Assembly: GCF_000566685.1 (NCBI RefSeq)
Contig: NZ_AZQN01000005.1
Span: 186,001-250,000 of the forward strand
From: Dyadobacter tibetensis Y620-1
GTDB taxonomy: Bacteria > Bacteroidota > Bacteroidia > Cytophagales > Spirosomataceae
Reading direction: 5' to 3'
Length of the DNA: 64,000 nucleotides
A program made the position numbers and the translations under genes. Below are positions 1 to 64,000 of the stretch, piece after piece; position 1 is the stretch's first letter, and every line of letters begins with the position of its first letter. Under the pieces are notes generated by a model that saw only the letters and a program-made list of their open reading frames with translations, had not been told where the DNA came from and searched no databases.

Positions 1-629
1 TGTGTGATATTGGTAAATAAGCCTCCGGCAAAATGAAGGCCGGTAATCCGGTGCTGGGCTACGGCATGGGAGCTTACCTCCATAAACACATGGCTACAAC
101 CTTGCTGCTGCATCTGTGCCAACAGGGCATTTAAAGCCACGGCATCGGGGGTGGTGTGGGTAGCGGGTATCACCTGATCCTCTATCTGGTTTTGTACTGT
201 CGAGATCAATCCGCAGCGATATCCCAAGGCCCTGAAAAGCTGAAAAAGAAAGGTAGCTACTGAGGTCTTGCCATTGGTACCCGTTACTCCTACCAATTTA
301 AATTTTTTAGACGGATGTCCATAAAATTCTGCAGCCAAATAGCCCATATACTCGGCCGAATCCTTCACGAGTAGGTAGCTGACATTCGGATTTATAATTT
401 CTGGAAGGGTTTCGCAAAGGATCCCGGCCGCTCCAAGTTGTGTAGCCTTGTCGATAAACTGATGGCCGTCGGTTTGCGTACCGCGTAAAGCCACGAATAA
501 GCTGCCCTTGACCACTTTTCTGGAGTCGAGCTGTATGGAGTCGATGATGACCTCTTCGGACCCGATGATGTCGATCCCTTTAAGGGCATGAATCAATGTT
601 TTAATCGATTTTCCTTGGGTGTTTTCCAT
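1..629 (-). CDS. murE: UDP-N-acetylmuramyl-tripeptide synthetase MurE (partial, C-terminus outside the window)
   Basis: Cytoplasmic Mur ligase that adds the third stem-peptide residue (normally meso-diaminopimelate in Bacteroidota) to UDP-MurNAc-L-Ala-D-Glu, using ATP. The first ~209 residues are visible, reading from ATG at 629 off the left edge. They contain the N-terminal UDP-substrate domain and the Mur-ligase P-loop GTNGKTS (residues ~117-123), followed by the conserved THTTPD and EVSSHA motifs. The gene starts 9 nt after the ftsI stop, so the two are almost certainly cotranscribed within the division/cell-wall cluster. The residue that selects diaminopimelate or lysine lies in the missing C-terminal part, so substrate is assigned from family knowledge only. 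Confidence 0.93.
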   Translation of the reverse strand, partial: MENTQGKSIKTLIHALKGIDIIGSEEVIIDSIQLDSRKVVKGSLFVALRGTQTDGHQFIDKATQLGAAGILCETLPEIINPNVSYLLVKDSAEYMGYLAAEFYGHPSKKFKLVGVTGTNGKTSVATFLFQLFRALGYRCGLISTVQNQIEDQVIPATHTTPDAVALNALLAQMQQQGCSHVFMEVSSHAVAQHRITGLHFAGGLFTNIT

Positions 630-638
630 AAAGGAATA

Positions 639-2789
639 TTACTGTAAGGTTAGAAAGATGGTTTTGGCTCCCGATTTATTGGGTCCTGGGGGTATAGACT
701 GTTCGATGACTTTGCCTGAGCCCTTAAAATTGACATGATAACCCCTGTTCTCCATTAACGCCAGAGCATCTCGCATGCTAAGACCTTCCAGATTGGGAAT
801 TTCTTTGGCATCAATATTACGTCCCTTCCAGCTGGCCATATTTTTTTTCTGGATGGTACCACTCAGATAGTCATTTTCTGAAGGAACAGGTGAAATTTTT
901 AATTTATCCGTAATAATCTTCAGATCGCTCGTGCGCCCTGCTAGCTGTACTTTGCGCGTTTGGGCCGGGATACTGTCTTTCACTGGTTTTTGAATACTTA
1001 CGTCATAAGCGTAAATACGATCGGCGACTTCCTTAAATACGGGAGCCGCTACTGTGCCTGCAAAAAGCTGATACTCGGCTACTTTCCCCCGTGGGGTATC
1101 AATAATTACGATGGCACTGTATTTGGGCTTGTCGGCGGGGAAATACCCTGCAAAGGAGGTGTAATACTTCCCCCGGGTATATGCTCCATTAAGGAGCTTC
1201 TGAGCCGTTCCGGTTTTGCCAGCAATTTTGTATAAATCCGATTTGATATTGGTTGCCGTACCATGATCTACCACCCCCTGAAGCATGGCTTTCAGTTTTT
1301 GTATGGTTTCGGGAGAGCAAAGCGGTTTATCTTCTACGTAAGGTTCCACCTTATCTTCCAATGTCTCCGCACTTCGAATCTCCCGTACCAGCATAGGCCG
1401 GACCCAGTACCCATCGTTAGCCACAGCATTATAAAATGCCAGGGTCTGAAGGGGAGTCATACCCATTTCATAACCATGAGACATCCAGAATAGGGAATAT
1501 CCACTCCATTGCTTATGACTTCGATCTTTAATAAAAGGAGGTTTTTCACCCTTCATATGTATGCCTGTAGGCTGGGTCAGGTGAAATTGTTTGAGATATT
1601 GCAGGTACTTATCGGGTTTGGAGAAAAAATACCGCTGCATGAGTAAAAGAATGCCAATATTAGAAGACTTTTCGAATACTTCTGTGGCTGAAATATTTCC
1701 ATATCCACCTCTTTTAGAGTCGCTTACGGTGGTTCCTCGGTAACGATAGCTCCCTGTGCCGGTATTGACAAAAACCTGATCGGGGTTCATTTTTGTTTCT
1801 TCTAATATTGCCATCATCGTAGGGAGTTTAAAGGTAGAGCCGGGGTCGTTGCTACCTGCCAGTGCATAATTGAACACTTCTTCGTAATTACCTACTCCGC
1901 GGCGTGTGAGATTGGTCATCGCCTTAATGGCTCCCGTGGCCACCTCCATCACGATAACGCATCCATAATTAGCATCGGTTGCCTCTAATTGCTTGCGTAG
2001 GGCATGCTCGGCCATGTCCTGATAGTTCATGTCCAGGGTTGTATACACATCCTTACCCGCCGAAGGCTGCACATTCAGGGCATCACCCACCGGGATTTTA
2101 AGGCCTCCTTCCACCCTTTCCACCCAGCCTATTCCGGGTTTTCCCTCAAGCTTCTGATCGAAACTTGCTTCAATGCCAATATAGCCGCGACCCGACTTGG
2201 GATCTATCCCGCCAATGGTGCGGTCGGCCATAGGGCTAAAGGGTTTGTAGCGTTTGTAAATGGTTTCAAATTTGCCTCCTCCGCCCTTTTTATCCCGTTT
2301 AAAAAAGGGCCAATCCATAATCTTCTCACGTTCCAAATGGCTGATCTCTCTGGCTTTCAACCTGAGATAGCGCTTGGTCTTGCTTTCCCGATATCGGATA
2401 ATCTTATTTTTGTAACCCTCTACAGAATTCTCTCCATAATTTTTTGCCAGAAAATTGGCAAGTACTTCCACATTGTCATAGAAATAACTAGAGTCCGCAA
2501 CTTTGGTGTCCAGGCCTACATAATAGAATGGAAGCGACGTGGCTAGCAAACTATTGTCGCTGGAATAAATATTCCCCCGCATAGCGGGGATAGTATCTAG
2601 TTTCAGGTCGTTTTTAACGGAATATTCTACCCAGGTTTTTCCCTTGAAGGTATCGTAATATTGTACCCTGATCAATTTTACAAAAACTGCAATCGCAAAC
2701 AGGAACAGGAGCAAACCTACGAGCCTGGCCCTAAAAATCAGGGCCTTTTTATTGTTTTGTCCACTTTCCATTTTTCTTGATAAAGCCAT
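639..2789 (-). CDS. ftsI: Peptidoglycan D,D-transpeptidase FtsI/PBP3-like with one PASTA domain
   Basis: Class B penicillin-binding protein that cross-links septal peptidoglycan in the periplasm. The 716 residues show a basic N-terminus, one membrane anchor (~22-41), a PBP dimerisation domain and a transpeptidase domain. Active-site motifs are all present: STFK (S318-K321), SSN (375-377) and KTG (525-527). A C-terminal PASTA domain (~655-716) starts at the IPNLEGLS segment; such domains bind peptidoglycan or beta-lactams and are usual in Bacteroidota FtsI. The gene lies between ftsL-like and murE in the standard dcw order. An alternative start is M7. No clear Shine-Dalgarno precedes the chosen ATG, as expected for this phylum. 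Confidence 0.95.
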   Translation of the reverse strand: MALSRKMESGQNNKKALIFRARLVGLLLFLFAIAVFVKLIRVQYYDTFKGKTWVEYSVKNDLKLDTIPAMRGNIYSSDNSLLATSLPFYYVGLDTKVADSSYFYDNVEVLANFLAKNYGENSVEGYKNKIIRYRESKTKRYLRLKAREISHLEREKIMDWPFFKRDKKGGGGKFETIYKRYKPFSPMADRTIGGIDPKSGRGYIGIEASFDQKLEGKPGIGWVERVEGGLKIPVGDALNVQPSAGKDVYTTLDMNYQDMAEHALRKQLEATDANYGCVIVMEVATGAIKAMTNLTRRGVGNYEEVFNYALAGSNDPGSTFKLPTMMAILEETKMNPDQVFVNTGTGSYRYRGTTVSDSKRGGYGNISATEVFEKSSNIGILLLMQRYFFSKPDKYLQYLKQFHLTQPTGIHMKGEKPPFIKDRSHKQWSGYSLFWMSHGYEMGMTPLQTLAFYNAVANDGYWVRPMLVREIRSAETLEDKVEPYVEDKPLCSPETIQKLKAMLQGVVDHGTATNIKSDLYKIAGKTGTAQKLLNGAYTRGKYYTSFAGYFPADKPKYSAIVIIDTPRGKVAEYQLFAGTVAAPVFKEVADRIYAYDVSIQKPVKDSIPAQTRKVQLAGRTSDLKIITDKLKISPVPSENDYLSGTIQKKNMASWKGRNIDAKEIPNLEGLSMRDALALMENRGYHVNFKGSGKVIEQSIPPGPNKSGAKTIFLTLQ

Positions 2790-2843
2790 ACGGTAGCAGT
2801 CTCGGCGATAAAAAAATGCCTAAGACTTAATAATGCTTAAAAG

Positions 2844-3272
2844 TTAATCGTCTGTCTTAATAATGATTTTCTTGGGTGGAGTAAGATTTTCCTCGAGTCC
2901 GATATCCTTTACTTTCTCTATCACCACCGACTGCTTTCCACTTTTCATATAGTCGGCATGGATAGAGGTGTACTCCGCCCTGAGATTATCTACCTCTTTT
3001 TGTAGCTTAATGCTGTTGCGTACATACTGTTCTGATTTGTATCCCAGCCATTCATATGAAACTAGCAAAGCAACCACCCAGGCTACATAGTAAAAGTACT
3101 TCACCGGCACCCGCTCCTCCTGGCCAGGCACCTTTTCTCCAAATATTTTATCTAGTGGTAAAAACTTGTTTAGCCAGTTAAAAACGTCGTATTGACGTTT
3201 TTTCTTGGGTGGCTTCGGCGCTTTTACTTCTACTTTTGGTCTTCTCCTATTCAATGACATAGCTCGTTCCAA
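2844..3272 (-). CDS. ftsL: FtsL-like cell division protein
   Basis: Small bitopic membrane protein placed exactly where ftsL sits, between rsmH and ftsI. The 142 residues have a strongly basic, proline-rich cytoplasmic tail (1-55), one transmembrane helix (~58-77), a short periplasmic coiled coil (~80-110) and a polar tail. This is the architecture of FtsL/DivIC proteins that bridge FtsQ to FtsI and FtsW at the septum. FtsL sequences diverge strongly, so the call rests mainly on topology and position. The second Met (residue 5, start at 3260) is an equally good start because GGAACGAG lies just before it. Confidence 0.8.
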   Translation of the reverse strand: MERAMSLNRRRPKVEVKAPKPPKKKRQYDVFNWLNKFLPLDKIFGEKVPGQEERVPVKYFYYVAWVVALLVSYEWLGYKSEQYVRNSIKLQKEVDNLRAEYTSIHADYMKSGKQSVVIEKVKDIGLEENLTPPKKIIIKTDD

Positions 3273-3370
3273 TTCTGTTGACGCCCGATCTGTAATATAG
3301 CTGTTTATTAAAACACAAAATAATAAAGATCTTTACTCAGTTTAACGAAACCTTGTCGATTAACCTGTCC

Positions 3371-4294
3371 TTAACCCTGTTTTTTTTCGGCAATACGCAA
3401 TTTGGCACTCCGGGCCCGGGGATTTCTTTTTACCTCTTCTTCGGTCGCTTCCACGGGTTTGCGGGTAATGGAAATTAAAGGTTTAATTTCATTTCCATAG
3501 AAATCCTTTTCGACTTCTCCACTGAATTTTCCTTTTTGGATGAAGTTTTTCACGAGACGGTCCTCTAGAGAATGGTAAGACATCACCACCAGTTTGCCTT
3601 GTGGGGCAAGCACCTCAGGGACTTGGGTAAGGAATTCTTCTAATACGCTAAGTTCATCATTGACTTCGATGCGCAAGGCCTGGAAAACTTGAGCATAATA
3701 CTTGTTCTCCCGGTGCCGGGGAGCATACTTTTGAAGTATTTGCTTCAGGTCGTTAATGGTCTCAATAGGCGCGTTATGCCGGGACGAAAATAAGGCTTCT
3801 GCTAAGGTACGGGCATTCTTTACCTCTCCGTATAGCCCCAATATCTTCTGTAATTTGGCAGCGGAATAAGTGTTTAGAATTTCTGCAGCGGTTTTTTCGA
3901 TATTTGGGTTCATACGCATGTCCAAATCGGCATCGAAACGCGTAGAAAAACCACGTTCAGGCGTATTGATCTGGTGTGAAGAAACACCTAAATCGGCAAG
4001 AATTCCGTCCACCTGCTCAAATTTATGCAGTTTTAGATACCTCTTTAAATGTCGGAAATTAGCTGCGACAAACACCAACTTGCCATCGGCGTTGAGCGCT
4101 TCGGCATTCTTGGCTGCATCGGGGTCCTGATCAAAGGCTATTAATTTCCCCGTTGTTAACTTCTCCAGGATAGCTCGGGAATGTCCACCGCCACCAAAGG
4201 TGACATCAACATAAATTCCATCTGGACGTATATTTAGGCCTTCCAGACACTCTGAAAGCATAACCGGTTCGTGATAACTATATTGTAAATCCAT
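3371..4294 (-). CDS. rsmH: 16S rRNA (cytosine1402-N4)-methyltransferase RsmH
   Basis: S-adenosylmethionine-dependent methyltransferase (MraW) that N4-methylates C1402 of 16S rRNA in the decoding centre. The 307 residues carry the SAM-binding segment DVTFGGGGHS near residue 30, the ADLGVSSHQ motif near 100 and the C-terminal SYHSLEDR motif, all typical of the family and at the usual spacing and length. It is the first gene of the visible dcw block. mraZ, which commonly precedes rsmH, is absent here; the next gene upstream is a divergent TlpA-like lipoprotein. Confidence 0.95.
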   Translation of the reverse strand: MDLQYSYHEPVMLSECLEGLNIRPDGIYVDVTFGGGGHSRAILEKLTTGKLIAFDQDPDAAKNAEALNADGKLVFVAANFRHLKRYLKLHKFEQVDGILADLGVSSHQINTPERGFSTRFDADLDMRMNPNIEKTAAEILNTYSAAKLQKILGLYGEVKNARTLAEALFSSRHNAPIETINDLKQILQKYAPRHRENKYYAQVFQALRIEVNDELSVLEEFLTQVPEVLAPQGKLVVMSYHSLEDRLVKNFIQKGKFSGEVEKDFYGNEIKPLISITRKPVEATEEEVKRNPRARSAKLRIAEKKQG

Positions 4295-4433
4295 TCAGTA
4301 TTCGCAGCATTATAGGAACTATTATCCGCCTTATGGCAGTTACAAACTTAGCAATTTTCAATGGTAGGATTTGGCTATCGGAGCCGATTTAATTTTTTCC
4401 TATTTGTATCATTTAGTCATTAAAATATTGTTT

Positions 4434-5681
4434 ATGAGATTTTTAAGTTTTGCTTCGTTGCTGATTTTCATGGCATTTATATCTTGCTCTCAAGATAAGC
4501 CTAAGGAGGAGCTCCAGGAAGGGGTATGGAGAGCGGCTCTGATGCGTGATGGACAGGAGTTACCTTTTCTTTTCGAAGTAAAACCTCATACCGATGGCTC
4601 TACCTATGCCGTGGAAGTGATTAATGGGGAAGAGCGCCTGGCGCTCGACACTGCCTACTATGCCAACGATTCCATCCATATACCCATGCGGCTATTCGAT
4701 TCAGAAATTGTGGCTAGCCTTGAGAATGGCGAGCTGAAAGGGCGTTACAACCGCCTTGAAAATGGTGAAATTATCGCATACTTACCTTTTTCTGCTCAAC
4801 ATGGTCTGGACTATAAATTTTTCGAAAAAAATACGGCAAATACGAGTAAATCGGTGCAAGGAAAGTGGGCTACCACCATCCGATATCCTGACTCGGATAA
4901 GGAAATCGCGGCGGTGGGCAATTTTACTCAGTCCGGAACTGAAGTGCGGGGGTCGTTTCTGACCCCCTCGGGGGATTACCGCTTTCTCACTGGCTCCCTG
5001 CATGGGGATAGTTTATTTCTATCCAACTTCGATGGATCCAATGCTATGCTCTTCAAAGCGGCCCTTCAGGCCGATGGAAGGCTAGTCGGAGCGTTATGGA
5101 CGGGCGTTAAGGGGTACAGAACTTGGGAAGCTCATCGCGATGAGCAGGCCAAACTCGCCGACGATTCTAAAATTACCTATCTTAAACCGGGCTACGATCG
5201 GGTGGATTTTTCATTTCCCGATGCCAATGGCAATACGATTTCCTTAAAAGATGAACGCTTTAAAGGTAAGATGGTTATCCTTCAGATTATGGGGAGCTGG
5301 TGTCCTACCTGCATGGACGAAACTAACTTCTTAGTGCCCTGGTATAATAAGAATAAGGGTCGGGGTGTGGAAATTATTGGTTTGTCCTTTGAAACTTCAT
5401 CAAAGCCCGAACAGGCTTTCGCAAAGATTACCCGGATGAAAAACAGATTGAACATCGACTATCCCGTTCTGTTGGCCGGAACCACCTCCGATAAGGATAA
5501 AGAGTCGGCACTTCCCATGCTTAATAAAGTTCTTTATTTTCCTACGACCATCTTTATTGATCGGCAAGGAAAGGTAAGGGAAATACACTCAGGCTTCTCT
5601 GGCCCCGGAACAGGGCAGTTTTACGAAGAGTTTAAAAAGGAATTTACCGATTTGACAGAAAAGCTGATCGAGGAAAAATAG
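4434..5681 (+). CDS. TlpA/ResA-like thioredoxin-fold lipoprotein
   Basis: Probable periplasm-facing thiol-disulfide oxidoreductase anchored by a lipid. The reading frame is open from 4371, but the ATG at 4434 gives a proper lipoprotein signal (MRFLSFASLL..., lipobox AFISC, Cys18), so that start is preferred (415 residues). Residues ~25-245 form a Bacteroidota-type N-terminal domain of unknown role. The C-terminal thioredoxin-like domain (~265-405) has the redox motif WCPTC (C290, C293) followed by a ...YFPTTIFID... segment with the cis-proline region of the fold. It is transcribed away from rsmH and ends in a strong terminator. Its substrate is unknown. Confidence 0.85.
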   Translation: MRFLSFASLLIFMAFISCSQDKPKEELQEGVWRAALMRDGQELPFLFEVKPHTDGSTYAVEVINGEERLALDTAYYANDSIHIPMRLFDSEIVASLENGELKGRYNRLENGEIIAYLPFSAQHGLDYKFFEKNTANTSKSVQGKWATTIRYPDSDKEIAAVGNFTQSGTEVRGSFLTPSGDYRFLTGSLHGDSLFLSNFDGSNAMLFKAALQADGRLVGALWTGVKGYRTWEAHRDEQAKLADDSKITYLKPGYDRVDFSFPDANGNTISLKDERFKGKMVILQIMGSWCPTCMDETNFLVPWYNKNKGRGVEIIGLSFETSSKPEQAFAKITRMKNRLNIDYPVLLAGTTSDKDKESALPMLNKVLYFPTTIFIDRQGKVREIHSGFSGPGTGQFYEEFKKEFTDLTEKLIEEK

Positions 5682-5719
5682 AAAAAAGCGCAGGAGGCCT
5701 TCTCTTCTGCGCTTTTTTT
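5682..5719 (+). terminator. Intrinsic terminator after the TlpA-like gene
   Basis: A perfect 12-bp stem (AAAAAAGCGCAG / CTGCGCTTTTTT, arms 5682-5693 and 5707-5718) with a 13-nt loop runs into seven T residues and begins immediately after the stop codon. This is a textbook Rho-independent terminator and separates this gene from the MarR transcription unit. Confidence 0.9.
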
Positions 5720-5739
5720 ATGAACTAAAATTGGTATGC

Positions 5740-5771
5740 TTGCATAATATTCTTTTGATTTGTTACATTTG
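5740..5771 (+). promoter_or_regulatory. Candidate Bacteroidota-type promoter of the MarR/beta-oxidation unit
   Basis: The -7 element TAcaTTTG (5764-5771) matches TAnnTTTG exactly. A partial -33 element, TTG at 5740-5742, lies 21 nt upstream. The predicted transcript would start near 5778, about 35 nt before the MarR start codon. The -33 match is incomplete, so confidence is moderate. Confidence 0.45.
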
Positions 5772-5812
5772 TAAAAGGGCAGTGGGACTGTTACTCCATA
5801 AAAAGATGTAAG

Positions 5813-6286
5813 ATGCGAAAGGAAAAAACAGTTGATTTTCAGATAAAATGGGCATGGCATTCCATTTCCAGGATGTATAACACCTATGCTTCGCGCTTCG
5901 ACATTACGATGGCAGTAGGCTATGTGTTGCTCAATATTGACGTGGAGCACGGTACCCCCGCCACCAAGATTGCGCCCATGCTGGGCATGGAGCCCCGCAG
6001 CCTGGTACGGATGCTCCGAAATCTTGAGGAGAAAGGACTTATTACCCGAGAAATAGATGAGTCGGATCGTCGTTTTGTCCGAATTGTGCTTACCGAACAG
6101 GGTCGGGCCAAGCGGGAGCTTTCAAAACAGGGAGTCATCGATTTTAATAATATGATCAGGGAACAAATTCCCTTGGAAAAGTTAGCCACATTTTTTGAAG
6201 TCATCAACGATATTAACCGTATCGTAGATGAGGAAAATGGCCGTATCAAGGCTGGTGATCAGGCAGATGACTTAAATGACGTTTAG
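5813..6286 (+). CDS. MarR-family transcriptional regulator
   Basis: Winged-helix repressor of 157 residues. An N-terminal dimerisation helix is followed by the DNA-binding core (~50-110): the recognition-helix segment MEPRSLVRMLRNLEEKGLI and the wing REIDESDRRFVRIVLTEQG are characteristic of MarR proteins. It lies 64 bp upstream of a fused 3-hydroxyacyl-CoA dehydrogenase/enoyl-CoA hydratase gene on the same strand. A role in controlling fatty-acid degradation, with acyl-CoA as possible ligand, is therefore likely but inferred from context only. Confidence 0.9.
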   Translation: MRKEKTVDFQIKWAWHSISRMYNTYASRFDITMAVGYVLLNIDVEHGTPATKIAPMLGMEPRSLVRMLRNLEEKGLITREIDESDRRFVRIVLTEQGRAKRELSKQGVIDFNNMIREQIPLEKLATFFEVINDINRIVDEENGRIKAGDQADDLNDV

Positions 6287-6350
6287 CTGATCAGGCTTAT
6301 GGCCTTCAGAAAATTTTAAATAATAGTTCCTATAACCAAAATCTTGTAAA

Positions 6351-8756
6351 ATGAATCGTTCCATTCGTAAAGTAGCCGTACTTGGGTCAGGGATCATGGG
6401 CTCGCGCATTGCTTGCCATTTTGCCAATATAGGGGTAGAGGTGTTGCTCCTGGACATGGTGCCTCGTGAATTGACAGAGGTCGAAAAAGCTAAGGGGCTT
6501 ACCCTAGAGCATCCGGCTGTGCGCAATCGTCTGGTCAATCAGTCTTTTCAACAGACTTTGAAAGCAAACCCGGCGGCGCTGTATAGTCCTGCCTTTGCTA
6601 GCCGTATCAAGCTAGGTAATTTCGATGATAACCTGACCGATATCAAGCATTACGACTGGATTGTCGAAGTGATTGTAGAGCGACTCGACATCAAGAAGGG
6701 GCTTTACGAAAAAGTTGACAACCTCCGAAAGCCTGGTACTCTGGTGACTTCTAACACCTCCGGGATACCCATTCACCTGATGGCCGAAGGCCGAAGCGAG
6801 GATTTTCGCAAGCATTTTTGTGGAACACACTTTTTTAATCCCCCCCGATACCTAAGGTTACTGGAAATAATTCCTACGGCAGATACCGATCCGGCAGTAT
6901 TGGATTTTCTAATGCATTATGGAGACTTGTTCTTAGGGAAAACTTCAGTGCTTTGTAAAGATACTCCCGGCTTCATTGCCAATAGATTAGGGATTTATGC
7001 GCTTATTCAAACCATACGTGTAGCGGCCGAAATGGGCCTTTCGGTAGAAGAGGTAGATAAGCTTACAGGCCCGGTGGTGGGGCGGCCTAAGTCGGGAACA
7101 TTTCGACTGTCAGATGTTGTGGGGCTGGACACTACGGTGCACGTAGCCAATAATTTGTATGCTTCAGGAGAAGGAAAAGACGAATCCAGGGAAGGATTTG
7201 TACTTCCTGAGGTAATGCAGCAGCTCTACGATAATAAATGGTTAGGCGATAAGTCGGGTCAAGGTTTTTACAAAAAGATAAAAGATGAGAAGGGGAAGTC
7301 TGTAATACTCGCTTTAGACTTTGCCAGCATGGAATACAAACCTTCTGAGAAGGCGAAATTTGCCACATTGGAGGGTACGAAGTCGATTTCTGAAGTGTCT
7401 AAACGCTTTGCCGTGCTTTTGGCCGGGAAAGATAAGGCGGGAGGCTTCTATCGCAGGACTTTTTCTGATATCCTGCGCTACGCCAGCTTTCGGATTCCTG
7501 AGATCTCAGACGAAACCTATCGGATCGATCAGGCTATTACTGCTGGCTTTGGCTGGCAATTGGGTCCCTTTGAAACCTGGGACGCCATAGGTGTTAAAAC
7601 CATGATGGGAATCATGGAAGCTGAGGGGATGAAGCCCGCTACCTGGGTGTATGACATGCTGGAGGCGGGTCATAACTCCTTTTACAAAATAGAAAATGGA
7701 AAGAAAATGTATTACGACCTGGCTTCCAAGTCGTATTTGAAAATCCCGGGGCAGGATAGCTTTATTATTCTGAGCAATCTGACCGAAAAAATAGTCTGGA
7801 AGAATGCCGGGGCTAATGTCTACGACCTGGGCGATGGAATTTTGAACCTGGAGTTCAAGTCCAAGATGAATACCATGGGGTCGGAGGTGATCGAAGGCAT
7901 CCAGAAGTCTATTAGTATGGCCGAAAAAGATTTTCGTGGCTTGGTAATAGGGAATGAATCGGCAGAAGCCTTTTCGGCCGGGGCCAACCTGGCTATGTTG
8001 TTTATGTTTGCCATCGAGCAGGAATTTGACGAGATTAACATGGTCATTGCTCAGTTTCAACAAACGATGATGCGGGCGCGATATTCCTCCATTCCCGTGG
8101 TGACAGCCCCTCATACTTTAGCTTTGGGTGGGGGTTGCGAGCTAAATCTGCACGCCGACAAAGTAGTGGCACATGCCGAAACTTATATGGGGCTTGTAGA
8201 GTTTGGGGTAGGTATCATTCCCGCCGGGGGAGGAACCAAGGAAATGGCTCTGAGATGTTCGGATCTGTACCAACCAGGTGACACGGAGTTGAATATTCTT
8301 CAGACTGCTTTTATGAATATCGCTCAGGCCAAGGTTTCTACTTCGGCCCAGGAAGCTCGGGAAATGAATTATCTGCAGGAAAAGGATCAGATCGTGCTTA
8401 ATAGGAGCAGGCTCATTGCTGAAGCCAAACAGGCGGCTATGGACCTGGCCGATAATGGCTATACCCAGCCCAAACAACGCACCGACATCAAGGTGCAAGG
8501 CAGAGCAGGAATGGCCTTGTTTATGGCAGGGATCGCACAAATGCGCCTGGCCAATTACATTAGCGATCACGATGCCAAAATCGCCAATAAGCTGGCTTAT
8601 GTAATCAACGGAGGCGACCTGAGCTATGCGCAACCGGTGTCGGAACAGTATCTTCTGGACCTGGAACGTGAAGCATTTTTGTCCCTATGTGGCGAAAAGA
8701 AGACCTTGGAGCGTATGCAAGGCCTGCTTAATGGAGGCAAACCCCCACGTAACTAA
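6351..8756 (+). CDS. Bifunctional 3-hydroxyacyl-CoA dehydrogenase / enoyl-CoA hydratase (FadN-type order)
   Basis: Beta-oxidation enzyme of 801 residues catalysing hydration of trans-2-enoyl-CoA and NAD-dependent oxidation of 3-hydroxyacyl-CoA. The N-terminal half is the dehydrogenase: Rossmann motif LGSGIMGSRIA (~10-20), the catalytic region GTHFFNPPRYL (~160-170) and the helical dimerisation domain with DTPGFIANR. The C-terminal half (~500-720) is a crotonase fold with an oxyanion-hole segment (AFSAGANL), LGGGCEL and EFGVGIIPAGGG. Dehydrogenase-first order is the reverse of E. coli FadB and matches Bacillus FadN/YusL. The thiolase and acyl-CoA dehydrogenase that often accompany it are not in this window. 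Confidence 0.92.
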   Translation: MNRSIRKVAVLGSGIMGSRIACHFANIGVEVLLLDMVPRELTEVEKAKGLTLEHPAVRNRLVNQSFQQTLKANPAALYSPAFASRIKLGNFDDNLTDIKHYDWIVEVIVERLDIKKGLYEKVDNLRKPGTLVTSNTSGIPIHLMAEGRSEDFRKHFCGTHFFNPPRYLRLLEIIPTADTDPAVLDFLMHYGDLFLGKTSVLCKDTPGFIANRLGIYALIQTIRVAAEMGLSVEEVDKLTGPVVGRPKSGTFRLSDVVGLDTTVHVANNLYASGEGKDESREGFVLPEVMQQLYDNKWLGDKSGQGFYKKIKDEKGKSVILALDFASMEYKPSEKAKFATLEGTKSISEVSKRFAVLLAGKDKAGGFYRRTFSDILRYASFRIPEISDETYRIDQAITAGFGWQLGPFETWDAIGVKTMMGIMEAEGMKPATWVYDMLEAGHNSFYKIENGKKMYYDLASKSYLKIPGQDSFIILSNLTEKIVWKNAGANVYDLGDGILNLEFKSKMNTMGSEVIEGIQKSISMAEKDFRGLVIGNESAEAFSAGANLAMLFMFAIEQEFDEINMVIAQFQQTMMRARYSSIPVVTAPHTLALGGGCELNLHADKVVAHAETYMGLVEFGVGIIPAGGGTKEMALRCSDLYQPGDTELNILQTAFMNIAQAKVSTSAQEAREMNYLQEKDQIVLNRSRLIAEAKQAAMDLADNGYTQPKQRTDIKVQGRAGMALFMAGIAQMRLANYISDHDAKIANKLAYVINGGDLSYAQPVSEQYLLDLEREAFLSLCGEKKTLERMQGLLNGGKPPRN

Positions 8757-8772
8757 CCTAAAAAAATGATAG

Positions 8773-8806
8773 AGAGCCTGGTCGCCTTGTAAAGTGATCA
8801 GGCTCT
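8773..8806 (+). terminator. Terminator hairpin after the beta-oxidation gene
   Basis: Arms AGAGCCTG (8773-8780) and CAGGCTCT (8799-8806), extendable by three pairs including one G:U, are followed by a short T-rich stretch. It lies between convergent genes and may serve both, although the T tract is weak. Confidence 0.5.
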
Positions 8807-8814
8807 TTACTGCT

Positions 8815-9492
8815 TTAGGTCAGTTCTAGTACCCTTCCCAATCGGTCGAATATTTTGTTGGAAATGTAGCCAATAAGATAGGTGTCCGTATCCTCAAAGG
8901 TCAATCCTTCTAATATTTGAATTATTTCTTGCCGCTGTAGCCGTCGATAATGAGGCTTCATGGTGCCCCCATAAGCTCCCGCCGCAGCGGATGGATCCCA
9001 TTGGTATTGGCTGTCTACCAGGCTCCCTCTGGCAGCCATCAGGGGAGGCGGCCCTCCGCTACCCCGGAAATCGGGATGCTGGGGATGGTCAAGTCCTAGA
9101 CCGTGACCAAACTCATGCGCCGCCGTGGTGGAGATTCCTAGCTGGTCGGAAGTGATCCAATGGCCGGAATTATCGCCGAGACCGAAACCCATAAATGAAC
9201 GGGTGAGGAAATTTTCGGCTTCTATGCGGATAAAGTTATATTGGAAATCGGTATTATATCGGGCCATAAGTTGGGCTTGAGCCAGAGACACCAGTTCCAC
9301 ACCTACCCGGAAGCGTACGCTCGTTGGTTGGTTCCTGAGCATCAATTGAACATGAGGTTCGTTGTAAATATGATTAATTTCGGATTCAATCGCTCCAGCC
9401 AACTCAGGTGTAGCTTCATGGCCATAGAGAACCAGATGAGCCCGGATTTCTATCAGGCTTTTATGTTCTTCATAATGTATACTTGCTGCCAT
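8815..9492 (-). CDS. Matrixin-like (metzincin) zinc metalloprotease without signal peptide
   Basis: The 225-residue protein has the complete metzincin zinc site HEFGHGLGLDH (residues 126-136: three His ligands and the catalytic Glu127), followed by a plausible Met-turn (LMAARG, M152). This fits the M10/M12-like clan of metallopeptidases. There is no N-terminal signal peptide, lipobox or prodomain cysteine switch, which is unusual for a matrixin. It could act in the cytoplasm or leave by another route. Substrate unknown. It stands alone between convergent and divergent neighbours and is not part of an operon. Confidence 0.8.
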   Translation of the reverse strand: MAASIHYEEHKSLIEIRAHLVLYGHEATPELAGAIESEINHIYNEPHVQLMLRNQPTSVRFRVGVELVSLAQAQLMARYNTDFQYNFIRIEAENFLTRSFMGFGLGDNSGHWITSDQLGISTTAAHEFGHGLGLDHPQHPDFRGSGGPPPLMAARGSLVDSQYQWDPSAAAGAYGGTMKPHYRRLQRQEIIQILEGLTFEDTDTYLIGYISNKIFDRLGRVLELT

Positions 9493-9828
9493 AGCTGCTG
9501 ATAGGTTTGGTTTACATCATAATTTATAGAATAAAAATGGTTAGGTGAGGTTTTGGTCGAATTTTAGTAATTATAAATTACCTGTGGGGAAGCTAACAGG
9601 GCTAGGTGTTGGAAAGACGGACAATACCAGAGCTGCTATAGGCTAGTAGCTAGCTCATATAAACGAAGTAAAGCATTCTCTGTTTTAAAACAATTCCTTT
9701 TAAATTGTATCTTTATTATGGGATTGGATAGGAAATTATATATATTCCTTTCCTTTGTAACCAAGTTCATTATAGAAGTAACTGAGGGGTGGATAATTAA
9801 CATTTCATCGACATGAATACCAAGCCTA
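9493..9828. other. Intergenic region, 336 bp, between the metalloprotease and rrf2-like genes
   Basis: A divergent intergenic region. The only structure seen is a small interrupted palindrome, GTAATT-ATA-AATTAC, near 9569-9583. No exact TAnnTTTG element at a useful distance from either start, no RNA gene and no convincing short gene were found. Confidence 0.4.
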
Positions 9829-10290
9829 ATGATTTCTAAAAAAGCCAAATACGCCTTGAAAGCACTGAAAGTCCTTGCCGAACAATATGGCCAGGGTCCT
9901 GTTTTGATTTCATATATCGCAGAGAGAGAACGCATTCCCAAGAAGTTTCTGGAGGCCATTTTACTGGATCTGCGCAATAACGGGGTTCTGCAGAGTCAGA
10001 AAGGGAAAGGAGGGGGTTATTTGTTACGAATACCACCCGAAGAAGTAAGTTTTTCCAAGGTGCTGCGCATCATCGATGGCCCCATTGCCCCAGCGCTCTG
10101 TGTGTCCTTATTATTTTATGGGAAATGCGACGATTGCAAAGATGAAGAGACCTGCAGCCTAAGGGTGGTACTGGAAAAATGGCGGGATGCCAATCTGGCT
10201 GTCTTAGACAAAACAAACTTGAGTGATTTATTGAAAGTGGACGCAGAAAGTAAGGGGAAGAATGCCGGAGATCCCCTTTCCTTACTTTAA
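9829..10290 (+). CDS. Rrf2-family transcriptional regulator
   Basis: Winged-helix regulator of 153 residues in the IscR/NsrR/CymR family. The HTH core lies at ~10-65, with the family segment IPKKFLEAILLDLRNNG and the glycine-rich wing GKGGGYLL. Cysteines C91, C100, C103 and C109 sit where IscR-type proteins hold an iron-sulfur cluster, so redox or Fe-S sensing is possible; this is inference. Its last 9 nt overlap the 3' end of the convergent membrane-protein gene, and no neighbouring isc/suf or cysteine gene shows what it controls. Confidence 0.88.
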   Translation: MISKKAKYALKALKVLAEQYGQGPVLISYIAERERIPKKFLEAILLDLRNNGVLQSQKGKGGGYLLRIPPEEVSFSKVLRIIDGPIAPALCVSLLFYGKCDDCKDEETCSLRVVLEKWRDANLAVLDKTNLSDLLKVDAESKGKNAGDPLSLL

Positions 10291-11907
10291 CCGGTCGTTG
10301 CGTACATAGAGTCTTGTGCCATCGAAGAGCCCTAGATCGGTATAATGGGCATTCACATACTCACCCAGTTGCCGAAAGCTATGAATCCCCTGAGTGTCAA
10401 CATCCTGTACCCAGGCGCTGTTTTTGCCTACAGCATCTAAGATAATTGCTGGCTGGGTGCGGGCAAGATCCTTCATATAGCGGGCTCTATAAGCATCCCG
10501 CATATCGTGCAGGAAGATGGAGCGTTCGCTATGGTTTTCTGCTGTGCCCTGGGCCAATTGGGCCTCTACATAGTAAAGACACTGCCAACCCCAAACGGCC
10601 ATATAGTCGTCTTTCTTCGTATATTTCTTAAGGGCTTGCACCACAGGGCTCTGACCTAGAGTCCTGCGACCGACGGAATCATAATGGTTGAGGCGATGCA
10701 TACTTCTGTAGTCCTGAGCATCCATCAATAGAAACCATGCCAATAGTCCCAGAGGGAATATGTATGCATATTTTTCGAAAGGGGATAGTCCCCAGGCTGC
10801 CAGCAGCAAAAGAGGAAAAAGTAGGAAATTAAGGTAATGCACAAAGTCGTTACCCGACTTGGTGATCGCATAAATACTCACCAGAAGTAAAAGGATCAAT
10901 GTGATGAGTAAAGTACTGTCTCGCACAGCAGTATGGGCATTGCGGCGATAGCTATTTGGTCGTGTAACACCGAAAAAAAATAGCGCTACAGGAATGGCTA
11001 ATAATAGCAGATAGGCTTGGAAATCAGGACTTAGACTTACTATATTGGTGATCTGAGCGAATATATTGCGCTCGTTCCCTCCGGCATAAATTACGTTTCC
11101 CAAAAGGTAAAAGTCAATCAGGTCGGGCATGACCTGGAAATGAAAGGCCCATGCTGCTACCATTATTGGGAAGGTAAGGGCGCCCCCTATGAGTGCAATG
11201 AGTGGCTTAAGGTTGTGTTGATGTCGGAAGATTCCTACACAGAGCCATATGGCACCAGCGCCTAAAACCAGCGCTGGCGGTACGGCTTGTAACTTGGCAA
11301 AGGGAATCATTCCTGCTACGAAACCAAGCGCATAAAAGCTGGCACTGCCTGACTTCTGTTGGGTATGTTGTTTGGCGAAAAGCCAAAGGCATACGGACAG
11401 CAGCATGACAGGAACCTGCTCACTGGAATAATGTACCCAGTCGAGCTCTTGGGTGAATGCCAGAAAGAACAGGGGCAAGGTCCATACAATTTTAGCAAGC
11501 CTGATAGAAAACCATTTTTTGAGTGCCAAAAATAAGAAGAACAAGCTAAAAATATTGGCCAGCATGCCCATAAGACGGGCGGCAGTAAAGTCTATAGAAA
11601 ACCCCAACAGTCCGGGTAACGTGAGGAAATAATTATCTAAAGGCCCTATTGTGGTTCCATCTACCGAGCGCCAGTATACTGGGTCCTGTAATAAGGTGAT
11701 GGCATGACTAATCATCTGGCTTTCATCCGGATTGAGTTCCCTATTAAAAACCACTACGGGCAAGCGCATGGCTACAAATAAGGTCAGACCTAAGAGGATA
11801 AAAAGACTAGTGGGAATCTTTTTGGTATAAGCAGACATAACGACCATCCCCGCCAGGATATAGCCAAGCAGCCAGTATATGGTAGGAGCGGAGTCGAAGG
11901 TGATCAT
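10282..11907 (-). CDS. Polytopic membrane protein, probable GT-C-type glycosyltransferase
   Basis: The 541 residues contain about ten or more hydrophobic segments over the first ~400 residues and a soluble C-terminal domain (~430-541). In the first large extracytoplasmic loop the sequence NPDESQM (D61, E62) carries the acidic pair typical of GT-C transferases such as ArnT and PMT relatives, which take sugars from polyprenyl-phosphate carriers. It lies 3 bp downstream of a polyprenyl-phosphate-sugar-synthase-like GT2 gene, which would supply such a donor. The GT-C call is inference from topology, motif and neighbour; the sugar and acceptor are unknown. Confidence 0.6.
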   Translation of the reverse strand: MITFDSAPTIYWLLGYILAGMVVMSAYTKKIPTSLFILLGLTLFVAMRLPVVVFNRELNPDESQMISHAITLLQDPVYWRSVDGTTIGPLDNYFLTLPGLLGFSIDFTAARLMGMLANIFSLFFLFLALKKWFSIRLAKIVWTLPLFFLAFTQELDWVHYSSEQVPVMLLSVCLWLFAKQHTQQKSGSASFYALGFVAGMIPFAKLQAVPPALVLGAGAIWLCVGIFRHQHNLKPLIALIGGALTFPIMVAAWAFHFQVMPDLIDFYLLGNVIYAGGNERNIFAQITNIVSLSPDFQAYLLLLAIPVALFFFGVTRPNSYRRNAHTAVRDSTLLITLILLLLVSIYAITKSGNDFVHYLNFLLFPLLLLAAWGLSPFEKYAYIFPLGLLAWFLLMDAQDYRSMHRLNHYDSVGRRTLGQSPVVQALKKYTKKDDYMAVWGWQCLYYVEAQLAQGTAENHSERSIFLHDMRDAYRARYMKDLARTQPAIILDAVGKNSAWVQDVDTQGIHSFRQLGEYVNAHYTDLGLFDGTRLYVRNDRLK

Positions 11908-11910
11908 GGC

Positions 11911-12900
11911 TTAATGTATGGTATCAACCGTGTCAACAAAGTCGCGGTAGTGGATAGCGGGGATAAAATGCTGCTGGGAACGGTACTGTAACACCATAAA
12001 TACCAGAAACAAAGAGATCATAAATGACTGTAGCATCAATATTACCAGGGTACTGCCTAGAGTAGAGGCCCAGCCTGGGGTAGCATTGCCGATTACTTTC
12101 AGGAACAGAATAATAAAAATGAAAGCTACGGCCAAGCCTGACATCATAATCGAAAAAATCAAGATGCGAACCGCAGTGGTGTCTACCATGACCGATATGG
12201 CACTCAGGCCATGAAGAATTAACGAGACGAAATTCATCTGGCTATTACCGGCCAGTCTCTTAGCCCTATCAGTCGGGACGGAGTCGTAGGGAATTCGGGA
12301 GCGAATAATACCACCTGGGTAGTTATTCCATATCTCAGATACGCGGACCAGATTTTTTAATCTGCGTTGCGGAACCAAGCTGAAATTTCCAAAAGTAATG
12401 GCCTTACCGGTCAGTAATTTAAAGGCATATTTATAAATGATATAAAAGAACCTGAATACGAAATTTTCGTTCCGCTTTTTTCTTTCGGCAAAAATTATTT
12501 TCCCGGGCTCTTCCATCGATTTGGCCGCAAGCAGATTGATGTCGGCGGGGTTGTCTTCTCCATCGGCATCCATTACTACAACTTTGTCGCAAGGAATATT
12601 TTCTGCTACATAGGAAAGTCCTATTGCAATAGATTTTTGATGTCCCAGATTACGAAATAAACGTAGAAGTTTAATTTCTTTTCCCTGAAATTTTGGAAAA
12701 GGGCTCTGCTGATCCTTAGAAGAACAATCGTCTACGATTAGCAAAGTGGTATTGCTCAGGATCGGTGGAGCCAGATCTTGATTGATCTTTTGGATCAACA
12801 GATTCAGCGCCTCCCAGTCGTTGAATTGGGGAATAACAATTACGAAATTTTCGGACATAGGGGAGGTAAAGGAGGCCATTCCGCCCAGCGGAATGGCCAT
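11911..12900 (-). CDS. Family 2 glycosyltransferase, DPM1/GtrB-like, with C-terminal membrane helices
   Basis: The 329-residue protein has a GT-A domain beginning FVIVIPQFND (~19-28), the nucleotide-binding LLIVDDCSS and the metal-binding MDADGEDNP (DxD-type), followed by two transmembrane helices (~225-310). This is the layout of dolichyl/undecaprenyl-phosphate hexose synthases, which make lipid-linked sugar donors at the cytoplasmic face. Starts at M8 or M15 are also possible because the fold begins only after residue 15. It is flanked 9 bp upstream by an epimerase and 3 bp downstream by the GT-C-like gene, forming a likely three-gene operon for surface glycosylation. Confidence 0.82.
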   Translation of the reverse strand: MAIPLGGMASFTSPMSENFVIVIPQFNDWEALNLLIQKINQDLAPPILSNTTLLIVDDCSSKDQQSPFPKFQGKEIKLLRLFRNLGHQKSIAIGLSYVAENIPCDKVVVMDADGEDNPADINLLAAKSMEEPGKIIFAERKKRNENFVFRFFYIIYKYAFKLLTGKAITFGNFSLVPQRRLKNLVRVSEIWNNYPGGIIRSRIPYDSVPTDRAKRLAGNSQMNFVSLILHGLSAISVMVDTTAVRILIFSIMMSGLAVAFIFIILFLKVIGNATPGWASTLGSTLVILMLQSFMISLFLVFMVLQYRSQQHFIPAIHYRDFVDTVDTIH

Positions 12901-12909
12901 GAGTGTGTT

Positions 12910-13986
12910 TTAACTATTTTGAAGACGCAGGCGGGAAGTAATTCCGTCATGGATCTGGGACAGGGTCTCGGTAAGACCGTATTCCCAGTTCCAGCCTGGG
13001 TAATGTTCCTTAAACTTAGATAAGTCGCTTACATACCAGATATGATCGCCTATTCGGTTAGTCTCTGAATAGGAGTAAGAAAGCTTGTTTCCGGTAATCT
13101 CTTCACAAAGAGCAATAGCCTCCAACATGGAGCAGTTTGCAAAGCGTCCGCCGCCGGCATTATATACTTCTCCTGCACGTGGGTTTTGATAAAAATGCCA
13201 GAACATATTTACCAAGTCATGGCTATGTATATTGTCGCGAACCTGCTTCCCTTTGTAACCGAAAATGGTGTAATGATTTCCTGTAATGGCACATTTCATC
13301 AGGTAGGCCAGGAAGCCATGTAGCTGGGCTCCGGAGTGGTTGGGGCCAGTAAGGCATCCCCCACGGAATACCCCGGTTTTCATACCGAAATATTTTCCAT
13401 ACTCCTGGACCATGATATCGGCAGCTACTTTGGAAGCGCCGAAGACAGAATGTTTAGTATGGTCGATGCTATGCTGTTCGTCGATCCCGTTTTTGAAATA
13501 AGCATGGTTCTCGTCGATCTCCCAGCGTGTCTCAAGCTCTACAAGAGGTAAGTAGTTGGGATTGTCGCCATATACCTTGTTCGTCGAAGTAAAGATAAAT
13601 ACAGCCTCCGGAGCATTTAGTCGAGTCATTTCCAGCATATTAAGCGTCCCAACTGCGTTCACGCCAAAATCGGTGAAAGGTTCCTTTGCGGCCCAGTCAT
13701 GGCTGGGTTGAGCTGCTGCGTGGATGATAAGCTTAATGTCGGTGCCATACTCTTTAAAGATAGGCTCCAGCTGGCTTACCTCGCGGATGTCAGCGGCATA
13801 ATGCTTGTAGTTGGAATAGGCGTCCTGGATACGGCTTTTGTTCCAGTCGGTATTGCCGTCGGCACCAAAAAAGTATTCTCTTAGATTATTGTCAATTCCG
13901 ACTACGAGGTCGAATTTTTCAGATAGAAATGCAACAGATTCACTTCCGATCAGTCCGGCCGAGCCAGTAACTATGGCGATGTTCAT
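12910..13986 (-). CDS. NAD-dependent epimerase/dehydratase, CDP-paratose 2-epimerase-like
   Basis: Extended short-chain dehydrogenase of 358 residues that should act on a nucleotide sugar. The Rossmann motif GSAGLIGS (~8-15) and a long nucleotide-sugar domain with [17 protein letters not shown] are clear. At the usual YxxxK catalytic motif the sequence reads FGASK, with Phe in place of Tyr. Similar proteins with this Phe are, to my recollection, a recognised subgroup, so it need not be a defect, but substrate and activity are uncertain. It is first in the epimerase-GT2-GT-C run, which points to a modified hexose for a surface glycan. Confidence 0.8.
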
Positions 13987-14346
13987 ATAGTGTAATTTGT
14001 GTTGGTCAATAACATTGGTCGCATAACGAATACTACAATGCCGTAAAGTAACTTAAAAATGACGAGTTTCACCATTTCATCTTCGTGAATGGACCTGAAA
14101 ATCCTGGTAAAGTTATGAAATATTAAGAGAATTCTTAAAAGTGGGGGGTTAAGACGTATTTGATAATGACAAGTTGATTGATATGACCTTATTTCTATGC
14201 AATTATGGCTTCTAAAAACCTGATTTTTTTAATTCTGTAAGGATTATAGTAATATGTCTATGGTTTTGATTATATATTTGTAAAAAAAATATGCTAATAT
14301 AGTACAAATGCTTTCCATTATTTAGGGGTGCACGGCAAAGATAGTT
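13987..14346. promoter_or_regulatory. Divergent 360-bp intergenic region with one -7 promoter element
   Basis: A+T-rich region between the epimerase operon and the membrane-protein gene at 14347. TAtaTTTG at 14273-14280 matches the Bacteroidota -7 consensus on the plus strand, about 67 nt before that start codon, but no TTTG lies at the right distance upstream. Nothing else was recognised. Confidence 0.35.
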
Positions 14347-15537
14347 ATGAATTTTAGTGTTTCCCTTACGAAGAGATCTAATCATTGCCTGGTTTTAGTG
14401 CTGGTATTTATCTTCGTTGCCCTATCAACTTACCCCAAATACCTGGAGATTTTGTTAGATCCGCATCCGGACATTACCCATAAGTATTTTTTCGATAAAA
14501 TTAATACCCCACTAGAACCTACAGTGGCAGTTGGTAAAGAAACGCATGGTTCCAAAATTACTTTCAGAATGTTGGTGCCTTTGCTTGCCAAGGTAACTGG
14601 GGTCGTTTCTATGAATCAGGGCAGAGGAATTGTCTTGCTTTATATCTTTCAATCTCTGCTGTTATTGCCCTTTATCTGGGCGCTTTGGTCCATTGCCAAA
14701 AGACATTCGAATGCCCTGTTGGCTAGTATCTTTACATTTGCCTGTGCTGGAGTATATTTTGTCAAAGCCTTCTTCTGGGATTATGATTTTTGGTTCGATG
14801 GCTATGCTTTTTTCTTTATGATAATGGGGTTATGGACCCGCTCTAGGATGGGAGTTGGTATTTTTCTAAGTCTAGCTTGCTGGACCGACGAGCGAGCAGT
14901 AATCGCTCTTCCAGGAATATTTCTGTTTCATTTGCTGCAGGAGCATGATTTCGATCTGGGGAAAGTATCTTGGGGGATAAACTCAAAACAATGGCAAGCT
15001 GGCTCCTCAGGAGTGCTGCTGGCAGGTGGGGGCTATGCTCTTGTCCGTTTGGCTATAGGCGCCTATTTCAATTTGTCGACTCCCACCGGGCCCGAGGCGG
15101 GTGTCGACTGGGGCATGATTCCATATCAACTTCAACATAGGTCTGTCGGTATTCTGCTGGCTTTCGAAGGCCTGTGGCTGCTCTGGCCCCTGACGTTTTA
15201 TTATGCGAAACGGATAGCACTGGAAAAAGCGAGCATGCTAATCTTGGTCTCTATCATATCAACTTTGATATTGCAAATCCTGGTCAGTTATAGCGTTTAC
15301 GACATCACCCGAAGTCTGAGCTATGCCTTTCCGCTTTTTATAATCATGTATGCATTAGTCGTACGATATGGGGGGAAAGAGGTAAAGATAGCCCTGTGGA
15401 TAATGGCTGCATGTACCCTTTTTGTTCCCACCAAATTTTTGATATTTTTCGTCAGGGATATTCCCCTGACCATACAATCTATTCCTGAGTTGAAACAGAT
15501 TGCAAAGGTTATCCTTTTATCTGTAAATGGTTATTAA
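14347..15537 (+). CDS. Polytopic membrane protein of unknown function
   Basis: The 396 residues have roughly nine to ten hydrophobic helices, beginning after a short basic N-terminus, and one early extracytoplasmic loop (~45-80) rich in polar and charged residues (FFDKINTPLEPT..., GSKITFRML). No transporter or glycosyltransferase signature was recognised with confidence, although topology would suit a polysaccharide-related membrane protein (GT-C- or polymerase-like). It lies divergently from the epimerase/GT2/GT-C operon and upstream of a large lipoprotein, so a role in envelope polysaccharide is a reasonable but unproven guess. Confidence 0.6.
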   Translation: MNFSVSLTKRSNHCLVLVLVFIFVALSTYPKYLEILLDPHPDITHKYFFDKINTPLEPTVAVGKETHGSKITFRMLVPLLAKVTGVVSMNQGRGIVLLYIFQSLLLLPFIWALWSIAKRHSNALLASIFTFACAGVYFVKAFFWDYDFWFDGYAFFFMIMGLWTRSRMGVGIFLSLACWTDERAVIALPGIFLFHLLQEHDFDLGKVSWGINSKQWQAGSSGVLLAGGGYALVRLAIGAYFNLSTPTGPEAGVDWGMIPYQLQHRSVGILLAFEGLWLLWPLTFYYAKRIALEKASMLILVSIISTLILQILVSYSVYDITRSLSYAFPLFIIMYALVVRYGGKEVKIALWIMAACTLFVPTKFLIFFVRDIPLTIQSIPELKQIAKVILLSVNGY

Positions 15538-15816
15538 TAATGCCATATCTTAGGGCATGCTTTCTGTCATTGATGTATAATCCTGCTCATTCTTCACCCC
15601 CCACTCGGTTTGGTTTGCCTAGCTGAAATTTGTTTTATCAACAGATAACCCCTTAAGGATTTTGCGGCTTAAGTCATTGGTGTGGTTTTCTATTCTTCTT
15701 TAAGGGTTTGGAACTCCTAAGAGAGTCTGGAAGAAAAGGACTTTTTGCCAATAGACTATTCCTTTTCAAAATAACTTCGTTAAGTTTTTAAACATATTGA
15801 ATAGAAAATTCGATTT

Positions 15817-17751
15817 ATGCATATTCTTGCCAAAAATAATTACAGGGCCTTGTCAATCTTGATCTGTGCTTCACTCCTCCTATCAGGATGTTTTAAAACC
15901 CAAACGAAGCGGATTACAATATATCCCATCCGGCCTAAAGCCGAGCTAAAATTGGAAGAAGACCAGCTATACTGGGACTTGGTAAATGGGAAAAATAATG
16001 CAGACTGGAGGCGGTTAAATGGTACACTGGAATATATTAAAATGGAATATGATTGCTCTGATTTCAGAATGGTCAATCTCATTAGAATTCTTTATGAATT
16101 CGAAGATAAAATTCCGATGGAATATCAAGGAAATATTAAAGAGGTACTCTTTAATTTTCGATATTGGTTAGATCAGCCTGGAGAAAATTCGATGTGCTAT
16201 TGGAGCGAAAATCACCAGATACTGTTTGCTTCGGCGGAGTATCTAATAGGTCAGAAATATCCCACCAGCCTTTTCCCTAATAGTGGGTTAGCGGGGCGCG
16301 ATCATATGCTGATGGCCAAAGAGCGCATTTTGAACTGGTTGTCGCTGCGCTGGAATTATGGGTTTACAGAATTCTATTCGAATGTCTATTACAAGGAAGA
16401 TATAGGAGCGTTGATCAATTTGATAGACTATGCAGAAGATGAGGAGATCGTAAAGAAAAGTCAGATCATATTAGATCTTCTCTTCTATGATATTGCAGCA
16501 CAAAGTCAGAAAACAATGTTTATCTCTGCAAGTGGACGAGCCTATGAAAGAAATAGAAAGGGAGGTAAAGATGCTAATTTGAGTAATGTTACTCAGTATT
16601 TCTGGGGAGATGGCAGAAAACTTGACGCGGGAATGATGTATGGATTGATGGTTTCGAAAAAATATGAATTACCTCCCTTATTTAAAGAAATCGCCAGAGA
16701 CAGTTCCAATCAGGTCATAAAACAAAGTAATGGACTGAATATTTCTGAGTTAAAATCGGAAGGTTTCGGTGGTAGGGATACCCGAAGTCTCATGATGCAG
16801 TGGGGAATGGAAGCCTTCGTGAATCCGAAAGTAGTACGGAATTCATTGGCTTATATACGTTCGTATAGGATGTTCTCTAATGCCTTTACTTCAGATTTTG
16901 CCAAGTTAGATCACCCTCTCTTACGCCTCATGCGCCTCGAGCCCTTAGCGGTGAAGTTGCTTAAGCCCCAACAAATAGGCACCGCAATCCAAAGAGGTGA
17001 TACCTATACGTATAGGACGAACGACTATTCCTTATATACGGTACAGAATTATGATATCGGCAGTTATGCCGATCAACACCATATTTTTGGTATGAATATT
17101 AAGGATGAGTTTGCCGTTTTTCATTGCCACCCTTATTTAGAAAAGGATATAAAATTCCAATCCCCTAATTATTGGGTGGGGTATGGGCATTTCCCTCATT
17201 CGGTACAATATAAGAACGTTAACCTATCCATCTACAGGATTCCATCGAAAAAGGGAAAGCTTGAAAAAGATCTTTTAAATTATACGCATGCCTATTTTCC
17301 AAAAGAAAAATTTGATACGACGATTGTGGTTGAACGTTATGCTTTCGGGAAGAAGGGAGATACATATTGCGCCATGATCGGCGCCAACGAATTTAAATTC
17401 AGAGCCGATAGCTTTGAGGATATGATCCAGCCTGGCAAAAAAGTCTTCTGGATAACGGAGGCAGGTTCAAAGTTGGAGGATGGTTCGTTTGAAGAATTTG
17501 TCAATCGTATTCGAAAGAATAAAATTGAATACAACGAGCGGGCACTCCGTTTAGCTTATTATAGCAACGGACATTTGTATGATCTGGAATACAATGGCCA
17601 CTTTAAGGTTGAAGGAGAGCAGATGAACACCCATTATAAGAGATTTGACTCACCCTATATTAAGGCGGAAAGGAAAGCAAAAACGTTCAGTTTCAGGTTC
17701 AATGGAGAGACCCTCTTTCATGATTTTGAAAACAGCATTAGAACTTATTAG
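15817..17751 (+). CDS. Large lipoprotein of unknown function
   Basis: The 644-residue protein has a clear lipoprotein signal (LLLSGC, Cys25). The mature part contains many aromatic residues and a helical-looking first half with a conserved-looking stretch CYWSENHQILFASAEYLIG (~195-213), then a more beta-rich second half. This helix-then-beta layout resembles polysaccharide lyases and heparinase-like (alpha/alpha) toroid proteins, but I cannot identify catalytic residues, so enzymatic activity is only a suggestion. It follows a membrane protein and faces a convergent hydrolase gene. Its setting beside sugar-modifying genes fits a cell-surface carbohydrate role. Confidence 0.65.
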   Translation: MHILAKNNYRALSILICASLLLSGCFKTQTKRITIYPIRPKAELKLEEDQLYWDLVNGKNNADWRRLNGTLEYIKMEYDCSDFRMVNLIRILYEFEDKIPMEYQGNIKEVLFNFRYWLDQPGENSMCYWSENHQILFASAEYLIGQKYPTSLFPNSGLAGRDHMLMAKERILNWLSLRWNYGFTEFYSNVYYKEDIGALINLIDYAEDEEIVKKSQIILDLLFYDIAAQSQKTMFISASGRAYERNRKGGKDANLSNVTQYFWGDGRKLDAGMMYGLMVSKKYELPPLFKEIARDSSNQVIKQSNGLNISELKSEGFGGRDTRSLMMQWGMEAFVNPKVVRNSLAYIRSYRMFSNAFTSDFAKLDHPLLRLMRLEPLAVKLLKPQQIGTAIQRGDTYTYRTNDYSLYTVQNYDIGSYADQHHIFGMNIKDEFAVFHCHPYLEKDIKFQSPNYWVGYGHFPHSVQYKNVNLSIYRIPSKKGKLEKDLLNYTHAYFPKEKFDTTIVVERYAFGKKGDTYCAMIGANEFKFRADSFEDMIQPGKKVFWITEAGSKLEDGSFEEFVNRIRKNKIEYNERALRLAYYSNGHLYDLEYNGHFKVEGEQMNTHYKRFDSPYIKAERKAKTFSFRFNGETLFHDFENSIRTY

Positions 17752-17872
17752 TAATGTCGTTCAAGAAAGGTTAACTATAATAAATATTTTTGTTGGCTTA
17801 TTTTAACCATTAGTCGTTGTGTTTTATGCTTTGGAGGATAATAGCTTACGCATAATTCCTGCCCAACTGAGA

Positions 17873-18685
17873 TCAGACTATCCCATTTTTGCCCAGATAG
17901 GCCGCTGCTTTGTCGACTACGGTGGTATGTCCGCCTGAAACTATAATGAATTGATCTGGGGGGAGGAGATTGGCTAAAGTTTTGACAGCAGAAGGTTTAA
18001 GCAATTTATCATATTCTCCTACGATCAGGTATACCTTGGTAGCATGTTGGGCAACTTGCTCATACCATTTGGGGATATTAAAACGCATATGCCGAAACCC
18101 CACCCACGCATTATAAAGCGTCAGGCGTTTTTGGCGGGTATTCATGATTTGCTCAGCAAAGCGTACAAGGCTCTTGTTAACGATTCCTATCTTTTGTAGA
18201 CCCTTGACAGTAGCAAAAAATAAGCGGGGTCTTTCCATTTGCCTTCTAAGTATGTACCGTCCACCTGCATTGCGGGTGGCCAGGTGATATACCGGGTGCT
18301 CCGAAATACCATCAGGGGCAATTAGAAATGCCTTGTCGATGCGGTAGGCAAAGGCTTCCAGGATAGCCATGGCGAAGCGGCCACCCATACTGAAGCCGAT
18401 GACGTCGAATCGTTCAATGCCCTGCTGTTGGAGTACCTGTTCGATCTGAAAAATCAACTCCGTTTTACGGATGAAATTGACGGCTTCTATGGGTAGGTCA
18501 GAAGACTGCTCTCCATGGAAATACAAATCGAAAGCGTAGACCGTATAGCGGTCTTTCCATTTTTGTGCCAGCGCTGAATAGCATTCAGGGCCTGTCTGAC
18601 CGATGCCATGAAAGGCCAATAGGACTCTGGTGCCCGGTTGAGGCTGGGCAGGTAAGACCGTCAGGTGAAGTTGTGGCTGTGGCAT
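17873..18685 (-). CDS. Alpha/beta-fold hydrolase
   Basis: A 270-residue cytoplasmic alpha/beta hydrolase. The oxyanion strand LLAFHGIGQTG (~23-33), the nucleophile elbow GFSMGG with its Ser (~100) and a C-terminal SGGHTTVVDKAA carrying the likely catalytic His are all visible, and an aspartate follows in VGEYDKLLKP. Substrate cannot be told from sequence; esterase or thioesterase-like activity is most likely. It lies downstream of prfB on the same strand but is separated from it by a hairpin. Confidence 0.82.
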   Translation of the reverse strand: MPQPQLHLTVLPAQPQPGTRVLLAFHGIGQTGPECYSALAQKWKDRYTVYAFDLYFHGEQSSDLPIEAVNFIRKTELIFQIEQVLQQQGIERFDVIGFSMGGRFAMAILEAFAYRIDKAFLIAPDGISEHPVYHLATRNAGGRYILRRQMERPRLFFATVKGLQKIGIVNKSLVRFAEQIMNTRQKRLTLYNAWVGFRHMRFNIPKWYEQVAQHATKVYLIVGEYDKLLKPSAVKTLANLLPPDQFIIVSGGHTTVVDKAAAYLGKNGIV

Positions 18686-18703
18686 GGTCTGTTGATGAGG
18701 ATA

Positions 18704-18732
18704 TACCCTCCGGCAAAGTTAGCCGGAGGGTA
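18704..18732 (-). terminator. Strong hairpin between prfB and the hydrolase gene
   Basis: A perfect 11-bp GC-rich stem (TACCCTCCGGC / GCCGGAGGGTA, arms 18704-18714 and 18722-18732) with a 7-nt loop lies 22 nt after the prfB stop and upstream of the hydrolase start. There is no good T tract, so it may only attenuate readthrough or protect the mRNA end. Confidence 0.5.
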
Positions 18733-18754
18733 CGTGATTTTGTCTCCGCAAATC

Positions 18755-19829
18755 TTAGGACTCCATGAGGTAGGCCTTAATGAAATCGTTGATCTCTCCG
18801 TTTAGAACGGCATCTGTATTAGAGGTCTGGTGGTCGGTACGGTGGTCTTTTACCCTACGGTCGTCCAGGACATAACTTCTGATCTGGGATCCCCATTCGA
18901 TCTTACGCTTGGAGGCCTCGACTTCGGCGCGAGCAGCATTCCGCTTTTCGAGTTCAATCTGATATAAACGCGATTTTAATAGGCGAATAGCGACCTCTTT
19001 GTTCATCAACTGAGAACGTTCCTGCTGACAGGCGATAATAATTCCCGAGGGTTTGTGATGCAAACGAACAGCCGTCTCTACTTTATTGACGTTCTGCCCA
19101 CCGGCTCCACCCGATCGATAAGTATCCCAGGTAATATCGGCCGGGTTGACGTCGATTTCGATGTCGTCGTTGGCCAAAGGATACACATATACCGAGGTGA
19201 AAGAGGTATGTCGTCGTGCATTGGAGTCGAAAGGGGAGATGCGCACCAAACGGTGTACCCCATTTTCGGATTTCAGATTCCCGTAGGCATATTCTCCATC
19301 GATTTCCAAGGTCACCGATTTAATACCGGCCACATCGCCATCCTGAATATCCACCTCACGCACTTTATAGCCATTTTTCTCTGCCCACATAATGTACATC
19401 CGCATGAGCATTGAGGCCCAGTCCTGGGACTCAGTACCTCCAGCTCCTGAGTTGATCTCGATAACGGCGGGTAGGTCGTCGCCTTCTTCCCCCATCATCT
19501 TGCGGAACTCGACTTCATCGAGCTTGTCCGAAAGTTTTTTCCCTTCTTCGTCCACTTCTTCTTCGGTGGCCTCATCGGCTTCGTAGAACTCCCAGATGGT
19601 GTCCAGGTCGTCGCGTAGGCTGGACAGTTCTTCGTAGCCATTGGTCCAGAATTTGAGTCCACGGATTTCCCGCATCGTCTTTTCTGCCCGGGTGGAGTCG
19701 TTCCAAAATTCGGGTTGAACAGTCTGTTGTTCTAAATCTTCTAGTTGTCTTTTTCGGTTATCGTAGTCAAAGATACCTCCCCAAAGCCTCTACACGGGCT
19801 TTCAAGTCTTTCAATTGCTCTAAGGTCAT
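18755..19829 (-). CDS. prfB: Peptide chain release factor 2, expressed by programmed +1 frameshift
   Basis: RF2 reads UGA and UAA stop codons and triggers peptide release. The gene starts at ATG 19829 ([14 protein letters not shown]...), and after 20 codons meets an in-frame TGA at 19769-19767. The context is GGG AGG TAT CTT TGA C, the classic autoregulatory slippery site: the internal Shine-Dalgarno-like GGGAGG lies 3 nt before CTT, and a +1 slip on CTT gives GAC and continues for 337 codons. The full product is about 357 residues. RF2 hallmarks are present: the SPF stop-recognition tripeptide (VRISPFDS) and the catalytic GGQ ([11 protein letters not shown]). Automated calls that begin at the internal Met at 19675 lose about 51 residues. 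Confidence 0.96.
19766..19780 (-). promoter_or_regulatory. prfB: RF2 programmed frameshift site
   Basis: On the minus strand the order is an SD-like GGGAGG, TAT, the shift codon CTT (19772-19770), TGA (19769-19767) and C. Low RF2 makes the ribosome pause at TGA and slip +1, which restores RF2 synthesis. The match to the known E. coli element is nearly complete. Confidence 0.93.
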
Positions 19830-20065
19830 TTGAAGTTTGAATTTTAGTGAAAAAATCGTTTTAAGTGGCTCGGCAGTTTATTACTTGCCTGGCCTGAACC
19901 CCAGGCCCGCGACAAAAGCTGATGGCCTTAAGTACCATGGATTGCATTATTCTATTAGGGTGAATGTTTCAATCCATTGAATGGCAAAGCTACAACTTTT
20001 CCGAATAAGGTAGGAACCTAATAAATAGGGGGCTTTGTCGGTGCGGGGATTCTCGTAAATCGTCT

Positions 20066-20073
20066 TACATTTG
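20066..20073 (+). promoter_or_regulatory. Candidate -7 promoter element of lpdA
   Basis: TAcaTTTG matches the TAnnTTTG consensus and lies 48 nt before the lpdA start codon. The nearest upstream TTTG (20034-20037) is 28 nt away, too far for a normal -33 element, so only the -7 half is supported. Confidence 0.35.
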
Positions 20074-20120
20074 TAACAAATTTATGACAACCCATTTCTT
20101 TACCATAAAAACAATAGAAA

Positions 20121-21518
20121 ATGGCTCAAACTTATGACGTGATCGTAATTGGAAGCGGTCCTGGTGGGTATCCCGCTGCAATACGCGCCTCCCAATTGGG
20201 ATTGAAAGTAGCAATTATTGAAAAGGAAAGCTTAGGTGGTATCTGCCTGAACTGGGGATGTATCCCTACTAAAGCCCTTCTGAAAAGTGCTCAGGTTTTC
20301 GAATATATCAAGCATGCCAAAGATTACGGTATCAATGTTAGCGATCCTTCTGCAGATTTTGGTGCAGTTATCAAAAGAAGCCGCGGGGTAGCTGATGGTA
20401 TGAGTAAAGGAGTTTCCTTCTTGATGAAAAAGAATAAGATCGATGTCATCATGGGTGCCGGTAAGGTAAAAGGAAACAAAACCGTTGAGGTGACCGACAA
20501 AGATGGCAAAAAGACGGACTATACGGCCAACAAAGGGGTGATTATCGCCACTGGAGCTCGCGCCCGTGAGTTGCCAAATATCAAAATTGATGGTCAGAAA
20601 GTAATCGAATACCGGAAGGCGATGAGCTTGGAAAAGCAGCCTAAGTCACTACTAGTAGTAGGTTCGGGTGCTATCGGTATGGAGTTTGCCTACGTATATG
20701 CAGCCATGGGTACTAAGGTGACCGTGGTAGAATTTCTTCCTAATCTGGTACCAGTTGAGGACGAAGATATCTCTAAGGAGATTGCCAAGCAATACAAGAA
20801 ATTGGGTGTCGATACCTACGTAAATTCTTCTGTTGAGAAAGTTGACACCAGCGGAGCAGGATGTGTAGTAACGGTAAAAACTCCGAAAGGGGAACAAACT
20901 TTCGAAGTGGACGTTGTACTTTCTGCGGCTGGAATCGTTTCTAATATCGAGAACATCGGTCTGGAAGAAACGGGTATCAAAACAGATAAAGGTAAGATTT
21001 CTGTTAACGAATGGTACGAAACCAGCGTTCCTGGATTCTATGCCATTGGAGACTGTACCCCTGGGCCTGCTCTGGCACACGTGGCTACTGCCGAAGGAAT
21101 TATCTGTGCCGAGAAACTGGCTGGTCATAAGACGGAGGCTTTAGACTATGGCAACATCCCCGGATGTACCTATTGCCAGCCCGAGATCGCTTCTGTCGGC
21201 CTTACCGAGAAAAAGGCACGGGAGGCTGGATACGATATCAAAGTGGGAAAATTCCCCTTCATGGCTTCTGGAAAGGCATCAGCCGCCGGAGCGAAGGAAG
21301 GTTTCGTAAAGGTTATTTTTGATGCCAAATATGGTGAGTTCCTAGGAGCACACATGATTGGTATGAACGTAACCGAAATGATTGCTGAGGTTGTTGTGGC
21401 CCGTAAGTTGGAGACCACCGCCCACGAAATCCTTCGTTCGGTACATCCTCACCCTACCATGTCGGAAGCGGTGAAAGGTGCTACAGAAGCAGCTTATGGC
21501 GAAGCCATCGACCTGTAA
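20121..21518 (+). CDS. lpdA: Dihydrolipoyl dehydrogenase (E3)
   Basis: FAD-dependent disulfide oxidoreductase that reoxidises lipoyl groups of the 2-oxoacid dehydrogenase and glycine-cleavage complexes, reducing NAD. The 465-residue protein has the FAD motif IGSGPGGYPAA (~11-21), the redox-active disulfide in GGICLNWGCIPTK (C42, C47), the NAD motif VVGSGAIGMEFA (~180-191), the second FAD site FYAIGDCT and the C-terminal catalytic HPHPTMSEA. No E1 or E2 gene adjoins it, so it probably serves several complexes. It is monocistronic, ending at a strong terminator. Confidence 0.96.
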   Translation: MAQTYDVIVIGSGPGGYPAAIRASQLGLKVAIIEKESLGGICLNWGCIPTKALLKSAQVFEYIKHAKDYGINVSDPSADFGAVIKRSRGVADGMSKGVSFLMKKNKIDVIMGAGKVKGNKTVEVTDKDGKKTDYTANKGVIIATGARARELPNIKIDGQKVIEYRKAMSLEKQPKSLLVVGSGAIGMEFAYVYAAMGTKVTVVEFLPNLVPVEDEDISKEIAKQYKKLGVDTYVNSSVEKVDTSGAGCVVTVKTPKGEQTFEVDVVLSAAGIVSNIENIGLEETGIKTDKGKISVNEWYETSVPGFYAIGDCTPGPALAHVATAEGIICAEKLAGHKTEALDYGNIPGCTYCQPEIASVGLTEKKAREAGYDIKVGKFPFMASGKASAAGAKEGFVKVIFDAKYGEFLGAHMIGMNVTEMIAEVVVARKLETTAHEILRSVHPHPTMSEAVKGATEAAYGEAIDL

Positions 21519-21535
21519 TTAAGTTGTTATACGTT

Positions 21536-21577
21536 AAAGAGAGAGGGGCTGTTCGCAAGAATGGCCCCTCTCTCTTT
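21536..21577. terminator. Bidirectional terminator between lpdA and the ChbG-like gene
   Basis: A perfect 14-bp stem (AAAGAGAGAGGGGC / GCCCCTCTCTCTTT, arms 21536-21549 and 21564-21577) with a 14-nt loop is followed by T residues. The distal arm touches the stop codon of the convergent deacetylase gene, so both transcripts can end on the same hairpin. Confidence 0.88.
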
Positions 21578-22578
21578 TACTTTGCCTTTTTCCTTCTTTC
21601 CATGGCCTCACGCCAGGTGGTGAGGACAATACCTTCTTTTTCGATATAGGCCCGGAGTTTAGGGTCGATCATTGCCAGGAAGTCGCCCTGACGGGTAGGC
21701 CAGGAGTCGGAGATATGCGGAAAGATTTCCGAATGTGTGGTGCAGTGCATGATGACCATCGTAAGTCCCGGCTTAATGTTGTCAAGAGCCTTAATGTATC
21801 TTTCGGTTTTATAGGCCTGCAGGGCCTCGGGACTCTTGTCTCCCGATTCGGGGCCCTTCCATCCATAACTGCTGTTTTCCAGGTCGTCGAGCACGGGTAG
21901 TCCGGCCGCCCAGAGCTGCTGCCCTACCTTTCGGGTCATTTGGAGCTGATCGGCTACCAGTTTCTCCTGGGACTGAGCCACGGTATTATGTCCGCCGGGA
22001 AACATCACTGGAATTTTCTCCTCCATTCCTACCTTCAGATAGCGCTGCATAAATTCGGGGGTAGCGAAGAGCGTTCCCATATGTGAGTCCAGGTGAGTAG
22101 GCTCAAAGCCCATCTCCCGTGCCCTGGCCAGCTGAGCGCGTATCTCCATTTCTACTTCGTCGGGACTGGCATTTTTCACGACATCACCCACACCTTTCCA
22201 CAGCGCACCTTCCGAGTCGACCAGGCCTTTTACGGCTGGTTTTCCTGCCAATGGTCCCCATCGATAATCCTTAAATTCTGAGGTCAGTGTAAGATGCAGT
22301 CCAGCGTCTACATTTGGATTTTCCTTCATATAATGAACAAATCCGGGTACCCAAGGACAGGGCATCATCACACTCAATGAGTTGGCTACTCCCTCTTCCA
22401 TAGCCCTGATGGCACCCTGGTTGGACTCATAGGACATGCCTACATCGTCGATATGCATAATAATGATCTTTTTTCCTTTAGGATATCCTAATTTCTCGGC
22501 AAAGGTCTTATCGGTCGTTTGGGCCTGCGTTAGGCTGGTCATGCTCATTAGTAGGGCGGCTAGAGTAAAGCGTTTCAT
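21577..22578 (-). CDS. ChbG/YdjC-family carbohydrate deacetylase, exported
   Basis: A 333-residue protein with a Sec signal peptide (MKRFTLAALLMSMTSLTQAQ). The ChbG/HpnK/YdjC fold is indicated by the metal-binding HIDDVGMS (~43-50), AGLHLTLTSEF and HLDSHMGT motifs that supply Asp and His ligands. Known family members deacetylate chitooligosaccharides or related amino sugars. Export implies a periplasmic substrate. It lies alone, next to a decayed DHDPS-family gene; the pair may once have belonged to a sugar-catabolic set, but this is inference. Confidence 0.88.
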   Translation of the reverse strand: MKRFTLAALLMSMTSLTQAQTTDKTFAEKLGYPKGKKIIIMHIDDVGMSYESNQGAIRAMEEGVANSLSVMMPCPWVPGFVHYMKENPNVDAGLHLTLTSEFKDYRWGPLAGKPAVKGLVDSEGALWKGVGDVVKNASPDEVEMEIRAQLARAREMGFEPTHLDSHMGTLFATPEFMQRYLKVGMEEKIPVMFPGGHNTVAQSQEKLVADQLQMTRKVGQQLWAAGLPVLDDLENSSYGWKGPESGDKSPEALQAYKTERYIKALDNIKPGLTMVIMHCTTHSEIFPHISDSWPTRQGDFLAMIDPKLRAYIEKEGIVLTTWREAMERRKKAK

Positions 22579-22718
22579 GAACTGAGGTGTTGATTGATAC
22601 GAATTTATAAAGGTATATTATTATACGCTACTCCACGCCAATCGTACTATATTACTTATCCCTCCACACATGGGTTTTGAAATTATCTGCCCCTTGACGG
22701 GATACGGCCTGATTGTAA

Positions 22719-23087
22719 ACTAAGGGCACTCAGTTAGAATAGTATAATGCGCATACTACCTCTGGTTTGAAATCCTTACAATGGGGAGCTACAGGCATGT
22801 CGTCCATATCGGCAAATTTTTATCCTGAAGTCCATAGCTGGTTATGCCGACATGCCAACGATCCTGCCAAGAAAGCCGATGGAATATGGCTCCAGTAAGA
22901 AATCGCTCAGATGGAACCGGTCATATCTCAAAAGTATCCAGTAAGTGTAAAATATTTTTTGAGCAGAAGTGGTCTTCCCTTAGAAATTAGTAGGGGTAAG
23001 TCGAAAGCGATATGGACAGCCGCGGAGCGGGCTAGCCTCGACCGTGTCCATACAACATTTTTAGGATGGTGCGATCGACTGGGATAA
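22719..23087 (+). pseudogene. Decayed C-terminal fragment of a dihydrodipicolinate synthase/N-acetylneuraminate lyase family gene
   Basis: One plus-strand frame reads for ~120 codons with two internal stops (TAG at 22740, TAA at 22896). Its translation holds YNAHTTSGLKSLQWGATG, then ISANFYPEVHSWLCRH, and after the TAA, QKYPVSVKYFLSRSGLP, ending at TAA 23085. This order matches my recollection of the C-terminal third of DHDPS-family aldolases (NANTATLLESL..GA.G, ANFYPEL..WLC, YP...KYYL...G.P). No start or N-terminal barrel half is visible upstream. The stops and missing 5' part mark it as a relic. It occupies most of the gap between the deacetylase and the PPTase. Confidence 0.5.
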
Positions 23088-23195
23088 AGGCAGGTTAATG
23101 GAGAGTTAGGTGTAAATTTAATTGATGCGTATAGGGTTTTAAGGCAACCGAGCTTCGTTGACCTTTAATTATTCAAGGCATTAGGGTTTCATGTT

Positions 23196-23909
23196 TTATA
23201 TTACTCCACCAACTAGGGCTATTTTTGCTGGATGAACAATAGTCCAGATATATTCTTCGTATTGCCAGCAATAAGCTTTAAATGAGGTAAAATATTGGAA
23301 GGATGCCTCCCAATGGTCATTTTGTCTATCAATAGATGCTATTTCAAAGATCTTTGGATTTACGGTAAGACCTGTTTTTATAGCCTTTGAAAGTGCTTCT
23401 TTAATGGTCCAAATAAGTGTATAGGGCTGTGGACTCGTTAATAGAGATCCGGATAGCAGATTGGCTCTCTCGGTTTCGGATAGGGGCACAAGTCGTGTCC
23501 AATCTTTGGTGAAATCAACTCGCTCAATGTCCAATCCTAAAGGAATGGCCTCGGGGAAAACAATACAAGTTGCCCATTCTCCGCTATGAGAGATGCTGAT
23601 CTGGCTATGGTTGACATCAGGATGCTCAATAATTGGTTGATTGAAAATTCCTGAGGATATCTGGACTGCTGCTGGAATGGGAACTTTCAAATAAGTCTTT
23701 AAAGCTGTTTTGGCTACATATCGCCCATGAAGATAGCTATATTGGCGGTTTATTGATGGGATAGAATTATAATATTCTAATTCGTTTGTACCTAAAAACT
23801 CCTCCTTAACTAATTGTAATTCAGAAAAATGTGCCTTGCATGAAACCATGGTTGCATCTCTGGTGACATCTTTTCCTCTTAGCCCTAGTGGGTTTATAAT
23901 GCAGTTCAT
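23196..23909 (-). CDS. Sfp-type 4'-phosphopantetheinyl transferase
   Basis: Transfers phosphopantetheine from CoA to the active serine of carrier proteins, converting apo-ACP to holo-ACP. The 237 residues carry the family motifs GLDIER (D127, E129) and WTIKEALSK (W167, K170, E171, K175), which hold Mg-CoA, plus the upstream SISHSGEWA segment. Length fits the broad-specificity Sfp class used by polyketide and nonribosomal synthases rather than AcpS. It is divergent from the megasynthase gene across a 247-bp promoter region, and is the obvious partner for the four ACP domains encoded there. Confidence 0.92.
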   Translation of the reverse strand: MNCIINPLGLRGKDVTRDATMVSCKAHFSELQLVKEEFLGTNELEYYNSIPSINRQYSYLHGRYVAKTALKTYLKVPIPAAVQISSGIFNQPIIEHPDVNHSQISISHSGEWATCIVFPEAIPLGLDIERVDFTKDWTRLVPLSETERANLLSGSLLTSPQPYTLIWTIKEALSKAIKTGLTVNPKIFEIASIDRQNDHWEASFQYFTSFKAYCWQYEEYIWTIVHPAKIALVGGVI

Positions 23910-24039
23910 CTGGATTCCTTGTTTTAAGTAATGTTCCTAAATATTTGTGGAGAGCAAAGGATAATGAAACCCTGAATATACGGAACTTCTAAAGGGTATA
24001 ACCTTTAATAAATACGATTTTTTAGTCGAAATACTTTGA

Positions 24040-24070
24040 TTTGCAAGACTAGAATGTTTTCGTAGTTTTG
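24040..24070 (+). promoter_or_regulatory. Consensus Bacteroidota promoter of the polyketide synthase gene
   Basis: TTTG at 24040-24043, a 19-nt spacer and TAgtTTTG at 24063-24070 match the TTTG-N19-TAnnTTTG promoter class exactly. Transcription would begin near 24077, giving an ~80-nt leader. The 12-bp self-complementary run GATCGATCGATC (24071-24082) directly follows and covers the predicted start point, a possible operator. Confidence 0.7.
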
Positions 24071-24156
24071 GATCGATCGATCATTTAGCACCGCAGAATT
24101 TACTGCGTTTCTCCCATTCTTTTTCAGGAAAAATAAATCTAAACATTTCAACGTAT

Positions 24157-25782
24157 ATGAAGATGCAAAGTACCGATTCAATCCAGGAGACCCTACTACG
24201 CCTAGCTACAGTTGAGACCAGGCCATTCTTAGAAGATACGCGAGCCGAGCGAGATCTAAAACAGCTGTGTCAATATGGTTTATTAAATGTCTTAGTCAAG
24301 ATGGGCATAGAAAATAAGCCCTTAGAAGGAATAAGATCATCTTTAGGTATTGCTGAAAAACTGGATAGGTTTTGGGCGGAATTATTTTCGGAGCTGTTGG
24401 CAGATGGAATATTAGAGGTTAATGCTGACAGGTTGCACATACCTTTTCATGTTATGGAGTTACTTCGAAACTTCGATTTTGAAAGAGATAGTGAATTGTT
24501 GATTCGGTCCAATGCTAGCTACATACCATATGTGAAGCAGTTGAGATTATGCCTAAGTTGTTATGTTGATTTGTTAAAAGGTATAATTCCGGCCACGGAC
24601 GTGATTTTTCCAAATGGAGACCTTGAAAATGTTAGCGGGATTTATAAAAATAATTATCGGGCAAATTATTTTAACGATATTCTCGGGGAACTAGTAGCTG
24701 GAAGTGTGGCCAATTCCGTAGGGTCGTTAAACCCTGGAGATAAAATACGCATATTGGAAATCGGTGGCGGCACTGGAGGTACAAGTGAAGGGCTTTTCAA
24801 AAGACTAGCTCCATTTAGTGCAAATCTGGAGTATACCTTCTCAGATGTTTCAAGGAGTTTTCTATTCTATGCGGATCGATATATGGAGGTAGCCCCCTAC
24901 ATTAAAACCGCATTATTCAATATTGAAGAACCGGCTTCCAACCAGAAAATACCTGCTGGTTTCTTTGACATTATAGTAGGGGCCAATGTGGTTCATGCGA
25001 CGCGTAATATTAACAAAACGCTCCAGAATTTAAAGTCGGTAATGAAGAAGGGAGGTCTGATGATTTTAAATGAGATTGCTCAGACAGAATTTTTTTATAC
25101 AGTTACCTTCGGTTTACTCGATGGCTGGTGGCTTTATGAGGACGAGCACCTTCGTCTCAAAGGCTGCCCTGGGTTGAGTAGTGAAAGCTGGAAGATTGTA
25201 TTGGATCAAACAGGGTTTACTTCGGCAAGTTTTTACCCGAGGGGGCTTCAGTTACCACAACAGATAATTGCGGCTGTGAGTGATGGTAAAGGAGGCAAAG
25301 TTCAATTACCTCCCTCGATACTTCCGCACCTTGAGCATAGTTCGACTGAAGTCGATTTATCTATAAAAAGCATTGATTTGGATTGGTTAAAAGACAAACT
25401 ATTAACTATCGCTGCGGAGACCATCAAACTTCCAAAAGAAGAATTCAACATAGACGAAAGATTCTCTGATTATGGTTTTGATTCTATTTTGGGCACAACT
25501 CTGATCAAAAATATGAATGATGATCTGGGAATCAATCTTAAAACCATCGATATTTTTAACTATCCTGATATTACCTCCATGGCGGAATATATCAAGGTTC
25601 AGTTTGCAGAAACTATACAAATTCCCGTTGCATCCCCAAAATCAGAGTCAAGAGGCTCAACCATCCTTACGGGTGAAGTAACCGAGAATCTAGGTGGAAA
25701 TAGTAATAGAACAATCTCAAGTCCGGAAAATTCTAAAATTGAGCCAGCTAAAGTATTGGGAGAAAGTATTGACCATAGAGGT
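24157..25782 (+). other. PKS starter segment: C-methyltransferase-like domain and ACP1
   Basis: Residues 1-542. An N-terminal helical lid (~10-100) precedes a SAM-binding core with ILEIGGGTGGTSE (~199-211) and VGANVVHATRNI, then the FGLLDGWWLYEDEHLRL stretch typical of polyketide C-methyltransferases. ACP1 has the attachment motif YGFDSILG (S443). No KS, GNAT, adenylation or CoA-ligase domain accompanies them, so how the first acyl unit is chosen is not explained. A methylated malonyl- or acyl-ACP starter is the simplest reading. Confidence 0.82.
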
Positions 25783-28700
25783 GAGCAAGTGGCGATTATT
25801 GGAATGAGTGGAAAATTTGGAGCTGCTGAAAGCCTTGAAGTTTTTTGGGAGACAATCAGAGAGGGAAGGAGCTTAATTGAGGAAGTACCGGCCAATCGTT
25901 GGGATAAGAACGTGCATTATAGTGCGAGTAAAAACGAACCTGGAAAAACGAATAGTAAGTGGGGTTCATTTTTAAGGGATACAGATAAATTTGATCCATT
26001 ATTTTTCAAAATCTCAGGGAGGGAAGCCGAAGTAATGGATCCCCAGCAACGTTTATTTATGGAGGAGTGCTGGAAAGCCTTGGAAGATGCGGGGATAAAT
26101 CCTCAAAAACTCAAATCAAGCAAGACTGGAGTGTTTGTTGGTGCCGGACCTAGCGACTATCTTGATGGGGAAGATAGCAAGGAGGCGGCTTCTTTTTGGG
26201 GGAACGCTAGTTCTATCCTTGCTTCACGGATATCATATTTCTTAGACCTTAAAGGTCCTGCTGTTTCCTTAGATACTGCTTGTTCCAGTTCGTTAGTTGC
26301 CCTAGATTTAGGGTGCAAGAGTCTTCTTACCAATGAGACTGATCTAATTCTTACCGGAGGGGTATGGTTAGCCACTCGTCCTGATTTTTACAAGCAAACA
26401 AGTAAAGCTGGGATGCTCTCTCCTGATGGGCAATGTTATACATTCGATAGTCGTGCCAATGGATTTGTACCTGGGGAAGGAGTAGGGGTGGTAATACTTA
26501 AGCGATTATCGGACGCTGAGCGCGACGGGGATCGTATTTATGGTATTATTAAGGGGAGCCTTACTAATCAAGATGGAGCCACAAACGGGATTACGGCACC
26601 AAGCTCGCTGGCTCAACAGGCATTAGAAACCGAAGTTTATACCAAATTTAATATCGACCCTCATACCATTGGTTGCGTAGAAGCGCATGGTACGGGTACA
26701 AGTCTTGGAGACCCCATCGAATTTGAAGCCCTTTCGGCTAGTTTTCAAAAGTTTACCGGTGATAAAGGTTTTTGTAGCCTAGGGAGTGTAAAAACAAATA
26801 TTGGTCACACGGTGATGGCTTCTGGGGTAGCGGGAATTATCAAAGTTTTGCTTTGTTTCAAACACAGGTTACTGGTACCTAGTCTGAATTATGTGCAACA
26901 AAATCCATTGATCAGTGTTCCGGATAGTCCATTTAAGATTCAGCAAAAATCGGAAACCTGGCTCCCTTCTGGAAATTTCCCTCGACGTGCTACCGTGAGC
27001 AGTTTTGGGTTTAGCGGAACGAATGCCCATGTTGTTCTGGAAGAATATATTTCAAAAAATAGAGAGAAGTACACCAGTACGGAACCGGCAATTTTTGTAT
27101 TGTCAGCCAGGGACAAGGATTGTCTTAAAACACAAGTTAAGAATCTACTTTTTTATACAAAACAGTATGAAGGAATAGATCTCTATGCAATGGCTTATAC
27201 GCTGCAGGTAGGAAGGGAACCCATGGAACAACGCCTGTCCTTCACGGCTAAACATATGGTCGATTTGCAGGAGAATTTACAGGCGTATTGCAATGCAGAG
27301 TCCGGTCGGTATTATGAAGGTGATGGTTTAGTACAGAAAGAACAATTTTTTCTACAAGGAGCTCCAGGCACGTCAACTGTTGAGGCTGCTATTCAAGCCA
27401 AGGATTCCGAAACACTTGCTCAACTTTGGGCAAAGGGTATGACCATAGATTGGGTAGACTTGTATTCTGAGAAAAGACCGGAGAAGATTAGTCTGCCCAC
27501 TTACCCTTTTTTGCGAGACAGGTACTGGATTGCCCAAGATAATCAGATGGGAAGATCAGAACAGAAGATGTTGCACCCCTTGGTACAAGAGAATATCTCC
27601 ACATTCGCAAAACAAAGCTATAGGACAGTCCTTACTGGCGAGGAAGTTTTCGTAAAAGATCATAAGTTATTTGGTCAGACTGTTTTTCCTGGCGTAGCTT
27701 ATTTAGAAATGGCACGGCATGCGACCAGTATATCTTCAGGACAGGAGATAAAACAGCTCCGAAACGTTAGTTGGGTTAATCCTCTCCATTTCGATCAAGG
27801 CATAAAAGAACTGGCAATCAAGACGGAGTTGGGTAGAAAGGGTATCATTTTTGAGGTAACAAACTGGAATGGAGACTCAAATTTGTACTGTAGGGGAGAG
27901 GCAAATTATGAAACACTACCACAAATTGATTCTATCGATATCAATGCGCTTCAAAGGAGCTTTTCTTATGGCTCTAATCGACTGGAGAGTTATGAGCAAT
28001 TTAAGGCGATGGGTCTTACCTATGGTCCTGGTTTTCAAGGGATACATACGCTATATAATGGGTTGAATGTAGCATTGGCTTCAATTGAGCTGGTTCCAAA
28101 TCCGGGCTTTATGCTTGATCCTTCAATCATGGATAGTGCTGTCCAAACGTGCTTATCAGTGATGCTCCGTGAAGATAAAAATCGTACGGTGGTTCCCTTC
28201 CGGGTCAAAGAGGTTAATATTTATGCTGATTTGCCAAATCGTATATGGAGTTATGCCCGAAAATCCGGAACTAATATGGATGGAGTCAAAAATAGCCTGC
28301 TGACTTATGATATCGATCTGTTCGATATGCAGGGGAGGGTATTGGTTCAATTAAAAGCTTTCTCTTTCTCTCCAATGAATCCGGAAGCCAAACGTCCAGA
28401 AGCCATCGAATTCTCACATCCTGCTTTGCATTTGTTTGGTAACCATTGGAATGAAAGGGAACCGGGGAGAGGGATTGTAAATAGCGACTTAACAACTCCT
28501 ACAATTTTACTAGCTGGCGGCTCAGCTCGGTTGGCTGATGCACTTAGCCAAGAAACGAAGATGCCCGTAGAATCAATTTCATGCCAGACCGCCGAGGATT
28601 TATTTTTTACGGTACTGCAAAAAATAAAATCTGGAATGGAACAAAGGGTTCCACTTCATTTTATAGTATTGGTCCAAAATCATGAATTTGCTGAATATGG

Positions 28701-31700
28701 ATATATCACTGGGTTGTTAAAAACGGCTAATCAAGAAAACGCCTCAATTAGTGGGAGAGTAGTAGGGGTCGAAAGACTCATTTCGAACGAGCAAAAATGG
28801 TTGGCGTCAATACTAACTTTTGAAAAGGATAAGATAGAATCAGAGGTAAGGTACATTAATGGGAAGAGGCAGGTAAAATCACTCGACCCGATGATTAGCA
28901 TTTCATCAGTCCCGCTTTCGGTTGCGATTAAGGAAGGAGGGGTTTATTTGATTGCCGGAGGTATGGGAGGACTGGGACAAATTTTTGAAAGACACATTCA
29001 TAAGGTGACCGGAACCCGTGTCATTCTTACTGGGCGACGGGACGGGGCTGTACTACCATTGAATTTGATGAATAATGGATCGGAAAGGGAATATAGATCC
29101 TGTGATTTATCGTCTAGAGCTGATGTAGATCGACTTTTAAACGAAATTATTGCTAAGTATGGCCGCATAGATGGAATTATTCACAGTGCTGGAGTACTTC
29201 GGGATAATTTATTGCATAAGGACACTCCCTGGTCAGATATTCAAGAAGTACTTGAACCAAAGATTCAAGGTGTGAAAAATCTTGATCTAGCGAGCCAGGA
29301 GTTTGATTTGGACTTCATGGTGTACTTCTCATCCGTAGCGGGAGTCATAGGGAACTCGGGCCAAGCAGCATATGCAGCTGCCAATGCTTACCTAGATCAT
29401 TATGCTCAGTTCCGAAATGAGCTTGTAGAGGATGGCAGGAGAAAAGGTAAGACCCTGAGTATAAATTGGCCGTATTGGAAGGCCGGGGGGATGCAGATGG
29501 ATCTGGAGCATCAGCGGTATTTAAAGAATGTTTTTGGGCTTAAGCCCATGTCCGAAGCGGTTGGCTTAGCTGCGTTTGAGCAGATTCTGCGATCCGCCAA
29601 TGGTCAGGTGGTAGTTGGCTATGGAGAGGGTGATAAAATTTTTAAATCCTTTTCAGAAAGGCAAGTGATTATGCTTTTGGCCAAAACAAAAGTGAAGCAG
29701 GCCATACATAACGGAGGTGCATCTGAATCCGGGGCAGTAAATTCAGATCTAATACCAGAGCTTGTAAGAATACAAATTCAACAAATAGCATCGGAGATTT
29801 TAAAATTTGACCAGAAGACCATACGGGTTGACAAGGATCTTATGGGTTATGGATTCGACTCAAATATGTTGGCACGTTTTGCCAATGATCTTAACGATTA
29901 TTATGGGATAGATTTGGCGCCTACGGCTTTTTATAATTATTCCACTATTAACGAACTGGTCAGTCATCTCACTGAGAACTATAGTCAAGAGTTGCATCAG
30001 AAATATCGGGAGGAATCCCAGCAAGAGGGGTTGACTTCAGTATCAGAATCCTCCGTTATTGGTAATAAGGGGGAGGAGCTGCCCAATTTTCCCTCGATGA
30101 AGTCTCATCATTCTTACGAAGATTTCACTCCTTACCAAGCTAGTAACGAACCTGTAGCGATAGTAGGTATTTCCGGCCGATTTCCAGGAAGTGAAGATTT
30201 AGCCACTTTTTGGGAGCAAATAAGAGATAAAAAGGATTTGGTTACGGAGATCCCTGAGGAACGCTGGGACTGGCGGGAGTATTATGGTGATCCTCGAAAA
30301 GACCTCTATAAGACCAAAGCCAAATGGGGAGGTTTTATATCAGATATGGATAAGTTTGATCCCTTGTTTTTCGAAATTTCGCCTGTCGAGGCCGAGCTCA
30401 TGGATCCTCAGCAGCGCATTACCTTGGAGGCCGTTTACAGCGCCTTAGAGGATGCTTCCATTCCTGCAGCTAAGCTCAGAGGCTCTAATACAGGGGTTTT
30501 CATTGGCGTTCTCAATAATGATTACACCATGTTACTAGGCCAGCAAAAGGACCTGATCATTCAAGCCCAAATTTCTAGTGGTAATCTGCGAACCATCTTG
30601 GCGAACCGGGTTTCTTATCTATTGGACTTACATGGTCCTAGTGAACCGATTGATACTGCTTGCTCTAGTTCTTTAGTGGCTGTGCATCGAGCAGTGGAAA
30701 ATATTCGCTCAGGGCGTTGTAAGGTAGCTATAGCAGGGGGGGTAAATGCTATACTCTCTCCAGAGACTACCATATCCATCAGTAACGCAGGGATGCTTAG
30801 CGAAGATGGTAGGTGTAAGACTTTCGACCAAAGTGCCAATGGATATGTCCGTGCCGAAGGAGTAGGCATTGTAATTCTGAAGTCTTTATCAGAGGCTGAA
30901 CGCGATGGAGACCGGATTTATGGTATAATCAGAGGTACGGCAGAGAATCATGGGGGAAAGGCCAATACGCTTACCTCTCCTAATCCCCAGGCGCAAAAGG
31001 AGCTTCTCCTAAGCGCTTATCGCTCTGCCAATGTAGATCCCAGTAGAGTAAGCTATATAGAAGCTCATGGTACGGGAACCTCTATGGGTGACCCTATTGA
31101 AACTGAGGGTTTAAAGATGGCTTTCGCCACTCTATACAAAGAGAAGGGTTTGTCCATACCCTCAGAGCCTATTTGTGGGATAGGCAGTGTAAAAACAAAT
31201 ATCGGTCATTTGGAGTCTGCCGCCGGAATGGCAGGTATCATCAAGGTTTTATTATCTCTGAAGTATCAAATGATTCCCGGTAACCCGCAATTGAATACTC
31301 CAAATGAATTTTTGAGACTTTCAGGTAGTCCTTTCTATTTGCAGAAGGATACTACTCCATGGTTTAGTCCAATGGGTATGCCAAGAATTGCCGGGGTAAG
31401 TGGTTTCGGATTTGGCGGCGCTAATGCACACATTATTATCGAAGAGTACCTTGGGGGAAGTAAAAAACGATTTGAAAGTACTGAACCGTCGGTTCTTCTG
31501 TTATCAGCAAAAAATACGGAGAGATTAAAAGCTAAGGTAAAAGACTTATTGACCCATATTCAGGTAAACCCTTTGACCGATCTCAATGATATGGCCTATA
31601 CCTTGCAGGTCGGTAGAGATCCGATGCGAGAACGACTGAGTATTATTGCCAAAAACATTCCCGAACTGCAGGGGTATCTAAGCGACTTCTTAGGGGGAAA

Positions 31701-34700
31701 ATCAGATGGTATGTATCGAGGGAGTATAGTATCAAATGAGCTTCTTTCAGATCTGGAAGAGGAGCAGTTGAGATCACAGGCGCAAAAGGCCCTTTCTGGC
31801 AAGGACTACCATTCTTTGGCCTCATTATGGGTGAAAGGTGCCGATATAGCCTGGTCTAAGCTTTATGGTGATATAAAACCAGTAAAAATAGCTTTACCGA
31901 CTTACCCTTTTGCAAGGAAAAGATATTGGATCCCGCAGTCCAAACAGGTTATAAATCCTTCTGGAAACCTGACCATACATCCGTTAGTACATCGAAATAG
32001 TTCAACTCTTAAATCACATAAATATTCCAGTTTATTTAGCGGAAAAGAATCCTTTATAAAGGATCATAAAGTGGGTGGAAAGTGCTTAATGCCTGGAGTA
32101 GCTTACATAGAGATGATCAGCCAAGCGGGATCCATGAGTACTCAGAAAAGGGTTACGCAGTTAAACAATGTAAGTTGGCATAATGCCTTTCATCTAACGG
32201 GAGATACCCAAGAAATAGAGATAAAAATAGAGCAATCGAGACAAGATTTTGGTTTTAATGTTTCGACTTTTGGTCAGGAATCGAACCTATCGTTATGTTC
32301 TGGATCATTCAGCACCTTTCCTCTTGTAGAAGTAGCAGCCATCGATTTGGAGGCCATAAAAAGTCGGTTGAGTGACGTGACAGCAGGGGATGATTGCTAT
32401 ACAATATTTCGGGAAGCTGGCCTTGAGTATGGAAGTAGCTTTCAAGGAATAAGCACGTTATTTATGGGGGACAGCGAATCTCTAGCCTTTATAGAATTGC
32501 CTGTCGACGCAAGATATTCACTAAATCCTGGACTTATAGATAGCGCTTTACAAACTTGTTTGGGAACAATAATGACGTCTACTGGTTTACCAAGCGCATT
32601 GGTTCCTTTTGCCGTGAGGCAAGTCAATTTATACCAGGCACCAACCGACAGGATATGGGCTTATGCTATCAAAAAATCCAAGGTGGTGGGACAAAATGAG
32701 ATCATCAGTTTTGATATTGAGATCACAGATGATTCGGGCCAAGTGCATTTGCAATTTAAGGATTTATCGGTGCTAAGCCTGAGTGGAGAACCTGTTTTAC
32801 AACCAAAAAAATCGGGTTTGGCCCATGCGGAAAGCTTGCATCTGTTTGATTATTCCTGGCAGGAGACCTTAGATGTAACTTTGGGATATCAATCAGGGTT
32901 GATACCTGCTCAGATTATTCTTCTGGAAGAGAAAAATTCTGAACTTGCATCAGCTTTAGGTGATATTCTGAATTTACCTGTAAAGAGCCTTTCTGATTCA
33001 GAAGTCGCAGACTTATTTAATGGATTGCTGGACATATTAAAGGAGAATATAACGAAGCAACGTTCTGGACCGATCTTACTATTCTATAATTCAGCCCAGG
33101 TACTTCGTTATGGTTTTTTGTCGGGACTTTTAAGAACTTTACAGCTTGAAAATGAACGTCTCACTCCTCGGATGATAGGCGTAGAAATGTTAAGAATGGA
33201 AAGTCCGCTCGCTATGGCGGCGCTGATTAAAAGCGAACTGGAAATTCCTTTTACTAAAACTGAAATGGAAATTCGGTATGTAGAGGGAAGAAGACAAAGC
33301 AAGAGACTACAAATTTTTTCGACTGAACAATCCTCGGTAGCTGCTATGGCTCAGGAACAGGGGGTTTATCTGATTACAGGAGGTGTGGGGGCGTTGGGAT
33401 ATTTGTTTGCACATTACTTGACTAAGACGAAGGACGTTCAGGTAGTTATAACTGGTAGAAGACCTGCCTCGGAGGTAAAGAACTTCGAAAATATTAATTA
33501 TCTGCAATGTGACGTAAGTGATGCAGATGCGGTTAGGGCATTAATACAGGAAATAACCGTACGATTTGGGAAGCTCAATGGTATCCTGCATAGTGCTGGG
33601 GTAACGCGAGATAGTTTTATTATGAATAAAACCTCCAAAGAAGTTAGGGAAGTTTTCGCTCCAAAGGTAAAAGGGGTACAAAATCTGGATCAAGCAATAG
33701 GAGATACCCCTTTGGATTTCTTCATTTTATTCTCCTCTTTGGCAGCCGTCAAAGGCAATATTGGACAGGCTGACTATGCGGCGGCCAATGCTTATCTGGA
33801 TCAATTTGCCCATGAGCGCAATAAGCGCGTAGCAAATGGAGTGAGCAAAGGTAGGACTTTAAGTATTAACTGGCCTCTATGGGCCGAAGGAGGAATGTCC
33901 GTCAATGAGGGCAGCGCACATTATCTGGAGAAGAAATGGGGGATGATGCCAATGCCAAGTCAAGAAGGAATAAAAGCCTTTGAAAAACTATTGGGTTCGT
34001 CTCTGAGTCAAGGAGTCGTCATGTATGGTCAAAAAGAAAAGTTAATTGATGAGCCTCTGAACAAAATTAATCGTGGATCCAAGATTCAGCTTCAAGCAGC
34101 TGACAGAACCTTGTTTCAGACGATTTTGGAAAAAGATATTTTAAAGCTCATCGCTCAGGTTCTAACTTATGATGTAGAGGATCTGATGCCTGATGTCGAA
34201 CTAAGTAGTTATGGTTTCGATTCGATAATTTTAACCAAGTTTACCAATCAATTCAACGACTATTACGAGCTTGACTTGTCTCCAGCTGAATTTTTTACTT
34301 ATTCAACTATACGGGAGCTGGCTGGTTTTATGATCGATCATTATCTAGACGAGATAGGACCTAAATATAGTCATCTGATTAGTAATCTCACTTCTGAAGT
34401 AGCGGAAGAGTCTAGAATTTTGCCAAACGGACCTACTGGGAGGTATCCTAATTCAAAATCTAATCCTTCAACAAAAGATGATGATGAAAAGGATCCGGTA
34501 GCCATTGTGGGGATGTCAGGTCGTTTTCCTGGGTCTGAAAATTTGGTGGAATTTTGGGAGCAGCTAACAGGTAACAAGGACCTTATCCGTGAAATTCCAC
34601 CTGACCGATGGGACTGGAAATCATACTATGGAGATTCCCGTCGTGATGCGCTAAAAACGAAAGCAAAATGGGGAGGTTTTATTTCTGATATAGATAAATT

Positions 34701-36669
34701 TGACGCCTCTTTTTTTGAAATTTCAGCCCGAGAAGCGGAATTGATGGATCCCCAGCATAGGATAACCTTAGAGGCTGTGTTTTCTGCTTTAGAGGATGCG
34801 GGTATTCCAACCAGTAAGTTGAAGGGAACTAGTGTGAGTGTATTTATTGGAGTGCTAAATAACGACTATGCCGATTTGTTAAGCGAGCAGCGGGAGCTTC
34901 GTGTGCATGCTCATTATGCTACAGGTAATACCCATTCAATGCTGGCTAATCGTATCTCGTATCTATTGGATATTCATGGCCCGAGTGAACCAATCGATAC
35001 GGCTTGCTCCAGTTCATTGATAGCCTTAAACCGTGCAGTGGATAGTATTCAGTCTGGCCGTTGCGCAATGGCTATTGCTGGAGGAGTGAACTCTTTGCTC
35101 TCTGTAGATACTACCTTGGCTGTAAGTAATGCTGGTATGCTGAGTGAAGATGGCAGATGCCGGACGTTCGATCAGCGTGCCAATGGATATGTTCGAGCGG
35201 AGGGTGTAGGAATATTGGTTTTAAAATCACTCAGCCAGGCCCAAAAAGATGGTGATCACATTTATGCCCTTATTCGGGGAACCGCCGAAAATCATGGTGG
35301 AAGAGCTAATACTCTAACTTCTCCCAACCCGATTGCCCAGAAGGAAGTAATATTGAATGCTTATCGTCGCGCGGGTGTAGATCCTCGTACGATAAGCTAT
35401 ATTGAGGCTCATGGCACCGGGACAGCTCTAGGAGATCCCATTGAGGCGGAAGGATTGAAAATGGCATTTGAAACCCTCTTTAATGAATGGGGGTTAAGTA
35501 CTCCTTCTCATCCTGTATGCAGTATAGGGAGTGTCAAAACCAATATTGGTCACCTAGAGTCTGCGGCAGGGGTAGCGGGTGTAATTAAGGTGTTATTATC
35601 TATGAAACATCGCATCCTTCCGGGAAACCCTCAATTAGAAAATGCAAATGAGTTTCTTCGACTGAACGGAAGCTCCTTTACCCTTCAAAAGAAAACTACA
35701 CCCTGGATTTCTCCTGAAAATACTCCTCGGAGGGCAGGGGTCAGTAGTTTCGGATTTGGGGGAACTAATGCGCATATCGTTTTGGAAGAATACATTCCAT
35801 CCGTTCCAGCTGATTTATCTCAGCAAGAACAGGTAATAATTCTGCTTTCAGCCAAAAACAAAGATAGGCTAAGGAAACGTGTGGAAGATTTACATGCCTA
35901 TTTAGTACTCAATCCAGAAGTTTCTATCCATCAGGTAGCCTATACGCTCCAAGTAGGTCGAGATCATTTATCACAGAGAATGGGCTTTGTAACCGTTTCT
36001 GTCATCGAATTACAGGAAAAACTGAAAAATTTTCTAAAGGATGATGCTGTTTTTTGTGAGGGCCATACAGATGAGGGAAATGGGCCGGTTAAATTATTAG
36101 ATAGCGATAAAGGGAATCGACTTCTAGACCTGGGCCAGTACGAGCAGCTCTTAGAATTATGGTGTTTGGGGGGAGTAGTAGATTGGAAAAGACTATACCC
36201 CTTGGGCAGTCCGGGGAAAATAAGTCTACCCACCTATCCCTTTGCTCGGGAGCGCCATTGGATCCTCCCTTCTCCGGAGAAAAAAAGCCATAGCCAGATA
36301 GTCGCAATCCCGGTTGCAATTCGAGAAGAAAACTCTGAAACTTATGGAATGGGTCTACCCTTAAGTCGTATAGGTGAACCTGACTTCTTAGATCTGTTAA
36401 AAGATCGGTTGGCTATTATAGCGGCTGAGACTGTTAAAAAAATGAAAAGTGATATTGATATCGAGAAGGATTTTTTTGAAAATGGTTTCGATTCCTTGTC
36501 GGGTGTGGAGCTTATCCGCAATATAAATGCTGTACTTCCAATTACACTAGACTTTGCCGACCTATTTAGCAATCCAACTATTTCCACACTTTCGGACTAT
36601 ATATATGCCCAGCTATCGACAGGGATTTCTTATGGGCCCCAAGTCCTTACGAATTCCATTCATAAATAA
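24157..36669 (+). CDS. Trans-AT polyketide synthase megasynthase, 4170 aa: MT-ACP / KS-DH-KR-ACP / KS-DH-KR-ACP / KS-ACP
   Basis: Modular type I polyketide synthase acting in the cytoplasm. Domains in order (active Ser of each ACP in brackets): methyltransferase ~30-385, ACP1 (S443); KS1 543-965, DH1 1139-1408, KR1 ~1440-1800, ACP2 (S1902); KS2 1998-2431, DH2 ~2605-2875, KR2 ~2915-3280, ACP3 (S3356); KS3 3446-3880, ACP4 (S4113). There is no AT, ER or TE domain. Each KS is followed by a short linker ending LPTYPF.R.R.W, as in synthases loaded in trans. All KS, DH and KR catalytic residues are intact. AT and ER are supplied by the next gene. The first ATG at 24157 or a second at 24163 may start it. 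The product is unknown. Confidence 0.95.
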   Translation: MKMQSTDSIQETLLRLATVETRPFLEDTRAERDLKQLCQYGLLNVLVKMGIENKPLEGIRSSLGIAEKLDRFWAELFSELLADGILEVNADRLHIPFHVMELLRNFDFERDSELLIRSNASYIPYVKQLRLCLSCYVDLLKGIIPATDVIFPNGDLENVSGIYKNNYRANYFNDILGELVAGSVANSVGSLNPGDKIRILEIGGGTGGTSEGLFKRLAPFSANLEYTFSDVSRSFLFYADRYMEVAPYIKTALFNIEEPASNQKIPAGFFDIIVGANVVHATRNINKTLQNLKSVMKKGGLMILNEIAQTEFFYTVTFGLLDGWWLYEDEHLRLKGCPGLSSESWKIVLDQTGFTSASFYPRGLQLPQQIIAAVSDGKGGKVQLPPSILPHLEHSSTEVDLSIKSIDLDWLKDKLLTIAAETIKLPKEEFNIDERFSDYGFDSILGTTLIKNMNDDLGINLKTIDIFNYPDITSMAEYIKVQFAETIQIPVASPKSESRGSTILTGEVTENLGGNSNRTISSPENSKIEPAKVLGESIDHRGEQVAIIGMSGKFGAAESLEVFWETIREGRSLIEEVPANRWDKNVHYSASKNEPGKTNSKWGSFLRDTDKFDPLFFKISGREAEVMDPQQRLFMEECWKALEDAGINPQKLKSSKTGVFVGAGPSDYLDGEDSKEAASFWGNASSILASRISYFLDLKGPAVSLDTACSSSLVALDLGCKSLLTNETDLILTGGVWLATRPDFYKQTSKAGMLSPDGQCYTFDSRANGFVPGEGVGVVILKRLSDAERDGDRIYGIIKGSLTNQDGATNGITAPSSLAQQALETEVYTKFNIDPHTIGCVEAHGTGTSLGDPIEFEALSASFQKFTGDKGFCSLGSVKTNIGHTVMASGVAGIIKVLLCFKHRLLVPSLNYVQQNPLISVPDSPFKIQQKSETWLPSGNFPRRATVSSFGFSGTNAHVVLEEYISKNREKYTSTEPAIFVLSARDKDCLKTQVKNLLFYTKQYEGIDLYAMAYTLQVGREPMEQRLSFTAKHMVDLQENLQAYCNAESGRYYEGDGLVQKEQFFLQGAPGTSTVEAAIQAKDSETLAQLWAKGMTIDWVDLYSEKRPEKISLPTYPFLRDRYWIAQDNQMGRSEQKMLHPLVQENISTFAKQSYRTVLTGEEVFVKDHKLFGQTVFPGVAYLEMARHATSISSGQEIKQLRNVSWVNPLHFDQGIKELAIKTELGRKGIIFEVTNWNGDSNLYCRGEANYETLPQIDSIDINALQRSFSYGSNRLESYEQFKAMGLTYGPGFQGIHTLYNGLNVALASIELVPNPGFMLDPSIMDSAVQTCLSVMLREDKNRTVVPFRVKEVNIYADLPNRIWSYARKSGTNMDGVKNSLLTYDIDLFDMQGRVLVQLKAFSFSPMNPEAKRPEAIEFSHPALHLFGNHWNEREPGRGIVNSDLTTPTILLAGGSARLADALSQETKMPVESISCQTAEDLFFTVLQKIKSGMEQRVPLHFIVLVQNHEFAEYGYITGLLKTANQENASISGRVVGVERLISNEQKWLASILTFEKDKIESEVRYINGKRQVKSLDPMISISSVPLSVAIKEGGVYLIAGGMGGLGQIFERHIHKVTGTRVILTGRRDGAVLPLNLMNNGSEREYRSCDLSSRADVDRLLNEIIAKYGRIDGIIHSAGVLRDNLLHKDTPWSDIQEVLEPKIQGVKNLDLASQEFDLDFMVYFSSVAGVIGNSGQAAYAAANAYLDHYAQFRNELVEDGRRKGKTLSINWPYWKAGGMQMDLEHQRYLKNVFGLKPMSEAVGLAAFEQILRSANGQVVVGYGEGDKIFKSFSERQVIMLLAKTKVKQAIHNGGASESGAVNSDLIPELVRIQIQQIASEILKFDQKTIRVDKDLMGYGFDSNMLARFANDLNDYYGIDLAPTAFYNYSTINELVSHLTENYSQELHQKYREESQQEGLTSVSESSVIGNKGEELPNFPSMKSHHSYEDFTPYQASNEPVAIVGISGRFPGSEDLATFWEQIRDKKDLVTEIPEERWDWREYYGDPRKDLYKTKAKWGGFISDMDKFDPLFFEISPVEAELMDPQQRITLEAVYSALEDASIPAAKLRGSNTGVFIGVLNNDYTMLLGQQKDLIIQAQISSGNLRTILANRVSYLLDLHGPSEPIDTACSSSLVAVHRAVENIRSGRCKVAIAGGVNAILSPETTISISNAGMLSEDGRCKTFDQSANGYVRAEGVGIVILKSLSEAERDGDRIYGIIRGTAENHGGKANTLTSPNPQAQKELLLSAYRSANVDPSRVSYIEAHGTGTSMGDPIETEGLKMAFATLYKEKGLSIPSEPICGIGSVKTNIGHLESAAGMAGIIKVLLSLKYQMIPGNPQLNTPNEFLRLSGSPFYLQKDTTPWFSPMGMPRIAGVSGFGFGGANAHIIIEEYLGGSKKRFESTEPSVLLLSAKNTERLKAKVKDLLTHIQVNPLTDLNDMAYTLQVGRDPMRERLSIIAKNIPELQGYLSDFLGGKSDGMYRGSIVSNELLSDLEEEQLRSQAQKALSGKDYHSLASLWVKGADIAWSKLYGDIKPVKIALPTYPFARKRYWIPQSKQVINPSGNLTIHPLVHRNSSTLKSHKYSSLFSGKESFIKDHKVGGKCLMPGVAYIEMISQAGSMSTQKRVTQLNNVSWHNAFHLTGDTQEIEIKIEQSRQDFGFNVSTFGQESNLSLCSGSFSTFPLVEVAAIDLEAIKSRLSDVTAGDDCYTIFREAGLEYGSSFQGISTLFMGDSESLAFIELPVDARYSLNPGLIDSALQTCLGTIMTSTGLPSALVPFAVRQVNLYQAPTDRIWAYAIKKSKVVGQNEIISFDIEITDDSGQVHLQFKDLSVLSLSGEPVLQPKKSGLAHAESLHLFDYSWQETLDVTLGYQSGLIPAQIILLEEKNSELASALGDILNLPVKSLSDSEVADLFNGLLDILKENITKQRSGPILLFYNSAQVLRYGFLSGLLRTLQLENERLTPRMIGVEMLRMESPLAMAALIKSELEIPFTKTEMEIRYVEGRRQSKRLQIFSTEQSSVAAMAQEQGVYLITGGVGALGYLFAHYLTKTKDVQVVITGRRPASEVKNFENINYLQCDVSDADAVRALIQEITVRFGKLNGILHSAGVTRDSFIMNKTSKEVREVFAPKVKGVQNLDQAIGDTPLDFFILFSSLAAVKGNIGQADYAAANAYLDQFAHERNKRVANGVSKGRTLSINWPLWAEGGMSVNEGSAHYLEKKWGMMPMPSQEGIKAFEKLLGSSLSQGVVMYGQKEKLIDEPLNKINRGSKIQLQAADRTLFQTILEKDILKLIAQVLTYDVEDLMPDVELSSYGFDSIILTKFTNQFNDYYELDLSPAEFFTYSTIRELAGFMIDHYLDEIGPKYSHLISNLTSEVAEESRILPNGPTGRYPNSKSNPSTKDDDEKDPVAIVGMSGRFPGSENLVEFWEQLTGNKDLIREIPPDRWDWKSYYGDSRRDALKTKAKWGGFISDIDKFDASFFEISAREAELMDPQHRITLEAVFSALEDAGIPTSKLKGTSVSVFIGVLNNDYADLLSEQRELRVHAHYATGNTHSMLANRISYLLDIHGPSEPIDTACSSSLIALNRAVDSIQSGRCAMAIAGGVNSLLSVDTTLAVSNAGMLSEDGRCRTFDQRANGYVRAEGVGILVLKSLSQAQKDGDHIYALIRGTAENHGGRANTLTSPNPIAQKEVILNAYRRAGVDPRTISYIEAHGTGTALGDPIEAEGLKMAFETLFNEWGLSTPSHPVCSIGSVKTNIGHLESAAGVAGVIKVLLSMKHRILPGNPQLENANEFLRLNGSSFTLQKKTTPWISPENTPRRAGVSSFGFGGTNAHIVLEEYIPSVPADLSQQEQVIILLSAKNKDRLRKRVEDLHAYLVLNPEVSIHQVAYTLQVGRDHLSQRMGFVTVSVIELQEKLKNFLKDDAVFCEGHTDEGNGPVKLLDSDKGNRLLDLGQYEQLLELWCLGGVVDWKRLYPLGSPGKISLPTYPFARERHWILPSPEKKSHSQIVAIPVAIREENSETYGMGLPLSRIGEPDFLDLLKDRLAIIAAETVKKMKSDIDIEKDFFENGFDSLSGVELIRNINAVLPITLDFADLFSNPTISTLSDYIYAQLSTGISYGPQVLTNSIHK
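25783..30147 (+). other. PKS module 1: KS1-DH1-KR1-ACP2
   Basis: Residues 543-1997. KS1 has C709 (DTACSSS), H844 (HGTGT) and H884 (KTNIGH). DH1 has H1169-x3-G-x4-P and D1326-x3-Q1330. KR1 has the NADPH motif GGMGGLG (1601-1607) and S1726, Y1739, N1743; a conserved Asp in GVLRDN suggests a B-type ketoreductase. ACP2 attaches at S1902 (YGFDSNML). Expected work: one two-carbon extension, reduction and dehydration to an alpha,beta-alkene. Confidence 0.88.
30148..34491 (+). other. PKS module 2: KS2-DH2-KR2-ACP3
   Basis: Residues 1998-3445. KS2 has C2169, H2304 and H2351. DH2 has H2637, G2641, P2646 and D2795-x3-Q2799. KR2 has GGVGALG (from G3075) and S3194, Y3207, N3211, with Asp in GVTRDS. ACP3 attaches at S3356 (YGFDSIIL). 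The layout repeats module 1 and would add a second alkene unit. Confidence 0.88.
34492..36669 (+). other. PKS module 3: KS3-ACP4, no reductive or release domain
   Basis: Residues 3446-4170. KS3 is complete (C3617, H3752, H3799), so it should condense rather than only transfer. After the linker ending LPTYPFARERHW comes ACP4 (S4113, NGFDSLSG). With no KR or DH, the last beta-keto group should remain. No thioesterase, condensation or reductase domain follows, so release depends on another protein. Confidence 0.86.
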
Positions 36670-36684
36670 TGGCTATTAGCCATT
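36668..36684 (+). repeat. Short hairpin between the PKS and AT-ER genes
   Basis: AATGGCT-ATT-AGCCATT forms a perfect 7-bp stem with a 3-nt loop. It starts in the PKS stop codon and ends 22 nt before the AT-ER start. There is no T tract, so a full terminator is unlikely; it could affect translation coupling or mRNA processing. Confidence 0.4.
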
Positions 36685-36706
36685 GTCGAACTTTAAAAAT
36701 ATTGAT

Positions 36707-38941
36707 ATGAAAGCAGTTATGTTCCCCGGCCAGGGGTCACAATTTAAAGGAATGGGCAAGGACCTATTTAAGGGATACAAAACAGAAACTATTGGTGCTT
36801 CTGAACTACTAGGATATGATCTGGAAGAACTTTGTTTGCGGGATCCTCAGAAATTATTAAGTCAAACTCAGTATACCCAGCCGGCTATCTATACCGTCAA
36901 TTCCTTCGCTTATTTCGACCGTCCTACCCAGGTGCCATCTTATTTGATAGGTCATAGTTTAGGGGAGTATAATGCCCTACTGGCGAGTGGTGTATTCGAT
37001 TTTATGACGGGCTTAAAGTTGGTAAAAAAAAGAGGAGAACTTATGGCCGCCGCTTCTGGTGGAGGGATGGCGGCAGTTTTAGGAGTATCAAGGGAACATC
37101 TTATTCAACTGCTCGCGGCGGAGGGGTTTATGGATGTTGATATTGCTAATCTGAACACCCCCACACAGACTGTGTTGTCAGGGCCTAAAACGACGATGTC
37201 GCAAGTAATAAAACAGTTTCTTGAACGGAAAATAAATATTATTCCCTTAAATGTAAGTGCCCCTTTTCATTCTCGCTATATGAAAGCGGCAGCAGACGAG
37301 TTTAAAATATTTCTAAAGGGTATTATTTTCCATCCTCTGAAAATTCCGGTAATTGCCAACGTCATGGCTCTGCCATATAGTAATGAACAGATTGCATCGG
37401 TATTGAGTGCCCAAATCGCTGGCCCAGTGCAATGGGTTGATTCTATCCGCTTACTTGTGGGGTATGGAGTGGATACTTTCGATGAAGTTAATGGGACTTT
37501 ACTGACTAAAATGACCAATGAGATACGTCGAGAATGTAGTCCGATCTTGGATGATAAAGTGGATGACAAAATAAATCATATCATTACTGCTTCCGGGAGG
37601 ACTGGGAAAGATGTTGAAAACCAAGTAGATGCAACCAGCTTAGGTAGCAAGGATTTCAAAGCTTCCTATAGGGTGAAATATTCGTATGTTGTGGGATCTA
37701 TGTACAGAGGCATTTCATCGGCGGAAATGGTCATTAAATTGGCTCGTTCCGGGATTCTTAGCTTCTTCGGAAGCAACGAATTACCCTTAGATGTGGTTCA
37801 GCAAAATGTCAATCAAATTCAGGAGGCATTGAAAGGAAAGCATCCATTTGGTGTCGCTGTAAGGTATAACCCTAATGATACAAATTATGATATGCAGTTA
37901 ATAGACTTATGTCTTCAGCTGGGAGTCAAAAATATTGAAGTTTCAGCATACTTGCAGCTTACTCCAGCCCTCATTCGTTTTAAGGCAAAAGGTATGCGTC
38001 GAGATGTGAAAGGCAATCCTATGAATGAGCATCGCATAATGGCCAAGGTATCAAGGCCTGAAGTGGCCGAGACTTTTTTTCAGCCTCCTTCGCAAGGCGA
38101 TTTAGTAAAACTTGTAGAACATGGATTAATTACTGACCAACAGGCACAGGATGTCTCTAAGGTTTCAATTGCCGATGATATCTGTGTAGAGTCCGAGACT
38201 GTTGGGGCGCTGGTGCTATTGCCAAGTATAATCTTATTACAGAAGCAGATTATAAAAAAATTTCCGGAGGCCATTAAGGTTCGGATCGGATTGTCGGGGG
38301 GAATTGGGACTCCCCAAGCGATAGCTTGTGCCTATGTTTTGGGTGCCGACTTCGTACTTACGGGCTCCATAAATCAATGTACTGTGGAAGCAGGAATTAA
38401 TGCGATTAGTAAAGATCTTCTCCAAGAAATTGATATTCATGATACTATCCTTGCTCCCTCGAGCGATTTCTTTGAAATGGGAGTTCAAGAGCAAGTTGTG
38501 AAAAAAGGGACGCTCTTTCCTTTAAGGGCTAGAAAGCTTTACACCCTATATTGTCAGTATAATTCGTTGGAGGAAATTCCGGAGAAAATTAAGTTTCAAC
38601 TAGAAAGAGATTTTTTCAAGGCACCCATAGCACAAATGCTTCAACATGTTCAAAACGAACTTCTTAAACAGAATAAATATGATGAACTAGATAGAGTTAA
38701 GCAACAGCCAAAGTTGATGCTGGGACAGCTTTTTCGATTATACTTGGAGCGGTCGCGTTTATTGCCCTTCCAAGAAGAGGACAGCAATAAAATGAATTTT
38801 CAATTAAGATCAAGCCCAGCATTGGGTGCTTTCAATCAATTCGTATGTAGTACCTCTTTAGAAAGTTGGCGCAATCGTTATGTGGATAAAATTGGCGTGA
38901 TGCTCATGGAACATGCCGCGGACATCTTATCTAAAAAATGA
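36707..38941 (+). CDS. Trans-acting malonyl acyltransferase fused to PfaD-type enoyl reductase
   Basis: Bifunctional helper of the trans-AT synthase. The start at ATG 36707 (MKAVMFPGQGSQ) is preferred because AT domains begin this way; an upstream TTG at 36683 is less likely. The AT domain (~1-280) has GQGSQ, the nucleophile in GHSLG (S84) and APFHS (H188), consistent with malonyl specificity. Residues ~310-744 are a flavin-dependent PfaD/2-nitropropane-dioxygenase-like enoyl reductase (SYRVKYSYVVGSMYRGISS..., IGLSGGIGTP, ADFVLTGSINQCTVEAG). AT-ER fusions occur in several trans-AT pathways (LnmG type). It lies 37 bp after the PKS gene and would load the ACPs with malonyl and could saturate enoyl intermediates. 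Confidence 0.93.
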   Translation: MKAVMFPGQGSQFKGMGKDLFKGYKTETIGASELLGYDLEELCLRDPQKLLSQTQYTQPAIYTVNSFAYFDRPTQVPSYLIGHSLGEYNALLASGVFDFMTGLKLVKKRGELMAAASGGGMAAVLGVSREHLIQLLAAEGFMDVDIANLNTPTQTVLSGPKTTMSQVIKQFLERKINIIPLNVSAPFHSRYMKAAADEFKIFLKGIIFHPLKIPVIANVMALPYSNEQIASVLSAQIAGPVQWVDSIRLLVGYGVDTFDEVNGTLLTKMTNEIRRECSPILDDKVDDKINHIITASGRTGKDVENQVDATSLGSKDFKASYRVKYSYVVGSMYRGISSAEMVIKLARSGILSFFGSNELPLDVVQQNVNQIQEALKGKHPFGVAVRYNPNDTNYDMQLIDLCLQLGVKNIEVSAYLQLTPALIRFKAKGMRRDVKGNPMNEHRIMAKVSRPEVAETFFQPPSQGDLVKLVEHGLITDQQAQDVSKVSIADDICVESETVGALVLLPSIILLQKQIIKKFPEAIKVRIGLSGGIGTPQAIACAYVLGADFVLTGSINQCTVEAGINAISKDLLQEIDIHDTILAPSSDFFEMGVQEQVVKKGTLFPLRARKLYTLYCQYNSLEEIPEKIKFQLERDFFKAPIAQMLQHVQNELLKQNKYDELDRVKQQPKLMLGQLFRLYLERSRLLPFQEEDSNKMNFQLRSSPALGAFNQFVCSTSLESWRNRYVDKIGVMLMEHAADILSKK

Positions 38942-38962
38942 GGCCTAAAAATAATATATCAA

Positions 38963-39691
38963 ATGAGCAATTCAAAGAGAAAAATATTCTTGCTGCATTT
39001 TGCAGGTGGAAGTAGATATTCTTACCAATTCCTTAGTCCGTATTTAGAGACTTTTGATTTAAGACCTCTGGAACTCCCAGGTCGGGGAAAACGACATCAG
39101 GAAAAGTTATTGGAAAGGTTTACGGATGCACTTGACGACATAACAAGTCAGATAGAAAAGGAAATTGAGCCCGATGTAGATCTTATTTTTGGACATAGCC
39201 TAGGTGCAATATTAGGTTTCTGGGTTACAGAACGTTTGGAGAAAATCAATAAAAAGCCTGGGTGCCTAATTGTTAGTGGCAATGCCAGCCCAGCAGTGGG
39301 CAAGTCAGATTTTTTGCAATCCTTACATCAGCTCCCTGAGGCAGAGTTTGCCAGTGCCCTTAGGAAAATGGGTGGAATTCCGGAAGAGCTTTTCCAAAAT
39401 AAAGACTTATACAAATTTTACGAACCTATATTACGAGCAGACTTAAAACTTGTAGATTCTGTAGGCGGTCTTATGCCTGGGCTGATCAGAACGTCTATAT
39501 TTGCAATGATGGGACACCAGGAAAAAAGTGCACATCGAATTGAACAGTGGCAGAGCTTCACCATTGCTGATTTCGAATATAAATGCATGGAAGGGGGACA
39601 TTTTTTTATTTATCAGCACCCCGAAAAAATCGCAAATATTATTCAAGATATAGATAGCTCGAAGAAACAAGTTGATCTTCTCGCCACATAG
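38963..39691 (+). CDS. Type II thioesterase
   Basis: Stand-alone thioesterase of 242 residues of the SrfAD/GrsT class. It has the N-terminal HFAGGSRYS, the ELPGRGKR segment, the nucleophile elbow GHSLG (S79) and a C-terminal EGGHFF with catalytic H213. Such enzymes usually hydrolyse stalled or mis-primed acyl groups from carrier proteins. Because the megasynthase has no TE domain, this protein may also release the finished chain; that is inference. It follows the AT-ER gene by 21 bp and ends at a terminator, closing the operon. Confidence 0.92.
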   Translation: MSNSKRKIFLLHFAGGSRYSYQFLSPYLETFDLRPLELPGRGKRHQEKLLERFTDALDDITSQIEKEIEPDVDLIFGHSLGAILGFWVTERLEKINKKPGCLIVSGNASPAVGKSDFLQSLHQLPEAEFASALRKMGGIPEELFQNKDLYKFYEPILRADLKLVDSVGGLMPGLIRTSIFAMMGHQEKSAHRIEQWQSFTIADFEYKCMEGGHFFIYQHPEKIANIIQDIDSSKKQVDLLAT

Positions 39692-39740
39692 AGTTTCTAT
39701 CTTTACTTGATATGGGAAATATTCTATTTAAATAATATAA

Positions 39741-39787
39741 AGCCAGTTTTCCGCTCCCTTAGGTATTAGATGTGGAAAACTGGTTTT
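39741..39787. terminator. Terminator at the end of the polyketide operon
   Basis: Arms AGCCAGTTTTCC (39741-39752) and GGAAAACTGGTT (39774-39785) pair over 12 bp with one G:U, around a 21-nt loop, and end in TTTT. It lies between convergent genes and could serve both. Confidence 0.8.
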
Positions 39788-39806
39788 GTACTAATCTAAT
39801 GGACTA

Positions 39807-40412
39807 TTATTTGAAGCCCCCTGTAATCTTTAATTCATAATGACATTGACTTTGTTCATTTAATATCAACAGTTGAATTCCGATTTTAGCATTTATTCCA
39901 AGCTCCTCATTAATTCCATGAAGGTAAGGGGAGATCACGGGCCAAGTTAAATGATCGACAATCCCAGTAGTAAAGGCAATTTTATGGTACCGGTCTACGC
40001 CTCTAATAGTCATTTTAAGTTCTTGCTCATCTAGTCGGTTAATCGTAAAACTATACTCGGGATTGGCGGTGAAAATGGTGATCAAAATAATCTTAAAAAA
40101 TCCTTCTATATCCCTATTAATGCCTTCTTTATCTAAACTGCGAGCAGCATTAATTTTCCCTAAATTATACATTGTATCATTAGCAATGGGGTCGATATGT
40201 TCGAAACCACAGTATGCGCCGGCATGTTTTAGAACAACTCCAAACATAGCCGCTGATATATCAGAAAGGCGCTGTACCAATTCAGAAGCAGAGCTTGGGA
40301 AAAGTTCTGCAATGAGTTGATCCCGATCAATATCAGGTAGATATTGATCATGGGCTCTAAAGGCTGAAAGTTGTGAATATAATGAAGGTAGCGTGTCTAC
40401 TATTAAGGTCAT
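39807..40412 (-). CDS. Unrecognised 201-residue soluble protein
   Basis: I do not recognise this family. The protein has no signal peptide or membrane helix. The first part (~35-110) looks helical, the second (~115-200) alternates beta-like segments and ends CHYELKITGGFK. It is transcribed towards the thioesterase gene and shares its terminator region. It is adjacent to, but not within, the polyketide operon, so it could be a co-transferred accessory gene, perhaps a small-molecule-binding protein or cyclase-like enzyme; there is no motif to prove it. Codon pattern and uninterrupted length make it a credible gene. Confidence 0.55.
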   Translation of the reverse strand: MTLIVDTLPSLYSQLSAFRAHDQYLPDIDRDQLIAELFPSSASELVQRLSDISAAMFGVVLKHAGAYCGFEHIDPIANDTMYNLGKINAARSLDKEGINRDIEGFFKIILITIFTANPEYSFTINRLDEQELKMTIRGVDRYHKIAFTTGIVDHLTWPVISPYLHGINEELGINAKIGIQLLILNEQSQCHYELKITGGFK

Positions 40413-40689
40413 AATGAAGTATTTAAAAGTAAGTATTTATCCGGTAGTTTAAGGAGGTAAAACCACCTCTTCAAATGGCTAGTTAAAAGCTTGAGAGCCT
40501 CAATAAAATTAGGGTGTCCAACGGTTATAATTAGTATTATGTAACCATTCAGATAATCTAATAATATCCACTAATTTAAATCTAATATTTGATATGTATG
40601 TCTATGCATTGAGGAAAAATGCAAAGAAAGTTCTAGATATCAGATAGGCAAGAATCAGTAATTCATTTACGGAATTACTTTCCTTCAAA

Positions 40690-40812
40690 TTACTTCGTTC
40701 CTATCTTAAAATCGCCGTCATTACTAGCCAGAAAAGCCTGTTTTTCGGAGGTAGAGGAGGGCCAGTCGACTTCATTTCCACGCATGGTGATTAGCAATTT
40801 ATTGCTAATCAT
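40690..40812 (-). CDS. Possible 40-residue small protein or gene remnant
   Basis: An ATG-to-TAA frame (MISNKLLITMRGNEVDW..., ending NDGDFKIGTK) in an otherwise empty 548-bp gap. Its composition is protein-like rather than random, but it is short and I know no homologue. It could be a small gene, or the tail of a lost gene, since the frame stays open a few codons upstream of the ATG. Its start codon lies at the edge of a 24-bp palindrome. Confidence 0.25.
   Translation of the reverse strand: MISNKLLITMRGNEVDWPSSTSEKQAFLASNDGDFKIGTK
40788..40811. repeat. 24-bp perfect palindrome upstream of the LuxR-type gene
   Basis: TGATTAGCAAT-TT-ATTGCTAATCA has 11-bp arms and a 2-nt centre. It lies 150-173 bp upstream of the LuxR-type start codon. 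Dyad symmetry of this length suits a dimeric regulator site; with no T tract after it, a terminator is less likely. Confidence 0.6.
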
Positions 40813-40889
40813 AGTTTGTTCTATAGCATGAAATAGTCAATAACCGGGAGATGGAGGTAAATAATAGGTCAAAAAAAATCATATTTGCA

Positions 40890-40897
40890 TAAGTTTG
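40890..40897 (+). promoter_or_regulatory. Candidate -7 element of the LuxR-type gene
   Basis: TAagTTTG matches TAnnTTTG and would start transcription about 57 nt before the start codon. No -33 TTTG lies at the right distance, which would suit an activator-dependent promoter. Confidence 0.35.
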
Positions 40898-40960
40898 GAA
40901 TAGAAAAGTATGGTCAAATTTTATTGATTATTTGATCGGAATGAAATTATAATTTTTACT

Positions 40961-41659
40961 ATGTTACACACACTCATCATCGAAAGTAGACCAGTCATTC
41001 GCGAAGGAATTAAATGTTTGTTAAATGAAAAATTTGATAATATCCGTTTAATTGAAGTTGACAACATTCAAAACATTAAAAACAAATCTCAAGGTTTCAG
41101 CCCGGAACTGGTCATTATGGCAATAGACCGGCAAGGAGGGAATCGAATAGCAGAAGTAAAGAGTCATTTTAGAGAGAGCAAAATCATTATTTTTGATCCA
41201 AGTGGCTCTTCCGAATCGGCCATTCAATATCTCAAGTTTGGAGCTCATGGATACCTCTCTCAGGAAAGCGATGCGTCCATGCTGGAGCGTTGCGTAGGTA
41301 TGGTCCTTGAAGGGAAATATTATATAGACCCATCGGATTTTAACAGCATGCTTACGGAACTTATTGATCATGGTTCGGTATCTACGAAACCCAATTCGAG
41401 CATGAGGAAGCTGTCTTTGACCATGCGGCAGAGAGAAATTGCCTTTTTATTGGCACAGGGCATGGGAACCTCAAAGATTGCAGAAAGGTTGGGACTAAAA
41501 GCCTCAACCATCAGCACAGTGAAGTACACGATTTTTTCCAAATTGAATGTGCAGAGTATAATAGAACTGAATAGGGTCTTACAAGAAAAAAACCTATTGG
41601 AAACGAAGCGGGGCACATCATCTGTTTCCACCGTATCAGGGTTGTCATCAAAAGGATAG
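40961..41659 (+). CDS. LuxR/NarL-type DNA-binding regulator with degenerate receiver domain
   Basis: The 232-residue protein has the layout of a NarL-type response regulator: receiver (~1-120), linker, and LuxR HTH (~150-212; LTMRQREIAFLLAQGMGTSKIAERLGLKASTISTVKYTIFSKLNV). The receiver lacks the usual residues: the acidic pair is E8-S9, the phosphoacceptor Asp is Ala (PELVIMA, A54) and the Lys of GYLLK is Gln (GYLSQ). It is therefore unlikely to be phosphorylated normally and may respond to a ligand or act constitutively. No kinase adjoins it. As the nearest regulator to the polyketide operon it is a candidate controller, by position only. Confidence 0.85.
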   Translation: MLHTLIIESRPVIREGIKCLLNEKFDNIRLIEVDNIQNIKNKSQGFSPELVIMAIDRQGGNRIAEVKSHFRESKIIIFDPSGSSESAIQYLKFGAHGYLSQESDASMLERCVGMVLEGKYYIDPSDFNSMLTELIDHGSVSTKPNSSMRKLSLTMRQREIAFLLAQGMGTSKIAERLGLKASTISTVKYTIFSKLNVQSIIELNRVLQEKNLLETKRGTSSVSTVSGLSSKG

Positions 41660-41700
41660 GATTTATATCTCCTTACCCCCTCCCATTTTTTTGTTTCCAT

Positions 41701-41728
41701 AAAAGCAATGTTTCGTTGCTTTTCTTTT
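41701..41728 (+). terminator. Terminator after the LuxR-type gene
   Basis: AAAAGCAA (41701-41708) and TTGCTTTT (41716-41723) form a perfect 8-bp stem with a 7-nt loop, followed by CTTTTCT. Confidence 0.7.
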
Positions 41729-42163
41729 CTGCGGCTTGGTATCGTACTCCCATCTTTTATTTTACTGGCCATAATAGAAATTGTGAAATACCTCTTAGAC
41801 TGCGAATTAGTAAGAGAGGCTATTACGCATAGAAACAATAACGAAGGGTCGATTGGAGAAGACTTCTTTTTTAGCTTCCTCTCAATTTTTTCGTTCCGAT
41901 GCTCAAACTTCGCGGCGTTTGAAGTTTATGTGCTAATCTGCTCCCTTTTATTCGCGTTTAAATTAATGGAAGCTAACTTTTTCATGGCTCGATATAGGAG
42001 GGGCATTCTCCCTAGGAGGCACTCCTTTTATATGCAATGGAGAGAAGCTGAAACGGCAATATATAAAATGGCAAGCTTTCCATTGAGTAAATCGGTAAAA
42101 CACGAATTATCCATAGAATATTCTAGAAAATTATATAGCATAAATTTGCTAATTTATAATTGA
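41708..42163 (+). CDS. Doubtful 151-residue membrane protein
   Basis: An open frame with two hydrophobic stretches (~8-29 and ~68-88) and a basic C-terminal half (ARYRRGILPRRHSF...). I know no homologue. The first ATG lies inside the terminator hairpin of the preceding gene, which argues against that start; an internal Met (for example residue 86) would leave only a short peptide. The region is A+T-rich, where chance hydrophobic frames are common. Confidence 0.28.
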   Translation: MFRCFSFLRLGIVLPSFILLAIIEIVKYLLDCELVREAITHRNNNEGSIGEDFFFSFLSIFSFRCSNFAAFEVYVLICSLLFAFKLMEANFFMARYRRGILPRRHSFYMQWREAETAIYKMASFPLSKSVKHELSIEYSRKLYSINLLIYN

Positions 42164-42179
42164 GACATAGCATAAATTT
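42135..42179. repeat. 13-bp direct repeat, two copies
   Basis: ATAGCATAAATTT occurs at 42135-42147 and 42167-42179, a 32-bp period (three helical turns). It may be chance in A+T-rich DNA or a pair of protein-binding sites. Confidence 0.3.
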
Positions 42180-42765
42180 ATGTATTTGATCCTCAAGGGA
42201 TAAAGTTTTATCGAATTCTACTAATATTTGCAGGGTTTCTATTGATGTAGTCCCATATTAAACTGAAGTATATTTTAAGAGAATAATTGTACAGATTTAC
42301 TCATTTAATAACGTTTTCGGTCCCCTCCTTTTCAATAAAAAACCTTTCAAAAGATTTTCAATAAGCATCAGATCAGAAATTAGACTAAGTTTTTCACAAG
42401 AAATTATTCGAGACAATATTTTCTAAAGCGATCTCATAATAGACGTAAGTACAAATAAAAGTTTAGTTAATGGTTTAGATAGAACTTTTATCCATAAAAA
42501 TCGAAGTAGTCAAATAACTTTTCATTATGTGTGATATAACGTTGCCGAACCTTACAAGGCCTGATATATTCTGATGCCGGAATCAAATTTAAACAGGAGA
42601 TTTAATAACCTGGTCATTGAAAAATAAATGAACAGGTGCCTAAAATTATAGGCCTTATTACTTATAAATATTTTGGAAAATTAAATTTAGCAGAAGTAAC
42701 ATGTAAAATAGAGCATAACACAGCACCTAATTCAACACACTCTTCAAATAAACTATACATACGAC
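42164..42765. other. Intergenic region, 602 bp, before the GEVED-domain gene
   Basis: Strongly A+T-rich. No gene, RNA gene, exact TAnnTTTG promoter or terminator was recognised apart from the end of the 13-bp direct repeat. Confidence 0.4.
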
Positions 42766-45750
42766 ATGGACATTAACACTATACATACTAACATACTATT
42801 TTTACGAAAAAGGTTTCTATTCAATAAGTTTATACTCTTATTATTTATTTCATTTTATGCTGCAGATAGTAATGCGGCGAATGTTACCGTCACTCTTTGG
42901 GCAGATGGAGATGGAAACGCTAGAAAAGCGACCCAAGAAAATGTAATCGATGGGAGTACCACGACAGTGTGGGTAAATTTATTAGATTTTGCCACCAACC
43001 AGGTAATTTCTCAAAAGGCGGTTGGTAACACCGGAGTTGCTACAATCACTGGGGCTATTAATAATGCTGCATATAGGCTGGTTTTAACCAGCTCCCAACC
43101 TGCCCTGGGTGATGTATTATTAGAATCATCCCTTCCTACCAATTGGGTAAACACCGGGGTTAATCTTACAGCCAATGCAACAGGAACAGGAGATGCCAGC
43201 AATCGGTCGGGGAAATTAGATATTAATATGCCTGCCAGCGGTAATTTGTCAAACATTTTTTTTGGAATTGAACAACGGCCTACAGCCTTGTCTGTTACCG
43301 CCTCTGCCCAACAGAATCCTGGTGGTAATTATCAAATGGGAGTTGTTTCACCAAATGCGCTCGACGCTGAAGATGGCAATATATGGTCCACCGGAACAGG
43401 AACCGTAAAGATTGAAACGCTGCCTACCAATGGGGTGCTCTATTATAATGGAAGTTTGGTAACACTGGGGCAGGTAATTGGAAATTTTAATCAAAATCTA
43501 TTAAAACTGGATCCGAATGATGGGGTTTCAAGTGTAGCGTTTAATTATTCCGTAATCGATAGGGCTGGCGCGTCTAGTTCTGATATCGGGACCATCACAA
43601 TGCCCTTGACAGAGCCTATAGAATTTACCTGTGACTCTTATGTCTATCAGGTACTTGCTGCAACAGCGGCAAATAATAGTACACTATACCGTTATAATCC
43701 ATTCTCGGGATCGAGAGTGGCAATTAAAACCCTGTCCTCCAGGTATAATGCCATTGGGTATAATGTTAAAGACAATTTAATATGGGGTACCGACGACCAT
43801 CAAAACAGACTTGTTCGTATCGATGCCCAAGGAAATGAAACGTTTTATACTGTTCCAAATTTGCCTACTTCAACTTATAATAATGCGGATGTGACCACCG
43901 ATGGATACTATTATATATTTCAGTCAAGTGAATCCAAATTTTATGTAATTGATTTAAATGAGACTAGTCCTAATTTTTTGAAGTTAGTAGATCCTACAAT
44001 AGGCTATGCACTGGATACCAGTCCATATGGTACGACTTTTAATAACCATGGTAGTTCCGATATAGCCTATAATCCTACGGATAATTATTTTTATACGATC
44101 AGAACAGGTACAGGGACTAATCCTTATAAAATGATTAAATATAGCCCTGTTGATATGTCGTCCACGGTAGCTACGAATTCGGTGCGCGGAGGAGGTATTC
44201 AGGGTGAAGGCTGGGGAGCAGGTGCTACTTTTTTCGACAAGGATGGCAACTTCTTTATTTTTAACAACCAGCAAGGCAAATATTACAGGATCGACTTGGT
44301 TACCAATGAAGCAACATTACTTTCTACAGGTATTTCCAGCAGTTATAATGACGGAGCATCTTGCCCTACTGCGGAGTCATTTCGTATTGATTTAGGAGAT
44401 GCCCCGGATACATATCAGACTTTATATAATAGTGGTGGACCCTCACACACCATAAATGCAAATCTCTTATTGGGACAGAATATTGATCCCGAGGACGAAG
44501 GAAAACCTTCAGTAGATGCAGATGGTGATGACAATACCGATGTGCCCGACGATGAAGACGGATTGCCAGTTATTCCCGCCTTGGGCACCGCTTATACCTC
44601 TTATAATCTTAAGGTGGATGTCACTAATAATACTGGTGCTGCGGCAACATTAAGTGGGTGGATAGATTTTAATAGAAATGGAGTCTTTAATAGCTCTGAA
44701 AGGGCTCAGGTTAACGTTCCTGCTGGAGCAACGTCCGTCACCTTAAATTGGACGGGTTTAAGTGGACTTAGTGCTGGTCAGAGTTATATCCGCTTGCGGC
44801 TGGCATCTATCGCTTCAGAAGTAGCTAATCCAGGTGGTGACAGTGGGTCGGCAAATAATGGGGAAGTAGAAGACTATCCTATCACTATCTATCAGACTCC
44901 ACCGCCCACTGCGGTTCCTGATGAATTTTCAACATCATGTGAAATGGGCTCAGTAAATATACTGGAGAATGATATAGCGGGTGGTGCTCCCATTGTCCCT
45001 GCCCAAACCCGTCTCATTGATCCTGCTGACGGGAGCCGAGTTCTGACTGTAAGCATCGCCGGAGAAGGGGTGTATACGCTCGATCCAGGTACAGGTATCG
45101 TTCAATTTACGCCCGCGTCTAACTTTCAGGGAATTTCTACTGTGGACTACGTTATAGTCGATGAAAATGCATTGGAGTCTACCTCGACTATTTCTGTTAA
45201 TGTGAACTGTCCTTTGCCAGTAACCCTGATATCGTTTTCGGCAACTACAGAATCCGAAACGACAATTCTCAGCTGGTCTACCGTGATGGAGTCGAATAGT
45301 TCACATTTCGTAATAGAACGCAGTAATGATGCCAAAACCTGGAATGCAATAGGTCAAGTAGAAACCCATGGAGAAAGTGAGCAACTACGTAAATATGATT
45401 TTATTGATCAGCATCCGTTGAAGGGTGAAAATCTTTATCGCCTAAAAATGGTAGACCTCGACCTTAGTTTTAGCTACAGTCGCCTGGTCAGTGTGAAATT
45501 TAAGCAAGTAGAATCGGGCCTTTCCGTTTACCCTAATCCAGCCACTGAGTACTTGATGGTTGATCAGTATCAAGAGGGAAGTTTATATCAACTTATAAGG
45601 CAGAATGGCGACCCGGTAAATGCTGGATGGTCGAAAATTGAAGCTACGGGTAAGATTCGGCTCGACGGCCTTACTTCAGGAATATACCTGCTCAATATAA
45701 TGAATGTCGACGGGGCGCTGGAAAGTCATAAAGTCATCGTTATAAAATAA
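42766..45750 (+). CDS. Large T9SS-secreted surface protein with GEVED domain
   Basis: A 994-residue secreted protein. A signal peptide with an unusually long basic N-terminus (cleavage near residue 39) is followed by an SdrD-B-like beta domain (~40-165), a domain containing LYYNG (~170-280), a central region (~285-540) resembling a beta-propeller-like repeat, a GEVED domain (~543-709; DLGDAPDTY to GEVEDYPITI), a cadherin/Ig-like segment (~715-815), a fibronectin-like stretch (LPVTLISFSA..., ~818-915) and a type A T9SS sorting domain (~918-994; SVYPNPATEYL...). T9SS cargo of this kind is exported across the outer membrane and attached to the surface. Adhesion is likely. It is paralogous to the next gene. 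Confidence 0.9.
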   Translation: MDINTIHTNILFLRKRFLFNKFILLLFISFYAADSNAANVTVTLWADGDGNARKATQENVIDGSTTTVWVNLLDFATNQVISQKAVGNTGVATITGAINNAAYRLVLTSSQPALGDVLLESSLPTNWVNTGVNLTANATGTGDASNRSGKLDINMPASGNLSNIFFGIEQRPTALSVTASAQQNPGGNYQMGVVSPNALDAEDGNIWSTGTGTVKIETLPTNGVLYYNGSLVTLGQVIGNFNQNLLKLDPNDGVSSVAFNYSVIDRAGASSSDIGTITMPLTEPIEFTCDSYVYQVLAATAANNSTLYRYNPFSGSRVAIKTLSSRYNAIGYNVKDNLIWGTDDHQNRLVRIDAQGNETFYTVPNLPTSTYNNADVTTDGYYYIFQSSESKFYVIDLNETSPNFLKLVDPTIGYALDTSPYGTTFNNHGSSDIAYNPTDNYFYTIRTGTGTNPYKMIKYSPVDMSSTVATNSVRGGGIQGEGWGAGATFFDKDGNFFIFNNQQGKYYRIDLVTNEATLLSTGISSSYNDGASCPTAESFRIDLGDAPDTYQTLYNSGGPSHTINANLLLGQNIDPEDEGKPSVDADGDDNTDVPDDEDGLPVIPALGTAYTSYNLKVDVTNNTGAAATLSGWIDFNRNGVFNSSERAQVNVPAGATSVTLNWTGLSGLSAGQSYIRLRLASIASEVANPGGDSGSANNGEVEDYPITIYQTPPPTAVPDEFSTSCEMGSVNILENDIAGGAPIVPAQTRLIDPADGSRVLTVSIAGEGVYTLDPGTGIVQFTPASNFQGISTVDYVIVDENALESTSTISVNVNCPLPVTLISFSATTESETTILSWSTVMESNSSHFVIERSNDAKTWNAIGQVETHGESEQLRKYDFIDQHPLKGENLYRLKMVDLDLSFSYSRLVSVKFKQVESGLSVYPNPATEYLMVDQYQEGSLYQLIRQNGDPVNAGWSKIEATGKIRLDGLTSGIYLLNIMNVDGALESHKVIVIK

Positions 45751-45757
45751 TATAGGA

Positions 45758-45801
45758 TACCCTGATAGGTCATTTGTGCCTACTCCAGGCCTGTCAGGGT
45801 A
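45758..45801 (+). terminator. Hairpin after the GEVED-domain gene
   Basis: TACCCTGATAGG (45758-45769) and CCTGTCAGGGTA (45790-45801) pair over 12 bp with one G:U and a 20-nt loop, 8 nt after the stop. The T tract is short. Confidence 0.6.
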
Positions 45802-46569
45802 ATCTTATGCATACCTACGGGAAGCCCGCCTCCTCCTAAAATACTACTGTGTGGTCGGGATCTGGTTCTATAAGCTTTCGAGCATCAGGGTAATAGTTCT
45901 CAAACCTGTCATAGATAGTTCCCGGCAAACAACGAGATTCCATAAGACTTGCGGGCCTGTAGAGTAATAGAAACTGCCAATTCAATAACCCTGATTGACT
46001 TTGTAACCTATGCTGTTGCACTTAGACAGCATGAGGTCCCGATTCTAAGGTTGTGTTTAGCCTAAGGAGCCCTTCGATTAGTTTCCTGCAAAGTCTAACA
46101 AAATGATACTTTCTAAAGCAGAGTGGATCATACATCTATTTGTGGCCAGCATTGGTTGGCCATATTCCCTAAAGTATACATTGGACTCATTTACCTGTAG
46201 GTAAGCACTTGCCGTAGAGTCCCCATCCACTACCTATTCCGAAAAATCTATGGGTGGATATACTATGTATGCATGCTCCCTTGATTATTCCTAAAATCTA
46301 TGCTGGTTGCTGAATTGTGGTAACAAATTTTTGTTAAATAGCCCATTGAAGATAGCATCATTATGTTATACACTTTAGTATTTTTTTTGACTAGGTATAT
46401 TGTTGTAATATTTGCACGTGAGAGATTAAAATATTATTCAGTTAAATACTTAGCCAAAACATACTAGGCCAAAGGAAAAATAATTTTTAAGCACTAATCC
46501 TTAGCATTCGATTGAATAGTGTGCTGATCTTAAAAAATTGAATTAAATTATAATTAAATATACACGCTT
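45802..46569. other. Long noncoding gap between the two T9SS surface-protein genes
   Basis: A minus-strand frame at 45836-46021 (61 codons, containing LPGTIYDRFENYYPDARKLIEPDPD) looks somewhat protein-like but could not be assigned and has no continuation, so it may be a relic. Upstream of 46570 a TTTG (46386-46389) and TAataTTTG (46406-46414, one base too long) form a weak promoter-like pair 16 nt apart. Nothing else was recognised. Confidence 0.3.
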
Positions 46570-48561
46570 ATGAAAAGTCTAATAACTACACTTATAAATT
46601 GTTTCATACTTCTGTTCGCTATCTGTTCGTCTGTTCTTGCCCAAACCACTTCCTATCGTACTATTAATTGGTCTACTCTCGGTGCTAATCCCTCAACTGT
46701 AGCTTCATCTTCTGGCCAAACTTTTCTAAATATTGGAGAAAAGCTGGGCATTCCACAATTGAATGGAGTAAGCCTGAATCTTAGGTATGTATATGATGGA
46801 TCCCCTACCCCATGTTTAGGAGGGAGCCCCGGACAGCAACTATATATCAATGGAGCTGGAAATGTTAATAGCAAATCTGTCTGGACTAACAATGAGTTCA
46901 ATATTTACGATGGGAGATTAACGGTTACCCTTAGTTCTCCTTTTCAGATGAGATGGAATAATATGGGTACGGGTTTTATCGGTGGAGAGTCACTTAGTTA
47001 TGGTCCTACAGCGGTTGGGAGCATAACTTCAACTCATTCTGGATCTGGCATGATTCTAACCGATGATGCCATTTCTAATGGAAATGCCGTTAACTGTAGT
47101 TCTATAACTAACTATGGCTTTGGACAGTGGACTACCAGTTCTCCAGTTACGCAAATATATACTATTGCTAATGGGGGGCAAGGATCTGTTGGTTCCCTGC
47201 AAATAGGTGTGGTTAGCTACACTTTGTCAGGAAATATATACAATGACGGTAATGGATTAAATGATTCTGGCGGGGCCTTAGTTAATACTTCAGGTGTAGG
47301 CGCAATCGATCCCGTCGATGGAGCATTAAGTTTGGGCGAAGCACTTTATGTAACCTTGGTGGATAGTGCTGGTAATGGTCTGCAAACCATTCCTGTTTCT
47401 AATACTGGAACTTATACATTCTCTACAGTAAACCCTGGAACATATTCAGTGGTTTTAAGTACGAATGCAAGTGGAAATACGGTGGGAAATGCTCCACTTC
47501 CGACCGACTGGAATTTTACCGGGGAGCAATTAGGGGTCGTTCCGGGGACGTCAGATGGGACAGTAAACGGGCTTTTAACGGGAGTGGTTATTTCTACTGC
47601 TGACGTTACCAATGCCAATTTTGGTGTCAATAAAAAGCCCGAAGTAGCCGAAGGGGTGGATGACTCTAGAAAAAACCCAGGTTCAAATGTTCAAAGTCCA
47701 GTGAGCTCAGCGAGATTTTCCGGAACGGATCTTGAAGATGGAGCCTATGCAAACAACTTATCTGGAAGATCGGTAAGACTGGTGCCAGTAACTGGGGGTA
47801 CGTTATATTATAATGGAGTCCTTGTTAACCCGGAAGGAGTACTAGTATCTAACTTTAATCCTTCTCTGGTGACTGTAGATCCTGATGGAGCTGATTCCTC
47901 TACCGAGATAGTCGTTGAGCTGGCTTATTCTGTTTTCGATGATGCTGGCATAGAGTCGGATCCGAAGGTTATTCAGGTTCCCTTTGATGCTGATGCCTTG
48001 CCCGTGAAACTTATAAGCTATGATGTTAGGAATGGGGGGGAGAATTCAGTCATTCTGAATTGGTCCACTGCTTTGGAAATTAATAGCGATAGGTTTGAGA
48101 TTGAACGTAGTCATGACGCCAATCACTGGGAAAATATTGGAAAAATAGTTTCTGAAGGAGAAAGCAATAGACAAAGGGATTATCATTTTGTTGACGAAAC
48201 TCCATTTACTGGTACAAATTATTATAGGCTGAAAATGATTGATAAAGACAACAGCTATCAGTACAGCCGTATTAGATCGATAAATTTGTCAGGTGAATCA
48301 TTTCAGTTTAGTCTATACCCTAACCCAAGTGATCAGTTATTATTTATTAATGACGAGAAAGATAATTCTATTCCAATGGATAAGGTTAGGCAAATTGTGA
48401 TATCTAATTTGAGTGGAGCGACTGTACTCTCCTTTCCCAAACCTCTCCCTGTTACATCAGAAGGAATCGATATAAGTGCACTTAACTCTGGTATTTATAT
48501 TGTGAAATTATTCCTGATTGATGGCTCACTAAGCACACACAAGCTGGTCGTAAACAAATAA
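46570..48561 (+). CDS. T9SS-secreted surface protein, paralogue of the GEVED-domain protein
   Basis: The 663-residue protein has a clear signal peptide (~1-25, ending VLAQT), a unique N-terminal beta domain (~26-215), an SdrD-B-like domain (~218-355), an LYYNG-containing domain (~358-475), a fibronectin-like LPVKLISYDV segment (~478-575) and a type A T9SS sorting domain (~578-663; FSLYPNPSDQLLF...). From the SdrD-B-like part onward it follows the same order as the preceding gene, but lacks the GEVED and propeller-like regions, so the two arose by duplication and domain gain or loss. Likely surface-attached or shed; function unknown. Confidence 0.9.
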   Translation: MKSLITTLINCFILLFAICSSVLAQTTSYRTINWSTLGANPSTVASSSGQTFLNIGEKLGIPQLNGVSLNLRYVYDGSPTPCLGGSPGQQLYINGAGNVNSKSVWTNNEFNIYDGRLTVTLSSPFQMRWNNMGTGFIGGESLSYGPTAVGSITSTHSGSGMILTDDAISNGNAVNCSSITNYGFGQWTTSSPVTQIYTIANGGQGSVGSLQIGVVSYTLSGNIYNDGNGLNDSGGALVNTSGVGAIDPVDGALSLGEALYVTLVDSAGNGLQTIPVSNTGTYTFSTVNPGTYSVVLSTNASGNTVGNAPLPTDWNFTGEQLGVVPGTSDGTVNGLLTGVVISTADVTNANFGVNKKPEVAEGVDDSRKNPGSNVQSPVSSARFSGTDLEDGAYANNLSGRSVRLVPVTGGTLYYNGVLVNPEGVLVSNFNPSLVTVDPDGADSSTEIVVELAYSVFDDAGIESDPKVIQVPFDADALPVKLISYDVRNGGENSVILNWSTALEINSDRFEIERSHDANHWENIGKIVSEGESNRQRDYHFVDETPFTGTNYYRLKMIDKDNSYQYSRIRSINLSGESFQFSLYPNPSDQLLFINDEKDNSIPMDKVRQIVISNLSGATVLSFPKPLPVTSEGIDISALNSGIYIVKLFLIDGSLSTHKLVVNK

Positions 48562-48572
48562 TGAAGGTCTTC

Positions 48573-48614
48573 CTTCTCCAGATGTACTTATTCATTTAAG
48601 TAGGTCTGGAGAGG
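48573..48614. terminator. Terminator hairpin between convergent T9SS and histidine-kinase genes
   Basis: TCTCCAGA (48575-48582) and TCTGGAGA (48605-48612) form a perfect 8-bp stem, extendable by two pairs, with a 22-nt loop. It lies between two convergent genes. Confidence 0.45.
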
Positions 48615-48659
48615 TCCTTCCAGACCAATCTTTCCCCATTCTAATACTCAACTGCAAAC

Positions 48660-50759
48660 CTATTTTTGAAGGGTTATATTATTCGCCTCTTCTGTATATA
48701 ACTTATATCTGGGTTTGGGGATAGATAAGCGTATTTCTGTTCCATTGAAGCTAGAATTGATAGTTAACTGACCGCATAACTTAGCCGCTCGGTCTTGAAT
48801 AGATAAAATACCTACGGAACCTTTTTTTGCTACTTCTTGGATATCGAATCCTCTTCCATTATCTGACAAATTGAGATGGACTGTATTCAATTCTTCATAA
48901 ATTAATAATGTAATAGAATTAGCTTTTCCGTGCTTAAGAATATTTGTCAGCGCTTCCTGAATTATTCTTAAGAGATGAATTTTTGCATTAAAGTCAAGAT
49001 AGGATAAGGCGGCAGTGTCGATGTCGAGGTTTTTTTTGTAATGAGGGGCCGGAAATGCACCATTGACCAGGGATTCCATTCGAGAAGCAAAAACGGTATC
49101 GGTGAGATTGCTTGCGCTATCCTTAAACCATTTGTGACTTTTATCCCTTGATATTTGGTATATCTCATTTATTTGATTTTGAAGAAGTTTTAGCTTATCG
49201 CCCACTGGGTTTGTAGGGTGATCTAAAATCAATAATTCGATTTGGTGACTTACGGCCGCAATAGAAGACGTGAGATTATCGTGTAAATCCTGGCCTAGTA
49301 TTTTTCGTTCTTCTTCTCGAGCAGCTTCGATTTCATATACTTGTAATTTGGTAGAATCTTCGATCTGGTGAACCAACTCCTCTGTTCTTTTTAAGGTTAT
49401 TTGGTAGCGCCAGATCAAGCCAAGAATAATAAGAATGGATATGGTAAGGATAAACAAGAAAATGATTTTGCCATATTTTTGCCGCTCTGTAAGATAAAGA
49501 ATATGTTGGTCTCGTTGGCCTAAATCGAATACTTGCTTCATCTCAAGAGCTTTTCCTTGCAGTTCTAAAAGGTGCTTACGCTCCTGAAACTGCATCATTT
49601 GTTCATGATATGCCAGTGCCTTGGTGGTATTCCCCTTTACTCGCTGTTCTTGGTATAGCTCCTGAAGCACCTTATAAATAACTGGTTTCCTATAATCAGT
49701 TAAGTTGAGCTTAGTGAAGACTTTCTCACTCTGGGAGGCTAATCCCATCCGTCGTAGACTTAATCCCTTATATACCATAGCACTTTCCCATCCATCAATA
49801 ATTTCTAGATTTGGGAAAGTGTGATATGCAGAATCTATTCTTGCCAATACTTCTGGGTATTTACCCTCTTCGAAAGCTATACCTGCCGTTAAAACGTAAG
49901 AATAAGCCAATAGTCGCTTATACCATTTCTTCTTAGGTGTCAGTTTAGCTTCTTCATGCAATGAGAATATGCGTTGGGAATATTTTGCTTCTTTGGTGCT
50001 TTGGTATAGGGTAAAGTTCGCAACTTGCTTTAATCGAATAATGTATGCTGCCAAAGCTAGATTCTTGGGAGTTTGAGCCAGTCTAGCAATAAGTGTACCC
50101 GCACTATCTGCGTAAATTAAGGTTTGCAACGGAAGCTCCAATCGCTCGAATAATTGAGCAATGGTAGTATATTTTGGTAAAACAACATTAGAGTCTCTCG
50201 ATTGTTTCGCCACCGCTATGGCTTTTTTTAAAGTAAAATATGCATTCTCAAAGTTATCTTCTTCTATCTGGAAGACCGCTTGAATGGCTAGTACTCTAGA
50301 GAACTGCCCTAAGTTGGGATTCTGTGATTTGGGAAATAGTTTTAAATATAAATTGCAATACTGCATCCCAATTTCTTGATAAGGGTAATTGTAATCATTT
50401 CCTCGACCCCTCAGACTCTTTTTATTTTTATGGTAATTCGTAGCTCGGAACAGATATTGGCAAATATCAAATAGAAAAGTTCTTTGCTCTTTTAGGGTAG
50501 TAATGTCTTTATATCGAGGGGCAAATAACAAACATAATGAATCGGTCTGCTCATATTCTTTTATGGTCCATTCTTCAATTTCATAGGTATGGGAAAGTAT
50601 TTTTTGTGTTTCGGCGATCGTCAGATGCTGTGGGTCTTTAGGTTTTAGGGTGTCGGGTAGTGCTTGAAATAAATGGTTACTAATTTGTGCTTCGGAAAAT
50701 TGTGGACTAATCAGACTGATCATTAGCGAGAAGACGAATATGCGTAAGACTAGGGGCAT
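48660..50759 (-). CDS. Membrane sensor histidine kinase, NarX/DesK type, with TPR-like sensor region
   Basis: The 699-residue protein has a signal peptide (~1-24), a long helical periplasmic region (~25-425) with the spacing of tetratricopeptide-like repeats, one transmembrane helix (~431-450), a HisKA_3 dimerisation domain with GQDLHDNL (phospho-acceptor H493) and a C-terminal ATPase (ALTNILKHGKA, LSDNGRGFD, GILSIQDRA). This type phosphorylates NarL/LuxR response regulators, and one is encoded just upstream on the same strand. The signal sensed is unknown. TPR-sensor kinases of this build are common in Bacteroidota. Confidence 0.92.
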   Translation of the reverse strand: MPLVLRIFVFSLMISLISPQFSEAQISNHLFQALPDTLKPKDPQHLTIAETQKILSHTYEIEEWTIKEYEQTDSLCLLFAPRYKDITTLKEQRTFLFDICQYLFRATNYHKNKKSLRGRGNDYNYPYQEIGMQYCNLYLKLFPKSQNPNLGQFSRVLAIQAVFQIEEDNFENAYFTLKKAIAVAKQSRDSNVVLPKYTTIAQLFERLELPLQTLIYADSAGTLIARLAQTPKNLALAAYIIRLKQVANFTLYQSTKEAKYSQRIFSLHEEAKLTPKKKWYKRLLAYSYVLTAGIAFEEGKYPEVLARIDSAYHTFPNLEIIDGWESAMVYKGLSLRRMGLASQSEKVFTKLNLTDYRKPVIYKVLQELYQEQRVKGNTTKALAYHEQMMQFQERKHLLELQGKALEMKQVFDLGQRDQHILYLTERQKYGKIIFLFILTISILIILGLIWRYQITLKRTEELVHQIEDSTKLQVYEIEAAREEERKILGQDLHDNLTSSIAAVSHQIELLILDHPTNPVGDKLKLLQNQINEIYQISRDKSHKWFKDSASNLTDTVFASRMESLVNGAFPAPHYKKNLDIDTAALSYLDFNAKIHLLRIIQEALTNILKHGKANSITLLIYEELNTVHLNLSDNGRGFDIQEVAKKGSVGILSIQDRAAKLCGQLTINSSFNGTEIRLSIPKPRYKLYTEEANNITLQK

Positions 50760-50873
50760 TTTGTAATTGAAAAAATATTCCTATTGAAAATGAATTTTAC
50801 GACGAACTTCTGCTCCTACCTGAAAACTTGAGATCTTTCTCAGGAAGTAAGCTTCGAGAGTAACCATTTGAAG

Positions 50874-51512
50874 TCATATAAGGCCTCGCTTCCTAGAAAA
50901 TGCTAAAAGCTCAACAATGGAAGAACATTTGGCTTTCTGCATCATGTGTCGACGGTGGGCTATGATGGTGTGCTTACTTAAAAATAATTTTTCCGCAGCC
51001 TCGATTATAGAAAGACCTTGTGCAAAAAGTTGCAAAATCTCTAGTTCTCTCGTAGTAAATGGGATCGGATCTGTCTCAGCGGTCTCAGTGATGATATTGG
51101 AAATAAATGGGCTCGTGAATATATGGCCCTGCTGTATATCTTTTATACACTCTACTACTTCTCCAAAGCCACTTGATTTGCTAATAAATCCCTCGGGTGA
51201 ATAAAGAAATATATATTTGATCACATTGGGATCAATAACACTACTAACAATGATGACTTTGATTCTTTTATTTAACCTTCTCGCCTCGCTTATCAGGGGA
51301 ATGGCATGTTTGTCTTTAATATAATAATCTATAAATAAAAAAATATTCTTCTTTGAAGAATTCTCTATAAAAAATCTTATTAAATCCTTTTCATCAATGA
51401 ATATGTGAACAGATTCGAAAATATTCAAGCGTTCTAATACCAAAGAAAAGGAATCTGCAAACATCCTATGGTCCTCAAAAATGATAGCTACCGAATTCGG
51501 ATTTTGTATCAT
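50874..51512 (-). CDS. LuxR/NarL-family response regulator
   Basis: A 212-residue response regulator with an intact receiver: acidic pair in IIFEDH (E13, D14), phosphoacceptor D62 (FLFIDYY) and Lys in GFISKSS. The LuxR-type HTH (~147-205; FTTRELEILQLFAQGLSIIEAAEKL...) would bind DNA as a dimer. It lies 114 bp upstream of the histidine kinase on the same strand, so the two form a two-component system. Targets are unknown; the adjacent T9SS surface genes are candidates. Confidence 0.92.
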   Translation of the reverse strand: MIQNPNSVAIIFEDHRMFADSFSLVLERLNIFESVHIFIDEKDLIRFFIENSSKKNIFLFIDYYIKDKHAIPLISEARRLNKRIKVIIVSSVIDPNVIKYIFLYSPEGFISKSSGFGEVVECIKDIQQGHIFTSPFISNIITETAETDPIPFTTRELEILQLFAQGLSIIEAAEKLFLSKHTIIAHRRHMMQKAKCSSIVELLAFSRKRGLI

Positions 51513-51720
51513 TAGTGTGTTGTTTATTATTTTTATTGAATTTATTCTTTAAAATAATAAACATGTTTGAGACCACAAAAAAATTACTCAGTCGAACTGT
51601 CAAACATTAGTACTGATATATAGTAAATAATCTATAATTCCTCTGGATGTTTTGTAGAATTAATATTTAGAATGTGTCTCTGTAGTTCTTGTTAGGGTGT
51701 TTTTGAACCTAGCATACTTT

Positions 51721-53457
51721 TCAATACAATAGCACCCCATTGGTTATAAAATTTTTGTTCTGGTCCATCGTAATGGAGTAAAGAACTACTCTGAGTCTTT
51801 TTCCCTGGTGGTCACCTTCGAAGGTCATGGCTGCTTTAGGAATATTGTTTTGGATATATCCATATTTCTCTCCGATAGCTCTAACCCTATTTCTCAAATC
51901 GCATAGCATCACCGGGGTGCCGTGTTTAGAGATAATCAGCTCACTGCCGCGAATTACAAAGCTCCACTCTTCTTTCTCGGAGCTGTTTTTTTGAAAACTA
52001 TCAAAGGACTTAAGATGTTCAAACCCCGCTACCTCCATCACTTCGTCGTAGTCGGTACCGAAACTGATGGACTCGTTCTTAGAACCCTTATTACTGATTA
52101 GTCTGGATAAGTAGGTGTATTGGTCATTGCCGGAGGAAGAGTTATCGGGTGTAGGTAAGGGGTTTGGAAAAAAGATGGCTAGTGCCGTAGAGTCTCTTTC
52201 CTTGAAATAATTGACTATGGAAAATAATTGTTCATACTCTTCAGCCGAAAGGGACGATTTGCTTACTATTTTCCCTTTATCGTTCAATAGATGACGGGAT
52301 TGGGCAAGACTTCGGAAAGCGGCTAGCTGACTCTTCCGGGATACCTGAAATATATTCCAGGGCCCAAATACGAGGAAAAGGCAGAGAATAGAAAGGGAAA
52401 TGGGAATCCAGATAATATCTTTTCTCTTGCTAAATAAAAAATAAAGGGTCTGCGCCCCTAACCAACATGCCATGGCTACTACGATATAGCGATTTTCGGT
52501 TATGCCATAGTCGTATATACGCCGGAGAATTCCAACAAATAATAAGATGAGTAAGGGTAGCAATGCCAGGTAAAACCTACGACTAAAGAGATGTACCCAT
52601 TTCTCTTTGTGTTGATGACGCAGAGGGTACAGCAGCAAGAGGGCAAATATTCCGGCTACCGAGAATGCCAGAACGAGATAGGCTACCCCTCCTGAAGGTA
52701 AGCTCCAATTAATTAAAATTTTACCTGTGTACACGTATAAGATCAGCAAATACACGACTTCCAAGGGAAGTAATACATATTGGGTGAAAATTTTAAGTCC
52801 TGTAGGATAAGAGGTATCGTTCTGAAGGTGAGCGAGATGGGCAGGTACCTTACTTAGAAAAAATAAACTGTGAAAGAATGAGAAAATTAGTATGGCCAAA
52901 TCTGCTTCTATTTCAAATAAGTATTTTATTTCAAATAAAAATTCTACTGTTTTCACAGCGATTAATAGGCCTATAAATAGGGTGACAGCGTAAAGTGTGG
53001 CATTCAAAAATTGCAAAAACAAAGCCTTGTTAAACTGCCAGAAGGCATTGGATTCATGGTGCTTCAGGAAGGGTGCATAGGCTACCCATAAATGGGCCCC
53101 TACGAAAAGTACGGCGAAACGATAGTAATCGGTAACCGTGGGTGAAGGGCTGATTCCAAACAGAAAATAAAGCACCATCAGGATCAAAAGCAGTCCAAAT
53201 CCTATTAGTTTCCATCGGCGGGGATGAGATCTTCTCTCAGCAGCAAACGAAATGCCAATCATAAGCGGACAGGCTAGCAGCCCAATCAGGAGAAGTTTTG
53301 TCAGAAGTTCCTTGTAAAGTGGTGTGTTTTTGGTATCCTCAATAAGTGAAATATGGACAGCAGTTCGAAAAATAACCAGTATGAGAACCCAGATAAATCT
53401 TGAAAAGGTGCTAAAAATGCTAGCTAATGCTTCTTTTAGAGAAATGGATCGGAACAT
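51721..53457 (-). CDS. DUF4153-domain membrane protein
   Basis: The protein has about twelve hydrophobic helices over the first ~400 residues and a soluble C-terminal domain (~410-578). The stretch TENRYIVVAMACWLGAQTLYFL followed by IFQVSRKSQ is typical of the DUF4153 family. The start at 53457 (MFRSISLKEALASIF...) is preferred over an upstream ATG at 53490 because family members begin with this segment. No biochemical role is established for the family. The gene is monocistronic and divergent from an outer-membrane protein gene. Confidence 0.82.
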   Translation of the reverse strand: MFRSISLKEALASIFSTFSRFIWVLILVIFRTAVHISLIEDTKNTPLYKELLTKLLLIGLLACPLMIGISFAAERRSHPRRWKLIGFGLLLILMVLYFLFGISPSPTVTDYYRFAVLFVGAHLWVAYAPFLKHHESNAFWQFNKALFLQFLNATLYAVTLFIGLLIAVKTVEFLFEIKYLFEIEADLAILIFSFFHSLFFLSKVPAHLAHLQNDTSYPTGLKIFTQYVLLPLEVVYLLILYVYTGKILINWSLPSGGVAYLVLAFSVAGIFALLLLYPLRHQHKEKWVHLFSRRFYLALLPLLILLFVGILRRIYDYGITENRYIVVAMACWLGAQTLYFLFSKRKDIIWIPISLSILCLFLVFGPWNIFQVSRKSQLAAFRSLAQSRHLLNDKGKIVSKSSLSAEEYEQLFSIVNYFKERDSTALAIFFPNPLPTPDNSSSGNDQYTYLSRLISNKGSKNESISFGTDYDEVMEVAGFEHLKSFDSFQKNSSEKEEWSFVIRGSELIISKHGTPVMLCDLRNRVRAIGEKYGYIQNNIPKAAMTFEGDHQGKRLRVVLYSITMDQNKNFITNGVLLY

Positions 53458-53543
53458 ATAGATTGCCGGGCTAGGGAGAAGATGGTACAAATAAGGTCAA
53501 TTTTTTGATCATTTTATAACTTAATTTGCAACACAATACCCCT

Positions 53544-53551
53544 TAACTTTG
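53544..53551 (+). promoter_or_regulatory. Candidate -7 element of the outer-membrane protein gene
   Basis: TAacTTTG matches TAnnTTTG. A TTTG at 53525-53528 lies 15 nt upstream, shorter than the usual 19-21, so the -33 half is uncertain. The start codon follows 35 nt later. Confidence 0.4.
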
Positions 53552-53586
53552 CACGTTTTAATCCCCTAGTTACCCAAACTGATTGT

Positions 53587-54567
53587 ATGCGATTCGGAAT
53601 CTCACTTATACCGGCACTTTTGATCCTGGCGGCCCTTCCCGTGGAGGCTCAGCACTTTTCCCTAAGCCGATTGTTTTACCCTAATGTTACTCTGAAGGCC
53701 GAACATGCAGTTCCTTCACCTATAGGCGACAATACGGAATATGGCCTCACAAAGACCGGGTTTATGGGGATTATCCCTATTCAGAGTGAGGTACAATTAG
53801 GCTTAAGTCTCAAGAAAAAGCTAGATCTGCGTGCAGTACATACGGTCATGCTGGCTCAATATAATCAACTTCAACCCACCATAGGGGGAATCGATAATCC
53901 TGAAAACGGGTACAAAACACTTTCAGTAGGGATACTACGTATGCAGGCGAGTATAAAAGACAAACTCTGGGTCTATGGGGGTGGTTTGGGTATCACTGAA
54001 ACCAATGAAACGCTTTTTACGCCTCAACCCTTCCTTTGGGGAGGGGGGGCTCGCATGCATATCCTTGGTCTTAAAACCCAGATCATGTATGGATCCATTC
54101 TGGCCTATAATCAAAAAATAAAATTTGTACCCATTTTTGGTGTAAATAAAGGAATAGGCAAACACTGGAGAGTCTCTGCCTTATTGCCTTTTATGGTCAA
54201 TGCCAATTATAAGGCTACCAAATGGTTTAACGTAGACATGCTGGCGGGGCTGAATGGTTACAGCGGTGGATTTCAGATTCAGACACCAGAAGAGAAACTT
54301 TTAAGGCGCGAAAATTATCGCCAGATCAAGCTGGGACTTTCGGCCAATGCCCACCTATTTTCAGTACTTAATGTGTCTGTAGAAGCCGGATTATCTACCT
54401 TCCGGCAAGTGCGTACTTTTAATAGTGCCCGGGAAAACTTATCATCATTTACGCCGCAGTCCACTCCCTACATCGGGGCCAGCGTGCGCTATATTACTCA
54501 TCGATCTAAATTTTCTTCAAAGTTTATCCGGAAAATGGGTTTAGGCCAAACTGGTATTAATTGGTAA
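53587..54567 (+). CDS. Outer-membrane beta-barrel-like protein of unknown function (DUF6268-like)
   Basis: The 326-residue protein has a signal peptide ending LPVEAQ (~1-21), then alternating amphipathic beta strands with many glycines and aromatic residues (YGGGLGITETNE, WGGGARMHILG) and a basic C-terminus. This suits an outer-membrane beta-barrel; from memory it resembles the DUF6268 group of Bacteroidota. No enzymatic motif is seen. The gene is followed directly by a tandem repeat array and a convergent sugar-kinase gene. Confidence 0.72.
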   Translation: MRFGISLIPALLILAALPVEAQHFSLSRLFYPNVTLKAEHAVPSPIGDNTEYGLTKTGFMGIIPIQSEVQLGLSLKKKLDLRAVHTVMLAQYNQLQPTIGGIDNPENGYKTLSVGILRMQASIKDKLWVYGGGLGITETNETLFTPQPFLWGGGARMHILGLKTQIMYGSILAYNQKIKFVPIFGVNKGIGKHWRVSALLPFMVNANYKATKWFNVDMLAGLNGYSGGFQIQTPEEKLLRRENYRQIKLGLSANAHLFSVLNVSVEAGLSTFRQVRTFNSARENLSSFTPQSTPYIGASVRYITHRSKFSSKFIRKMGLGQTGINW

Positions 54568-54613
54568 GTGTCCAGCCTGTCTCCGGATGAGTGCGGCACC
54601 TATTTAAAACATA

Positions 54614-54830
54614 CCCCTGGTCTGTTTTTCACACTTCGACAAGCTCAGTGTGACACGCTCTGTCAGCCTGAGCCTGTCGAAGGCCCCCTGTCTGTTTCTT
54701 TAAACTTCGACAAGTTCCGTGTGACACGCTCTGTCAACCTGAGCCTGTCGAAGGCCCCTGGTCTGTTTCTTTACACTTCGACAAGTTCCGTGTGACACGC
54801 TCTGTCAGCCTGAGCCTGTCGAAGGCCCCG
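54614..54830. repeat. Three tandem 71-bp palindromic repeat units (REP-like)
   Basis: Three copies of a 49-bp imperfect palindrome lie at 54634-54682, 54705-54753 and 54776-54824. Each begins CTTCGACAAG and ends CCTGTCGAAG, and holds TGTGACA / TGTCA inner arms. They are separated by two 22-bp spacers of the form GCCCCTGGTCTGTTTCTTT, and a partial spacer precedes the first. The period is exactly 71 bp. Each unit can fold into a long hairpin. CTTCGACAAGCTCAG-type elements recur in intergenic DNA of many bacteria. The array lies between convergent genes and may also end transcription. Confidence 0.9.
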
Positions 54831-54872
54831 GAACTTATGTCGAAGACCTAGGAATTTTTGTTGAAGCGGGGA

Positions 54873-55874
54873 CTATTGGCTGGCTGTTACAGCATCAAGT
54901 TGTAGCTTTTCTGCCTCCGCGCGCAGCAGGTTCTTGTCAATAGGTACGACGCCAATCATTTCGCAAACCAGTCCGCCCCCCAGATTAGAAATTGCTGCTA
55001 TGGCTTTCGATGGTAAGCCTAGTGCAACACAACATGCGGCAATGCTAATGACCGTATCGCCAGCTCCCGATACGTCGGTGATCTGACGGAGGTGTGCAGG
55101 CAAATGGTGCTGCTCATCCTGGAAGTCAATATATACCCCTCTTTCCGAAAGGGTAATCAGAGCCCCCTCGGCATTTAAAGTTGATTTTAACCGTCGCACC
55201 GCCTCGGCGAGTTCAGTGGGATTGTCTACATTAAATTCGATTTTCAACCCTTCCCGCAATTCTTTCAGATTTGGTTTAAAAAGGGTGGTATGCTCATAGG
55301 AAAGGAAATTGCGCTTTTTCGGATCTACTACAGTGGGCACCCCATGTGCTCTGGCGAGTGACAGGATGCTGGAGATAGTATTGCTTGTCAATACCCCCTT
55401 GTCGTAATCTTCGAAAATAATAACCTGGCAAGAAGGAATCAATTCCGCAGCCTTATCAATGAGCCTTTGTTGCTCTTCTAGTGAAATATCTCTTTCTGTT
55501 TCTGTATCGATGCGAACAATTTGTTGGGATCCGGCAATAATTCTTTCCTTAATAGTGGTAATTCTATCCTGACTTCGGATGAGGCCTTCACAATTCAACC
55601 CTTTTTCTTTCAAGTTGTTTTCCAAAAGGTCGCCAGGACTGTCTGTGCCTATTACGGAACATACGATGGCTTCTGCTCCCAGGGCCTGTACGTTGAGGAG
55701 TACATTGCCTGCCCCGCCCAGGCGGTATTCTCTCCGAGTTACCTGTACTACGGGAACCGGTGCTTCCGGGGAAATGCGGTCGACTTTGCCCCATACATAA
55801 GAGTCGAGCATGACATCACCTATAACCAGTACTTTTAATTTGTCAAATGCTTTAAATACCTTTTCGATATCCAT
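54873..55874 (-). CDS. D-glycero-beta-D-manno-heptose-7-phosphate kinase (HldE kinase domain, RfaE1-like)
   Basis: PfkB-family sugar kinase of 333 residues with the substrate-binding N-terminus VIGDVMLDSYVWG (~16-28), GGAGNVLLN and the ATP/anion-hole motif DVSGAGDT whose Asp is the catalytic base. This matches the kinase half of HldE, which makes heptose-1,7-bisphosphate for lipopolysaccharide core. The nucleotidyltransferase half is absent, so a separate RfaE2-type gene should exist elsewhere. It lies upstream of the repeat array and downstream of the GNAT and ribBA genes on the same strand. Confidence 0.88.
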   Translation of the reverse strand: MDIEKVFKAFDKLKVLVIGDVMLDSYVWGKVDRISPEAPVPVVQVTRREYRLGGAGNVLLNVQALGAEAIVCSVIGTDSPGDLLENNLKEKGLNCEGLIRSQDRITTIKERIIAGSQQIVRIDTETERDISLEEQQRLIDKAAELIPSCQVIIFEDYDKGVLTSNTISSILSLARAHGVPTVVDPKKRNFLSYEHTTLFKPNLKELREGLKIEFNVDNPTELAEAVRRLKSTLNAEGALITLSERGVYIDFQDEQHHLPAHLRQITDVSGAGDTVISIAACCVALGLPSKAIAAISNLGGGLVCEMIGVVPIDKNLLRAEAEKLQLDAVTASQ

Positions 55875-55935
55875 GAAAGTGCTTTTTATCGTAAACAGTG
55901 CGGTGGGTTCTTTTGATGATTCTACCGTCGGATTG

Positions 55936-56364
55936 TTATATTTTGTGTGTAAAATGTAGACTAGAAATCTGGAAGCGTTTGTTCAGATAGAGCCGGTGTG
56001 CATTGGCTCTTCCTGGATTAACACCTGAGTCCAGATGAACCTCTTTTATATTCTCTCTTCGTGCATAGTCCAGAATCCAGTCAATCAAGGCGCCAGCATG
56101 TCCCTTCCCCCTGGCTTCCGGGAGTGTGGTAAGGTCGTCGATATACAGATAGGGTCCTCTAAAAAGGTTGTAGCCCGTTTCGAAAACGGCAACGGAAACA
56201 GCTTCGCCATTTTCCTCGATGAAAATGATCTGCCGGCGATCGGCCAAAGTCTGGCGTACCGCATCCATATACATGTCATCTGAAAGCAACGGCCGCAGAG
56301 CCTGAATGGCTCTGCGGCATTTCAGGCTATCTGCATCCGTTTTAACTTGCTCAATATTTTTCAT
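55936..56364 (-). CDS. GNAT-family N-acetyltransferase
   Basis: A 142-residue single-domain acetyltransferase. The acetyl-CoA pyrophosphate-binding motif is [11 protein letters not shown] (~84-94), following the strand [10 protein letters not shown], and the C-terminal [12 protein letters not shown] segment is also typical. The substrate is unknown. Its ATG overlaps the ribBA stop by 4 nt, so it is translationally coupled to ribBA, though a functional link with riboflavin synthesis is not implied. Confidence 0.88.
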
Positions 56365-57611
56365 CCTTTCGTTGAGGGAAGGGTGAGGTTGGAAAGACTA
56401 TGACCCAGTTTATCCCGTTTAGTCATCAGATAATTTTCATTATGAGGGTTCGAATCGATTTCAATGGCGACGGTATCAACGATTTCCAGGCCATATCCAA
56501 TCAATCCGGCACGTTTTTTAGGATTGTTTGTGATAAGTTTTAGCTTGGAAACCTCAAGGTCCCGAAGGATCTGGGCGCCTACGCCATAGTCGCGCTCATC
56601 AACGGTAAAGCCCAGTTCCAGATTAGCTTCTACTGTATCACGTCCCATTTCCTGAAGCTTATATGCTTTCAGTTTATTGAGCAGACCGATTCCACGCCCT
56701 TCCTGATTCATATATACGATCACACCTTTTCCCGCCTTGTCGATCATATCCATGGCTGCGTGCAGCTGTGGACCGCAATCGCAGCGGCAGGAGCCAAAGA
56801 TATCGCCTGTTACACATGAAGAATGGACCCGTACGAGCACTTCTTCATCTTTTTCCCATTGCCCCTTTACCAGGGCGAGGTGTAAGGCATTATTGTTAAT
56901 CTGGCGATAGCAAATCAGCTCGAAATGCCCCCATTGAGTGGGCATGTCTACACCGATTTCCCTTTTTATGAGCGACTCTTTCTTGAGGCGATACTCAATC
57001 AGATCCTTAATAGAAACGAGCTTCAACTCTAATTTGTCTGCTATCTGGCGAAGCTGAGGAAGTCTGGCCATAGTGCCATCTTCGTTGAGAATCTCTACCA
57101 AAACGCCTGCTGGAGCCATTCCCGCTAATCGAGGGAAGTCTATAGCGGCCTCTGTGTGGCCCGTACGTCGCAGAACACCTCCTGACTTTGCTTTTAAAGG
57201 AAAAATATGGCCAGGGCGCCCCAGGTCTTCCGGCTTAGTCTCTGGGTTTACCAGAGCCTGGATGGTATTGGAACGGTCACTGGCAGAGATACCCGTGGTG
57301 CAGCCATGCCCCAACAAGTCTACGGAAACGGTGAAAGCCGTTTCGTGAAGGGCAGTATTATTGCCCACCATCATCTCAAGATTCAATTCTTTACAACGCT
57401 CTTCGGTAATGGGAACACAGATCAGCCCCCGTCCTTCACGCGCCATAAAATTAACAATCTCGGGAGTAACGGCCTCTGCGGCGCAAATAAAGTCGCCTTC
57501 GTTCTCCCGGTCTTCATCATCCACAACAATGATAACCTCGCCATTTTTAATGGCTGTGATGGCCTCTTCAATGCTGTCTAACTTTATCGAATTACTGCTA
57601 TTATTATCCAT
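56361..57611 (-). CDS. ribBA: Bifunctional 3,4-dihydroxy-2-butanone-4-phosphate synthase / GTP cyclohydrolase II
   Basis: Makes both precursors of riboflavin. In this 416-residue fusion the N-terminal RibB domain (~10-205) has [11 protein letters not shown] and HTEAAIDF; the C-terminal RibA domain (~210-400) has the zinc-binding cysteines in [17 protein letters not shown] and the GTP-binding NQEGRGIGL. Both sets of catalytic residues look intact. No FMN riboswitch was evident in the 215-bp upstream region. It heads an apparent minus-strand run with GNAT and the heptose kinase. Confidence 0.95.
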
Positions 57612-57826
57612 TAGTTCGGTAGGTGAAAAATAGTTTCACTGAAACACTCGTTAAAGATGCAAAGTTAAAGCCTTAATATTGAAAAGTTTTAATTTTGACA
57701 TGGTAATGAAGCAACAAAGCAAAAACCGCTTCGGTTTCAATACAATGGTGATAAAGAAGATGGATTTCAGTCTTGCTAAATGGTCAAGACGAGGATGAAG
57801 GTATCTGTTGTTATGGAAAATGAAGA

Positions 57827-59767
57827 ATGAAAATAACCTTACAAATTAATTTAATAATAGGGCTGTTGCTGGGGATGCCAGCTATGGTATGGAGCCAATA
57901 TTGCCAGCAGACAGGTGGGTTTAGTGTCAGCACCGAGCAGGGCTGCGCTCCCCTGCAGGTAAGGGTTCAGAACGAAGTCGCCGATGCAGTCCATATTAAG
58001 TATGCGTACAATTTTGATAACACGAGTGCGGTACCACCTGCAGATGCCACGCTTAGCATAGATGAGACCTATACTTACCAAAATGGTGGACAATACACGA
58101 TCGTTCAGGTGGGGAGTGCCATGGGTACCGGCTTTAATTATTGTAAAGATATTACCGTACATGAAACGGCCCCTCCCGAAGTTGATTTGGTAACCTGTCC
58201 TGACGGACGTGCTCGTATTACTGTCATAAAAAGTGCCGTCACTATGGCCTATGACGGGTTGGAAATAGATTGGGGGGACGGTAGCCCCAAAACCCGGTGG
58301 ACGGCAGGCAAAACTCCTATAATTGAGCATCGCTATCAAGTAGCTCTTCCCAGCATTACAGTCCGGGGCTGGTATGGAGATGGACGTTGCCAAGGGGCTA
58401 TAAAGCCCTTGGTGTTCGATAAGAATAAGCCAGCGCCTTCTCTGGAATCCATACGCATACACGCCGTAACTATGGAAAATGATGGCACTGTAAAGCTAAG
58501 ATTTATGGGTATGGACGGTATTGAAACCTCCGTATGGATGGATCAGGGAAATGGCCTTTTCGCAGATACAGGTATTAAAAAAAGCGGGGGAGGGATGCAG
58601 AGCATATCCATTCCGAACCTAGATCCCAGTCGGACATATCGCTTTCGCCTGGCTTCCAAAGATATTTGCCTTAATTTAATTCAAAGCGCTATTGTCAGTA
58701 CTATGGTATTGAAGGAGGGGACGCTCCTGGTGGACGAAAGCATATCCTTGTTCTGGAATAGTCTGCCTCAGTCCCAGAGGGTGCTCCAATTTAAACTGAT
58801 ACGGGATGGAAAAGAGATCTTCGCCTCTGCCGATAAAACGTCGTATGTGGATAATACGGTCGTTTGTAAACAGGCATACCGTTATGAACTAGTTGCCGTT
58901 CTGCAAAATGGAGTCCAATCCAGCTTTCGCTATCTGGAAAGTGTGCCCACAGCTTCGGTTCCCGAAGAGATTGGCTCGGCTTTGGTGTCAGTTGCCAGTT
59001 CTGGAGAAGTCCATACCAGTGTGGCACTTTCAGGTGAGGGACTTACCCGTACTTACGATCTTCAAATAGAACGGGCTATAGCCGGAACCTCTAACTATAC
59101 GCGAGTATCTCCAGATCCTAACCAGAATCTTTCCTATGTTGAAAAGGGTCTGGATACCGATAGCCAGCAATACTGTTATCGATTTATTTACAAAAATTCA
59201 TGTAATTTATCCAGCCCTCCCAGCGCCCCTATATGCACGGTCTTATTGGGGTCAGAGACAGATGGACTGGTGTGGACGGACTGGCTTCCATTCTTGGAAA
59301 ATCTAGAAGAATATCACCTGGAAATTATGGATGATTCCGGAAAATTACTTCAGACCATACCAATGGGTAGTTCAAATACCCACCCAATTTCTTTAAGTGA
59401 CCCATCGGTTGTAGATAATTATTATCGTGTCCGCATCAATGGCTCAGGGAGTATCGGGGCAAGCTTCTCGAATGTGGTAAGGTTCCAGAAGGACCCTATC
59501 ATACAGATTCCCGATGTTTTTACCCCAAATGGAGACGGTCTGAATGAATCTTTCCAGGTGAAGGTCTATTTTGCTAAAACTTATCAACTGTTTATTTATG
59601 ATCGATGGGGCTCCTTAGTGCACCAGGGAGAAGGAGATTTGGCTAATTGGGACGGACGCAGCCAAGGGCAGTTACTCGATGAAGGATACTACAGTTATAA
59701 ACTGGAAGTGCAACGGCACGATGGATCGGCATTTGTTAAAAAGGGCAGCATGCTACTACTAAGATAA
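57827..59767 (+). CDS. T9SS-secreted protein with type B (gliding-motility-associated) C-terminal domain
   Basis: The 646-residue protein has a signal peptide (~1-24, ending VWSQ), a PKD-like beta domain (~30-110) with cysteines, further Ig/fibronectin-like domains (~115-560), and a C-terminal type B sorting domain (~563-646). The last begins IPDVFTPNGDGLNESF and contains IYDRWGSLVHQG and NWDGRSQGQLLDEGYYSYKL, the CHU_C/gliding-motility signature. It should be exported by the type IX system and retained on the surface. Role unknown; adhesion or gliding is possible. It is divergent from ribBA. Confidence 0.9.
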   Translation: MKITLQINLIIGLLLGMPAMVWSQYCQQTGGFSVSTEQGCAPLQVRVQNEVADAVHIKYAYNFDNTSAVPPADATLSIDETYTYQNGGQYTIVQVGSAMGTGFNYCKDITVHETAPPEVDLVTCPDGRARITVIKSAVTMAYDGLEIDWGDGSPKTRWTAGKTPIIEHRYQVALPSITVRGWYGDGRCQGAIKPLVFDKNKPAPSLESIRIHAVTMENDGTVKLRFMGMDGIETSVWMDQGNGLFADTGIKKSGGGMQSISIPNLDPSRTYRFRLASKDICLNLIQSAIVSTMVLKEGTLLVDESISLFWNSLPQSQRVLQFKLIRDGKEIFASADKTSYVDNTVVCKQAYRYELVAVLQNGVQSSFRYLESVPTASVPEEIGSALVSVASSGEVHTSVALSGEGLTRTYDLQIERAIAGTSNYTRVSPDPNQNLSYVEKGLDTDSQQYCYRFIYKNSCNLSSPPSAPICTVLLGSETDGLVWTDWLPFLENLEEYHLEIMDDSGKLLQTIPMGSSNTHPISLSDPSVVDNYYRVRINGSGSIGASFSNVVRFQKDPIIQIPDVFTPNGDGLNESFQVKVYFAKTYQLFIYDRWGSLVHQGEGDLANWDGRSQGQLLDEGYYSYKLEVQRHDGSAFVKKGSMLLLR

Positions 59768-60050
59768 TACCGTGGTTTTGAAGCCGATTCAATCCCGTCC
59801 AAAATACTATGTTGTGGATAAGGAGAGGATTTGGGGAATGAATACCAATCTGATATTGTTAAAAGCATGCAAAGAGCTATTTTAGCACATTATACTGTGC
59901 TCTATGTTATCAATAAGTTGAAAAAAGTGGTACTTTTATGCTGCAATATTTTCTGAAAATGGGGTACCGCAAGAGCCTGAGACGCAAGAAAGGGAGGGGT
60001 AGGAAATGGGCTTGTTATAATCAATTATAAAACAAAAAAAACGAGAAGCG

Positions 60051-60398
60051 ATGTTTGGAAACATGGGAGATATGATGGGCCTAATGGGCAAAATGAAAGA
60101 TCTTCAGGAGAATATGAAGGTGGCACAGGAGCAGCTGACTGGCATTGTAGAGACCGCTGAGTCAGGAGGAGGCATGGTAAAAGCCACTGTAAATGGTCAA
60201 AAAACACTGGTTAGCCTGGAGATTGACCCAGAGCTGGTTAATCCTGATGACAAGGAAATGCTGCAAGATCTGGTCGTAGCCGCCGTTAACAAGGCACTGG
60301 AGAATATCGAACCCAAAATAAAAGATCATTTACAGAAGGCCACGGCCGGAGTGATGCCTAATATACCCGGTTTCGATTTGAGCAGTTTAATGAAATAA
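60051..60398 (+). CDS. YbaB/EbfC nucleoid-associated protein
   Basis: A small dimeric DNA-binding protein of 115 residues. It has the usual Met-rich N-terminal helix (MFGNMGDMMGLMGKMKDLQENMKV), the core GGMVKATVNGQKTLVSLEIDPEL and DKEMLQDLVVAAVNKALENI. Length and layout fit the family. It is usually found beside dnaX or recR, but here precedes a glycosyltransferase gene by 10 bp, so the two are likely cotranscribed. Confidence 0.93.
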   Translation: MFGNMGDMMGLMGKMKDLQENMKVAQEQLTGIVETAESGGGMVKATVNGQKTLVSLEIDPELVNPDDKEMLQDLVVAAVNKALENIEPKIKDHLQKATAGVMPNIPGFDLSSLMK

Positions 60399-60408
60399 TT
60401 GGTAGTTA

Positions 60409-61437
60409 ATGAGCTCAGGCACCGCAGTAGTAATACTGAATTATAATGGCAGGCATTACCTGGAAAAGTTTCTTCCTACAATCGTAGCAAACTCTGTCGG
60501 TTATCCTATCTGGATAGCCGACAATGCGTCTACGGATGAGTCAATGATCTGGCTACAATCCCATTATCCAGAGATACACACGATACAGATTGCCAATAAT
60601 CTTGGTTACGCGGGAGGCTACAATTATGCCTTGAGCCGAATAGAAGCTAAATATTTTGTCTTGCTCAATTCCGATATTGAGGTTACCGCCAACTGGATAG
60701 AGCCGGTGATCGAATTTATGGAATCTGATGAGCAGATTGCCGCATGTCAGCCCAAGATACGGGCTTATGACCTGCCTTCCCATTTCGAATATGCTGGAGC
60801 TGCTGGAGGGTATATGGACTATCTGGGCTATCCGTTTTGCCGGGGCAGAATTTTCGATACACGGGAAGAGGACCTGGGGCAATATGATGACGAAGTAGAT
60901 GTGTTTTGGGCTACGGGTGCTTGTCTATTCCTGAGGGCCGAGGCTTTCCGGCAGGCCAGAGGCTTCGACGAGCGTTTTTTCGCTCATATGGAGGAAATAG
61001 ACCTCTGTTGGCGACTCCTGAATGCAGGGTATAGGGTGACTTATTCGGGACGGTCTACCGTTTATCATGTAGGGGGCGGTACCCTCCATAAGTCCAACCC
61101 GAGGAAAACCTTCCTGAACTACCGCAACAATCTGATAATGCTTTTCAAGAATCTGCCCAAGGGACGGCGTTGGAAGACCATTCTTTATCGTTTGGTACTG
61201 GATGGAATTTCTAGTGTGCGGTTTATGGCCACCGGCGCCTGGCCCGATGTATTGGCCATCTTAAGGGCTCACTTCGCCTTTTACTCCATGGTTCCCGCGC
61301 TTATCAGAAATGAAAAGCGTACCCGATATAGGGCTCCACTCTATTATAAAAGCGTAGTATGGGAATATTTTATCAATAGCCATCACAAGTTTCCGGAGCT
61401 TCCCGGTATACATACGGCTAAAGTTCCCAAACCGTAG
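60409..61437 (+). CDS. Family 2 glycosyltransferase (rhamnosyltransferase-like)
   Basis: The 342-residue inverting GT-A enzyme opens VVILNYNG (~6-13) and has IADNAST, the metal-binding LLNSDIEV (DxD-type, ~85-92) and the acceptor-side motif GFDERFFAHMEEIDLCWRL with the catalytic acidic residues. This resembles bacterial WbbL-type transferases that add rhamnose or other sugars to envelope glycans. There is one hydrophobic stretch near the C-terminus. The gene follows ybaB closely, and its last 20 nt overlap the convergent PspC gene. Confidence 0.9.
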   Translation: MSSGTAVVILNYNGRHYLEKFLPTIVANSVGYPIWIADNASTDESMIWLQSHYPEIHTIQIANNLGYAGGYNYALSRIEAKYFVLLNSDIEVTANWIEPVIEFMESDEQIAACQPKIRAYDLPSHFEYAGAAGGYMDYLGYPFCRGRIFDTREEDLGQYDDEVDVFWATGACLFLRAEAFRQARGFDERFFAHMEEIDLCWRLLNAGYRVTYSGRSTVYHVGGGTLHKSNPRKTFLNYRNNLIMLFKNLPKGRRWKTILYRLVLDGISSVRFMATGAWPDVLAILRAHFAFYSMVPALIRNEKRTRYRAPLYYKSVVWEYFINSHHKFPELPGIHTAKVPKP

Positions 61438-61693
61438 GGTTATGGTGACGCCGCCAGTGCTGACGCACCTGCATCCAAAAAGCGAGTATTAGATAGATAA
61501 TAATAGGGGAGCCGAAGGTCATAAAGGTGGCGTAAATAAAGTACAACCGTATGCTGCTGGCCGGAATTTTGAGCATATCCCCCATATTAGCACAGACACC
61601 AAAGATCTGATCCTCTACGAAATACCGAAGCTTATTCATCATCCTTTGGCCATTGCTGACCTCTTTATTAATTGTCTTCATGATAATGTACAA
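61418..61693 (-). CDS. PspC-domain small membrane protein
   Basis: Short PspC-like protein of up to 91 residues. The domain starts at MNKLRYFVEDQIFGVCANMGDM and has one amphipathic and one long hydrophobic helix (~50-75, ending LILAFWMQV). PspC proteins sense or stabilise the inner membrane under stress. Possible starts are residues 1, 5 (61681) and 18; only the last ~74 residues are needed for the domain. Its 3' end overlaps the convergent glycosyltransferase gene by 20 bp. Confidence 0.82.
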   Translation of the reverse strand: MYIIMKTINKEVSNGQRMMNKLRYFVEDQIFGVCANMGDMLKIPASSIRLYFIYATFMTFGSPIIIYLILAFWMQVRQHWRRHHNPTVWEL

Positions 61694-61990
61694 TTTATGA
61701 GATAAATTCCGTACAATTAAGCAAGAAAGGGCAAAATACCGTTTACTTATAAATATTCAAATTATTACCACAAATAAATTGTTTTCCCAACAATTTTTGT
61801 TTCTTTGTGATATAAGAATTTATAATTGCTTCATTACTTTCAAGATGTTCTGGTACAAAATTCCAAAATTTCTATTGTTCATTCCTTAACTTCCCCATCT
61901 TCCTTTGGGGATAAAAAGTAATGCCAAAGGATGAGTCAACTATAGATTCTTAGAATATATTCACCTTATTTCATTTTTTATTACACTATT
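61694..61990. other. A+T-rich 297-bp leader before the cold-shock gene
   Basis: Divergent region between the PspC and cold-shock genes. It is rich in A/T and short self-complementary segments (for example GATTCTTAGAATA near 61945). Cold-shock mRNAs often have long structured leaders, but I see no specific motif to prove one here. Confidence 0.35.
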
Positions 61991-62185
61991 ATGCCAACAG
62001 GTACTGTAAAATTTTTCAATGAAGCCAAGGGATACGGCTTTATCGTTGAAGACGACACAAACAGGGACATTTTTGTTCACGTGACAGGATTGGGCGGACT
62101 CACTATCCGTGAAAATGATCATGTAGAATTTGAAGTGGTCGAAGGTAAGAAGGGCTTGAACGCCGTACAAATTAGAAAACTGTAA
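61991..62185 (+). CDS. Cold-shock-domain protein (CspA family)
   Basis: A 64-residue single cold-shock domain that binds single-stranded RNA and DNA as an RNA chaperone. RNP1 is KGYGFIV (~14-20) and RNP2 is DIFVHV (~27-32), both with the expected aromatic residues, and the start MPTGTVKFFN is typical. It is monocistronic with a strong terminator. Confidence 0.95.
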   Translation: MPTGTVKFFNEAKGYGFIVEDDTNRDIFVHVTGLGGLTIRENDHVEFEVVEGKKGLNAVQIRKL

Positions 62186-62207
62186 TCTTTCTTTTGGTCA
62201 AATTGAA

Positions 62208-62237
62208 AACAAAACCGGAAGAGATTCCGGTTTTGTT
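62208..62237. terminator. Bidirectional terminator between the cold-shock gene and lysS
   Basis: AACAAAACCGGAA (62208-62220) and TTCCGGTTTTGTT (62225-62237) form a perfect 13-bp stem with a GAGA tetraloop. T-rich sequence follows on both strands, so it can end both convergent transcripts. Confidence 0.88.
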
Positions 62238-62252
62238 GATTTAAAGGTATTC

Positions 62253-63971
62253 CTAGGCAGTGGTCCAATCTTTAACCATTTCTAAGCTAGGCATTTTTTC
62301 TTCTATCTTTAGTTTCTTTCGAATACCACCCAGATCGTTGAACACCTTATTAGGGTTCGCAGATTTCAGTTGTTCTATAGTATGAATGTTCAACTTCTGG
62401 AGGGCCGGAATCCATACGGCCGGTACACCGGCAGCCAGATAATCGGCGTCCTTAGCCAGCTCTACTTTCTTTTCTGGACGCATCTGGGGGAAAAATATTA
62501 CTTCCTGTATGCTAGCATTATTGGTGAGCATCATCGTCAATCGGTCGATACCGATACCAATCCCTGATGCAGGGGGCATACCATATTCTAAAGAACGGAT
62601 AAAGTCTTCGTCCATTTCCATGGCTTCGTCGTCTCCCCGCTCTTTGAGTTTTAGCTGATCTTCGAAACGGGCCTTTTGCTCGATAGGGTCATTCAACTCG
62701 GAGTATGCGTTGGCGATTTCCTTACCATTTACAAAAAGTTCGAAACGTTCTACCATTCCCGGTTTGGAGCGATGCTTTTTAGTAAGCGGTGACATCTCTA
62801 CAGGATGGTCGATAATAAAGGTCGGCTGGATGATATTGGCCTCTACTTTCTCACCGAATATTTCGTCGATCAACTTGCCTTTCCCCATACTTTCGTCGAC
62901 CTCCATGCCCCATTCGCGGCACTGGGCCCTGATGGCGGCCTCGTCAAGGGTGTCGACATTCAGGCCGGTATATTGAAGGATTGCATCGGTAATACTCAAG
63001 CGAGGATATGGGCCGGCGAAGTCGAGCTCTACCGCTCCGAAGTGAGCCTTGGTAGTTCCATTAACGGCCAAAGCAACTTTTTCCAATAACTGCTCGGTCA
63101 TTTCCATCATCCACAAGTAATCCTGGTAGGCCACATATAATTCCACCGTGGTGAATTCAGGGTTATGGGTACGGTCCATACCTTCATTTCTGAAGAGTTT
63201 CCCAAATTCATAAACCCCCTCGAAGCCTCCTACGATGAGTCTCTTCAAATGGAGTTCGGTAGCAATGCGCAGATAAAGGCCCATATCCAGGGCATTATGG
63301 TGCGTGGTAAATGGCCGCGCCGCGGCTCCTCCATGGATCGATTGTAGGACAGGGGTTTCTACCTCCAGCCAGCCACGGGTATCAAAATAGGACCGCATGG
63401 TACTGATGATGCGAGCTCGTTTGACAAAAATGTCCCGTACCTCCGGATTAACGATCAGGTCGACATACCGCTGGCGATAACGAAGTTCGGGATCGGTAAA
63501 GCCATCATGGACTTTCCCATCCTCATCCCGCTTGACGATGGGTAGGGGGCGAAGGGCCTTGTTGAGCAAAGTGAATTCCTGCACATGAACCGAAATCTCA
63601 CCGGTTTGAGTGGTGAATACAAAACCTTTTACCCCTATTATGTCTCCAATGTCCAGCAGCTTTTTAAAAACGGTATTGTATAAGGTTTTGTCTTCTCCTG
63701 GACACAAGTCGTCGCGGCGAAAATAAAGCTGTATACGCCCGGTGCTGTCCTGGAACTCTGCAAAGGCAGCACTGCCCATAATGCGGAATCCCATAAGCCT
63801 ACCAGCCATACTTACACTCTTGTAATCAATTTTCCGATTTTCGTAGTTCTTACTGATGTCGTCGGCATAGGCGTTGACTGGATAAGCCTCCGCTGGATAG
63901 GGCTCTATGCCCATTTTTATCAGATCGTCCCGCTTTTGGCGGCGTAGTATTTCCTGTTCGCTCAGTAACAT
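62253..63971 (-). CDS. lysS: Lysyl-tRNA synthetase, class II
   Basis: Charges tRNA-Lys with lysine. The 572-residue enzyme has the N-terminal OB-fold anticodon-binding domain (~55-160), motif 1 around [15 protein letters not shown] (~177-191), motif 2 in [20 protein letters not shown] (~263-282) and motif 3 [11 protein letters not shown] (~473-483). After motif 3 there is a ~70-residue C-terminal extension (from about residue 500: [21 protein letters not shown]...), a helix-hairpin-helix-like tail seen in Bacteroidota LysS but not in E. coli LysS. Only 29 bp of upstream sequence lies in the window. Confidence 0.96.
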
Positions 63972-64000
63972 TTCTATGTATCGCTAGTTTTTTGGCTGTG

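Follow-up and report, generated by a model that had tools for sequence, protein, structure and literature searches.

A compact trans-AT polyketide synthase (PKS), whose megasynthase begins with a C-methyltransferase (cMT) and an acyl carrier protein (ACP) domain, lies in the window, a 64,000-nucleotide stretch of the Dyadobacter tibetensis Y620-1 genome. Its sequence identifies it as a trans-AT type I PKS: the modules lack an acyltransferase (AT), a free AT of predicted malonyl type is encoded beside them, and the KSs are akin to those of other trans-AT PKSs. The enzyme class is known; what is unusual is a methyltransferase and carrier domain where a recognised starter module is expected. In the reading that we favour, and to which we give an even chance, the PKS makes one short polyketide, uses cMT-ACP as its loading module, and was probably gained with the segment that carries it. 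A literature search of partial coverage returned no paper on the locus or on any trans-AT PKS that starts with cMT-ACP.

Domain organization of the megasynthase

The megasynthase (4170 aa; 24157–36669, forward strand) has the order cMT-ACP / KS-DH-KR-ACP / KS-DH-KR-ACP / KS-ACP. Residues ~1–385 form a complete cMT with its lid (24157–25311), recognised by phmmer and by VVHAT and LNE motifs. Residues 37–358 match DisA (6cca) at E 3.9e-59, followed by AprA MT2 (6d6y, 9.7e-43), the second-best solved relative, and CurJ (5thy, 7.1e-39). ACP0 (25360–25626) carries GFDS at residue 440. The first module comprises KS1 (25777–27294), DH1 (27559–28401; PKS_DH_N/PS-DH in Pfam, H1169, DSAVQ at 1326), KR1 (28864–29676) and ACP1 (29740–29976; GFDS at 1899). 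The second comprises KS2 (30139–31686), DH2 (31963–32856; Pfam, H2637, DSALQ at 2795), KR2 (33304–34056) and ACP2 (34108–34350; GFDS at 3353). KS3 (34486–36006), which carries Cys-His-His as condensing KSs do, and ACP3 (36364–36591; GFDS at 4110) complete the protein, and no thioesterase (TE) domain follows. Both KRs, recognised by Pfam and motifs, are presumably B-type-like by the stereotype rule (AGVLRD in KR1, AGVTRD in KR2).

Pfam recovered three KSs, two DHs, two KRs, four ACP stretches and one methyltransferase, and no thioesterase family. No acyltransferase family was present among the 20 Pfam families of the megasynthase at E ≤ 0.001, so a cis-AT PKS was rejected. This result, together with a free AT identified by Pfam and NCBIfam, upholds the trans-AT assignment of the first-pass annotation, whose four genes were all found. 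A motif scan detected Cys-His-His in 3/3 KSs, HxxxGxxxxP and DxxxQ in 2/2 DHs, the Gly-rich, Ser and Tyr-Asn motifs in 2/2 KRs and GFDS in 4/4 ACPs, as well as GHSLG and FHS in the AT, GHSLG in the TE and the SAM motif with His and Glu in the cMT. Every catalytic motif scanned for was intact, and the 12.5-kb frame is open throughout. Only ~39 codons are open upstream of the start, so no in-frame domain is hidden there, and an N-terminal domain reached from an earlier start was rejected.

KS2 is 66.7% identical to KS3 and 66.9% identical to G192_KS10r, a KS of a large trans-AT line in genome G192, from another member of the order. A KS duplication inside the megasynthase is likely (0.858). A recent copy of a whole module within the gene was rejected because KS2 is equally near G192_KS10r and the DH and KR pairs are just 37% and 43% identical, respectively.

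KS1 gave conflicting signals. A FastTree tree was built from 120 of 137 KSs, the 17 of 430 aa or less having been dropped and no cis-AT KSs included. In it the sister group of KS1 is a set of six KSs located after an MT (0.876; next node up 0.17); further KSs in that position, among them bacillaene_KS5 and Kgrim_KS5, are distant from it. By BLAST against 119 or so other KSs, 10/10 best matches follow tandem ACPs (beta-branch). Sister support for KS1 was low in a 19-KS IQ-TREE tree, where the AU test rejected neither a grouping with the MT-following KSs (p 0.46) nor one with the tandem-ACP KSs (p 0.29). Because FastTree and BLAST disagree and the AU test does not decide between them, we claim only that KS1 appears to belong with KSs that take chains bearing a methyl branch, be it alpha or beta.

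Trans-acting enzymes

A phosphopantetheinyl transferase (PPTase) gene (23196–23909, reverse strand; Pfam ACPS, 3.7e-12) is divergent to the PKS. Downstream lies a free-standing AT-ER (36683–38941, forward strand; Pfam Acyl_transf_1, 8.6e-24), for which ATG at 36707 is a more likely start than TTG at 36683. NCBIfam assigned it to fabD (282.8 bits, cut-off 260.9) and to the PfaD-family ER (483.8 bits, cut-off 449.25). The ER is nearest to DfnA (4cw5) and MlnA (4z38) and the AT to DisD and PksE chains. The fabD and Acyl_transf_1 matches with GHSLG and FHS predict a malonyl-type AT. The last gene (38963–39691, forward strand; Pfam Thioesterase, 1.3e-28) encodes a TE whose best PDB relatives are 5ugz, 6vap and 2k2q (surfactin TE subunit), with RifR ranking lower. 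As a stand-alone alpha/beta hydrolase with RifR and the surfactin TE subunit among its relatives, it is by homology a type II (editing) TE. In a plasmid collection, PKS residues 1–1348 matched 743 records (best identity 37.9%, coverage ranking) and the AT-ER matched 25 (best 43.7%).

The cMT-ACP start

Subunits starting MT-ACP-KS were also found in three other lines: the last bacillaene subunit, a Klebsiella grimontii line and an Agrobacterium vitis plasmid line. Two further cases were ambiguous, as their frames overlap. In all three lines the preceding subunit ends in a KR, and cMT-ACP completes a module split between the two subunits. The 5.31-Mb genome gave 15 KS matches, six in PKS-size ORFs (three in this gene and three at a second locus, C3) and nine in ORFs of 320–445 aa. 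This search for KSs thus yielded modular ones only here and at C3. It gave no KS for a first half-module and no upstream modular-KS subunit ending in a KR, and on its result a half-module elsewhere in the genome was rejected. The line is therefore headless, and cMT-ACP may act as its loader.

Recognised loading modules are of the GNAT, KSQ, acyl ligase or FkbH kind, although such a module is not strictly required for a trans-AT PKS. None was recognised in the locus, where KS1 is preceded by the cMT and ACP alone. The cMT may add a methyl to the product. PKS cMTs normally act on beta-ketoacyl-ACP, so a cMT that worked on a starter would be out of the ordinary. The locus had been called self-sufficient. 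This is qualified at both ends of the line: it starts with what in the three compared lines is half of a split module, and so has no evident means of priming, and it lacks a TE after ACP3.

A lineage-specific segment carries the locus

Alignment with two genus relatives placed the locus in a segment of ~30 kb (22530–52300, edges approximate) that is missing from both. In G251, the match to window positions 17894–22527 (79%) and those that begin at 52325 (68% where they begin) are ~1.3 kb apart. In G293, matches stop at 22521 and restart at 53644, with ~1.8 kb between them. The GC content of the segment is 0.405 and that of its flanks 0.450 and 0.451. No exact repeat of at least 12 bases, direct or inverted, was found between the borders 22450–23200 and 51300–52700. 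The PKS was probably gained together with this segment.

Pfam scanning of 19 ORFs (14347–54567) revealed no P450 or Fe/2OG oxygenase, transporter, NRPS or known resistance gene, in agreement with the compact locus without attached tailoring, export or resistance functions that had been described. Four ORFs have no family (at 14347, 15817, 39810 and 41708), and a flavin pyridine-nucleotide oxidoreductase at 20121 lies outside the segment. A LuxR/NarL-type response regulator (40961–41659, forward strand; Pfam) is a candidate regulator; its matches at E ≤ 1e-40 are confined to its own genome, with 0/47 other genus genomes. Likewise, 0/47 have a match to the AT-ER of the locus.

The 201-aa protein and a second trans-AT locus

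A gene for a 201-aa protein (39807–40412, reverse strand) follows the TE gene. The first-pass annotation was silent on it, and also on the N-terminal cMT, on the segment specific to this lineage and on the other compact trans-AT PKS of the genome. The protein had no Pfam match at E ≤ 5 and nothing significant in NCBIfam or the PDB. An AlphaFold2 model from the single sequence had a mean pLDDT of 35.4. Alignment with ATC hydrolase (PF14196) by hhalign gave a probability of 1.2% (E 0.045; five control profiles 0.2–0.5%) with thin profiles (Neff 2.6 and 2.2). V4R sequence was found in 0/61 genomes.

A paralogue (L015:5404–6000; 34% identity, E 1e-42) lies inside the operon of the other compact trans-AT PKS, that of C3. 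The 201-aa family, for which Pfam has no model, is therefore represented at each of the two compact trans-AT loci in this genome, as are AT-ERs and PPTases. The locus studied here is an orphan, as first described, though one of two such loci. Relatives elsewhere have no adjoining PKS genes within the stretches read, which counts against a PKS-only role: L046 has SDRs and a TauD-like gene, L066 and L067 a TolC/HlyD/MFS-like set (by eye), and L068 other genes. The family had no match in the plasmid collection and no relative in viral_contigs. A further weak match occurs in G736.

Proposed pathway

PPTases arm ACPs, and the AT of an AT-ER loads malonyl; the enzymes of this locus would do the same. 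The cMT-ACP would be the loading module, with a small acyl group on ACP0. In the simplest case malonyl on ACP0 would gain a methyl group to become methylmalonyl and lose CO2 to become propionyl, which would pass to KS1, whose relatives appear to accept methyl-branched chains. Modules 1 and 2 would each extend, reduce and dehydrate, and KS3 would add a final unit left as a beta-ketone. No TE domain follows ACP3; the chain would be released by the free type II TE or by spontaneous chemistry. It would leave as a 3-oxo-diene acid with some nine carbons, or yield a decarboxylation or pyrone product, and the trans-ER may saturate an alkene. In outline, the predicted product is a short 3-oxo-dienoic acid that may carry a methyl branch, or a compound derived from it. 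More tentatively, a trans-AT PKS may have lost its upstream part and made a self-priming loader of the orphaned cMT-ACP half-module, which would build its own methyl-branched starter out of malonyl-ACP and SAM; the 201-aa family may be a so far unrecognised partner of small trans-AT lines. PKS, AT-ER and TE together span 15.5 kb, small enough for expression as a whole, which could test the cMT-ACP start without a KS, the timing of the trans-ER and release of the finished chain by a type II TE.

Alternative explanations

The megasynthase might be the tail of a larger line that lost its upstream modules, leaving genes that are inactive or yield traces. We consider this unlikely. In its favour, three relatives have the MT-ACP start as half of a split module, and KS1-DH-KR-ACP-KS2 resembles in layout a block from within the large line of G192. 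Against it, the frame is open, the scanned motifs are intact, and PPTase, AT-ER and TE have been retained. The weight of this intactness depends on the age of any truncation and is only moderate. The cMT could instead act iteratively or out of order, on beta-ketoacyl chains from KS1 or KS3 returned to ACP0; the product would then be longer and alpha-methylated. Among pairwise identities, given for ACPs other than ACP1, ACP0 and ACP3 are 46% alike and ACP0 and ACP2 29%. For alpiniamide, cMTs that serve other modules have been proposed (PMC6113372). No sequence feature requires such use, however, and KS1 lies directly 3' of ACP0; we think it quite unlikely.

That one compact PKS supplies the other seems improbable. 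They share a genome and the same kinds of accessory genes, but each is equipped with trans enzymes of its own and the C3 megasynthase has a TE domain at its end. In the 120-KS tree the first KS of C3 clusters with KSs that stand N-terminally in their subunits (1.0). Identity between the two AT-ERs is 43%, lower than the 50% between the AT-ER here and that of G192. A polyunsaturated fatty-acid synthase we hardly credit. The megasynthase does exceed the cut-off of PfaA (TIGR02813, 1029.1 bits against 1010.1, NCBIfam), and the ER is of the PfaD family. The PfaA score, however, adds up eight stretches of a three-KS protein that has neither an integrated AT nor a tandem ACP array. Moreover, among the best 60 of 195 solved relatives the top ones are the putative PKS 7zma, PksJ, PksL and AT-less PKS chains, with cis-AT enzymes lower. 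This result relates the KSs to those of trans-AT PKSs.

Comparison with known systems

The domain order had been described as matching no characterised pathway. Among 390 genomes of the order, six others matched the cMT-ACP query (E ≤ 1e-10) and none had this order in the stretches taken, which supports that statement in part. The line on B. velezensis plasmid pDMB05-1, which we take from its gene order to be the bacillaene synthase, has a last subunit that begins MT-ACP-KS and finishes KS-ACP, in a cluster with an AT-ER. Unlike the PKS here, an upstream subunit ending in DH-KR gives the other module half, a DH-ACP lies in mid-subunit, and ten KSs were found. The large G192 line shares the KS-DH-KR-ACP-KS block in equal layout and has an AT-ER 50% identical to the one here; its KS10r and KS2r (a 401-aa partial KS) are 67% and 69% identical to KS2. 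It differs in its ten KS hits, in tandem ACPs before the shared block and in that no MT was found there. AprA MT2, a close solved relative of the cMT, sits in the loading module of the apratoxin pathway, whereas here KS1 is preceded by a cMT and an ACP alone. Malonyl methylation is proposed for the apratoxin starter (PMC5355916). Within the Bacteroidota, the elansolid PKS of Chitinophaga, at almost 80 kb according to PMC9248904, is by description likewise trans-AT.

Organization of the PKS locus

The four ORFs on which the first-pass annotation based a trans-AT PKS locus were all found at the coordinates it claimed. Pfam and NCBIfam identify a PPTase (23196-23909, minus strand) and, on the plus strand, a PKS of 4170 aa (24157-36669), an AT-ER fusion (36683-38941) and a stand-alone thioesterase (38963-39691). 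The trans-AT assignment is upheld because no acyltransferase family occurs among the 20 Pfam matches of the PKS. A motif scan found all catalytic signatures sought in KS (3/3), DH (2/2), KR (2/2) and ACP (4/4), as well as those of AT, TE and cMT. The locus is real and its coordinates are correct, yet as a variant it belongs to an already known class. Absent from the first-pass annotation was the start of the PKS, a full C-methyltransferase (lid and core) followed by an ACP. The complete order is cMT-ACP / KS-DH-KR-ACP / KS-DH-KR-ACP / KS-ACP.

Most likely, the PPTase would arm the ACPs and the AT would supply malonyl. A small acyl group, perhaps the product of the cMT acting on malonyl-ACP, would be carried on ACP0, the carrier right after the cMT. 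KS1, KS2 and KS3 would then add three units, of which two would be reduced and dehydrated and the last would remain a ketone. Domain rules predict 3-oxo-nona-4,6-dienoic acid from a propionyl start, before any ER action, a C8 acid from an acetyl start and a branched C10 product from an isobutyryl start. Since the PKS has no TE domain, release would be carried out by the free TE, which groups with editing enzymes by sequence.

Ketosynthase phylogeny

From 19 loci 137 KSs were taken, 17 of ≤430 aa were dropped and a tree of the other 120 was made. KS2 and KS3, 67% identical, are sisters in this tree (0.858) and adjoin a KS of genome G192, G192_KS10r (1.0), to which KS2 is equally near (66.9% identity). 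Counted per 50 residues, similarity between KS2 and KS3 is greatest, at 54-78%, within the KS core and drops to 30-46% beyond it. Identity is 37% between DH1 and DH2 and 43% between KR1 and KR2, and KS2 and KS3 agree at 36% of their third codon positions. These values rule out a recent module copy; a KS duplication or conversion, if there was one, would be old.

The ten best BLAST matches of KS1 all follow tandem ACPs, the layout of beta-branching. In the 120-KS tree KS1 is sister to six MT-following KSs (0.876), with other MT-following KSs elsewhere. A maximum-likelihood tree of 19 KSs put KS1 inside a joint MT/tandem-ACP group (bootstrap 99), its position within the group not being settled, and an AU test on the same set rejected neither placement (p 0.46 for the MT group, 0.29 for the tandem-ACP group). 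Judging by upstream domains, both groups handle methyl-branched chains, so the claim for KS1 is held to such chains.

A second PKS and a shared protein family

The same genome has a second compact trans-AT PKS (C3:1101027-1111517; KS-DH(weak)-KR-ACP-ACP-ACP-KS-KS-ACP-TE), accompanied by a PPTase and an AT-ER of its own. Its operon (L015:1613-18118, equal to C3:1096612-1113117) encodes the AT-ER, the PPTase, a 198-aa protein, an acyl-CoA dehydrogenase-like protein and an SDR. The window AT-ER is 43% identical to that of C3 and 50% to that of G192; therefore neither locus is a recent copy of the other.

The 198-aa gene (L015:5404-6000), which at its stop overlaps the beginning of the AT-ER gene by four bases, has a relative at the window locus, a 201-aa protein encoded opposite to the PKS (39807-40412; 34% identity, E 1e-42). 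This family of ~200-aa proteins conserves a GxDRY motif and matches no Pfam family at E≤5. It is rare, occurring in 1/389 other genomes of the order (E≤1e-4) and 4/394 of the phylum (E≤0.01, one weak at 0.002). Further members lie at L046:11058-11630, L066:9438-10034, L067:11488-12084 and L068:10092-10661. The L066 and L067 members adjoin efflux-type genes, judged by eye, and the L046 member adjoins SDR and TauD-like genes. As none of these four places has PKS genes beside the member, the link to PKSs is so far limited to this one genome.

A lineage-specific segment

The window AT-ER has homologues in 0/47 other genomes of the genus (E≤1e-40). The YdjC-like upstream neighbor has a match in 44/47 (E≤1e-60), one of which, in G397, is just 56% identical and perhaps a paralogue. 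In one relative, G251, DNA matching the window up to 22527 is followed ~1.3 kb later by DNA matching it from 52325 on. In another, G293, matches stop at 22521 and restart at 53644, with ~1.8 kb between. GC of the segment is 0.405 versus 0.45 in each flank. On this evidence, with two relatives aligned, the segment is read as a gain in this lineage, loss from the relatives being less likely.

Besides the PKS locus, the segment encodes a histidine kinase, two response regulators and two secreted Por-tail proteins (42766-45750 and 46570-48561), the latter in keeping with the assignment to Bacteroidota in the first-pass annotation. The histidine kinase (48660-50759) and the neighboring LuxR-type response regulator (50874-51512) possibly control the PKS locus.

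The cMT-ACP start

The KS profile search of the whole assembly (5.31 Mb, completeness 100) did not find a first half-module for the window PKS. Its 15 matches divide into three in this PKS, three in a single further PKS gene and nine in ORFs 320-445 aa long. The contig extends ~210 kb further upstream, which excludes truncation of the gene at the end of a contig. Six single-domain ketosynthase ORFs form two groups at C2:49662-109625, by its layout possibly a flexirubin or aryl-polyene locus.

Six other genomes of the order match the cMT-ACP (n=390, E≤1e-10; best 42% identical). Those in G154, G103, G038 and G192 belong to larger trans-AT lines, and those in G002 and G286 to PKSs with integrated AT. 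Among 395 phylum genomes its own genome alone matched at E≤1e-30. A scan of a genome-contig collection with a few short peptide patterns, by which relatives can be missed, gave five loci at 32-38% identity, in Paenibacillus (3), Methyloglobulus and a Lysobacterales MAG. The trans-AT PKS of G038 (C1:276000-310000; L036, L037) has a cMT, tandem ACPs and a free AT; so small a genome in this order (1.2 Mb, 99% complete, one contig) suggests a host-dependent symbiont.

The headless start, cMT-ACP without a KS for the first half-module, and the paired 201-aa-family protein may surprise specialists. In the part of PMC9113145 consulted, split modules count as usual for trans-AT PKSs, and the junctions given as examples are KS/KR, KS/DH and DH/KR, with KR/MT not among them. 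The window cMT aligns with the DisA methyltransferase (6cca; E 3.9e-59), AprA MT2 (E 9.7e-43) and CurJ (E 7.1e-39). Among the 19 loci, domain-annotated with profiles made for this analysis, a subunit begins MT-ACP-KS in three other lines: the last subunit of bacillaene and one subunit each in plasmid lines of Klebsiella grimontii and Agrobacterium vitis. Overlapping frames leave two further cases, Methylosinus and another Klebsiella place, ambiguous. In all three lines the preceding subunit ends in KR; therefore MT-ACP is there the latter half of a module split between two subunits.
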